Positions 1 through 64,000 of a stretch of 64,000 nt of DNA are shown here, one piece after another. The position numbers and the translations under genes were made by a program. The notes under the pieces were generated by a model. That model worked only from the letters and a program-made list of their open reading frames with translations. It searched no databases and was not told the DNA's origin. Source of the DNA: Oryzias latipes (taxonomy: Eukaryota > Chordata > Actinopteri > Beloniformes > Adrianichthyidae); contig NC_019876.2 of assembly GCF_002234675.1 (NCBI RefSeq), positions 28,967,196-29,031,195 of the forward strand. Reading direction: 5' to 3'. Every line of letters starts with the position of its first letter. Position 1 is the first letter of the stretch.

Positions 1-393
1 GAAGTAGGAGCGGCTGAGGCTGTTCCAGATAACGTCCGACACCTTTTTCACCAGCTCCCTGCTGGACGCCGAGGCGGTCCGTCGGTACTGGGACAGGTCC
101 ACGGCCCCGCGGATCTGAGCCGTGAAGCGTTCGTACAGCGCAGAAATCATGCCCAGCTCCACCGTGGGGAAGCAGGAGGCGGGACAGTCGGGCTCCAGCG
201 GCTCAAAGCGAACCCCCGGAACGTTTATGGGGACCACCCGGTTCACGGCCAAAAAGTGCTCCACGAACCCCAGGACCAGCGAGAGGAGAGCCAGGTCTGG
301 TTCCGGCTTACGCAGCTCGGCATCGAACAGCTGCACCACGCCGTCGATCCCTCGCAGCGGGAAGAGCTTCTTCTGGGCGGACTGCAGTCCCAT
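1..393 (-). CDS. men1: menin, N-terminal 131 codons (first coding exon, gene continues off the left edge)
   Basis: Read on the minus strand from the ATG at 393, this gives 131 uninterrupted codons to the window edge. It starts [14 protein letters not shown] and continues with motifs typical of menin: [30 protein letters not shown] and [22 protein letters not shown]. Menin is a nuclear scaffold that binds MLL/KMT2 histone methyltransferase complexes, JunD and LEDGF, and is the human MEN1 tumour suppressor. The piece covers the N-terminal part of the fold, and about four fifths of the protein lies outside the window. The exon appears to begin at 437, after a ...GTGTGCTGCAG acceptor, leaving 44 nt of 5' UTR before the ATG. 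The match to menin is near colinear and no other family fits. Confidence 0.96.
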
Positions 394-437
394 GGTATCC
401 GATGGCACGCGGCTCAGGGGGTCCGACGGCTCCACAT

Positions 438-3400
438 CTGCAGCACACGGATGTGACGGACAAAAGCTCAGGCATGAAACACGGAACTTTATTCTTCACA
501 TCTGCAGTTTCTCAATGGAAGAGCCTCACGACTCCCCAAAGGCAGCTGGTCGTGTTCAAACTTTTCATTTATGTCCAGTTTTTTAAGAAAAATTCTTGCA
601 AACAATTAAGTTTTAGCAAATGCAAAACAAAACTAACGTTCATTTAAAAAAAGAAAGACACCTGAAAATAAAATAAGATAAAAAGTAAAACGATGAAAAC
701 TCATTGGTAGCAGAAAAGAGAAACAGTAAACTGGTCACATGACGCCCTCCTGAGAGACAGAAGAGTTTTAGAAGCAGAACACCTAAAGGAGAAATCTATG
801 GGAACAAGCTATTAAATGACATAAATTGGAAATAAATCATGGTTACGGCCAGGTACATTTTGTATAAATTGTACATAACATTTACCCCACAAATATGTTT
901 CTATCCAAATTTATCAAATATAGAAAATAATTCTCGTTTGTGTAATGATTTCCCTGATTAAACAGTAACTTTATTCTAAATTTCAAACAAATCCTCACAT
1001 ATTTCAATTCTGATAATAAAATAGTAGATAATAGTTTTAATTTGTTACTTCTCCAATCTACATTTGACATACATAAGTGTCAGCCAGCTTTCTTTTTTTA
1101 ACCATTTTCCTGTTATTCCTATTATAAACTTTAATGGAAGCTTTTGGAACGATCACATTGGTTATTGATTCTGACGATCGCCTTGATGATGCGTTTGATA
1201 TACTGTTCAATAAAGTCAGTAAAAAAAAAAGTGGTGACCATTTTAGGCCTTTAATATTACATGAACAGGTAAACTTTTACCACGTGTTAAAAATACGGTA
1301 AAACCATGTCATGTGAGGAAGATTTCAACATTTCTGATGTAAAACTGCAGAATGAGAGCAACTGTCAGTTGGTTTCCTGTATGTCTCAGAGTGGAAAAAG
1401 AAGGCGGGAAAACCCTTGAATGAAAATATTTAAACATATGAGTCACAGGTTTGCTTCCTGTCTGTGTTTTTTTCTTTCTCTGTTTGCATTTATTAAAGTA
1501 TTTGAAAGTCTTTTCTGCTTTTAGTAACACATGATCTGCTTTCATCTCGTCTTTTCACGACACAACTGGTCCATCGCAGTCATCTACACACTGCTAAGTG
1601 TGTTAGGTTTTTATTTTGAATTATAATGGATTACACAACAGCCAACAGGACAAGTGTGGCCAGGCGCGCGCGCGCTCCGTTTCATAACAGTGTTCTTCAT
1701 CCCGTTAGCGCGTGGATGTGTGGAGCTCAGGTGGGCGGGGCACCCCTACACTTCCAGTCATACAGTTGATGCCAAGCTGCTAAAAAAAAGGCTCGTGCGA
1801 GCTCAATCAAACAAACGAATTCATTTAAATGCCCCCATGAAGGGCCACAGTCTACTGCTTAACTCTGAAAAACATCGTTAAATAAATTCCATTTATAAAT
1901 GGGCTGGATAACGTAGGCTAACTAGCTAACTACCCACAAACCTGATCTTTATTGTTATTAAAGTTCGGGGTTACTTTAAATCTGCGTTGCATAAAAATAG
2001 TTCAATGAAACTAAATGACACGGAACCAAAAACGGACTTCATTTGGCCTTGGAGAACTTGATCCAACAACCTGCATCACAGCTAGTTTTCTCGAAACCAG
2101 CTAGCATGCTAACATGTTGCTAATAGTAAGCTAAAGCCACCACTTTCATGTAACTGATATGCTGGTAGAAATGCGGCGAAACACACAGTCCATACACAAC
2201 CTATCTGTGGGCTAGCCTGAGCTTCTATCGGAGACCAATTTCACCAAACAAACGAAGCCGTAACATACCAGAATAGTCGCCGCTCCAGACACATGTTTTT
2301 GTTTGTGTCCCACTTCTTTTACCGCGCAGTTCAATCTGCCTGAAAGTCAAATGAGGCGGGGTTCGCATCATTGAAACACCGGCACATGCCGCCGGGTGTC
2401 GAGAAGGCGGAGCTACAAACATATCAGCAGGTTCATGCGGCTGATGCTTTTATTATGCATTAACAACCATGCTTAAAGTATTTATGTTTGAAGCTTTACT
2501 GACTTTGGGTATATTTATTATTCCTTTAGGTCGTGGTTATTCAAAAATGACACATTCACTGGCATTTTCCGTTCAATGCAAGTCAACTGGTTTCTGTCGA
2601 TCGGCCCACCCCGCTGATCATGAACTTTAGAACAATCAAACCCCTACTGAACGCTGGGAAACGTAGTTTATAGAGGACAATCCAAAGCGTCAACAGCAGG
2701 AGGCGGTAAAAGGCTGTAACGAAAACGAAATGCAGCAAAATGGGAAAGAAAATGTAAACATTGCATAACGAAAACGTGAAAATCACGTTATACAAGCGCC
2801 TTTAGCGCTACTTCAAACTACGCCAAGGCCATGAATGATAGTTTTTCTATCAATTTTATTTTTTAAGGGGAATGCCGTTTTTAACGCCTGGACAATTGAA
2901 CGATGGATGAGCCGTTCTTATTCAGAAATATTCATTATATTTGTCCAGTTTTGGTCCCGCAGTGACCAATATTAAAAAAGTAGGTTCGTAATACAGAGGA
3001 GGACAGTCTTGAAAAATCATGTAACTATAATACCACGGTAGACTGTTCAAGAATATTCGCTTTGATCCCTTCCATGACAGTCGAACATTTTCAACTTCAC
3101 AAAAACATTACGCCTGGCGCGAGCTCGTTGGAGTAACACACCGCAAGAATGAGCCTTTATGTTTAAAAAATAGTCCATTCGGTGCGTTTGTGTTGTTGGA
3201 TTCAGAAGCAGAAATGTGTGATATGATGTCGAAAGCGTATTTAACGTGTCTACGTGATGCCCATGAACGTCTCAGGTCCGCCATGTTTTTCCCCCCTCTT
3301 TTACCCCTCCTCCACAGTGACCCGCCCGCCCGCCTCGCTCCTCCGTCTCCGCTCGCTCCTCTGCGCTCAGACGTTGCGGTGAAGTTCGGATCCAACAGCG

Positions 3401-3532
3401 GCTTTTTGGGGGGAGAAATTCGAGGCAAGTCAGCCCACTCGTACATGTTGATGAGAAAGAAACAGGAAAGGTGCAAATAAGACAACACAGGCCTCTTCGA
3501 CTGTGTGCTTTTGTCCTGAATTTACAGAGAAA
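438..3532. other. men1 intron 1 and men1/rtn3 head-to-head promoter region
   Basis: Apart from the possible men1 exon at 2269-2440, I see no coding sequence here. 560-1550 is AT-rich and featureless. 1665-1740 has a short CG dinucleotide run and a GC-rich patch. 3260-3420 is a CpG-rich, pyrimidine-rich stretch just upstream of the rtn3 ATG and is the likely rtn3 core promoter and 5' UTR. With men1 on minus and rtn3 on plus, the two genes are arranged head to head. Confidence 0.5.
2269..2440 (-). other. men1: possible non-coding first exon of men1
   Basis: On the minus strand the sequence ATTCTG|GTATGT at 2269/2268 is a good splice donor at the end of a moderately GC-rich stretch. It faces the men1 coding-exon acceptor at 438. 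Vertebrate menin genes usually have a non-coding first exon, so this is a reasonable 5' UTR exon with a roughly 1.8 kb first intron. The transcription start is not visible and the right-hand limit is a guess. This is inference only. Confidence 0.3.
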
Positions 3533-6500
3533 ATGGATTCAATGACCCAGTCCGCCCAGATATCGTCGTCGCAAGGTTTTGCCGATGGACAAAATTCTGC
3601 TGCCAAGGAATCAAAGCTGTCCGGTAAGGCCTCGCGGACATCCACGTTACTTAGCTAGCTGCTATTTCCAATTATTATTTGTTACGTTTACTAACGTTCA
3701 CCAACAGCGCGGGTTCGTGTTCTGTGACATCATGACATGTTTGTGGAAGATCTAGATGTGGTGACACTTAATCTGGAGTTTACGTTAACGGTACACGACC
3801 ACTTAGCATGTTTTTAAAACGCGCACGCGGACACTATTATCATGCTAGCTTTGACGCCTTCGTCGTCGTTTTCCCAAACGCCGGCGTCCGTGGAGTTTTT
3901 CCCCTAGCCGTGTTTGTTTTTTCAGCGGTGGACACGCCACGGATGTGGTTGGACGTTTGACCGTAGCCCGCGATCAATGAACATGCCTGGCTGCAAACAC
4001 ACCCGAGCACGGAGTTCAAACGTTCGTCTCGACGCCACATTCTTCTTCTCTAATTATTATTGCGGCAGCTAAAGCTGTGCGGTTTGTGGATGACGTGCTG
4101 CTCTGCACTGCAGACGCATTTTACTGGGCATCTGCCAACAGAGGGAGGCCTCCCTGAAAGCCACATTGTCACTGTTCGTGTCCTCTGTTTGATGATAACG
4201 ATCATAGTTTATGTAGCCTGACGTTTCTGGACTGATAGCTGCTGTGTTTGTGTTGCTTGGTGGGCGCGTGCTCCCAGCTCTTCCACAGACCCGGTGGGGT
4301 TGCGCACGTGCGGGAGTGGCTGCGTTGTCATCTCTTAGTTCGTGTCTTCGGGCGTGTTGACGGTTTTCTTGGTTTAACTGCAATCAGCAGCAGCAGCAGC
4401 TGATAGGTTCAATAAAAAGCCCCTGAAGGCGTAGAGCAGTTAATCAAGAAGAAGACTGTAGGAAAATTCCACATGTGGAGATCAGAGGCAGCTGGATGGA
4501 TGTGACTGGGTGTGGCAGCGAGACACTTGACTGAATTCCTGTTATAGAAGCACTTTAAATGGAAAAGAGGTCAAACTGAAACGACAGGTTAAAATGTCCC
4601 ACGGAAATTCTCTACACAGGTGCTGCCATCTAAAAATTAGATTAAATTAAATTTAGATTTTAAAACGTGTAAAAAATGAAACCCACAATAATGTGTAGAT
4701 GTCGGATGGTAAATATATCAAAGCCCCACTGCAGAAAAAAATGTGTTTTTTGGCATATTTCTGGTGATGGAGGACATGTGTATATAAAATTTAAGGTTAA
4801 AGTCCCATTTCAGAGTATTTCTGTGTTCAGATCGTTGTGAATCAGGTGCAGATGAAAAAATGCAGCTGTGATTGTTGCTGCATAGAAGCTACAAGCTCTG
4901 CTCTAGTCCAATGATGACAAATGGATCCGTTTACGTCTTTGTTTTTCTCTGCCGAGCTGGAATCTGGATCAGAACTGCACATTAGCTCCAATATTGATTG
5001 GTGTTTTTATGATCAAGACCACTGGAAACACTTTCAAAATGCATCAAAAGATGACCTGAGTGGGTCATTTCAATGTTTTTGAATTTAATTTTTATTGTGT
5101 TTCAGCTCCTATGTGCAGACTAAGTATAGTCACTGTATTTAGTTAAGCCGAAAGAGAAACAACATTTAGTTTAAAGAGCATTTGTAACGTGAGATAATAT
5201 ATGTTTTCATAATAAAGGCCGTCTTTAATATTCTCGTTGTAGAGGACTTGATGTACAAATCTGATCTGTAGACCACGTAGTTGCTGGACTCTAGAAATAG
5301 TGCTGCTCATTAAGAAATGGCAAAAGCACGTCTTAGTAAATAAATAATTTATTATTATTATTATTTACCAAGGCTGTGTCCCACCAAGGTGGGGTAGCCT
5401 AGACAAGGCACACAATTTTAGCTCCCTCTGTCTCTTCCCCAAACCCTCCTCCTTCAGTGCGTGAGTGCGTGTGTGCGTATGTGCGTGCGACTGGTCTGAG
5501 ATCTGGTCTAAGCCACACCACACTGCACCAGGGTCAGCTGCACAGCCCAGTGTGGGCACCTCCACTGCAGGGCCTCAGCCAAGGCTGGTTTCCCCTTGCC
5601 GCTTCATCCCAAGACCAGACCTCTACCACACCCATCCATTCATCCATACACAAACTCTCTCCACCCATCCCTGTCCTGAGCAGCCTCTCTCCCCTGCACC
5701 ACAGTCATCCCTCTTGCATTCAGCGCTCTTTTTACACCCTCTGTCCATCCCATTCGCGGTCTTCCTCTCATTCTCACTCCACTCACATCAGATTCATATA
5801 CCTTTTTCACCAATCGCTCCCTTTCCATTCTTTCAACATGTCCAAACCATCCCAGTGCCTTTTGCTCTGCTCTTTCAGCCAACTCTCGCGTCACACCAGT
5901 TCTCTCTCGGATAACTTCATTTCTCATACGATCCATACGCGTCACACCACACATACTCCTCAAACATCTCATCTCAACTACATTCAGCTTCCTCTTTTCC
6001 GCCACTTTCAGACTCCATGTTTCAGCCCCATATAACGCTGCAGGCACCACCACACCCTCATACAATCTCCTTTTTGCATCCTTTCCCAGTGATCTACATT
6101 CAAACACTCTCTTCATTCCCCCCCATATCTTTCGTACTTCATTCATTCTAAACTCTACCTCTCCCCCCATTCCACCATCCACACAGACACACGACCCTAA
6201 ATACTGAAAACACTCTACCTCTTCCAACAACTCCCCATTTAATGCCACATTCAATCTGCGTTCACCCTTTAACCTCGTACACCTCATCACCTTACTCTTT
6301 TCCACATTCACTCTCAACTTCCTTCTGTCGCACACCCTTCCAAACTCCTCAACCAGACGTCCCAAGTTCTCTTCTGAGTCAGCCACTAGTGCAGTATCAT
6401 CTGCAAACAGCAGCTGATTCACACTCCATTCGCTGCCGTCAGTATTTATCATGCTCACACCCGTACCCGACACCCTTTCATTCACCTCTTTTACCACACC

Positions 6501-9500
6501 ATCCATATACACGTTAAACAACCACGGAGACATCACGCATCCCTGACGCAGACCAACCCTCACAGGAAACCACTCACTCATGCTATTTCCCACTCTCACA
6601 CACGCTCTACTGTGTCTATAGAAACTCTTCACACCTTCCAACAATCTACCATCAATACCATACATACTCAACACCACCCACAACGCCTCTCTATCAATCC
6701 TATCATACGCCTTCTCTAAATCCATGAATGCCCAAAACACCTCCCTCCCCTTAGCCAAAAACTTTTCACACACCTGTCTCACAACAAACACCTGATCCAC
6801 ACACCCTCTACCTCTCCTGAAACCACACTGCTCTTCACCAATCATACACTCAGTTCCCTCCACTACCCTATTAATCAGCACTCTCCCATATACTTTGCCT
6901 ACAACACTCAACAGACTAATACCCCTAAAACTACCACATTCGTACTTATCACCCTTACCCTTGTACAGGGGAACCACACACGCACTCATCCAATCAAGCG
7001 GCACCTGCCCATTTGCAAAACACACATTCAACAATCTCACTAACCACTCAATCACGATCGCTCCACCACACTTCAGGCATTCAACAGCACACCCATCCAC
7101 ACCTGCAGCCTTTCCTACTTTCAACTTTCCCACAGCTTGCTCAACTTCCTCTCCTGTAATCAACGTTTCATTCAACTCTCCCAATACATTCAGTCTACTT
7201 TCCCTTCCATCCATCCCAATCACAGCATCCCGATCTTCCTCCACATTCAGCAGCCTCTCGAAATACTCTGCCCATCTTTTCCTTACTGCATTCCCCTCAT
7301 TCAACATCCTTCCATCCTCTGTTTTCACTTTCTCCTCCCTCCCCGACACTCCCTTTCGCACCCTCTTCACCTCCTTCCAAAACATTTTCTTGTTCTCTCA
7401 AAAATTATCAGTCAACTGTCTGCCCCACCTTTCGTCCGCAGCCGCTCTTGCCTCACGCACAGCTCTCTTAGCATCCCTTTTCTTCTCCTTATAACACTCA
7501 TATGACTCCCTGTCCTTTCTCTGCAGCCATACTTCGTACGCACATCTCTTCTCAGCTACAGCCAACCTTACATCCTCGCACCACCATTCACTTCCCTTTC
7601 TTAGACCACCCCCAACACGTCTCACACCACACACTTCCTCTGCACTTCCAACCACTGCACTTTTGAACTGTTGCCATTCTTCCTCCACTCCAACAACCAT
7701 TTGCTCCTTCACCATATTCCACTTGCCACCTAATTCCTTCTGATACTCACACATTTTCTCTCTGTTCTTCAAAACACTCACTCTCAGAACTTTTCTTGCC
7801 TCCCCACTCTTTCTCGATCTCACCCATGGCATACCCACACGCAACCTTCCTTCCACCAAATAGTGATCAGACATACCTCCACACTCTCCCCTCCTCACAT
7901 TTACATCTAGCAATCTACTACATGCAACCTTTGAAACCACCACATAATCCATCAGTGCTTTGTCAATCACTCTTCCACCACTCTGCCTCACCCACGTATA
8001 CTTATGGATCTCTTTCTTTCTGAACCATGTATTCCCAATCACCATCTCTCTTTCAGTGCACATTCCTATCAGTCTCTCACCATTATCATTCTTTCCAGGA
8101 ACACCATGCCCGCCAACAACACCCTCAATTTTCTCATCACCCACTCTAGCATTCAGATCTCCCATCAGCACTACATTCACATTTGCTCCAAATCCTTGCA
8201 AGCACTCATCCAAGTCGTTCCAGAAGGTCACTCTCTCCTCTTCATTCCTCTCACTGCCAGGACCATATGCACTCACGAACACCCACAGCTCCTTCCGAAA
8301 TTTCGCTTTCACCCATATCAGTCTTGGTGAAACCTCCTTCCATTCAACCACACATCGTCTCACCTCACAGCTCACCAGCAAAGCCACACCTTCTCTTGCT
8401 CTCCCGCTCTCTACACCAGACATTCTCCCACTCACACTTCCAAACACACACTCACCCTTCCCTTTCATCTTTGTCTCACTCAGTGCTAACACGCTCATTC
8501 CCCTCCTTTCAAACATCCTTCCAATCAGATCTCTTTTGCTTCCGTCTGTACTACACCCCCGCACATTCAACGACCCAATCTTAAGGGTTTGGGGAGGTAA
8601 TCTCCCCTTCCCAACTCTACCCTGTCTGTAATTAGGAATGTAGTTACAGGGGAGAGGATTCCCAGTCCTCTCGCTCCGTCCCTTTTAGTCGCCTTTTACG
8701 ACACGCAGGGAATACGTTGGTAGTATTCTTTACGACCCCCCCTAACCACAATAAATAATAAATGGCAATAAAAAGTAGGATTCCAGTGGATGAAATCAGT
8801 AAAATATGGGCTTATTTCTGTGAATTCCACTGCACTATTGTTGCGTTTTAGTGATCTTTTCCTGGAACCTGAGGTACTGACTATATGCTGGAGGATTGCA
8901 AAGCTGTGGGACCAGCGTTGCCCGTGCCCCTCCTGCATCAAATTGTGGACGCCAGTTTTTGTGTGCAGCTGAACTCTTGGCGTGCGCAGATGAGACGGTA
9001 ATCGCTAAGGAAGTGACACACTTCAGAAATGAGGACCTTGTTTCTCAAACCTTATTGCTTTAAGGTTTAGAAGAAGACGTCGGTAAAAAAAAATATGGTG
9101 CTGCTGAATCATATCTAGTTGTTTTTTTTTCTCCGCCAGCAGGTGTTTTCACGTGTTTGTGGCTTAAGAGGATATGAGGGCACCAAGAGATGGAGTCGGG
9201 CTCCAGCAACACTCCGTTTCCATGGTTACAGTTGTTGCTATGTAGTCCAGCTTGCCTTGTATTTTTTTTTATCATAAACATAAAATATTATGGTAACGCT
9301 TTCTTTTACAGTACAGTACTTACAGTGTACTTAAGTGGTATTTACATGGTACTTATAGTGTAACTACTGGGTACTTTCAGGGTACTTACATGGTACTTTT
9401 TATGGAATTTACTGGGTACTTACAGTGTGTTTACATGGTACTTTCTATGGTACTTTACTGGGTACTTACATGGTACTTTTTGTGTCTACTCTGTACTTAC

Positions 9501-12500
9501 ATTGTACTTACTGTGTATTTATATGGTACTATTTGGTTCATACCTATGTGGTACATACTGGGTATTTATAATATTCTTACTGGGTATTTACATGTTGTGC
9601 AAAGGTGTCTTTTATGGTACTTACCACATGTAAGAACAAGGTAAGTACAAATAAAGTACCTTGACCTTTAGGTCTGCACTCGCTGCACGTTTCATGGTAT
9701 TTACCATGAATTTACCACAGAAACTACCCCTTAAGTACAGTGAAACTGTAACTGTAAAAGAAAGTCAGCCCTATTTCCACTCAACTACATGGTACTTTCA
9801 TTACTAAATACCGGGTATGTTCACTTGAATAGTACTTGGTACTTACCCCTTAAGTACACTGAAACTGTAACTGTAAAAGAAAGTCAGACCTATTTCCACT
9901 CTATTACATGGTACTTTCAGTAGTAAATGCTGGGTATGTACACGTATTACCATCCCGTACAGTGTACATGAACACACTTGGTCTTCTGTCCTCACCACAT
10001 GAGACAATGCTAACCTGTTGGTAAGGGTAAAGTAACTACATTGTAAAAACATATACTGGCCTGATTACTTCTTGTAACATGAGGCAAGTTTAAAGAGAAA
10101 CAAGACAGCAGTGAAAACAACAATCTTTAATATGATACATGTCTGCAGCATACAAAGTGTCATCACAATGAAATATGTTTTAAGTACAAAACAGTACAAA
10201 GGAGCATTCCAAAAACACATTATTGGCCTGAGGGTCGTGCTTTTTGTCCATCAAAATTCTTTCAGCAGAGTTTGGTAACGGTGCAGGACTTCTTCAGGGT
10301 TTGTAACTGCAAGAAAATTCACAATATGAGCTCAAGTGAACATAAAAAGCATAACGACTTTGATAAAATACAAAATAAATTGTACTTATTTAATCATTTC
10401 TGTAATGAGTTTGATACATTTCTGTGAATTCTTTATAGCTTTGACTGTAATGCTTGAAATTAATCAATTATCCTCATTTATGAACATGACAATAAATTAT
10501 TCACAACTAATAATACACTAATTTGCATTAGCATGAAAAACATTGCAGTGTAAAAGAAAAGGAAAAAATAAATAAATAGGCAATTTCAAATTCAACACAG
10601 TTATTCACAAAAATATGTTTTAATTTTCAAACATTTACATTCACTGTTGGGTGGTATTGTTGCCTCTATCATATTTGAAAATAAATAAATAAATAAAAAT
10701 AAAATAAAAACGGCGAAAGAAAAGAAAATGGGGAAACGGCATTTAAACTCTTCATTAATGTAAATAATATGTCCACTTGGTGGATTTAGCTTACTTTAGC
10801 TTACTCTCCTGTGGCTTCACGGATTCGTCTGGGATGTCTTCTTCACCATAGCTGATCTAAAGCGGTAAAAAGACGGAAGTACGTCATCATTATTTTAAAT
10901 AAACGCCTTTCTTTGATTTTCCCAGAAAGACGTGCGCTCAGTCAAACGACCACAGAACAACAGACTTTATCATTTAGGCTACGTGCTTGTTTTACAGGTG
11001 CCTCTCTCCTGGTAAGTAACAAAAATGTTTGTAGATTTTCATTACAAACTTTGAAAATGTATACATGAAATAACTGAAATTATTGCAGCAAGGTAGACAG
11101 GCTCTTACGTCACGTTTCAAACACAGAGATAGCGGCTTGAAATCACGAGGTTAGCTTCTTTATAAAGTTTGATCAGTTTAAATATTTACATGTAATTTAT
11201 CCAATATTAAAAAAAAAAAACCACTGGCTTACCTGCCAGATGAAGAGAAATTCAAACTGTTGCGCGCGCCTCGAGGCTCTCCGGATTAATCTGCACGTTC
11301 ACTTTGGGGGTAGTTGTGCTGCATTCAAGTGCGCTGGGAATTTGCAACTTTACTTCCCCTGCCATACTTAACAAAAACACACACTCGGGGTGTTTTTAGT
11401 ATTAAAACTAATTATTTAGCCTTGTTGTTTTAAATATTTTCCTGACATTTATTTAAAAAAGTTAATTTTTAGAACAATATTTAAAAAAAGTTAAGTTTTG
11501 AATAATTTATTATCATGTTTTTAAATGAGGATAGTACTTGATTAATTTCAAGCATTACAGTCAAAGCGATAAAAAAATTCATAGAGATTTATCAAACTCA
11601 TTACAGAAATGATTAAATAAGTAAAATTTATTTTGTATTTCATCAAAGTCGTTATGCTTTTTATGTTCACTTGAGCTCATATTGTGAATTTTCTTGCAGT
11701 TACAAACCCTGAAGAAGTCCTGCACCTTTACCAAACTGGACAAAAAGCACGACCCTCAGGCCAATAATGTGTTTTTTAGAATTCTCCTTTGTACTGTTTT
11801 GTACTTAAAACCTATTTCATTGTGATGACACTTTGTATGCTGCAGACATGTATCATATTAAAGATTGTTGTTTTCACTGCTGTCTTGTTTCTCTTTAAAC
11901 TTGCCTCATGTTACAAGAAGTAATCAGGCCAGTATATTTTTTTTACAATGTAGTTACTTTACCCTTACCAACAGGTTAGCATTGTCTCATGTGGTGAGGT
12001 CAGAAGACCAAGTGTGTTCATGTACACTGTACGGGAAGGTAATAAGTGGCATTTACTACTGAAAGTACCATGTAATAGAGTGGAAATAGGTCTGACTTTC
12101 TTTTACAGTACAGTTTCATTGTACTTAAGGGGTAAGTACCAAGTACTATTCAAGTGAACATACCCGGTATTTAGTAATGAAAGTACCATGTAGTTGAGTG
12201 GAAATAGGGCTGACTTTCTTTTACAGTTACAGTTTCACTGTACTTACGGGGTAAGTACCAAGTACTATTCAAGTGAACATACCCAGTATTTAGTAAGGAA
12301 AGTACCATGTAGTTGAGTGTCGAAATAGGGCTGACTTTCTTTTACAGTTACAGTTTCACTGTACTTAAGGGGTAGTTTCTGTGGTAAATTCATGGTAAAT
12401 ACCATGAAACGTGCAGCGAGTGCAGACCTAAAGGTCAAGGTACTTTATTTGTACTTACCTTGTTCTTACATGTGGTAAGTACCATAAAAGACACCTTTGC

Positions 12501-15500
12501 ACAATATGTAAATACCCAGTAAGAATATTATAAATACCCAGTATGTACCACATAGGTATGAACCAAATAGTACCATATAAATACACAGTAAGTACAATGT
12601 AAGTACAGAGTAGACACAAAAAGTACCATGTAAGTACCCAGTAAAGTACCATAGAAAGTACCATGTAAACACACTGTAAGTACCCAGTAAATTCCATAAA
12701 AAGTACCATGTAAGTACCCTGAAAGTACCCAGTAGTTACACTATAAGTACTACGTAAATACCACTTAAGTACACTGTAAGTACTGTACTGTAAAAGAAAG
12801 CGTTACCAATATTATTTAACCAAATAAGAGGTTTATTTTTTGTATAGTGACTTCAGTTTTTTTTTGTTTTAGTTGAAGCCTATTTACTCTCACAAAAAGC
12901 ATTTTTTTCTGCTTTTCTAAAGCAGTTTCTGATGATTGAATCCATATTCAACTCTTTTAAAAACGTCTCTACTAAGGTTTTTTTCTCCTCAACGTAGTAC
13001 GCTTTTTTTATACTTAAAATTAGGACCCAAACCTGGTCAGACTCCCAGAATAACAGCGTTTGCGTCCCTGCTGGACGTTTGGTGTCAAAAGTCGGGTTAA
13101 AGGGATCCTGAGCTCAGCTGTGACTGCTGATCATCTGGTACTCATGTGATCGGGGGACCAGAGCAGAAATGATGTCACAGTTTTAATTTCACTATATTCA
13201 TCTTCTATTCCACTTTCTTTTCTGTCTCTTTGCTCTCCTACAGTCCAATAGTTTCTTAGTTTCACTGCGAGTTCTGATTGCGACTTTAGAACTGTTCCAG
13301 CAGCAGAGATGCTTTTGGAGGAGCTAAGCCTTTTTAAAATAGTGATATCTGACACCCGTTTGTGTAGATTTGTATTTCTCTAAAGACAATACCAACATTC
13401 AAAATGAACCGTAGCACTATCTGACAAAAGACTGACAGGTGGTGGGGGGGGGGCTGTGTTTGTAATGAAAAAAGCCTTTTTCTGATGATGATATTTAGAA
13501 AATGTGTTTTAGGCTGCATGAGATCGAAATGTTTATTAATATGAACAATTCAGTGACGTCACCAAATCTCAATGTTTTCCAAATAATTGAATTAGATATG
13601 TCGTGATTTACATCATTTTCAAAAATTCCATACTTTTAAAGGGGATTCTGACATAAGTCTGAATAAAAGGTTTAAGCTATAGAATGTATTTGACAACAAT
13701 ACATAAAAGGATAAAATGGGGTTTGTGTTTACATCATGCAGACTGTTGCATAACTTGAAACATGTGATCCATGTTCCCTTGTTCTTCATTTCTACATGGT
13801 ACTGGGTCAGATGAGTTTCTAGGCTGCCGGTCAAACAGAACTGTTTCTGGGGCACCGGTCGTTTTGGGTGAAGACGCAGGAGTCCATGGTTCTGTTTCAC
13901 TACTGTCTCCCAGTGTTGCTTTATATCTATATTTATATTTCAAATCACCTGCGTTGGTTCGATCACTGCCACAGCATCCATTCATGTGTTTGGATTAGCC
14001 AGATCACCATTTAATTCCATTTACAATTAGAAACAGATTTATTTTCTAATTTTTATTTGAAACCAATTTCAGGGGGTCGTGGTAGATAATTCATACAAAC
14101 CAACGATTTCAACTAAACAGTTGACAACTTTCTCTAATGAATTCATGAATTATTGCAGTAAAAACTAGACATAAAAAGCTTTCTGTGCCCCACAGAAGTA
14201 ACAGAGAAAATGACAGGAGCTTAGTTTTTATGATGGGGGGGGGCCCCCCCCCCCCCCCCCCCTCCAGATTAATTCATTACAGTCGTTTCTGTTATTTGTA
14301 GGTTGTAACGTTTAAATGATGCATATTATTTTAGATACTAGATCATGAGGTAAAAAATGCATCTTCTCTTGGTTGGCGACTGATCTTTAAATTCCTTTGA
14401 TTATCCTCAACTATTGTAAAAGTATTTTGGTTTTATCCAACTACACCACCTTTAGTTTCAAATGTTGCATGGTGAGAATAGCCAGCCTAAGTTTGAACTC
14501 GTCTTTAGCCTTTACTGTATCCACTTTAACACATGTAACGGACATGAGAAATGAGCACGCAGGACATTCATTGAGCTTTGATTCTAAATTCCACCTTCAT
14601 AGTTTGTGTAGCGTTTATACAAACTCGTCAATGCACATGTGCTGACACATTTTAGTCTTCCCTCTGGTAGCTCTAGAATAAAAACAGTCTGGAGATGGAA
14701 ATATATTCCATGAGGAATAAAGAGTTTTACTAAATCTACTGAATGTAGCTCATATATTGATAAATACTGACCATCTTTCTTGATAAGCATGTTGTCATTT
14801 GAGCAGCTCTAACTAGGGACCATCTCAATGTCATAACCTGTTAAAGAGGCAAGCTTGGTAGAATTCCATAGCTTTGTGATGTATTTCTTGTGTTTATTGG
14901 CTTTAACAGGCATCTTCTTAGCATCAGTGCATTGGTATTTAGCTGTTTTTACCATTATGTATTTATTAAAAAGCCATATTTTTCCTCAATTCCAGCTCAA
15001 CTACAGGTCTGATATGTGGTATTCCTTCAGTTATTATGTGTATTTTATAGGCAGTCAGTTTGTAATCAGTTTACACAAACATTTCATCAAAAGAGCAACT
15101 TTAGTTGGTGTGTTGATCTGCATTTCAATGGTTTCAGTCTTTCTTAAGTATATTCTTTGGCATGTTTTCTATTTCCAAATGAATTCTATTCTATGTAACG
15201 TGGCGTGGGTTCTGTTACTAGACTTGGTACCAAATGTGAACGAATGAAAAGAATTAAAAAACGCCCTTCAGGGTAGAAAAACGTTTTTAGCAAACGTTTG
15301 TGCATGTGTTTTTACAACAAAATAACAGCATAGGGTCGTCTGGTAATCTAGTCCTAAATAGGTTCTGCACAGGTGTTTAAACTGAACAAGGTCATTTGTG
15401 CTATGTCTCAATTTAAATGTTTTTATTTATATTATTTACATTTTTTTGGGTCTGGTTTTAGTAGATGGTAATCCCTTTTTTCCTAGGAGGATCATTCTTC

Positions 15501-18500
15501 TGTATTCTTCATTTATTTTTTCCAGATTCCTTTCTTTCCACTTCGCCTGTATCTCTCATTCAGTCTCCTCAAGGCAAGTGTTTGGTTCTCTTCTGCTGCT
15601 CGCCTGCTCTGTCCCACTGTCCTGTCTCACTCTGCTAGCTTCTACATGTTCTGCTCTACCTCATTCCTGTTTCTGGTGCCCCTCTCCTGCTCACAGGATC
15701 CAATAAAAAAAAGAAGCCGCACACCCCGAAAAATCTCCAGAACCATCGTTCTGTCGCCCTGCCAGCTGAACTAGGCTTTATCCCCGTATTTTGCTGCTGA
15801 GTTGCCTTCCTCTTAGCTCCAGCTCAAAATGGGCTTCTTGTTCTACTGCCAGATGTCATCATTTGTTTATTTTTAGCACTGCAGAAAGTTTATATATGGA
15901 GATCTCTGACCTGAGCAGCTCTATTAGAAGAATTTCTTACACCTCTGTGTGTTGTGCAGTTTAAAACACCTCTATTTCCCCTGTTTGGATGCTTATGATG
16001 GTTTGATTAAATGACTTCTGCTTCACCGTCTTAGAAGTCCATCAATGTTAGAAGTAGAGCACTGGTTCTTCTGACGCTGCTAGCAAACAATATGTAGGTC
16101 AGCTTCACTCACTGTAGGTTCAGAATAATCCCAAGATTGCCATCTTATTTTAAGAAGGAAGAAAAGTTCAAGTTCACATTGTGTGCGCTAGAGCAGAAAC
16201 CTAAAAGTGGATTGGAGTTGTGTCCCGTGAGACCTCCCTGCCTTCCCACTGCCCTAGTATCTGAATGCTCCACACTCGGTACCAGCTGGGTCTCAGAGGA
16301 TGAGTGGCACTGGAGATATCATCCACCAATCCTGTGGCTTGGCCTGCCATTGACTGCACCTGCTCACCGAGCCTTCAATCCATTATTTGCTTATTAGGCA
16401 TTGTGCATGCTTTTAAATTCACGCATTTAAAAACCCTATATGTAGGTTTCCTTTGGCCCCGCCCCCTTTTTCATTTGATCCATTTCTTTGTGGCAGCTTT
16501 AGGATTCTGTGGCATTTCATGAGAATCCACACAACAGACTTTTATTTATTTATTTTTATTCTTTATTATCATGCCACAGAAACCTATTATTAATCACTCA
16601 GGCAAAGAAATAATTAAACCAAAAGTCTCAGTAGTTCGTTTATTTCTTTTTGCACAACAGACGGTTTGGATGCGTTCAGTCGTCAAACGATTGATGTTTT
16701 GGGAAGGACCGTTGGTGACATGATCTTGGACTTGATGTTCATTTTGAAGCTCATGTGTGGCACTGTTGTTCTTTAGAATGATCTTCAACATATTTGATTT
16801 GAACTTCAACAGTAGAGGAGCTGACCTCACACCTACCGTCTATATTAGCAGGACTTTGCCAACACTGAGCTGAGGAAGGCGGTGCCACACGCTCTGAACA
16901 TTCATTTGATACGAAAAAGCTAAGAAAACGTTACTGATCGTTTAATTTTTTTGGACTGCATCTTGGTCTTTGTGTAAAGCAGAGCTGCCATCCTGCGGGT
17001 CGGTTAGCTAACCCAGGTGGCTCCACGTTTGGTTTGTGCAAACACACCTGATCAGGATAAAAGCAGCAAGAAAAGAGGAGAGAGCTGGAAACCGTGCAGA
17101 GCGGTAGGTGGACCTCTAGGATCAGGGTTGGGTCGCTCTGATCTGGAGGAATCCTTTTAAACCAGAAATGCATTTTAAACCAAAACAGCAGCTCTAAACT
17201 AGAGTGTGACGTCATAAACTCTTCTTATTTTTTTGTTCTAAGAAGTTTTAACACAATACTGAACGTATTGTTCCAACACCGGCTATTTGGGAATGTTTGC
17301 TAGAGCAGAACCCAAACTCTACAACGCTGCTGGCAAGAAGTTCATGTATTCACGTGGCTCTGTTTAAACAAGGCGCTTTATTGTGATGCAGGGAGGTGGT
17401 GGCAGTTCTATTCAGGGCAAATGAACCAGGGATTTGGATACAAGCTAAAACCACCTCTCAATACTAGCACCCATGTGAGATTCAAACTATTTAAAATGGA
17501 CATTATTTCATTTTTAGCTGGTCTAAAAGAAAATATTTTGGTCTGTCTGAGGTAAAACCATGTGCAAAAACACTAAGAACACAAACTTACACGAATGACT
17601 TGTTATTGGCACGTTTCAGAAACTAACAATATTTGGGAACATTGGGGGGGAATATACTTTGTAATAATCTTAGATGCTTGTAAAGCTTAACTCTGACAGT
17701 ACATTAACACATTAATGCATTACTGAATTAACTCCTGTAATCATTTTAACACACTTGTGCATTTTTCTTTTAACTTGTAAATTAATGTAAACATCATCCA
17801 GAGTACTGAGGCAGAGTGTTGATCATCTATAGGTGGAACAGACCTTTATTCTGTAGCAGCTCAGGCCCTATTACTCATTCTTAATAGAACTGGAAGCTAA
17901 AGTCAAGGCAAACACAAACTGAGTGTGAAAAGGACACAATAGTTTCCATTGACTATGAAATTTCACAAATTGGAGTTGAGAAAATGAATTCTCCTAATGG
18001 AAACACAACTTTGAAAGAAACTCACCTTTATTGAAGAAGAAAAAAACGTTTCTATGCTTGGAGGAGGTGGTTTTTGAGGCATACCGAATTTAAATATTTC
18101 ACTAAACTGCAATGGAAACATTTTAATATAAATAATAGTCACATGACCACCAACCAGATGGCAATGCGCTTCTTGGTAAAACTGGCGGCCTTGGGTGCTA
18201 CACGGCGGCACAGCATCACACAGCTTATCAGAAGTTGAGCGTGTCATGTGGAATTGTTGGAGCCACAGCTCCTCTGGAAAACCACCAACCAACATTTCCC
18301 AAAACGGCTTCATCTGTAGCCCCTCCCACGTGTAAGGAGCTCGCCGCTCCACGGCCTGAAGAAGACGCCAACGTCTCCTTTGATAGATGATGATGATGAT
18401 GAGCGCTAGTGCCGTTTTTGAATAACTCATCGCGTGAATTTGTTTGTTTATTCACATAATTAGGATTGAATGGAAACAGTGTCGTTGTAAAATTGTCCCC

Positions 18501-21500
18501 CCCCCCCATTTCTAGAATTTCGACCGTTTTTCCCAAATGTGTGATGGAGACGCAGCTAATGTATTTTATCTAAAGAAGTCCAATGTTTTTCATAAAATAA
18601 CATTTTAAATCTGAATTCAAAAAATCAATCTGGCTCAAGTGTCACTCTTAAGGAAAACGGGATTTAAATACAATCAGACGGTTGATTTAAACATTTTAAC
18701 AGTAAACAACGACCAAAGTTTGTTTTACCTGACATGTTGCTCTCTCTTGTGAACTCCTGGTAGTTACAGATAAAACAGGCAGGAGGACATTCCTCACTTT
18801 TTGCTGCAGACTTTTATAAACTAACACAAAATAATAAAACATACCATTCATTCAAAAATGTAGTTTTTTCCATCATCCCCCTGACCAATCATATGCCTCC
18901 CTGCCCCTCTAGTCACTCTGGTTAGTGCAGTCATCCCACATCAATGACATTTCTTAGGCTCATTCAGATAAGAAACACAATATATGACACTCAAATGTAG
19001 GGCTGGGTTGATGAAATCGATTAATTGATCCAAGCTTAATAAATCAATAATCGATCCATAAAAGTAGAGATTGATCTTTTATGCCTTTCCTTTTCCGGTG
19101 ATCTGACGCTAATCTCATGAGATTTGGCGAGATCAGGCTTTAAAACAATACAACTTATATTTCCTAGTTACTTGCTGTTAGCTGTGAGGCATTCTTTCTC
19201 TTTTTGCTTGACTTCATTTGTACCCACCAAGGTGTTTGTGTAGATCCCTGTAGGAACAAGTTCAAGTTTGACTTGACAGGCACAAGATGTTTTTTTTTTT
19301 TTGCTTTAAATAACAAAAAAATGTCAAATGATGTTTTTTGACAGATGTTTTAATTGTTAGGTACTGTTCGTAGAAAATGCATTTTTTATAATTGGATAAA
19401 GTAACTTTCCAGGCTTTATTGTGACTTTTTTTTCCCTCTCCCGAGTGCTGGTGTTCTCTAAATACTCAAAGAAACTCCACATACTCGATCGATCAGAGAT
19501 CGGAATTGGCTTGCACTTCTCAATTTTTATAGACTTTATTTCCAGTTTTCCAAATATTGGTCAGTTTTTATTTGATTAATTGGGCATTGAATTGCATCTA
19601 ACATATTCTGCTAAGTGTAAAGCAGGCCAAAAAAACAGATGAGCTCAGATTGAATGCTTAGTTTCTGGGACAATTGGTTGTCCTAGTTTTTCAATACTTG
19701 TAAATTCCTAATATTTTTTCCCTTGGACTGTGTTTTCTATTTAAAGTTGAATAGTAGTAAAATAACCCAGAATGTTTATTTCTGTTACCTTTTACTTTAT
19801 TAGCCGTTACTTAGATTTAGACTAGTTTGGAAGCTGTGATTAGCATGAATGAACATAAATGAGTCCACATTTCTGGCTCTTTACTTGCATTTGCTTCCAG
19901 AAGATAATCAGATAAATGGATTTTCTGTTTTGTGAGAGATGGCAGATCTGATGCTCCGGAAGGAACTTATTCAATAACAGGAATTTATTTAATAAAACAG
20001 TAAATGTTTTTTTACACTTCAATAAAAACTGACTTTATCCATTCAGATAATCTGTGATATTATTTTTCATGCAGCTTCATTTGTTCATTTTGATAAGTTT
20101 ACTTATTGAATGCTGTTTCATCCTAGCTAAGCTAGTTAAGATCAGCATGCAAATAGATAAGAACCCATCCAAGTGAATGAAGCCATTATTCCCATGATGC
20201 AATGCATGAGTTCTTGAGCTGCTGCATCAAGGCATAGCTACTTAATACTAAACGTGCACAAGACTTTAGTGGTGATATTTTCTTTTCTTCTGTTTTTATT
20301 CTTATATCTCCGCATTTGTGTCTTGGTCCACTGTGCATGGTCGTGCAGACAAGAAAGTGGTTGTGGGCACTGACAAGCCCTCTGAAAGTGTAACTACTTC
20401 TCTACGCTTTCCGTCTCAACCTGGTTCATTCTCTGCTAGTAGTTATGGGAGTGAAGCAGTAGAAGGTCAACCGGATTCTCCAATAAAGACATCTCCTGTT
20501 TCGGAGCGAATAAAAGCTCTAGAAGCTCTTGCTGCCAAAAAGAGAGAGCCTGAATATAGGGACTTTAGGGACCGCCATCACGAAAAGTCTTCCTCTGACG
20601 TCCCCAAACTACCCCCCAGTGTCACAAAGCCTACCATTGACATCTCAAAACCTTCTGCTAATATCCCCAAACCTTCTGTGGATAAGTCCAAACCTCCCAC
20701 TGACATTCCAAAGCTGTCTTTTGATACCCCAAGACCTACCATGGATATTTCAAAACCCCCCTCTGACCTCCCAAAACTTCCAGCTGATGGTCCAGTGTGT
20801 TCCACTCAAAAGGTTGGACCGGGAGTTTGTAAAATGGAAGGTTATCCTGCTGAGGAGTCACCAGAGTCTCCGTTTGAAGTACTTGGAGAATTGAGACAAG
20901 GCAGTGAATATGAAGAAACTGAAGAGTGGATGAAGGCTCATTTACCTCCAGTGCTGGACATTGATGCTGCTGAATCAAATAAAAGCACCAGCAGTGTCCT
21001 ACTCAAGGATCCTAACCATTATCCAGAGGCCCCCGCTGCTTTTGCTAGTGTCCCCGATGCTTTCATGGATTCTCCTGTCAAGTCTCCAAAACTGGGGAAT
21101 GAGTTGATTGAATCGCAGAAGCAACCTGAATCAGAGGAAGAGTTTGACATTAGCTTTTTACCAGTAGCTTACATGTGCGGTCAGCAAGAAAAAGCAAATG
21201 TCCAGGATTCATCAAATGTGGAGTCAGTGACTCTTCCTTCAGATGCAGCTCCTGCAGGCTTGGACTCCCCATCTCCCTCTGTGCCCCCTTCTGATTCACA
21301 CTCCGATGCTGAACAGAAGGCTGTTGATGAAAAGGATACCTCTTGGGGGGAAGATTTGGATCGCCCAGTTCTGAGCGAAGCAGATAGCTCAGGAGAATCT
21401 GAGGATACTGTCATTGAAGAAGGCGTTGGTGCTCCTGACTCTGCTCTCCAACAGTCTGTGAACCCACCAGATTTAAATGATCCCCCCACAGCCTCTGATC

Positions 21501-24500
21501 TTTGCAGCAGTGAAAAGGTGGTCCCTCCACCAAAGTCTGAAAGGAAACTCATGCAAGTTCCAACAATAAATGTTATTGAGACAGATGAGCCAAATTACAG
21601 CGACGAAGAGATGGAAAATGAACCTCAGTTGACAGATGACGACGACCTCGAGATTATAGATGACTCAAACAATCCAAGAGCATCAGAACCAGAGCCACAA
21701 AGCCAAGATGTGGGACCACCCAAAACCCGACCCTTGGAAACTGAATTTATTGAAGGCTATTCGCCTCCATCCTCACCTGTGGACTCTGATGCTGAATATT
21801 CCCCCAAGCATAATCTGCCTGAATCTATTTCTGAGGGGGACCCTCAGCAGTCTGTGTTTAAATCTGAAGTTCAAGCTGAGGCGTTGGAGAAGGCGTTGGC
21901 TGGAGAACGAGCGCAAACTGAGAAATCAGAGAGCATGTCAAACACGGTGCAAAATGCAGTCATGCATGATGATGTTGATTTCCCCGACAACAATGATGAA
22001 TGGTCAGATGAAGGTCAGGACAGTGACCTAAAGCTTAGAGAGGAAAGTCTCTCATCGCAGGGATCAGCTTTTCTCAACCAATTCAAAGTGGATGAACAAA
22101 GCGGTACACTGGGACCAGAGCCTTGCAAGGAAAGAGCTGATGTTTCCATGACCAGCTTTATGCAGGATGATATTTATGACAGACAGTCGTTTGATTATGA
22201 AAATGATGAGCCATCACCCTTGGATTACAGTGATGGTAAAGAGCTTGATAAAGTCAAAAAGCAGGTTCTTTTGGATCCTGCACAAGAAGTTGAAGAAGAA
22301 ATGCCAGATCTGGAGAGCGACGCTTCATTTAACGATGATGAAGTCCTCAATAATCCCGCTGATCATGCATCTCTGGATGAGTATCCTCAAAACCCCTATT
22401 CCTGTTTTCACAATCAGACACTAAGCAGTGCCATTGAAAAGAACACAGGAGGTAATGACAAGCTTCCATCACTGCAACAAGGTTCAGAAATTCAGCCTGA
22501 TTTGAGCTCGCACGCCAATGTTCAAGACCAAGAGAGAATTTCCGGCAAACTGGACAGCGAATCCTCATTTTCTGAACCACCAAACAGTTTTGTAGAGTTC
22601 ATGAGAGAGTGCTTGAAATCGAGACAAGATGAAGAACCCGATGAAGGGCTTCATTCTATTTCTTCAGAGAATGAGCTCAGCAAAGCTGTCTTGCCCTCCT
22701 CCCAATCACCTCCAGGAGTTGTGATGGATCTTGATCAAGAACGTATCACCGCCGGTGCTCTCAACGAGCTGGGCAGCAATCATGATGAGACGCCGCTAAA
22801 CCTTCAGACAAAGCTTACAGATCGGAGTGAAGTTGACGGCGGTGCTACATCTGCACAGCCGTCGCCCTTCCCCTCGGTTCGTCCTTCTGCCTGCTCACAA
22901 AGTCGCAGTGAGTTCGACAACTCCTACTCCAAAGAAGTGGAGGCGGTTGATGAATGGATGGCTGAAGCCTACTATCTAGCAGAGCATATCTTGACAACAA
23001 TACTAACCCACTTATCAGGTAACACCTTTTTCCCTCTGGGCCCTACGCCTGCTCACCTCATGCATATCCCTCACTGGGACCCAGTTTTACCCTCACTTCC
23101 AATAGTACTAATAAGTACACATAGTTTTACTTTCATAATAATGATTTTTGCTTTAATTTGTTAAAAAAGAATACTTTTTGTTACCAGTAGAGCATACATT
23201 CCAACGATGGTAATGTTCTTCTCCCATAATGCTGTCAGAGGGGCAATTTTACAGTTGATTTAACTTGACTTAAAAGGGAATGAGTCATTGGTTAATTGAA
23301 TGAATCACTCAAGTTTCATGCCTCCTGGTAAATGGCAAAAGACCACACAATGTCTTTAAAGAACACTATAACGCTTAAAGAACAGAAAGGTTAACCAAAA
23401 CTGAGCAGTACAAGAGATGAATGACTTTTCCTGGTCTGGTGAGTCCTTTTTTTTTCTTTTCTTTGTCAGTTACAGTTAAATGTAGTTGATTCAGAAAAAG
23501 AAAAAGCTCAGCTGACCTGGGAATTGAAACATTGTAATTGAACAAATTTTTGTTAACAATTATGTGCAGACATGATTTTAAGCTCCTTGTGAGGTTTTCT
23601 AGGATTGTTCCCCAGATTATAGTCCTTTTATGTGAAGCCAAGTCATTCTGCAGAGATGTTTTCAGTTTAAAGCAGTCTAGTTTGAGTAGACATAACAATA
23701 TAAAAGTTCAAGATTAAACTGTTCTATAGAGATTATTCATCTATAATTTATGGCATTTTAACAACGGACTCACTGTAAACCCGCATTAAGATGGTTAAAT
23801 GAAGAAGGTACTTTTTTTCTAACTATTGACTCTGATAGTCTAATAACGTCTAGATATCAGAAACTGCTTTCAAACATTAGATCACCAGCAAATGGCTGTT
23901 TGTGAAAGATTACTTTGGGTGGATGAAGTTACAACTGCTGTGAGCGGGCTCTCATAGCATAGCATAGCATATATGTAGCGCTAAATGTAAAGCAACAGTT
24001 GGATACAAAGATGTTAACTTCAAGCTGGATGTGCATCATAAACACATCTGTAGTTTCTAAACTAAATTCTGTTGGAGTAGCGCGAAGTGTACCACAGTAG
24101 GCTGGACTGTGGCTGTGGATTAGTCACAGACGAGTTTCATCTGGGGGGGGCACACTCCCATATAAACTCATCATAGCCCCTAAACTGGAGTAGAGTCCTG
24201 TCTAAATGTGGTGGCCTAGAGTCGGCTTAAGGAGCCCTGAAGCCCTGTGAGCCACAGCCCACCACCCCCCACCAGCCCCGTGTCAGGTTTCTGCCCCGAT
24301 GCAGTTTTTCCCAGCTTACTGGGTGGGGGGAGTAGAGACATGCTGGGGGGGTGTATTCATTGGACGAACTTAATTTCAAAACCACTGGATTATTCATCTG
24401 CAAAACCTTTAAGGAATTAGCAATTCTCATAAAAATACACAAACTTCACATTTCAGTTGCAGGAAAACACACTAGAAACGATTTTATAAGGACATAGACT

Positions 24501-27500
24501 ATTAAAGAAGGAAGACCTTTACTAAAGTGCAAAGAAATCTGCAAAATCTCTGGATTACGGAGCTCGTTTAAAAGTAATATGTTTGACTTTGATAAATGTC
24601 CAACATGAAGTAAAACGTCAGAAAGACTAGGGTCCACTTTAGCCTTCTTCCAACAAAAATAATGTATTAAAATGGAATTACATTCCATAAAGTATTTCCT
24701 CACAAGATGAAACCTAAATTTCTGACCTGTGGCGTTTTTACTGTTTTGAAACATGTCAGTCAATGGCGATGCGCTTCTTGTTAGGAAGTGGCGACCTTGA
24801 GCCCTGCATAGGGGGCGCCACCAGAGGTCATACAGCTCATCAGAAGTTGAGCGTGTCATGTGGAATTGTTGGATCCACAGCTCCTCTAGAAAATCACCAA
24901 CCATTTCCCACGTGAAGGAACTCGCCGCTCCACGGCCTGAAGAAGACGCCAACGTCTCCTTTGATGGGTGATGATGAGCGCTAGTGCCGTGGCAAAAATC
25001 GGAATGTATCTGCTGTCGATCAAAGTATAGTTCACATCCGTCGCCGTGTTTCTAAATGACTTATGGCGTCAGTTGGTTTGTTTATTCACATAATTAGGAT
25101 TTAACTTAAAATTGTAATTGAAAAATTGTTTCTTCAACATTTCTAGAATTTAAATAACTTTGCGCATTTGTGTGATGGAAACGCAGCTATTGTTGGGATG
25201 TTTTAGTGTTTTGTGAAAACAGCCGTCCCTCAGTAACCTTTAGGTGACCTTTATTGTTGACTGTCGAGCTCCTTTTGAACATTGACACAGTCGACATCAA
25301 ATGTTTCCTGGTAGCTCTCGTCGAAAGACGACCCAGGACCTTTGAAGAGCTCTCTTTTTCTCAGAAATTGGAAAATGGAGGCGTCGCCTCATTGTGGTGG
25401 ATGACTGCTAACGGTACCTTCCGCCCTTTCCTTCCACAGCTTTTTCCTCTCAGTGCAGTGCTGCTGTTGGTGTGAAGCTTTAGAAGCAGCACATGGTGAA
25501 ACCAGGCCACTTTTTACTGGGACCTCAGCAGAAACCAGAGAGAGCAAGGCCCATTGATTATTGAATGGAAAACTACAATAAGCACAATGCTGTGCAATAC
25601 CTAAAGTGGTAAAAATGGTGCTCTAAAATATTTGAAGTGCCCCTTCCTCTGCATATTTTTACAAACTGCTTGAAGCTTTTATACGTACATTTTCGGGGAT
25701 TCTTGCCACTTCATGGTTTGAATGGTTTCCATTTCCAGCTATATTAGGAGTAGCAGTGTTTTCAAACATGATTGCTTTGTGTTGAGGTTTTTGAGTCGGG
25801 GCCTGAGCGACAAAGAAAATCCCATCTACTGCATCGTTTTTGTGAGCTTTTGTTGTCAGAATAGACTTTGGAAACTTTTTTTTTTGTAGTTTAGCTATAT
25901 CTTTAAATTCATTTCTTTCATTTATGACAGTTAAAAGAAAAGCTGCAGTATATCAAAGTCGTGCTGTTTTTTGTTTTGTGATTTTACTTCTAGTCAAAAC
26001 TCCTTTTAGTGTTTCTTTAGCGTTTGTACTGGATTTTAGGAGGTTCCGGAAAGCGGCATCAGTATAACCTTCTGCTTGTTCTTCTCTGCAGTAAAAGACC
26101 TGATCCACTGGCGAGACCCCAAGAAGTCGGGCGTGGTGTTCGGACTGTCCTTGCTGATGCTGCTGTCGTTGGCAGCGTTCAGTGTCATCAGCGTGGCGTC
26201 TTACCTGCTGCTCGCTCTGCTCATTGTCACCATCTCCTTCCGCATCTACAAGTCCGTTCTTCAGGCCGTGCAAAAGTCGAACGATGGACACCCCTTCAAG
26301 TAAGACCAAAGTCGTTAACCGTTTCAAGTCTGGGAAGAAGTGGGCGTGTCTGTTAGCCTGGGGGTGGTACTGGCTCTTCCTGGAAGGGGCGGTTCCTCAC
26401 TTTGTGATGTCACAGTGTAGGGCCCCACTCGTTTTGGTGGATTGGGAGAGCAGGTTTTTAGAGGAATACTCAGAAAAACATGAATGGATCAAAAATACCA
26501 CTTTGGGGTTGTTCTTTGAGAGGAATGAACATCATGATATACTTATAATGCACATTATGACACACACAGCTTAAAAAAAGTTGATCTTGCATGACATAGG
26601 CCCTTTAAACAGGAGTGGTAGCTTTCAAAAAAAGGTTTGTATGACAGATATGTGACGTTCTAACAGAACGACGATTTTTAGCATCTGGAATAATCATGTG
26701 TGTAGACTTTAAAGCAGAGAAATGTGTTGGAATACGGCGTATGCTGTGGGTTTTTATCAATGAAATGTGTTCATATTGATCAGAAGTAGATAAAGTTGTT
26801 CTCCCAAAGCATGACTCTGAACGTCTCCGTGTTTCTTTTCTCATGTCTGTTTTACTCTGGAGTGATGCTGCCGGTTCATGACACAATGATATCATTTAGA
26901 GTCAAAGAAGTCTGACTCACATTGTGGACACATTCAGGTCTTCTCTGATGGTCAAAGAATTGTATAAAAGATGCGTAATAAGGAGCAACCAGGTTTATCC
27001 CTCAGATCAATGGAAAAGACATTTTATTTGAGACAGAGAAAATGCTTTCTGGTTGTTCTTGACAGCTGTCGGACCTCCAGTCAACTCCAGGCTCCTCTTC
27101 CTCATTTTGTGTTCTCCCCTCATTCCATCTCTGCAGGATGCTGATAAATAAGGATGTCAGCATCCCCCCAGAGACATTCCGCAAGCACGTGGACGCCAGT
27201 TTGACCTACATCAACCGAGGCCTGAAGCAGATGAGCCGTCTCTTCCTGGTGGAGGATCTCGTCGACTCCTTAAAGGTTCACTTTCCTGATCATTTCTATG
27301 GTGAAATACCAGCCAGAGGATCCAACAGTGACAGTTGTTTGAAAATACGGTCTGCAGGTGAACCTGTATAAATGTATATTTATGGACCTCTGGGGAAAAT
27401 GGAGTATGCTTGGCCATACAATATGGCAATTTAGTCCAGATACTTTCTGGGAATTGGATCTGTGACGTTTGCATGGATGAAGCAGTTCATTCAGACACTC

Positions 27501-30500
27501 ATGAGAGGCTGGACTCCTGTGCTCGGGTTCTGACAGGCAGAACGTGGTTCAAAGGCTTACTGGTTCGTCCACATTTCTTTTCTTAACTGGGCGGGCAGAA
27601 CTTGTTTGAAGTGCCGGCTTCTTTCATTCTGAGAGAAACTGGTGTGCGGTCTGTCAGCCGTTTCCTCCCTGACACATCCCAGGTGAGGCACAGCCTTTCT
27701 GAGGATCATTTGAAAGGCAGACAGACAAAAGGAGGCGTGTCAATGATTAAGAAACAAAGAGTGTTCTGTGGTGACGGGTAAGATCGCTTCTGATGGGACG
27801 TTTGCCATCGAACATCACCTCATGTCTTTGTCGAGCTTAACGGACAAATATCCACAACATGGGAAGATCAAGAAAAGATCATCACATTCAAGGACGTCAG
27901 TTATTATCTTTGATAATGATTCTAAAAAAGTATTTTGTGAAAATCCTGAATGGATCCAGAAAAACCCAAAGTAGTTATCTGAGAATTGAGACCCCTGGAC
28001 GGAGTGACGGCTGCTCTTTGCCTCAATCCTAAACTCTGTTCTGAGTTTGACTGTATCTGAGAACTGGACTGAGTGGCCCTTCCCGCTCTGGCGTGCCAAA
28101 CAGGAAGTGGCTCCAAGAGAGCCAAATTCCCAAAGACTTTAATAGAGAAATGAACAGCTGTTCCTCAGTCATTCTATCGGTCAGAAGAACCGATCTGGAT
28201 CTGATACTTTTTTTAACATCATCTTCTTCTTTAATTGTTTTTTATTTGTTTTGTAGTTCAGGTTATATATTGACCAATCAGATGCCTCAATAAAAGTAGG
28301 TGGTGCCTGCTGGCCCCCACATCCAACGCTCGACTCAGACTGACTGGGACCAACCACTGCTTCCGTATCGCGGCTAAAAGCCGACTGAATTGACGTAATT
28401 TGGTTGGAGTGGAAAGTGAAGCGTTTTCTACGGGTGACGTCACACTGACTCAGTCCAGGTCTCTGATACAGTCGATCTTTCTTTCCTATTTCCACTCCAA
28501 AGCTTGTTAGAGTCAAAGCGATGAATGGAATTTGTCTGGACTTGTGTCAGCAAAGCTTAATGGGACGGCTTTGTGTAACGGCAGCTGGTTTGAGGAATAG
28601 AAGTTCTACATAGTCTGGATGAGAGAATGAGAAGTGTTTGCTGGTTCTGGATCAGGATGGACCCTGAACCTCTTCTGGGTGGTTTTTCCTGCAGCTGGCG
28701 GTGGTCATGTGGCTGCTGACCTACGTGGGAGCAGTTTTCAACGGAATCACCCTCCTCATCCTGGGTAAGCCGCATACGCAGCATGTATATGATAGAACTG
28801 ATCCTGGATGATGAGGATTTTTGGAGTTTTGTGTGGATTTGCATCATTTTCAATCAAACGTAGAGGCAGAAGTCAAATTCACATCAAACGGAGCATTAAA
28901 GTGTCAAATGAGTTCCCCTAAAAACTTCTTTCTCCCTCAGCGGACATCTTGCTGTTTGCTGTGCCTCCCGTCTATGAGAAGAACAAGGTAAGAAAAGGAT
29001 AGATGCGACACCCCCTTGCCCCACCCACAAAACCCCACATGGCTTTCTGCTGTGAGCTCACAGGGTGACTCGTCTTCATCAGACACTGAAGGCTTTCTTT
29101 ATGGCTCATGTGGCTGCCGCCTCTGGCAGCTCACACAAAGAAACGCCCAAAGTCGGAGGATGAAGATGAGATGTGGACTGAGCTGCATGACCCAAATTAC
29201 AAAAGTGAACTGTGGTGTCTTTAGATGAAGGACCGTAATTATCAAACATTCAAACACCCCATCTTCAGCTCTTCTGAATGTGTGTCCCCTTTCGTCAGAC
29301 GGTCGGGATGATCCCAATCCTGATCATCACGATCAGAGCTTCCTTCACGAAGCTTCTCTTCTCCTGGTCGCTTTTGACCCTCGCCTTGAAGGAAGATCTG
29401 TTCCATAGAGGACGGTGCAAAGCCTCAGAAATTGTGTTTTTATTGAACATTTGCACAAAACTTTGTTGAAATTTCAGTAGACACAATTTGTTAATTGCAC
29501 GGTTTCCGATAAATCCTAATTCTGCGGATAAACATGAAGCACCTTGGGCCATAAGCCGTTCAAAAACACGGCGACGGATGTCAACAATACTTCAAATAGG
29601 ATCCATTCAAATTTCTGCCACGGCACTAGCGCTCATCATCAGTTCCTTTAAAATTGTTGTCTCCATTTAGCGAATTTGCTGGTAGATAGGAATCATTCAT
29701 GAGGAGAAAACAGTGGCATCCCAAAAACAAATGAAGGGTTTTCATTCTGCCCGCTTCTGGGCGTCTGGACGGTGTGTTTTAGTTTAAACTGCAAACACTT
29801 ATGTTTCCAGGGTTTGTTTTCAACTCACTCCTATATTTTTCCAGCGAGTTAGTCGTGTTACGATGATAAAAACATGCTGCTGTCGGGCTTCTCTACATTA
29901 AAGTGTGCTTCTTCTCCTTGCAGACCCAGATCGATCAATACATCGATGTTGTTCGGACTCAAGTCAATGCGACAGTCGCAAAGTGAGTAAACCCTTTAAG
30001 TTCTTCCATCTCTGCCTGGGAATTTCCTATATTGTTCTCTCACCAAATCCTGGTTCACCTTTAGCTGTTTGATTATTTTTTCTTTCATAACTGGTTTCTG
30101 CATCCTGATTGGCTGTAGACACTGTCAATCAATCTACTCCTTGTACCGGGCGCAGGCTGTTTACCAAATCTACTTAAGTCTTTGATCCTGATCAGATCTC
30201 CGTTTTCACTTTATAATGCATGTTTGATTTTTCTATGAAGGTTTAAACTTTGAGAGTTTAAACGAGAGAGAAAAGTGTGAAAAATGTTTACGTGTGTCTG
30301 AGTAAAGCTTAAAACGTTGTACTATGCAGGTTATCTTCAAAGCGTAATCTCTGTGATAAACGAGAGAAAAAATTCTAGAAAAAATGCCTGAGAGCAGTTC
30401 AGTTTTGGAAGTGCCTCTGGTTGTTTGCATCGGCACTCCTGTGTGAAGATGAGCTTCAATCTGATCACAGATCAGATTAGGACTCCACTGTGTGAACGGG

Positions 30501-31737
30501 CCCTGAAGACATTGTTCATTACAAATTTGTCGTTCCTTCCATTTGGAATAAATCCTTTTTGACATGCGTGGAACTAGACCTGCACAATAAATTCTAAATC
30601 TGTCGTTATCGCGATATCAAGCTGTGTGATACGCCGATCGCAAAAGACATAGAAAATTGCCATAAATGGTTTCCTTAAATGTGCTACAACAATCTTATGG
30701 CAGCTTGAAGTATTTCACAAATGTTCCTCATATCGTGCAGCCTTACGCTGACCTATCTGAATACTGCAAACGGCCGTAGAGGAAGTCGTAGCGCAGTTGT
30801 GTCGTAAACAAACATGGCTGTGGTGTTTTTGACAATGACTATTCAGACGTCAGAACGTCCAGCCGGTGCTGAACTTCTCTCTCGGCCGCACAAACCTGAA
30901 TGAGGCGCTGGGGTCACGTCAAGACTTGCAGCCAACAGCGATATTTAGACCCAAGTTCATTTAAGATGCGTAGATGTGTGTGAATATCAGCCGTACCTTT
31001 TTCTGGTGTTCACAAGCTGGACGGTGTAAATTCTGGCATGTGTCAAAGAGGGACAGACGACAGGACGATCGTTTCTTCATTCCGAGTGCTAGAACTTTGT
31101 TCCTCCCCTCCTCCACCAAAGACGAGGAGCGTCTGGATCAAGGTGGGAGGGGACTGTTCTTCTGCAGTCCACCCATCAGGAGTGGAAGCGGTCTGGTCGT
31201 CCGCTTTCACAGGACTGTGGGGAGCAGCGTTTCCGCGTCCAAAAGCCGCCTCCGGAGCGCATCCCGATCATCCCGACCATCCCGATCCCGCTGCACTGCC
31301 CAGAGACCCGGCTCTCCGGAGTCCTCGTTCATGCAGAGCAGGCAGGCCGCTCCCACCCCCTTACCGGAGCACACGCTGTCTACGCATGACGTAAAAGACG
31401 GCGCAGGGATGCCCCACAATCAGAATGCCTGTTTGCATGCACAACAACCGGATCAACAGTCGGCATATCACACTGAATGAGTCTGATCTGGTCAGAATAA
31501 GAATAGATGCTGAATTCCAGAATAGATGCTGGAACAACCGTTCCAGCATCTCTATGAGGTTTCATTCTTTGGTCAGGGTGCAGCTTCCTGCTCCTCTGCT
31601 CCCATGCAGACCTGCGTTGCTCATGGGTAACGGTGAAGCTGCTGCAGGGATTCATCTCCCGTCACATGGCTGTTCTTCTGTCTTTCAGGTTGCAAGAGAA
31701 ACTCCCCGGAGCCGTGAAACGAAGCAAAACAGAATAA
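3533..31737 (+). CDS. rtn3: reticulon 3, long and short isoforms
   Basis: Eight coding exons with compatible phases: 3533-3623, 20349-23018, 26092-26299, 27137-27275, 28695-28764, 28941-28987, 29924-29982 and 31689-31737. The full join gives 1110 aa. Leaving out the 2670-nt second exon (phase 1 on both sides) gives a 220-aa short form. RTN3 is an ER membrane-curving protein that shapes tubules; the long form is an ER-phagy receptor and the protein binds BACE1. The C-terminal 190 residues are a reticulon homology domain: two long hydrophobic hairpins (about 934-970 and 1038-1072 of the long form), with [14 protein letters not shown] after the first and [12 protein letters not shown] in the loop. 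RTN3 rather than RTN1/2/4 is supported by [22 protein letters not shown] and [15 protein letters not shown] in the long exon. Start: the first ATG in the CpG-rich exon, followed by a GTAAGG donor. Confidence 0.95.
3624..5338 (+). other. rtn3 intron 1, 5' part
   Basis: No coding sequence is seen. 3624-4060 is still fairly CpG-rich and may hold promoter-proximal elements. 4740-4990 is one copy of a dispersed repeat found again at about 49490-49690 and 61660-61900. The copies share a block with GGATC(C), a CGTCTTTGTTTT-type run and GAGCTGGAATCTGGATCAGAACTG. Confidence 0.5.
4740..4990 (+). repeat. dispersed repeat family R1, copy 1
   Basis: It contains GAGCTGGAATCTGGATCAGAACTG and an upstream stretch with GTATTTCTGTGTTCAGATCGTTGTGAATCAGG. 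Both recur in order at 49490-49690 and, with divergence, at 61660-61900. I could not define ends or a target duplication, so the class is unknown. Confidence 0.55.
5349..8749 (-). mobile_element. RTE-type non-LTR retrotransposon (LINE), near full length
   Basis: About 3.4 kb, the usual size of an RTE element, inserted antisense in rtn3 intron 1. Reading on minus, a 5' leader contains CGTGTCGTAAAAGGCGACTAAAAGGG, a block I associate with RTE-family leaders. Next comes an endonuclease/reverse-transcriptase reading frame, then a short 3' UTR and an (AAT)n tail at 5349-5366. A 10-bp direct repeat AATAAATAAT flanks it (5339-5348 and 8750-8759). This is a plausible target duplication, although the low-complexity A/T sequence makes it weaker evidence. 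Clade assignment (RTE over L2/CR1) rests on the APE-type endonuclease, the lack of a visible RNase H domain, the C-terminal RGRPRMGW segment, and the size. Confidence 0.85.
5640..8570 (-). pseudogene. RTE LINE endonuclease/reverse transcriptase ORF, broken by one in-frame stop
   Basis: The first part (8570-7398) is an AP-endonuclease domain with [22 protein letters not shown] and a C-terminal [11 protein letters not shown] catalytic His-type motif. The second part (7385-5640) is a reverse transcriptase with [27 protein letters not shown] and the catalytic [13 protein letters not shown] tail follows with [10 protein letters not shown] and RGRPRMGW. The two parts are in the same frame, separated only by a TGA at 7398-7400 and four sense codons, so one nonsense change interrupts an otherwise open frame of roughly 975 codons. 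I found no frameshift. The copy therefore looks young but inactive unless the stop is read through. The frame opens upstream of 8570 without an obvious ATG. Confidence 0.85.
9292..10475 (+). repeat. left inverted arm of the foldback element
   Basis: The outer 370 bp are a dense array of GTACTT/TTACTGGGTA-like units. Then come two copies of a unit of about 120 bp (starting near 9725 and 9845, each with GTAACTGTAAAAGAAAGTCAG), followed by a non-repetitive inner portion ending near TGCTTGAAATTAATCAA. The open frames across the GTACTT array are repeat artefacts. Confidence 0.88.
10476..11539. other. spacer of the foldback element
   Basis: AT-rich, with A-runs at 10680-10710 and 11208-11220. No open frame worth calling and no recognised motif. 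It is not seen elsewhere in the window. Confidence 0.5.
11540..12807 (-). repeat. right inverted arm of the foldback element
   Basis: Reverse complement of the left arm with scattered mismatches. It has three copies of the 120-bp unit (about 12064-12375) where the left arm has two, so the arms differ in copy number. The outermost 350 bp match the left arm almost base for base. Confidence 0.88.
12816..18109 (+). other. rtn3 intron 1, middle part
   Basis: No gene found. The only unusual structure is a homopolymer switch at 14235-14262, eight or more G followed by about 18 C, then ordinary AT-rich DNA. 15600-15720 has a pyrimidine-rich run. Short open frames here lack codon structure and splice context. 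Confidence 0.5.
18110..18560 (-). mobile_element. PIF/Harbinger-derived fragment, copy 1
   Basis: The minus strand reads as decayed N-terminal Harbinger transposase: [19 protein letters not shown] resembles the conserved 'W-L-x-x-F-R-M-S-R-x-T-F-x-x-L-C' segment of HARBI1-type proteins, followed in a shifted frame by traces of the 'K-R-V-A-I' stretch. A diverged copy sits at 24750-25190, and a tip with the same GCACTAGCGCTCATCATC end lies at 29618-29640. No intact transposase remains. Confidence 0.6.
18561..20348 (+). other. rtn3 intron 1, 3' part
   Basis: AT-rich intron. About 18995-19075 is a short ATCGATTAATTGATC-type palindromic patch starting TAGGGCTGGGTTGATG, which resembles the end of a teleost hAT-like MITE; only part is visible. 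The last 60 nt form the acceptor of the large exon. Confidence 0.4.
20349..23018 (+). CDS. rtn3: rtn3 large alternative exon (890 codons, cytosolic acidic region)
   Basis: The exon opens after GTCGTGCAG at 20348 and closes at ATCAG|GTAACA. It is open throughout in the rtn3 frame. It encodes residues 31-920 of the long isoform, an acidic, serine-rich and probably disordered cytosolic arm. Near the start (20596-20790) is a run of imperfect 10-residue repeats of the form KP-x-x-D-I-x-K-P, for example [11 protein letters not shown]. Motifs shared with mammalian long RTN3 are SPESPFEV (about 20854), [15 protein letters not shown] (about 21385) and a [15 protein letters not shown] segment (about 22727). 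The known role of this region in mammals is ER-tubule fragmentation through LC3-binding motifs; I did not confirm individual LIR motifs. In-frame reading past 23018 to a stop at 23164 is intronic. Confidence 0.92.
23019..26091 (+). other. rtn3 intron 2
   Basis: Contains a Harbinger-derived copy at 24750-25190, a short (ATAGC)n run near 23957-23970 and several G-runs (24143, 24326, 24344). No exon found. The 3' end CTTCTCTGCAG is a standard acceptor. Confidence 0.5.
24750..25190 (-). mobile_element. PIF/Harbinger-derived fragment, copy 2
   Basis: Homologous to 18110-18560 in the same orientation. Shared blocks include TCAGAAGTTGAGCGTGTCATGTGG, CCACGGCCTGAAGAAGACGCC and TTCACATAATTAGGATT. The translated relic reads [21 protein letters not shown]. 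This copy carries several different small indels, so the two inserted independently or diverged after an old duplication. Confidence 0.6.
26092..31737 (+). CDS. rtn3: rtn3 reticulon homology domain exons
   Basis: Six exons, 26092-26299, 27137-27275, 28695-28764, 28941-28987, 29924-29982 and 31689-31737, encode [14 protein letters not shown] through KRSKTE-stop. Phases chain as 1-2-0-1-0-2-end without conflict. The exon pattern (208, 139, 70, 47, 59 and a 49-nt terminal coding piece) matches the conserved reticulon domain layout. The first hairpin contains [21 protein letters not shown] and the second [21 protein letters not shown]. The C-terminus ends R-S-K-T-E, so the lysine at -3 is kept, but -4 is Ser and -5 is Arg. 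That makes the dilysine-type ER retrieval signal weaker than in the mammalian protein. Spliced to exon 1, this region is the short RTN3. Confidence 0.95.
26300..28694 (+). other. rtn3 introns 3 and 4 (exon 27137-27275 lies inside)
   Basis: Intron 3 (26300-27136) contains a probable short dispersed repeat around 26400-26610 ending CATGACATAGGCCCTTTAAA. Intron 4 (27276-28694) holds a MITE at 28046-28475. I see no further exons. Confidence 0.45.
28046..28475 (+). mobile_element. MITE family M1, copy 1
   Basis: Left end TTGACTGTATCTGAGAACTGGACTGAGT and right end ACTCAGTCCAGGTCTCTGATACAGTCGA form terminal inverted repeats of about 28 bp. The same ends and internal blocks (CAGTCATTCTAT.GG.CAGAAGAACC, ACCAATCAGATGCCTCA) occur at 42661-43137 and, inverted, at 54855-55254. 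No coding capacity. Confidence 0.75.
28765..31688 (+). other. rtn3 introns 5 to 7
   Basis: Between the small domain exons lie a 0.9 kb intron (28988-29923) with a Harbinger-like tip at about 29590-29645, and a 1.7 kb intron (29983-31688). The latter has a hAT-like MITE at 30575-30745 and a GC-rich stretch at 31200-31400 that does not look coding. Confidence 0.45.
30575..30745. mobile_element. short hAT-like MITE
   Basis: Starts TAGACCTGCACAATA and ends ATATCGTGCAGCCTTA, which are approximate inverted complements of the TAGGGCTGCACGATAT type seen in many vertebrate hAT-derived MITEs. The inside is AT-rich with a TCGCGATATC palindrome. No clean 8-bp duplication was visible. Confidence 0.5.
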
Positions 31738-33851
31738 ACGCACCGCAGACCTACATCTCACAGTCATCTCTACCTTCCCTCCACCCTCTCTGAGGTTACT
31801 TCATCACCGCATCCAACCTGACACCCCCCCCCCCCCAAATCAGCGCTCATCGCTCCACCACCCCGAACTTTGCTAGGTAGAAATCTCAGACGCTTCTCGA
31901 TGTTCAACCTAAAACTATTGACAGAGCTGTGGATGTGAAGACAGCGGCCGGGATCATGTGACGCTGCTGCGGGTCCCGCCCCGGCGGGATGGAGTCGGGG
32001 TCGAACTAGACCGAATCTATGGCCCGGTTTGGTGGATCGCCCCATGAAATGACGTTAGAGGGGGAGGGGGGTGTCGGGCTCTGCTGTCACTAATTGGCGT
32101 CTCTACGCTCTTTTAAGGCTTCTGAAATAAAAGGTTTTGGACAGCGAGCCAGCGGTGATGATTGGGTCTAGTTCGTCCGCGTCTGTTGGTTTTCTGATGT
32201 ACAAACACTCGCCAAGTCAAAGGAGAGCCCCCTCCTTCCTCACCCAACCATGTTCTGGACGGGTTTGACCCGCACAGTTGGCGTCCTGCATTTAGATGAC
32301 GAATTCTTATAGCCAACGTTATTTATAGGTCTGCTGCTTCCACCCCCCCTTTAGCTCGATAACAGCTTTTGTTGTAGTTCTGCTGTGTTCCGGAGCTTTC
32401 TCAGACTTTCAGACTTTCTAAAGTCTCACTGATGTGCAAAACAGAGAAATCACTGGAGTCCTTCGCTCTAATGCAACGTCCTACATGACTGACCAACAGT
32501 CTTTAAAGTGGTTAGATCATCATTTGGCTGAATAACTCCTGACTTCTACCTGGCAAAACCTTTAAACTTATAGACAGTTCTGTATATTTTTGCACAGTTT
32601 ACAAACAAAAAGCTCAGTAAGTTGAAAAGTACCTTTTAGAAACTAGTTTATAAGTGAGGCTCATTAGCTGGAGTGAGGTTTTATTATTTTGTTCTTAGAG
32701 GTTTTCTTGGTTGGCTGCCATGAAGTGCATGTCATAGTATAAGTTAACGATGGTTTCACCCCTTCTATAGGTTCTACGGTATTCTCCACCTTGACTCTCG
32801 TTTATTAGGATTGCTTCTTTAATCGTTGGAGTGGTATTACTGCTTAATCTTGTTGAACCGACCGTGTGCACATGCATGTCCCTGAACGCCGACGCCAGCT
32901 TCAGGAGTCCTTGTTGGGTCCTGCTGCGTCTCGCTGAGACCTCGTCTACAAAGCTAAAGCTGCAGCAGCTGACACGACGCGCCGCTCCTCCGTTATTCAT
33001 GTGAATGTGAAGAAGTGGTAGCTTGAAAAGGCGTCGATGTCGGTCCTCTAGGACCCGTTGGCAGCTCGGTTCCTGTGGTTTGTGGGTCTAAACAGATTCA
33101 CGCGTCCAGGAGCCGCGTTCATCCTCACCACGGTAAGAACCAACCTGCAGGGATGCCAACACGTGAAGCGGTGCCTCAAAGCACCGTGGGAAATGAAGTT
33201 CTGGTAGAGGATCTCCTTTTTTTTAATCAGAAAGTAGGAATTTTCAGAACCTGCTGAGGTTTTTCTGGAGAAATGGGGACATTTTCCCCGAAGGCGTCGT
33301 CCTTTGAGCCAATGTCCCAAACAGAGGGAAAACCGAACCCTCGTCACGGATGGCGTCAGGCTCCTGGTCGTGTTCTGGAAGTTCTCGCCGTGTTTCTTTG
33401 GACTCGTCGTCGTCGGCCTGTGGGTGTTCTCGCACTGCAGCTTTGTTTTGCGTCCGCTGTGATGGATTTTAGTTTTTGGAGCCTTCAGAGAGATGCTGCA
33501 GGAAGATAAGTGAAACATGTTTGTGGTCTCTGTTCTGATGTCAAAGTGAAACGAATAAAGATCATTCAAAGCTTTGGCTCCGTGTCGCTTTGATGTTGAC
33601 TGAGCGCTCGCGCCGCCTCCTCTCGCCGTCACAGGGAGGAGGGGCCAAACGGGTTCTGTCCTGGTTGGTCTGGAAGGGTCCAGCTGGTTCTGCGGATCCC
33701 TACATCACCCAGAGACCAGAGTCTTCACTTCCTCCAGCAGCCCTTCATGACGCTTTAGGAGGTTGGACTTAAACGGTCATCGTTATAATTCCAAGAGCAC
33801 TGGGAACGCTTTGATCATCTTCTGATCATTTTTCAGAATGAGACTTTGGAT
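31738..33851 (+). other. rtn3: rtn3 3' UTR with candidate poly(A) signals
   Basis: After the stop at 31735-31737 the strand is non-coding. AATAAA hexamers on plus occur at 31733 (overlapping the stop codon), 32126 and 33554. The last two are reasonable cleavage signals for a 0.4 kb or 1.8 kb 3' UTR. A C-run lies at 31826-31837. Confidence 0.5.
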
Positions 33852-33999
33852 CAGCGGTCCCCAAATCCAGGCCTGGAGGGCCGGTGTCATTCATGTTTTC
33901 CAACCATTCTGCCACTGAAGCTCCTTATTGGCTAAATGCACCTGATCCAGGTGATCAGCAGGAAGCCGGCCCCTCCAGGCCTGGATTTGGGGATCCCGG
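33852..33999. mobile_element. 148-bp palindromic hAT-type MITE
   Basis: A 22-bp perfect inverted repeat (CCCCAAATCCAGGCCTGGAGGG and its complement) lies close to both ends. An imperfect 8-bp duplication flanks it (CTTTGGAT at 33844-33851, CTTTGGAC at 34000-34007). Size, TSD length and the CAG..GGTCCCC start fit a non-autonomous hAT element. Confidence 0.7.
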
Positions 34000-34007
34000 C
34001 TTTGGAC

Positions 34008-37000
34008 GGTTCATCTTCTCAGCACAGGGAAAGCGGGTGACCTCTGGTTGCTCTTAACCCTCCCCACCCTCTAAAGGTGTCAAAGCGTGTCGTTGTGGGG
34101 GTCTCCTGGAATACCAAGACCCCCACACCGTCTGGTAGTGCAGCCCCCTTCCTTCTCAGAACCTTCCAGACTTTTATGTAAGCTGGTCTGAAAAAACGTC
34201 CAACTAAGGTTGATGGTCATAATCTATTCCAAGCATCGACATGTTATTCTTCATATTATCAAGTCAGTTCATTCCAATAAAGCACCACGTTCTGAAACAG
34301 AAGCCTGTAGACCCAATCAGAGCCACAGGAAGGAGGAACACTCCCTCTGCTGGGAAGGAAGAGACCGCCGTGGATTCAGGTCATGTGGTCACATGACTCT
34401 GACCTTCTGGGGAAACTGGACTGTAAAGGTTTCTGTAGAAAACCTTTACAGCTCCTTCAAGTCAAACATCCTCGGATGATCGGAAGAATGTTTTCTGGAG
34501 TCCCGTTTCCCTGAATGGGGGGGGGGGGGGCTCTGCTATACGCCCAGACCACGGGGGGAGGGGGGCAGGAGAACACGACGCCGTCCAGCATCATGATAAC
34601 AGGACGGTGACGGCCTGCATGGTGTGTGGGGCGGAGCTTCACACACCATTTAGAAACGCCTAAACACAACGTTAGTGGGGGGGGGCTTTTAGCCGCTGTA
34701 ACTCCGCCCCCAGTCCTCCACATCTTCAGCGTTGTTCCACATTACAGAACAAACAGAAAAAAGACTAACTTCATGAAAATGTGTTGAGAAAAACCAACAA
34801 ATCAAAGCCAAAAGAGGAATAAATCCAAATTAAGAGACATTTACATTCCTCTGAACGTACAGCTTCTCATTTTTTTAAAGGTTTTTATTAATATAAAGGA
34901 CCCCCCCCCCCCCCCCCCCTAGAATCAAAAGACGTTCAAATCAATTCTGATCAAACTCCCTTTCTGGTCCCAAAGGAACAACGTTGAATCTTTGTTCTGT
35001 GTGATCAGATTTTGCCGTCCAGGTGAGCTGCAGGTTTCATCTCACACATCTAACCGTGTGACGCTGCAAAGCTATGAAAGGGAAACGAGAGAAGAACGTC
35101 TTTTTACGAGTGGACAGCTCCAAGAATCAGAGATGAAGCGGGCTAAGAAGTTTGGAATCCCCCGAGGAGATGCACGAACGTATCCGCGAGTTCAGTGTGT
35201 GGTGGAAAAGAGAGGAAGAAGAGAACAGCCGCTGGTGGTTGAACGTTTATTCACAGATCGCTGAGGAGCAACAGCGTGTAAGAAACGGAGATGAAGTAAC
35301 GGGGAGAGGGGCGGCCGTCCATCACAGTTTGTCTTTTTCCAAACGGAGCCCTTGGAGCAAAAACAGAGAAGCTGGTTTCTACCTGGAGCTCCTTGAAGCA
35401 GGAACTTTGAATGACTCTGTCAAACTCTTGGAAACGCCGTCAGAGGAGTGTTTGCAGCCAAACGTTTCCAGTGTTTTCTTCATTTCAAACAGGAAACGGC
35501 TCCAACAACAGAAGCCAAAGGAGCCACGTACATCTTTAACCCTTTTCTTCAGAGAAATTCTGATTTTTTTATGTACACTTATTTCCAAATCTCACAAAAA
35601 AGTCCAGATTTTTCTTCCCTTTAGGCAGAACTGGTGAAAATGTCATTGCAAAATGCAGAGATAGAAACAGAGCATTATGGGTAACGTAGTGGCTGCTTTG
35701 GGCTTCTTTACGTTTTCTCTCCTCACAACTAGAATATTGAAATGATCCACGTTCCCGGACATCTCCACATCAAAGCTCATCTGTCATTCAAGTGTTGGTC
35801 AAAGCACGATCCCTGAGAAGCTTCGTCCCGCTGACATTTCATGGCGTTTGTCTCCGACTCGGCTAAGATTTTGCTTCTTTTTTATTTTGGCGAGAGAGAA
35901 AAAAATGGTGAATGAAGTAGCAGAAAACTGTAACCAGGTCACAAACACATTTAGAAAAACGCAAACAAAGTGCTGATACAAAAGAAAAGGAAAAGATTGA
36001 CGGGTTCTTGTGCAGGCTGACGGTAAGATGAGTCGGTGCTGCAACGGCGGGCGTGGACCGACGGCGGGCGTGGACCGACGGGGGAAGCGGGAACGCATTA
36101 ACTGCACGGCGCCGTTCATTGTCTTCAGCAATAAGGAGAATTTAGCCTCTTTCGACAGGAGAGAGGGGACTTAGTACATTTTTGTGGGACAAAGTGCTGT
36201 GTTAACTTCCTGAGATGAGACTCAGGCTCTGACAAGGAACAAGCCCCGCCCCCTGAAAAAATAAATATGTCCAAAAATACTTAATCGTGTGGTAGAATCT
36301 GTACAGGCCAGAACTCATCTGGTGTTCAGGGAAAAACGCCGAAAATCAATGTGGTCAGAGGCGACCCTCAGGTTACAGGGGTTTGATGGAGGCGGAGAGG
36401 GCGCCGCCATCAGCCTAGGGGGCGCCGCAGAGCTCAATCCTTTCATTAAATCCTGCCTCCAGCTCAATAAAGTGACAACCACTTAACCAAATCGTGCTTC
36501 TTTTTTTCACAATACATTCATCTCATCAGTCATTTCTTTTTCTGGCGTTCCGTTCACACCATCAGATGGCGGTGTCGGTGAAGACCCGTGACTCGCTAGT
36601 TCCGGTCCAAACGTCTGACTAACACGCAGACTGTTTTTTTCCTCCATGGATCGTTTTGTTTAGCGGGTAAAACATAAAAAACAAACCAGGAAATCTCAAT
36701 AAATACTCAAATGAGCGCTGCAGAGCTCCTCTGAACTTCTACCGCTGTTTTTTTGGAAATTGGCGGAGCTTCCGACGACACGACTGCTCCACTCCAGTGT
36801 AGCGCCGCCGCCGAACACCTCGCCGCTCAAACAAGAGGGCTGCGTCGGTAACGGATCTGTAAAACACAACTAACACAACTAAATCTGACCAATAAAGCTT
36901 TGATTTCCTGTCTGGACCTTCAGTTTCTTCTTCGTTTACCTGCTTTTTTGTTTTCTACCTCTGCTTGGACCGTTCCTCGTCGTGACGGCCGGTCGTCACT

Positions 37001-37098
37001 GACTGTCCTCATCTTTCAGCGTCTTCGCCATCAGAGCAGAGGCGGAGCCGCTGGACCCACCCAGGCGAGGTGGAGGCTGGCGCCGGTGAAGCGCCCGT
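34008..37098. other. convergent 3' region between rtn3 and zfta
   Basis: Holds 3' UTR sequence of both genes but no firm gene. Plus-strand AATAAA at 34276, 34817 and 36476 could serve rtn3. A minus-strand AATAAA (35881-35886) could serve zfta with a 1.2 kb 3' UTR. Other items: G-run at 34518-34530, C-run of about 20 at 34901-34920, a two-copy 17-bp repeat (CGGCGGGCGTGGACCGA) at 36045-36078, and an orphan coding-like segment at 35152-35277. Confidence 0.45.
35152..35277 (+). other. orphan exon-like segment, no gene assigned
   Basis: An open stretch reads SPEEMHERIREFSVWW...EEQQR with strongly coding-like composition (alternating charged and aromatic residues, five Trp) and stops at a near-perfect donor, CAGCGT|GTAAGA. 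An in-frame TGA at 35133 means it must begin by splicing between 35136 and 35170 if real. It lies on plus, after the rtn3 stop and outside any model. I do not recognise the family. It may be a leftover of a lost gene or a chance frame. Confidence 0.3.
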
Positions 37099-46309
<9,211 letters not shown>

Positions 46310-46900
46310 CTCCTCGCGGCTCCGGTCCCCTTCGTGCCGCGCGGCTCCTGCTGCCACTTTCACATCAGAAGCATGTCACGGCAGGAACGTGCGGCGCCGC
46401 TCGCCACGCATCTGGCACGCGCTCCGTGACAAACCCATTGCTGTGGATCTCGTGTTGTCCCCCCCCCCAGCCCGCGCCCCGCACGGGGGGACAACTGAAC
46501 TTTTCCAGGATCCCTCAGTGGCGCGTTCCGGTGGCGCAGAGTCCACGGCCCCGCGCGACGCTGTGGAAGTCCGCCTCGGCCTCCACTCATGGGTTTTTAG
46601 GCTCTCGATTGTCTTCTGGGTGGGGAGCCTGACTAGGGGCCCCTGGGGCTCCTTAAGGGGCTCCTGGGTAAATTTAAAGAGACAGTAACATTGCCGATGA
46701 TGCACATCCACCCCGGGGGGTGGGGGTGGGGGAGGCGCGCTAATGCTGATAAGCTGCGCACCAAACTACAGTTGCTGTGGAAAAACAGAAGCAGTCAATC
46801 TGAGAGGCTCACACGCACGCGCAGGACGCGGCCCCAGACCCCAGCGCTGCTGAGCTGCGGGCCCCGAGGAGGTCGGTGTTCCTGTTACCGGAAAACCGGA
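46310..46900 (-). promoter_or_regulatory. zfta: zfta 5' UTR and CpG-rich promoter
   Basis: High CpG and GC content immediately upstream of the zfta ATG (for example 46300-46600) suggests a CpG-island promoter. An in-frame TGA near 46375 rules out an N-terminal extension within this exon. No TATA box was identified. Confidence 0.5.
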
Positions 46901-46989
46901 GAACCGGAAAACCCGAGACCTCCACCGGTTTGGAGTTTTTCTCTGATCAAACAAACTGTTCACATGTTTAAATCAAGTCTCTGTTGTTG

Positions 46990-47690
46990 TGTGTTTGTGT
47001 TATAGTTTACTCTGTGTGTGTGGACGTTTGTCATGTGTGATTTGTGGTGTGTGTTAAATGTTGTTGTGTGTGTCATTTTTTGTGTTTGTGTGTTATACGC
47101 TGGCTTGTGTGTTATTTTTCTTTTTTCTTTGTGTGTGTTAAAATTTACTTTGTGTGTCATATTCTTCTAAGTGTGTCAAGTTGTGTGTGTTATATTTATT
47201 TTTGTTTGTGTGTGTGTGTTATATCTTTCTATGTGTGTGTGTTTGTGTTATATTTTGCTATGTGTGTTTTGTGTGTCATATTTTTCTTGGTGTGTGTCTA
47301 GTTGTGTGTTTTATATCTATTTTGTTTGTGTGTGTTATCTCTTTGTTTGTCTGGGTGTTATGTTTTGCTGTAATTTTGTGTTATCTTTTCTGTGTGTGTG
47401 TGTGTGTGTCCCATCTTTATGTGTATGTGTTTGTTATATTTCTTTGTGTGTGCGTTATATTTTTCTTAGTGTGTGTCAAGTTGTGTGTGTTATATTTATT
47501 TTTGTTTGTGTGTGTGTTATATCTTGCTAAGTATGTGTTCATTTGTGTTATATTTTGCTTTGTGGGTGTGTTATATTTTTCTGTATGTGTGTTTGTGTGT
47601 GTTATATTTTTCTAGGTGTGTCAGGTTGTGTGTGTGTGTGTGTGTGTTACACTTTTAAATGTGTTTGTGTGTTGTCGTTTTTCTTTGTGT
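46990..47690 (+). repeat. GT/T-rich low-complexity array (TGTGTGTTATATTTTTCT-type units)
   Basis: About 700 bp consist almost only of G and T on plus. TGTGTGT runs alternate with TTATATTT..TTCT spacers in loosely repeated units of 45-60 bp, for example GTCAAGTTGTGTGTGTTATATTTATTTTTGTTTGTGTG-like blocks at about 47170 and 47475. Long open frames across it are composition artefacts. It separates two divergent CpG-rich promoters. Confidence 0.85.
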
Positions 47691-47899
47691 GTGTTCTATT
47701 TTGTCATTATTTTTCATCTATTTGTGTTGTTGTTGACTGCAGTGAGTTTTATTCCCAGCAGGAACAACAACATTCCCACGTGGTTCACCGTCACGTCCAC
47801 CTGTTTGTCCACCTGAACAGCGGCCCTCAGGACCGGAAGTAGCAGACCCCCGAGCAGGGCACGTGCCTGCTTAGAGACAGGTGAAGCTGATCTAGTCTC

Positions 47900-48221
47900 T
47901 CCACGAGTCCATCACTGATTTCCTGCTTTGTTGTGTTTTGGGTTTTCTTCACCGTCTTTTTCTGGACCCTGAAGCTGCTCGTGTCTGCAGACATCTGTCT
48001 TTACCGGAAAAGGACCGGAGAACGGGAGCCCTGTCTGTGGAAGCTGCTCGCTCTAACGCGCGCGTGCGCGCTCGCCTCGCGCTAGCATGTAGGTCCCACA
48101 TCCTGGTACTTTGTTGTCACGGCAGCCTGCGCTCGGCTGGCGGGGGGAGAGTGGCCGCGGTGTCCGGGTCTCATGTGTTTCCGCACAAACGTTCCCGTTA
48201 ACGTCCCGGGAAGTTCAGAAA
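47900..48221 (+). promoter_or_regulatory. CpG-rich promoter and possible non-coding first exon of the spindoc-like gene
   Basis: Strong CpG density from about 48000 to 48470, including (GC)n at 48055-48070. A donor candidate AGAAAG|GTAACG at 48221/48222 would splice to the acceptor before 50883. This makes a 5' UTR exon likely, but its start is not visible. Confidence 0.45.
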
Positions 48222-49489
48222 GGTAACGGAAATGCATGCTTCTCTCTCCCGCGCGGCTCCGGGCCGGACCGGGCAGCCCGTCTCGCAGGCAGACAGCGGC
48301 CGTCCTGCGGGACAACAGCCGGCGGAAGAACACGCAGTCCCACGGCGGCGGCCCGAACAGACGTGGGTCCGCGCAGAAAGAGCGCGCGGGCCCCGCGTCC
48401 GTCCGGGTTCTGCCTCTGTGTGTACCGGGTTCGAACCCAACCCCTGTTGACCAGCAGTAGAGAACCCCGAGTAAAAAATGGCTGTGGACGGTTGAACGGG
48501 TTTAAAGGGACAGCGCGGCTTCCTGCTGCTGCCCCCGCGCGCCTTTGTGTGCCAGAATTCACCAGGTGATCCAGGCCGTGCCAGGCCGGTCTCTTTAGGG
48601 ACAATCGGGGAGGTTTGTCCCCAAACCGAACATGCTGTCAGGCTGGGGCAGAGGGGCTTCCGGTGGGGCACAGCTGAGGGTGGAGGACATGGGCGGCGCA
48701 GCGCATTGTCTCCGTCTGCAGCTGCCCGGTTCTGACCCGCTCTAACCCGGTTCTGACCCGGTCTAAACTGGTCTCTACGGAAGGTTTCCTCAAGAACCGC
48801 AAAGAGGAAAGTCCGTTTAAGTGTATGGAAGCATTTCTGGAGCATAATTAAAAATAAAACTCAAACCAGAAAAGCTTTTTCATTTTCAAAATAAATCTGC
48901 ATTTGTGGACTCAAAAAAGAAAAAGAAATCCACCAAAGCACTTTTTCTTTTTCATTCTGTCACTTAACTAAAGCGAAAATGCAAAAAGGGGGTTGCATTT
49001 CAACCCCCCCCATGCTTACTATTCTACTGTGTTGTTATGAAAAGAGGATTTTTACTTTTATTTTTGAGTCATTTGATTCTTTTACATAGGGAAATTTTTC
49101 ATGTTTATAATTGAATTTTGCAACACTTTCACAACAAAATATTTTGAATATGAAATGTCAAAAATCGTTTTCTTTATCATTTTAATTAAGCGACAGAATA
49201 AGTTGTGTTGAAAAAGACGAAGCAGTTTGGTGGATTTTGAATTTTCATTTTATTTTTGAGTCAACAAAGACGGCTTTATTTTGAAAATAAAAAAGCTTTT
49301 CAGGTATTGACTCGTATTTTTGATTATGCTACAGAAATGCTTCCATATCAGAGGAGGGGAGGGCGTCCAGGAAGAGTCACAGCTGCCTGACTAAACTAAA
49401 CACAACAACACAAGGGTTGTTTCACGACACTTTACTGTTAATTTAATCAGGCTGCCACAAACATCCTTTTTCAGCTTAAAAAAAAACAA

Positions 49490-49690
49490 GTTGTTGAAAA
49501 TAAAAATGATACTTTCATCTTAACGACCCACTTTAATGAAAATGTTTTTTTTGGTTTAGTAAAGCTCCAAGCTCCGCCCCTTTCTGATCATCCACCTGCA
49601 GACCAACAGATCCAGGAACGTCTTTGTTTTCCTGGTCTGAGCTGGAATCTGGATCAGAACTGGACGGACGGACAGACAGCCGGGGCCAAA
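49490..49690 (+). repeat. dispersed repeat family R1, copy 2
   Basis: Shares TGATCATCCACCTGCAGACCAAC, GTCTTTGTTTTCCTGGTCTGAGC and GGAATCTGGATCAGAACTGG with the copies at 4740-4990 and 61660-61900. Confidence 0.6.
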
Positions 49691-49858
49691 GCCTCCTGGG
49701 AAATCAAACCAACATCTTCATAGAGCTTGATGATAGAAACGCTACACGCGTGGTCCATGTGTCTTCCTCTAGATTCTTGAAGGAGTTTCTCCTCACAGTG
49801 TCTCCTTGTTGCTACTGAGTCTTGTTCCACCACACTTGTCCTTTTGTTCATGAAAGCC

Positions 49859-50486
49859 CGTGTCCCACTACATACGTGAAGCGCATATGACACGGATGTA
49901 AACTGGTCATACATGAATATACTTGGAAAAAGTCAGAAAAGTTGTGGTCTTTAGGTGAAATGTTCACAGATGTATCAGGAATGAACCACGTTAAAACCAC
50001 AGAAGAAGTAGGAATAAACACGCTAAGAACACGTAAACCAACGTAGAACATGAACCGTGTGATTATTGTGATGTTTCTCTGTAATTCATCAGTGATTCAT
50101 GCATCAATGATGTCATCTGAACGTGATCTGTGCGCCGTATACGTGATCTAAAAGTTACACATCAGTGATTCATGCATGAAAAGTCTGTTAGACAAACGTG
50201 GAACGCTCCTGGAAAGACACACATTTCTATATACATGTCACAAAAATCACACACAATTGTAAAAGATGTATGTAATAATACGTATAAACCAGTTAAAATA
50301 CACATAAATTGCGTAATTATCAACCGACCAAAACTTTTGAACTGAATTCTGTCGGTTGAAACCTCGACTGACGTCTGAGCACATCGACGAACTGAAGAAA
50401 CACGTATGGATGACGTAGATCACACATGGATCACGGAAGACCGACATTCATACGTGGAAAACGTGCACGTCGGCTGTGCGACACGA
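49859..50486 (+). mobile_element. DNA transposon family M3, copy 2 (uninterrupted)
   Basis: About 630 bp, the fullest uninterrupted member. Ends CGTGTCCCACTACATACG and CGGCTGTGCGACACG. Rich in ACGT. The long middle block matches copy 1 (38339-39093) on both sides of its nested MITE, and copy 3 (60331-60880) in reverse. Confidence 0.75.
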
Positions 50487-50943
50487 CCTTTACGTACAGC
50501 CCGTGTTCTGGACCTTCCACGGCTCGTCCTGCTGAAGGCTGTTGGTTCTTATCCAGTCTTCTGTCGCCGCTGATCCAGACTGAGAACGCTGAACGTCTCG
50601 GGAAACCGTTGCAGGTTTCTGGAGATCATTAGCTGCTGAAGACGTGACTCCAAGAGTTTCCAACTGAGACTCTGAACGCCGAGTTCTCTCCAGCTGTGAG
50701 CCACAATCAAAACGATAAAATACAAGCTGGAGATGTCTGTGTGTAATAATTCTAAATGTATGAATATTTGAAAGATGACGATAATGACTGGTTTCACAGC
50801 ATTACTGTCATTCTACCGTTAGACAGAAGCCCCGCCTCCAATTCCGTGATAATTCTAACAGACTGTGTTTTGTGTTTTCCAGGATGCCGGTGTGAACTGA
50901 TCCAACCTGCCGGCCGCTCTGCAGCCTCACAGAGGACCGCCCC

Positions 50944-53900
50944 ATGAACCGCAGGATGAGGCTGGATGAGAACCAGGCGGCCACGCCCCCCGCTAAAGGG
51001 AAAAGTGGTCCCGCGTCCAGTCGCTACCAACCCGCCTCACAATACGACGACGCCACCCTCGCCCAGAAAAGAGAGTATTGGAGGAACAAAAAGCGCGAGC
51101 AAAGGGCGCGGCTGGCAAAGCGGAGAGGAAAGGCGACTCTGGACGGTCCAGACAGAAAACCCCAGCACTCCTTCTGTCCCGGTGCCGCCTCCTCTCTGCA
51201 CCCCAGGCGTGGTGAGATTTATGTTCCACAGTGTAGAAATACAATTCCAAAAAGTTCCCACGGTGCTGCTGACACCCAAAAGGGGGAGTGGCCTGAAAAG
51301 ACTGAAGTCAGCGAGGTTTTCCCTTCTGTCCCGGCTGAAGCAGCGGAGGAGGCCGCCGTGAGACCCTCAGCAGCGAGGGTTGCCAAAGTGGTTCCCTCAC
51401 CTTTGGGAGGTGGGTCCCAGAGGAACGCCGGTCCGTCAGTGCCTGCAGTCAGAGCGATGGGGGTCAACAATGGCCGCCCGCGTGCATCGCTGCACGGCGG
51501 ATCCGTACCCCAAACCCCGTGTAGGCCACAAGCTGCTTTACCAGATACCAGGATTTCCTCCCCTCATGGCCCTTCCTGTGAGGAATCCCAGCCCAAAGCC
51601 ACACATCCGACGCCCCAACGTGGAGCCAAGGCCCCCACACTGTCTGAGGAGGAGAAGGCCGCCAAGCGCAGGGAGCAATGGAGGATCAAAAAACGGGAGC
51701 AGAGGGCCAAAACGGCAGCCCAGAGAGCCAAGCAGAAGATGAAACCGACGGGCCGATCCGACCCGCATCCTCCAGGTCCCATCCTGAGATCCTTCTCATC
51801 TGTTCGGCTGCAAAGTGCTGCCGTTGCAATAACAAACACGCTAAAAAGTCCGATGAACGTTCCTCACACACGAGGGAATAAAGCTGCACCGACCAATTCC
51901 CCGTTCAATCCCACCTCAGGGAAGAAACCTCAGAATCACGCCTTCCATTCTAACGGCACCAGAGGAAGCGTTCGCTGTAAAACACCCAGACAACGCTCCA
52001 TCCAAGTCCAGAGGAATCTGACCCCCCAGAGAAACCTGAGATGCAAAAGTCTGCCAGCGTTTGTGACCAGAAGCAGTCCCAGGATCGACCCCAGCGACAC
52101 GCCTGAGGCGGTGGTCGCCAAGCGCAGAGAGTACTGGAGGGTCAAGAAGCGAGAACAACGAGCCAAACTGACGATGGAGATGAGAACGCGACTGAGGGAG
52201 AAGGACTCCCTCATGAGGAGAGTCAAACGTTACCAGCAAATCCTCAACCAGATGAGAAGGGCGCGAGCAGCGGCGGGAAGCTCAGCGGTCCGGGCCTCCG
52301 ACGCCATCGGAGGGTTCATCGGGGAGGACGGAACGCTGGCTGTGGGCGTTCCTCAGAGTCCCAAAGGCCGCCACACGGCGGGACACGAGGGGGAGGAGGA
52401 GGAGAACCACAAGGTTTCCCAGAATTCCCCCATCATCACTCAGCTGCAGCGCCAGCAAAGAAGCTTTGCTCCTGTCGGGATGCACCAACCCTCTCCTCCT
52501 CTTCCTCCATCTTCAGCCTCCTTTGCTCCAGCTCTGCAGGCAGTCCGCAGCTCTCCAAGACCAAAGACCGCCACCGTTCCTTCTTCACAGAGCGGAGGTC
52601 CGCTGAAACTCTGGGCTCCTCCGCCCAACAGGGACCCCTCCTCTGGACCCAACCTGGGCAGGTGTGCGGTGAAGGCGGCCGCCACGTGGAGGTTCTCGTC
52701 TGCCGACTCCGGAGTGTCCGAGGAGATGAGGGTGGCGAGGAAGAGGGAGTATTGGAGGACGAAGAAACGGGAGCAGCGAGCGGCTCTTGCTGCTCGCCTC
52801 AAGCTGGGCCTCAGTGCAGCCATGAAGAGGAGAAAGGCTCAGAGGCAGGAGGCGGCAGCCCCCACCCCGCTGGGGAGAGGTCTCAGCCATGGCGCAAGAG
52901 ACGGGCTCCGCCTCCACAGCAGCACTCCTCCCATCGCCCCACAGGCGGATGGCATCAAACAGGAGGGAGAGTCTGACCCCAATCCTCAGCCAGAGCCAGC
53001 CATCTGCCCCGACAGAAAGCCCCCGGCCTCCCCGTTTGCCCCTCCAGGGAGCCAGCAGGAGGCGGATCCGTCTCAGTGTGCAGACAGCCAGGCTGCCACT
53101 CTGCTGGCCGTGGCCTCCATGAAGAAACTCCTGGAGGAGTCCCTCAGCTCTGTCTCTGACGTTAAGATGGAGGCGGTGGAGGGCGATTCAGAACCGAACC
53201 CACAGCCGGATCTTCAGAGGGACTCGATCAGTCCCATCTCTGCTGACGTGGCCATGCTTCTGAGTGACTGGCAGCCAGACGACCAGACCGTGGAGGAGAA
53301 ACCAAACCTTCAGAGCTCCTCACAGACCGGCCTTTTTCTGCCGCTCTCAGAGGAAAAGTACTCAGCCCAGAGTCCTTCAGACTTCACCCACAGCTTTGGA
53401 GCCTCGGATGACCGGATGCTTCCGTGTCGACTTCAGGGACTGTGCAGCAAAAACGGTGGAACCCGCTGTTCCACAGAACCACCAAAACTGCATCACATCA
53501 CACAGGAATGCCCCCACCAGCAGGAACCGGAGGGCGACACACGGCGCCCGGCTCCAGAGACGTTTGGCCCCTCACAGCAGCCCAGCAGGGCTGGGGCGGA
53601 GCAGCTCGGCTCCAGCAGCCTCCAGAAGAAAAGGGAGTACTGGAAGCTGATGAAGAGGCAACAGAGAGCCCGACTGAAGGAGAGACGGCGAGAAGACGGC
53701 AGCTCGCTGCTTCTGACCGGAAGCATTCAGGTGAGTGCTGCCGATTCATAAGAACGTCAAAGAACAGAGATGTAGCTGGAACCCTGTAAGCCGCTCCCCC
53801 CCCAGCAAGGCCAGTTCCATTTAGGATTCTTCTGCATCTCCATACGGAGGAACCGTAGTGGTCTCAAGCATAGTAGACGGTTCTACCGGGTTCCACGCTT

Positions 53901-56900
53901 CTGTCACAAACACACCACTCTGCTGTGGTGCAGCGTTCCACCGGCCTGAGGTCCGACAGTACCCAAACACGATCTGGGAGGTAGAAGGGAATTTTTTGGG
54001 CTCTTAAAGTGTTTAATCAGGCAGCCATGGAGGATAGATGAAGCCAGAAAAGCTGCTTCATTCTTGCGTTTGCTGTAGCGTCTAAAGGTCCAGAAGCAGA
54101 AAACTAAGACAAAGAATCCAAATGAGGAGCAGTCAAACTTCCAAAGTCATTCCGATAGTCCTTAAAAATTTGTATTTCTTACATTTACAGTCTGTTTCCA
54201 GAAAGACATGCATCAGTCCTTTAATAGAAGCGTCCAACCTGGGAGATTTACTTTAGTGCATCTGTGATCTCTGTGATAGCTGCGGTCCATCTGGAACCAG
54301 CAGCATCCGTATCACAGGACCTAAACGGGATGCGTGATGCCTGCAGGCTGAGGCTCTGGCATTCCTTCTTTTTAAATAGGAGGGGGCGGAGCTGGCGGGA
54401 ATAAAGGGGCAGACCCTCGTGGGTGGGCGGGTGACTGCTGGACCCGTGCTGTTGGCGTGGCCGCTGTGAGAAGCAGGTCTGGCCGTGGTATCGTGAGGAC
54501 AACCTCAATACCACGGCCCCTCCCGTACCGCTACCTGCCGTCCGTTACCGTCCTTCTAAGCCGACCAACTGCTTGAAATGTTTGTTTTTGTTTGGCTCAC
54601 TTTCAGGTCATTATTATTTCCGTGTTCTTCGGCGTTCCATTTGATTGGTTTAGGCATGAGCAGGTGAGGTGCGGCGTTTTACCTGCGTCAGCGTTTACCG
54701 GTGTGGGGGTTGTTATTCAGCCCTGAAAAAGGACATCAGACACGTGAGACCGGAATACTTTTGTGTTCAATAATCATGATCCCTATATGTGAACGCCGCT
54801 GTCTTTAATATGTCCATAATCCACCAAAGCACCAATAAATGTTTAGAGTGAAGCATTGACTGTATCAGAGAACTGGACCGAGTCCGTGTGACGTCACCCA
54901 TAGAACCCATCGCCATGACGACGTCCGTAAGCAGTGATTGGTGGTCAGTCGGTCTGAGTCATCGTTTCTATGACGACTACTGTCACCAATCACGGTGGAA
55001 GGCCACGCCCTGAAATCAGTGCTTTGATTGAAGCATTGGATTGGTCAGTTTATAACTTGAATAACTTCAACTACAAAAAAAATCATAAAGTAATGAGTTT
55101 TATGGAGAAGATGTCAAAAAAAGGTATCAGATCCAGAACGGTTCTTCTGACCAATGGAATGACAGCTGTTTATTTTGGCTTCTTGGAGCCACTTCCTGTC
55201 TGGAAGGCCAGGGGGGGGCGGAGTCACTCAGTCCAGTTCTCATTTACAGTCAGTGGAGTGAACACTGAATGAGTCCCACTAAAATGAATAGAAGATCCCT
55301 CCCTCCCTTTGCAAACATGAGTGTCTTGTCTTCTAGATCAAGCAAATCCTGCAGTCCGACCTGCCGGCTTCTTCTGGGGCTGAAGGTCCAAGAGCCCCGC
55401 CTCTCCTGCTAGTCAGCCAATCAACAAGCACCACTCAGAGGTCCTCTGACACGCCTCATGTCAAGCTTCCCGCCGCCTGCAGGGTGGAGAAGACGACCCC
55501 CACACAAAGGGTTTTGGAACCTCAGCAATATTTCCAAAAGTGGATTCCAAGAACCAACGAGGTAACCTGTGTGCCCCCCCCTCCAGCCCTGAAACCTCCA
55601 GACAACCCGCTGTCCAGCCTCAACCTGCAGCTCTTTGAGCCCCCCCCCCAAAGTCCCGCCTGCTCCATCACCAGCCCCAGGAGAGTTCCTCGTGGTCATC
55701 CTCAGGTTCCTAACAGTCGGGCGGAGTCTTCCATCAAATCAGCCCCCCTGTGCACCGTGCTTCCCCCTAAACTCATCCCTGGGGAGTCCGAGAAGGACTT
55801 CACCAAGAGAAAGAGAGAATACTGGAGAGTCAAAAAGAAGGAACAGAGAGCCAAGAAAGCCATTCAGAAACGAGGACTCAGTCCAAGGATAGGCCCCAGC
55901 AGCTGGAGCCCCTCCTTCCCCCCCCCGGACCTGCAGCCACGGGCCGGGCCCGCTCAGGTGAGGTCAGGTCAGGGTCATCTCACTTGAAAACAAGCACATA
56001 CAGACCTTCCATGGTGTCATGCGTGTCTCCTTGTAGGGTTCTGGTCAGTGGGGAATCCCTTCAGAAGGTCCAGACCACTTCCAAAGGTGTGCTTCCTCCG
56101 TCTCACAGCGTTGTGTTCAAGTTTGCCACGAACAATGACAATGAATGTGTGTTTACAGCCACCCGGGACAGTGGACGGCTCAGAGAAGAGGTGAAAACCT
56201 GACCGTCTGCTCGGAGTCTCTGTATCCGGACAACGAGGAGGAAGAGGAGGAGGAGGAGGCTCTGTCAGGCACAGTGTGGAGGAGGCACTACCTCATGGAC
56301 TACGATCCGCTCAACCAGCTGCTGGTCTGCATGGTGTGTGGGGAACTGCAGTACTCTCACAGCCCGGAGGGGGTGAGGGCCCACATCGAGGAGACGCACC
56401 CCCACTCCATGACCTTAGAGCCCCTGGAGAAGCAGCGAATCCTGGAGGCCTGGGACGAGCAGGTGTCCCGGCGGGAGCGCTTCTTCAGCAGGCAGCTGCA
56501 GCAGAACAGCAGGGATCTGGCAGGTATGCAGTCCAAGAGAAACATCTAGACACGTGCGTCGGCTTTTCTGAGAGAGGAACGGTTAGGCGGTCCAGGAGAA
56601 CCGGTCCTCGTTTCAAGCAGACTTTGAAAAAAACTGTTTTTTCACATTCAAGGAAAGAGGCTGGAAGATGGGACGCGACGCCCCAAAAACCATTTACCTC
56701 AGTTTTTTCTAATGTCATAAAGACGTTTCTGTTATTGTTCTTGTTTGTCCGATTCTTTATAAAACGTTTATTTGATTCCGTTGACAATCTGCATCCCTCT
56801 CTTCAAGAGACAAACGTCTTGTTTTTCTGAAGGCCCGTGAGGTTCTGTTTGCGTTCTGGAGCAACCGCCTCATTTTGTGCGTCTGGAATGGTTTCACTCG

Positions 56901-58293
56901 TCATCGGTACCTTCGTCACTGCCGTCTCCGTCTTCTTCATCATCTGCATAGCAGGTTATTCTCACCTTCTGGAGGTCATCAAAGGTCATGACAGACAGAA
57001 GTGGTTCTCACTACGAATCCATTTCTTCATACTAAACTCGTTTATAACCCATGTGCTATCCTATGACACCCCCCCCCCCCCCTTCCATTGAGGTGTTCCC
57101 CCTACCATGACAAAGGTGGATAAAGGTGGAAAGATTTCATGTAATCCATGGACACCAGTGAAGATCACAAATCATTGTCTAGTGGGTCTAGATGACCCAA
57201 CTCCCAATGGTAAAGTGCCTAGGATAGCACAAGGGTTATGCTGAAATCAACCTGTGGTTTATTTGTCGTCTGCATTTAGGGGGAGATTTTTGGCCAAAAT
57301 AAAGTTTAAATATATCATCTTATACTATGGTGCTGTGATGTTGACAGACAGCTGTCATGTAGTACCGAAAAAAACCCAATGAATGAGGAACCAAACGCGG
57401 GACGTCCAGGTCTGCAGGAGCCCCCCCCACCGTCACTAAAACTCACAGCCAACCCAAATTAAGACACAAGAAAACTAAGATCACTGAACTGCATTTACAA
57501 AGCCAGAGACGCGACACAAGAGGCCCGTTTCAAACGTCACGTTAATACTAAATTAATACAGAAAAGTTTCCGTAACCCTTGTGCTATCCTAGGCACTTTA
57601 ACATTGGGAGTAGGGTCATCTAGACCCACTAGACGATGATTTGTGATCTTCACTGGTGTCCATGGATTACATGAAATCTTTCCACCTTTATCCACCTTTG
57701 TCATGGTAGGGGGAACACCTCAATGGAAGGGGGGGTCATGTGGACCCCATAGGATAGCACAAGGGCTAAGAAGGAAAATGGGAGTTTAGGATTAAGAGAC
57801 ACTTGAAACAAATTTGAAAGAGGTTGAAAACTCAGACTGCGGATCATCCGCCCTCTGTGCTGTCCGCCACACAGTCGGTGTTACTATGGTTACTGTAAAG
57901 TTTACTAACGCTAGCAAACTGTTTCAATTCAGTTTCAATACGCAGCAACTGTGAGACACGACCTTCACCTCTGAAGAGGTCAGGAGGGACTTTCTATGTT
58001 CATTCATTTACCAAATTCATTTTTGATTAACCTCCAACAAATCTGTTGAGTTTGTTTGTTTGTGAGAAGAGTTCTGCAGATTCAGCAGCTTGTTGGATCA
58101 ATCATGTGGTTCTGGACTGAATCCACATGTTCTGGTCTCTTTTTCTGACTTTTCCAATGCTGGAGGAGGAAGTGTTGAGAGCACAAAGCTGTGGAGGAAA
58201 AGCCTAAATGCATGCTTGGAGCACAACAGGGAGCTGGAAGCAGACCACCTGGTCTTAGAACGTCCCTCTCTTAAAATGCCTCGTCTGGAATAA
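50944..58293 (+). CDS. spindoc: KREYWR-repeat protein with C-terminal ZFTA-type zinc finger; probable spindoc (C11orf84) counterpart
   Basis: My model joins 50944-53730, 55337-55957, 56037-56086, 56159-56523 and 58166-58293, phases 0, 0, 2, 1, giving 1316 aa. Six copies of a basic motif, roughly K-R-E-Y-W-R-x-K-K-R-E-Q-R-A-[RK], sit at residues about 42, 241, 393, 600, 895 and 1088 in a proline/serine-rich, likely disordered chain. Near the end, RRHYLMDYD leads into a finger C1210-x2-C1213-x14-H1228-x4-H1233, followed by HPHSMTLEPLEKQRILEAW. The finger and the HPH..ILEAW tail resemble human SPINDOC (a Spindlin-1 partner that blocks its histone reading). SPINDOC also neighbours ZFTA and RTN3 in human. 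Human SPINDOC is only about 380 aa and, as far as I recall, lacks the basic repeats, so orthology is likely rather than certain. Start: first ATG after an in-frame TGA; a 3-codon upstream ORF (50884) precedes it. The last exon is the least certain. Confidence 0.65.
53731..55336 (+). other. intron of the spindoc-like gene
   Basis: Bounded by ATTCAG|GTGAGT and TTCTAG. Contains an M1 MITE copy in inverted orientation (54855-55254). The rest shows nothing. Confidence 0.55.
54855..55254 (-). mobile_element. MITE family M1, copy 3
   Basis: ATTGACTGTATCAGAGAACTGGACCGAGT at the left and ACTCAGTCCAGTTCTCATTTACAGTCAGT at the right. It is flanked by a 7-bp direct repeat GAGTGAA (54846-54852 and 55256-55262), the only copy with a visible target duplication. 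Internal blocks run opposite to copies 1 and 2. Confidence 0.75.
57045..57238 (+). mobile_element. MITE family M2, copy B
   Basis: TAACCCATGTGCTATCCTA at the left, TAGGATAGCACAAGGGTTA at the right, with a C14 tract inside and the shared CATGTAATCCATGGACACCAG block. Confidence 0.8.
57573..57768 (-). mobile_element. MITE family M2, copy C
   Basis: Reverse orientation of copy B. TAACCCTTGTGCTATCCTAGG at the left and CCCATAGGATAGCACAAGGGCTA at the right, with the homopolymer tract (G7) shortened. Confidence 0.8.
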
Positions 58294-59615
58294 AAAACGT
58301 CTTTTTTTTAACATTTGACGTCCTGTCTTTTATTGTCCTAACGGTCAATATCTTTAGAACCTCACCTGTCGCATTTTCTTGTTCCACTTTCAGGTGTCAA
58401 AGTCCAGAGAGCAGACAGAAATCTAATAGAGTCAGTTATGAACTGCAGAGGTTTAAGGGAGGAAAGTGTCCTGAAACTGAACAAATGATAGAAAAGGTCA
58501 AAGGGTCAAAGGAACAGGAAGTAGATACCTGCGGAGGTTGATCAGGTCGTAACCCTTGTGCTATCCCGGCCACATTAAAAAGGTTCAGCACACTGTCTAG
58601 TGGGTCTAGATGACCCAACTCCCAACGTTAAAGGATAGCCTAGGATAGCACAAGGGTTACACAGAATTCCAGTTTAAACAGAAAATCAAAGCGGCGTTGT
58701 GTGGCCCACCGCCCCCCTTCTGACTCCCCCTCACTCTCCCCCTTCTGACTCTGCTGCTCTGGTCGGAGCTGCAGGTGACAAATTCTTTTTCAAAATGGCA
58801 GCTTTTCTGCTGGTTTTATCTCCATAGCAACCGTTTAATGTTTTGGTCACCAGGAGATTAGGAACAGGTTTATGGAAATGTGAAGAGAACCTGCAAAAGA
58901 GATTTTTTTGGATTTCCTTGGCAACCGAGGGTTTTTTGTCAGCCACGCCCACATTCCTAATATGGTCATATCCTTTGACATATTGTGTCCAATTTTCCCA
59001 GTATCCCAATAAAAATGTGCGAGCGTCGGGGGAACGCCACGTAAACACCCTTCAGGATCGACAAATGTCTAAATCCAACCGTGTTTCCTGAGCAGCGATC
59101 CTCCAGGAGTTCAGGAGGATTTCAATTTGAAGAAGGTAGAAAAAGATGGCGGCCTCTTCATCTTCAACACGGCTACAACAGACAGACAACGTTGGCGTTT
59201 TTCTCATTCATTTATGACTTTTTTTCTCGTAAATTTACGTATTTTTAAGTCGTAATAAAAAATGTTTTCTGTTTGTAAACTGGCCCTAAAACTCTGTCGT
59301 ACTTTTTAAGTTCATTATTTGCAGAAATAAGATCCAAAATAACGACTACAAACTCTCAGATTTATTGACTTAAATAGAATTTTTGTTGCATTTTTACATC
59401 ACTGATCAAACGTGAAGCTCAAGCAGAGCCGCTGTTGAGCATCAAACCGTTTGACAGGAAAGTATTTCATTTTGAAATAAAGTACGATGTTTTCCATCAC
59501 TGACAGTCATGTGACGCCGTATTGACGCCGTATTTACGGTCAATGATAAACCTCCCCCCCCCCCCCGGACCTCGTCCGTCCGTCCGTCCGTCCCGACGTT
59601 AAACTCAAAGTTCTG
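58294..59615. other. convergent region between the spindoc-like gene and ecsit
   Basis: Apart from M2 copy D, nothing recognised. On minus, AATAAA at 59361-59366 is a possible ecsit poly(A) signal about 250 nt after the stop. A C-run lies at 59554-59567, followed by four GTCC(G) units. Confidence 0.5.
58550..58659 (+). mobile_element. MITE family M2, copy D (internally deleted)
   Basis: Only 110 bp: TAACCCTTGTGCTATCC at the left, GTCTAGTGGGTCTAGATGACCC inside, TAGGATAGCACAAGGGTTA at the right. The left two thirds of the longer copies, including the C-tract, are missing. Confidence 0.75.
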
Positions 59616-62600
59616 TCAGAGCTTCCCTCTGCCCCTCCTGGGCTCTTCGTCCAGGACGGCCTGGTCTTCTCCGGGCCGAGGGTCGTCTTCCTCGGTCTCC
59701 ACGTGGAGCCGATGATGGCGGTCGGACTCTTCGTCGTCCCCCCCCTGCAGGTGCTGAGGTCCAGGGTCCAGACGGAACAGAGTGGGAACCCGGCCCAGGA
59801 CGGGGTTGTCCCGCTGGAGGTCAGAGATCCACTGACCCAGGGTGGCCCGGTCTCCCCGCCCGGCCATGCACATGGCGAAGACGGGACCCTCATCCACTGA
59901 ACACACACACAGACGCACACACAATGTCACCACAGTGTGGTTGTGTTGCTGTCAGACTGCTGCACTGATTCCTCACAATCTTCTACGTCGAAACCCTCCT
60001 CATCCCAAACGTCCCGGTCCAGACTGAAGTCCAGCTGCAGCGGGTAGTAGAAACTCCTCTCTGGATCATAGGGTTCTTCAACCTGAGGAACAACACAACA
60101 CACAATCAGACAACGACAACTAACACTACAGCAACAGACTCTCTTTGCACAGACTATTCTATTTCTGAATCCATAACCTCTGTTTGTGTGAAACTAATGA
60201 GAAACGCCACATGGATGTTAACAAGGCAACAAAAAGATGAACAAACACAACGAAGTGAAGCAATGATCAGTAAAATCAGTTCTGAAAAAAACTAAAACAT
60301 GATGCGGTTTGATAATCATCATTAAATTATCACAGCCGATACAAACGTTTTCCACGTATGAAATGTCGGTCATCCGTGATCCATGTGTGATCTACGTCAT
60401 TCATACGTGTTTCTGTGTTTGTCGATGTGCTCAGACGTCCCCCGACGGTTTCAGCCGACGGGTCTTTACGGGAATTCAGTTTAGAGATGTTCAGACTTTT
60501 TTGTCAGTAGAAAATTATTCAGTTTACTTGAATTTTACGCAGTTTATACACAATTATTACCAAAATCCTACACACTTGTGTGTGATTTTTGTGAGATTCA
60601 TCCAGAAATGTGTGTCTTTCCACGTTTGTCTAACAGACTTTTCATGCATGAACCACTGATGTGTAACTTTTAGATCACGTATACGGCGCACAGATCACGT
60701 TCAGATGACATCATTGATGCATGAATCACTGATGAATTACAGATAAACATCACAATAATCACACGCTTCATGTTCTACGTTGGTTTACGTGTTCTTAGCG
60801 TGTTTATTCCTACTTCTTCCGTGGTTTTAACGTGGTTCATTCCTGATCCATCTGTGAACATTTCATCTACAGAAACACAACTTGTCTCAGTTGTCACCCC
60901 GTTCCTTCATCACATGGAAACTACCCAGAAGGCTTTGTGTCTCCAGGTGAGTCCACAGCTCTTGGCTTTGAGCCACATTTCCACAGCTGTTCCATCCCAT
61001 AATGCCCAGCTAAGGCAGCTTGTTGGTTCTAAAAAGGCTATTAAAAGCTGGAGTTGGGCCTGATGGGGGGGTTCTTCAGCTCTGCTGCTTTGGGGGGGGT
61101 CCGGACTACAGTGAGAGCTGAAAGACCCACTCTCCAAACTTTTACTTTGGCGGGATGGAAAAGGCCAGACAAACTTTGGCCCCTCCCCCACAGAAACCTG
61201 ACAGCGATAACACTGGAACAACACGAAGCTTTCTCCAACCTGGTCCTGGGGCAGGGGGGGGTCCGCTCTGAGGACATAGTAATAAACACAAGTGCTCCTC
61301 AGCCACAAGGGGAAGGGCCCCTCCACGAACACGGGCCTGCGGGGGTCGTGCTTGGCCAGCAGCTCCCTCTGACCGGGGCTCTGGATGCCTGAGGGACAGC
61401 AGAAGATTCCCGTTTACGGACCGCTGAAGGTCACAGGATGTTTCTGGACGACCATCGGTACCGTCATTAGGACGGTTTGGACGACCTCTGAACAAACCTA
61501 GAATGTAGGGACGGTGGATTTCCTCTCCGCTCTCTGTGACGTCTGAACACGGCAGCTGGTTTGGAAAGAGCAAAAACAGACTTTAGGAGGAAGACGCCTG
61601 AAAAACATTCATTCAGATTTAACCATAAAACCATCCTGACTCCGCCCCCAACGTGATGAAAATGCTGTTTTTGGCGTTTTTTGTCAGGAAGAAATTGAGC
61701 TGGAATGTTATTTTTTTAAAGTATTTCTTTGTTCAAATTGTTGCGAATCAGGAGCAGACGTTAAATGTTGTTTGAGAATCTCTAGCAGTGACACAATCAG
61801 CGGCCCACGAGATGCTCCGCCCCCTTTCTGATCATCCACCTGCAGACAAACGGATCCATGATCGTCTGTGTTTTCCTGGATGGATCTGGTGCGGCACCGC
61901 TAATGTTAGCTCACAGCTGTAAGCTAGTGGGAGAGAGTGTGAACAGAGAGCTCTCAACTATGGGTGAGAATATGGGGGAGGGGTTGCCGACAGTCCCGCC
62001 CACAACTCACATGTGAATTTCTAATGAACTCCTGCAGAAACGACACGGGTTTTTTATGATTTGCTGGAAACGCTTTGACAGCAGAACAGACGAGGATCAG
62101 ATGGACCCAAACCAATTCTCCTAGTTAACGGATAGGATCCAGAACCTTCCGTTGGACGTGGTCTTACCTGATGCACGGTGACCTTGGCGTCCAGGTCGTT
62201 GGCAATCCGGGTCAGGCTGAAGCGTGCTAGATCCACTGGGTCCTCAGGCAGCTGTTGGGGGATGGGGAACGGGTTTAAATGCTTGAACTTGGGGAACCAG
62301 TACATCAGTCGCTGGTATTTCCTCATCGGGTGGCTTTTCTCTCCAAAGATCTGGACAAGAAGGACTTTGGTCTCAACGTTGGGCGTAATACCTGAAGAAA
62401 AGGCAGAACCGCGTCATCTCACTGAACGACCTCCTGACAGACGAAGGTCCAATCACCAAGGCTTCAGGCCTTCATTGACCGACCCACCGTAGTTCTCCAT
62501 CTGCTCCAGCAGCTGGACTCCACACTCCTGCTGTCGGGGGTAGTGGTTGAACATCCGCTGGATGAAGTTGGTGGGCACAAACACCTCCTTGGGGAAAACG

Positions 62601-63747
62601 TCCAGCAGCCTGTTGTACACGCCGAGGTCTCGCTCCACCCCGAACTCCGGCATCTTCCTCAGAGCGGCGTAGATGAACTCCACGTGACCCCGCCGCCTTA
62701 TATCCCTCTTGTTGAAGACGTCGATCACCTTGGCGAACGTGGCCTTGCTTTTGGCGCCCATGGCGATCTGCTCGAACAGGTCATCGTGCGCGACCAGAGA
62801 CGTCTGCCTCTTGTTGTCGTCCTCGCCGACCAAGCGTCCGGGAAGGCGGGGGTCCTTGGCGAAGACGGGACTGCAGTGGAATCCCCTCAGGACCTGCAAC
62901 AGAGCGTCCAGAGGGGCTAACGTGTCACAAAGGTCAGGAGACTCTTTAGTCTCCTTCAGAGTTACGGTCTAGACATAAAGAAATTATTATTCAAATCAGT
63001 CCAAATCATTTTATTGCAATCTCTAGATAATAGAAAAATATGATTTAACACTCAGAAAAATTAGTTTTATTATTCAATTTTAAGGATGATATTTTAAAAT
63101 TCAATTCAATGAGGAAACCTTTAACTGAATTGACAGCAGAACTCCTGTCACTACCGTTGTATAAAAACAGAGGGAGATCCAATTAAATCTGTTAAAACAT
63201 ATTCATGTGGACAAACATCATATTCTAATTTTATTCTAAACTGAGTCTTTTGCACCTTTTACACTAGTTCTTTGTCACTGTAATCAAAAGTAACAATACA
63301 AATACAAGAACCTCACATAGAATACAATCCATTTGCTTAAAAATAGCAAAACAAACATTTAATTTGAAATAATTCTACTTTTTTTTTCCTTTTATGAACG
63401 TTTGATTGGAACCATTTGTAACTTGATTGACATATTTGTATTGTGAAAAATCATTGATCATTAAAAATGAATCGCTGGAAAGAAGCGATTCCTGTTTTCA
63501 GGAGGTAAAACACAGACGGGACCTTTGATCTCGGACCTGTCACTCACACAGACGGGACCTTTGATCTCGGACCTGTCACTCAGGGCCCGTCAGGAGGGGG
63601 TGGGCCGGAACTCACCCGGTGCTGCTGTGGGTTGCTCCGCGCGGCGCGCGGACCGTGGGGTTCTGGCTGGAGGACCCGCGCCGTCTGCCACGAGCATCGG
63701 AGCAGCCGCAGATCCTGCAGCCGCTGTAGGCAGCGGGAAACCTTCAT
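59616..63747 (-). CDS. ecsit: ECSIT, mitochondrial complex I assembly factor and Toll-pathway adaptor
   Basis: Seven coding exons on minus: 63747-63616, 62893-62488, 62391-62168, 61555-61498, 61388-61240, 60082-59977 and 59896-59616, with phases 0-1-0-1-0-1, giving 451 aa (human 431). The first exon encodes an Arg-rich, acid-poor N-terminus ([17 protein letters not shown]), a good mitochondrial targeting signal. Diagnostic segments are [72 protein letters not shown] and [17 protein letters not shown] works with NDUFAF1 and ACAD9 in the MCIA complex of mitochondria, and links TRAF6 to MEKK1 in innate signalling. The C-terminal 40 residues are acidic and poorly conserved. No broken exon or odd splice site seen. 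Confidence 0.96.
60331..60880 (-). mobile_element. DNA transposon family M3, copy 3 (reverse orientation)
   Basis: Lies in the ecsit intron between the last internal exons. Reverse complement of 49859-50486, including GATCACGTATACGGCGCACAGATCACG and TGGTTTACGTGTTCTTAGCGTG. It appears truncated at its right-hand (5') end. Confidence 0.7.
61660..61900 (+). repeat. dispersed repeat family R1, copy 3
   Basis: In an ecsit intron. Shares GCTCCGCCCCCTTTCTGATCATCCACCTGCAGAC and the TTGTTCAAATTGTTGCGAATCAGGAGC stretch with the other copies, with several indels. Confidence 0.55.
62894..63615 (-). other. ecsit intron 1
   Basis: AT-rich from 62980 to 63480 with nothing recognised. At its donor end there is a two-copy direct repeat (63509-63582). 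Confidence 0.5.
63509..63582. repeat. two-copy direct tandem repeat, 37-bp unit
   Basis: ACACAGACGGGACCTTTGATCTCGGACCTGTCACTC occurs twice back to back without mismatch, 34 bp or more from the ecsit exon 1 donor. The perfect identity indicates a recent duplication. Confidence 0.9.
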
Positions 63748-64000
63748 GGTGGAGCCATGAAACCCACCGTCCAGATGGTAGATCCACACAGACAGACAGA
63801 CAGCGACGGCTATCGAAAGAAAGACGGACTCAGGGAGGTCTGAGCGCGTGCCAGGATCACAAGCACCAAAATGTCTCCCACTAGTTATCAGTGACTCCCG
63901 GAAGAGATTAAAAAATGAAGCAAAGTGACAAGAAAACACTCAAAACACACCTGAAAACGAGTCTCCTTCAAAACAACCACACGGCGGCAGCTTACCGGGG
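63748..64000 (-). promoter_or_regulatory. ecsit: ecsit 5' UTR/promoter side
   Basis: Sequence upstream of the ecsit ATG. It has moderate CpG and a short (CAGA)n run at 63787-63803. An upstream ATG lies out of frame. No exon boundary could be fixed before the window ends. Confidence 0.35.

Follow-up and report, generated by a model that had tools for sequence, protein, structure and literature searches.

The locus analysed here lies in a 64,000-nucleotide stretch of medaka (Oryzias latipes) DNA, referred to below as the window, and raises the question of what a predicted protein that combines one Spin-doc-type zinc finger with six dispersed copies of a basic motif might do. The initial annotation had reported six such copies, and all six were located; in the frame-checked model they start at residues 42, 242, 394, 600, 896 and 1088. 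They share the consensus [KR]REYWRxKKREQRA and lie on the plus strand, five of them in a 929-codon open frame (50944-53730) and the sixth in the following exon (55337-55957). The 14-residue core of copy 1, KREYWRNKKREQRA, is encoded by 51067..51108 (residues 42-55), and those of copies 2 to 5 by 51667..51708 (RREQWRIKKREQRA, residues 242-255), 52123..52164 (RREYWRVKKREQRA, residues 394-407, running on into a long predicted helix), 52741..52782 (KREYWRTKKREQRA, residues 600-613) and 53629..53670 (KREYWKLMKRQQRA, residues 896-909). Copy 6, KREYWRVKKKEQRA, is found at 55811..55852 (residues 1088-1101). In the six-copy alignment R, E, W, K, Q, R and A are invariant, accounting for seven of the 14 core columns. 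The tyrosine is replaced by Q in copy 2, copy 5 displays three core departures (K, M and Q) and copy 6 has a single R to K change. The start-to-start spacing is uneven, at 200, 152, 206, 296 and 192 residues.

The copies are readily told apart from the rest of the protein. In a leave-one-out profile test each held-out copy scored 30.2-49.2 bits, compared with 3.9 for the best other site in the protein and a top score of 16.1 bits in shuffled proteins (200 per copy). When the 15 copy pairs were pooled, the 15-codon core had 0.96 silent differences per silent site and 0.18 replacement differences, whereas the corresponding values for the flanking 15 codons were 0.65 and 0.58; these counts are rough, as the silent value exceeds 1 in 6 of the 15 pairs. 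Silent sites among the copies are thus nearly saturated, and yet the amino acids of the core, unlike those of the flanks, have been held, indicating that each copy is kept as protein. Recent tandem amplification was rejected as the origin of the repeats; Tandem Repeats Finder reported no tandem array in 50944-56523, and the other five copies are only 62-72% identical to the reference copy at the DNA level over 47 nt. The linkers gave nothing beyond weak low-complexity matches (best E 0.001, filters off).

The motif appears to be confined to this gene. When the 734-Mb genome was searched with the consensus, six places were returned, all of them the copies described above. Among the candidates that the search scored there was no further match with an E value of up to 10, and all five genome-wide matches to a degenerate DNA pattern also fell in this gene (reversed control, 0). 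When a 45-residue piece of copy 3 was used as the query the genome search recovered five of the six copies, and may thus miss diverged ones. Within the six frames of the window a regular expression found the motif nowhere outside the gene, the zfta stretch included. A tblastn scan of viral contigs (84 pattern stretches) revealed no relative, a result that is hardly informative for a fish gene. The view that the motif corresponds to no named domain, also put forward in the initial annotation, is upheld, as none of the six copies matched Pfam-A, the six-copy profile matched no PDB sequence, and individual exons gave PDB matches at chance level only. The candidates set aside were the Pfam family CCDC-167 for the tail of copy 3, which fails the cut-off (E 0.06), three PDB matches to the first coding exon (E 0.22, 0.26 and 2.4, the two with the lowest E values overlapping copy 3 or its tail) and one to the finger exon (E 0.19); the exon encoding copy 6 had no PDB match. 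Human SPINDOC is not known to contain this motif. Literature searches for the motif found only an unrelated coral antigen peptide, and no paper listed on SPINDOC in zebrafish or spindlin in medaka was evidently about this gene; a search for SPINDOC orthologues or the zinc finger in vertebrates found no publication.

The exon chain was assembled from reading frames and splice signals on the plus strand. Coding exon A (50944..53730, 2787 nt, phase 0) extends from the first in-frame ATG to the donor CAG/GTGAGT and contains copies 1-5; it probably starts just past an acceptor ending at 50882, leaving a short 5' untranslated part. Coding exon B (55337..55957, 621 nt) begins and ends in phase 0, with acceptor TTCTAG and donor CAG/GTGAGG, and carries copy 6; coding exon D (56159..56523, 365 nt, donor CAG/GTATGC) encodes an acidic run and the zinc finger. 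The initial annotation was correct in placing five copies in a 2.8-kb exon and the sixth in the next, but its direct join to the finger exon is out of frame from the best donor of exon B. Restoring the frame would need either a predicted 50-nt coding exon C (56037..56086), for which only the frame and the splice signals speak, or the use of a weaker donor that was identified by eye after 55962. Similarly, the gene, which had been taken to end at 56523, probably extends further, because a donor lies at that position and a fitting candidate last exon E (58394..58488) follows, tentatively assigned on the basis of a strong acceptor, the right phase and 30 codons before a stop. The predicted product would be about 1,300 residues long with a single Spin-doc zinc finger near its C-terminus, preceded in the predicted chain by ~1,190 residues that include the six motif copies.

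With respect to the identity of the gene, the neighbours fit the spindoc locus. Four fingers of the PF18658 family within 37195-44097 on the minus strand (Pfam) bear out the earlier proposal that the gene adjoins zfta, a reticulon-like exon was recognised by eye at 26040-26300 on the plus strand, and ecsit lies beyond 59.6 kb on the minus strand (Pfam). In the human genome SPINDOC is likewise located beside ZFTA and a reticulon gene. The finger itself (56277..56459, plus strand) is of the spindoc type, as had been suggested, and matches Pfam PF18658 (zf-C2H2_12) with an E value of 9.9e-26 and 89.7 bits, the cut-off being 27.3, a match that alone does not single out SPINDOC because the family also includes the zfta fingers. 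Among the 150 candidates scored of 712 in the genome, five matches exceeded 80 bits (this finger and the four of zfta) and the others were below 50; no second copy that could be a truer SPINDOC orthologue was present among those 150, although an intron-split finger could escape. The finger scored 132 against that of human SPINDOC (27 of 64 residues identical) and 107-122 against the zfta fingers of the window; the human finger scored 130 against zfta finger 2. It is thus, on this comparison, only a little closer to human SPINDOC than to the zfta fingers. Together, the gene appears to be the fish gene at the position of mammalian SPINDOC.

SPINDOC owes its name to a docking peptide that fills Tudor 3 of Spindlin. 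The peptide is described as T255-Q283 of the human protein (PMC7878818; PDB 7cna, 7e9m). In the window the best score for this peptide was 40, inside the 33-44 range of 20 shuffled queries, and the sole match in the genome had an E value of 0.66, in a search that a strongly diverged or intron-split peptide would escape. Two candidates were rejected: FQNGSFSAGFI, in frame 58779-58835, scored 40, a value reached or exceeded by 4 of the 20 shuffled queries, and no acceptor for an in-frame joining was found by eye; the genomic match (C18:197502-197567, E 0.66) is in a 40-aa frame near what appears by eye to be a transposase-like frame. As the docking peptide was undetected, the name ‘Spindlin docking protein' is unsupported for this product.

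What, then, might the six copies do? Over a stretch of 18 residues the net charge of each copy is between +5 and +7. Structure prediction of the isolated motif, a step proposed in the initial annotation, was performed with AlphaFold2 and gave a single helix for copy 3 with its tail (residues 22-79 of 84, mean pLDDT 86.9) and for copy 4 with the six-copy alignment (residues 12-53 of 54, mean pLDDT 78.1). Charged segments rich in K, R, E and Q are often predicted to be helical whether or not they bind anything. The alternating basic and acidic residues of the motif also fit a plain charged helix. A one-sided helical pattern of conservation, which would be expected, did not reach significance (permutation p between 0.08 and 0.22, depending on the columns chosen). 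The reading that we tentatively favour, at somewhat less than an even chance, is that the spindoc-locus protein is largely disordered and nuclear, and that its six basic helices tether the finger module to DNA, RNA or chromatin by avidity. Each basic segment would fold into a helix, either alone or upon contact; the six helices would jointly contact nucleic acid or a charged nucleosome surface, each of them weakly; and the long chain would thereby hold the finger module, together with whatever the finger recruits, on chromatin.

It could be argued, however, that the helices are docking short linear motifs, all binding one specific partner such as the acidic pocket of a reader, an importin or a complex subunit, in which case the protein would be a multivalent scaffold and not a nucleic-acid binder. 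The invariant W, E, Q and A, besides the basic residues, are more specific than charge demands, and the uneven spacing suits independent docking sites, but no candidate partner emerged, the motif matches no Pfam family and PDB chains at chance level only, and its charge is strongly positive; we consider this proposal possible, though somewhat unlikely. That strong charge, and a helix prediction typical of such composition, would equally be expected if the segments served nuclear localisation or were charged helices of a generic kind, retained for charge and solubility without a specific partner. Charge alone, however, would not account for the retention of W, Q and A in all six copies when silent sites are nearly saturated, and the genome search found the motif in no other gene, although nuclear proteins commonly carry basic signals, which makes this explanation improbable. 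Slightly more improbable still is that two genes are involved, the motif exons constituting a separate gene, or isoforms that end within the introns, and the finger exon being spindoc proper. Consistent with such a division, the strongest donor of exon B is not directly in frame with the finger exon, and the frames of exons A and B each have their own stop inside the following intron (53749-53751, six codons in, and 55985-55987, nine codons in). Against it, the frame to the finger is regained through the predicted 50-nt exon, whose splice signals are good and whose phase fits, and exons A-D are on one strand within 5.6 kb.

Returning to the chromatin tether, a bolder version, which we regard as rather unlikely, is that the motif is a new, unnamed helix binding nucleic acid or nucleosomes that arose inside one gene, and that in this fish lineage the spindoc locus dropped Spindlin docking to become a long multivalent tether of six helices and one finger. 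If a fish gene without the Spindlin peptide keeps the finger and six helices, the ancestral job of the family may be chromatin tethering or control of PARP1, and not Spindlin docking. The six copies also constitute a clean natural test of avidity, with one motif in one protein and no other carrier gene found in the genome.

Among known systems, bZIP transcription factors have a parallel in copy 3, whose basic stretch runs into a long predicted helix, but no bZIP family is among the Pfam matches (limit E 10; filters remove most above 0.1). The lettering of the STPR domain appears to resemble the R-E-Y-x-R of the motif, and by description both have a short basic unit that is repeated. In FMBP-1 and ZNF821 the STPR units are reported to be flexible in the absence of DNA and rich in helix once bound, and comprise 23 residues in direct tandem, with four in a row in FMBP-1 (PMC4821344). 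By description the fish copies differ, being ~14-20 residues long with starts 152-296 residues apart and no tandem array; the gapless 23-residue tandem arrangement was not found over 50944-56523. ZFTA (C11orf95), the neighbour in the window, has the same finger family, but four fingers in contrast to one here, and lacks the motif in its stretch. A further parallel is SPINDOC (C11orf84; Spindlin interactor and repressor of chromatin binding), known for controlling its partners, the histone reader Spindlin1 and PARP1, with which the fish gene shares the single PF18658 finger and a locus beside zfta and a reticulon-like exon. The part retained presumably includes, by residue numbering, the counterpart of human residues 115-165. 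This is the region reported to bind PARP1 in the human protein (PMC8568969). Unlike SPINDOC, for which the T255-Q283 docking peptide has no detected counterpart in the medaka window or genome, the predicted fish protein has ~1,190 residues with six copies of a basic motif before the finger.

Six copies of a basic segment with the consensus SEExxxAKKREYWRxKKREQRAKLA are dispersed through the protein predicted from the spindoc-locus gene, and seven of the 14 core positions are invariant. The initial annotation had described these motifs as near-identical, and the resemblance is indeed far above chance: when a profile was built from five copies, the sixth, held out in turn, scored 30.2-49.2 bits, whereas the best non-motif place in the protein reached 3.9 bits and shuffled proteins (200 shuffles per copy) a maximum of 16.1 bits. 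The copies differ in codon choice at the positions occupied by R, K, Q, E or A. In a purely descriptive comparison of 15 pairs of stretches, all very short and not independent of one another, six pairs gave silent values above 1; pooled per-site differences were 0.96 silent against 0.18 replacement in the 15-codon core, and 0.65 against 0.58 in its flanks. This contrast, together with the mixed codons, argues that the copies are old, or diverged quickly at the DNA level, and that each is kept by protein-level selection.

The earlier statement that no named domain carries this consensus also held, as none of the six copies matched a Pfam family and the six-copy profile found nothing among PDB sequences. 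Among 5.39 million open full-text papers, REYWR, KKREQRA or KREYW occurred in a single one, within the sequence of an antigen peptide from coral Fat1. The genome (734,051,031 bases in 25 contigs, the window being bases 28967196-29031195 of contig 18) was searched in six frames with a 30-residue consensus, which gave six candidates initially and six matches up to E 10, these being the six copies in the gene. The degenerate DNA pattern E-Y-W-[RK]-x-x-[KR]-[KR]-[EQ]-Q-R-A, which excludes copy 2 (Q instead of Y), occurred at five places, all in the spindoc-locus gene, and its reversed control at none. A 45-residue piece of copy 3 recovered five of the six copies and no other place; a diverged copy elsewhere could thus escape such a search.

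The predicted exon chain, built from frame and splice signals on the + strand, begins with exon A (50944-53730), in which 929 codons run without a stop. The chance of this is ~3e-13 given its own base composition, and in 300 simulated 3-kb stretches the longest open run in all six frames was at most 454 codons. The chain to the finger as originally proposed stands in part: the frames of A, B (55337-55957, phase 0) and the finger exon D (56159-56523) are open, but the direct join is out of frame, because the best donor of B ends in phase 0 and D requires two bases carried from the preceding exon. A predicted exon C of 50 nt (56037-56086), bounded by a good acceptor and a good donor, provides the missing phase, and the chain containing it stays open for 1,274 codons with no stop; by eye, a weaker donor after 55962 would likewise suit the B-to-D frame. 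A strong acceptor ending at 58393 (+ strand) would open candidate exon E, with 30 more codons before a stop. The intron before it holds an inverted pair, 57076-57238 / 57573-57735 (163 nt, 98% complementary, 334 nt apart), which looks like a palindromic mobile element; CCTTGTGCTATCC-like ends recur by eye farther along the same region. The whole gene is bracketed by a second pair, 49948-50203 / 60618-60873 (256 nt, 97% complementary, 10.4 kb apart), probably two mobile-element copies.

The locus fits that of spindoc, since its zfta and reticulon-like neighbours parallel the group formed by ZFTA, SPINDOC and RTN3 at human 11q13. A reticulon-domain-like exon was read by eye at 26040-26300 (+ strand), and the long frame upstream of it (20276-23161) matched no Pfam family. 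Finger matches place four-fingered zfta within 37195-44097 (- strand), and the spindoc-locus gene is on the + strand. Beyond 59.6 kb lies ecsit (- strand), identified by a PF06239 match of E 3.4e-49 along with two pieces of PF14784. The interval separating zfta from the spindoc-locus gene contains two stretches rich in GC and CpG, 46001-47000 and 48001-48500 (CpG observed/expected 0.75-1.0 and 1.12), which are candidate start regions for either or both genes. Elsewhere in the window are non-LTR retrotransposon remnants with adjacent reverse transcriptase and endonuclease frames (5643-8684, - strand), a reverse-transcriptase-like frame amid the zfta finger exons (40471-41220, + strand; RVT_1 E 0.00011, under the family cut-off), and two open frames of 115 codons each, nearly identical but oppositely oriented and ~3 kb apart (9297-9644 / 12455-12802), probably an inverted repeat rather than a gene.

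The PF18658 finger of the gene and its locus favour identity with SPINDOC, as does the genome search, in which, with 150 of 712 candidates scored, only this gene and zfta matched PF18658 strongly. Against it count a finger only slightly closer to that of human SPINDOC than to the zfta fingers, and the failure to detect the Spindlin-docking peptide (human T255-Q283), which is reported from Spindlin1 complex structures (PMC7878818; PDB 7cna, 7e9m). In the window the best score for this peptide, 40, lay within the range of shuffled queries; in the genome the lone match (E 0.66) was set aside for its implausible location. The first reading of the gene is upheld in part, and we use the name spindoc-locus gene with no claim of Spindlin docking. 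The last part of the finger, together with the ILEAW helix, presumably corresponds to residues 115-165 of human SPINDOC and is retained in the fish protein when aligned to the human sequence. Those human residues are reported to mediate PARP1 binding (PMC8568969). As the fish protein keeps the matching stretch, PARP1 contact would be the human function likeliest to be shared.

AlphaFold2 was applied to two segments: copy 3 with 37 residues past the core, folded without relatives, gave a single helix (residues 22-79 of 84, mean pLDDT 86.9), and copy 4, folded on an alignment of all six copies, a helix over 12-53 of 54 (mean pLDDT 78.1). As basic, glutamate-rich segments are frequently predicted helical, these models lend weak support to helical motif segments, and clustering of motif conservation on one helical face was not significant (p 0.08-0.22). 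Avidity tethers are usually built as a long disordered chain that makes several weak contacts. On the favoured reading the fish protein would be such a chain, carrying one finger and six basic helices; each helix would make a weak contact, several jointly holding by avidity, so that a partner recruited by the finger end could be retained on DNA, RNA or nucleosomes by the six helices. The chief alternative is that the motif docks a protein through its W and Q-R-A positions, for which charge by itself fails to account. For the proposed tether, the nearest working analogue to our knowledge is the STPR domain of silkworm FMBP-1. Its short basic repeats are reported to turn helical on DNA (PMC4821344). 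Compared by description, the motif copies resemble STPR in being short, basic, repeated units; the FMBP-1 repeats, however, are 23 residues long and tandem, whereas the fish copies start 152-296 residues apart.
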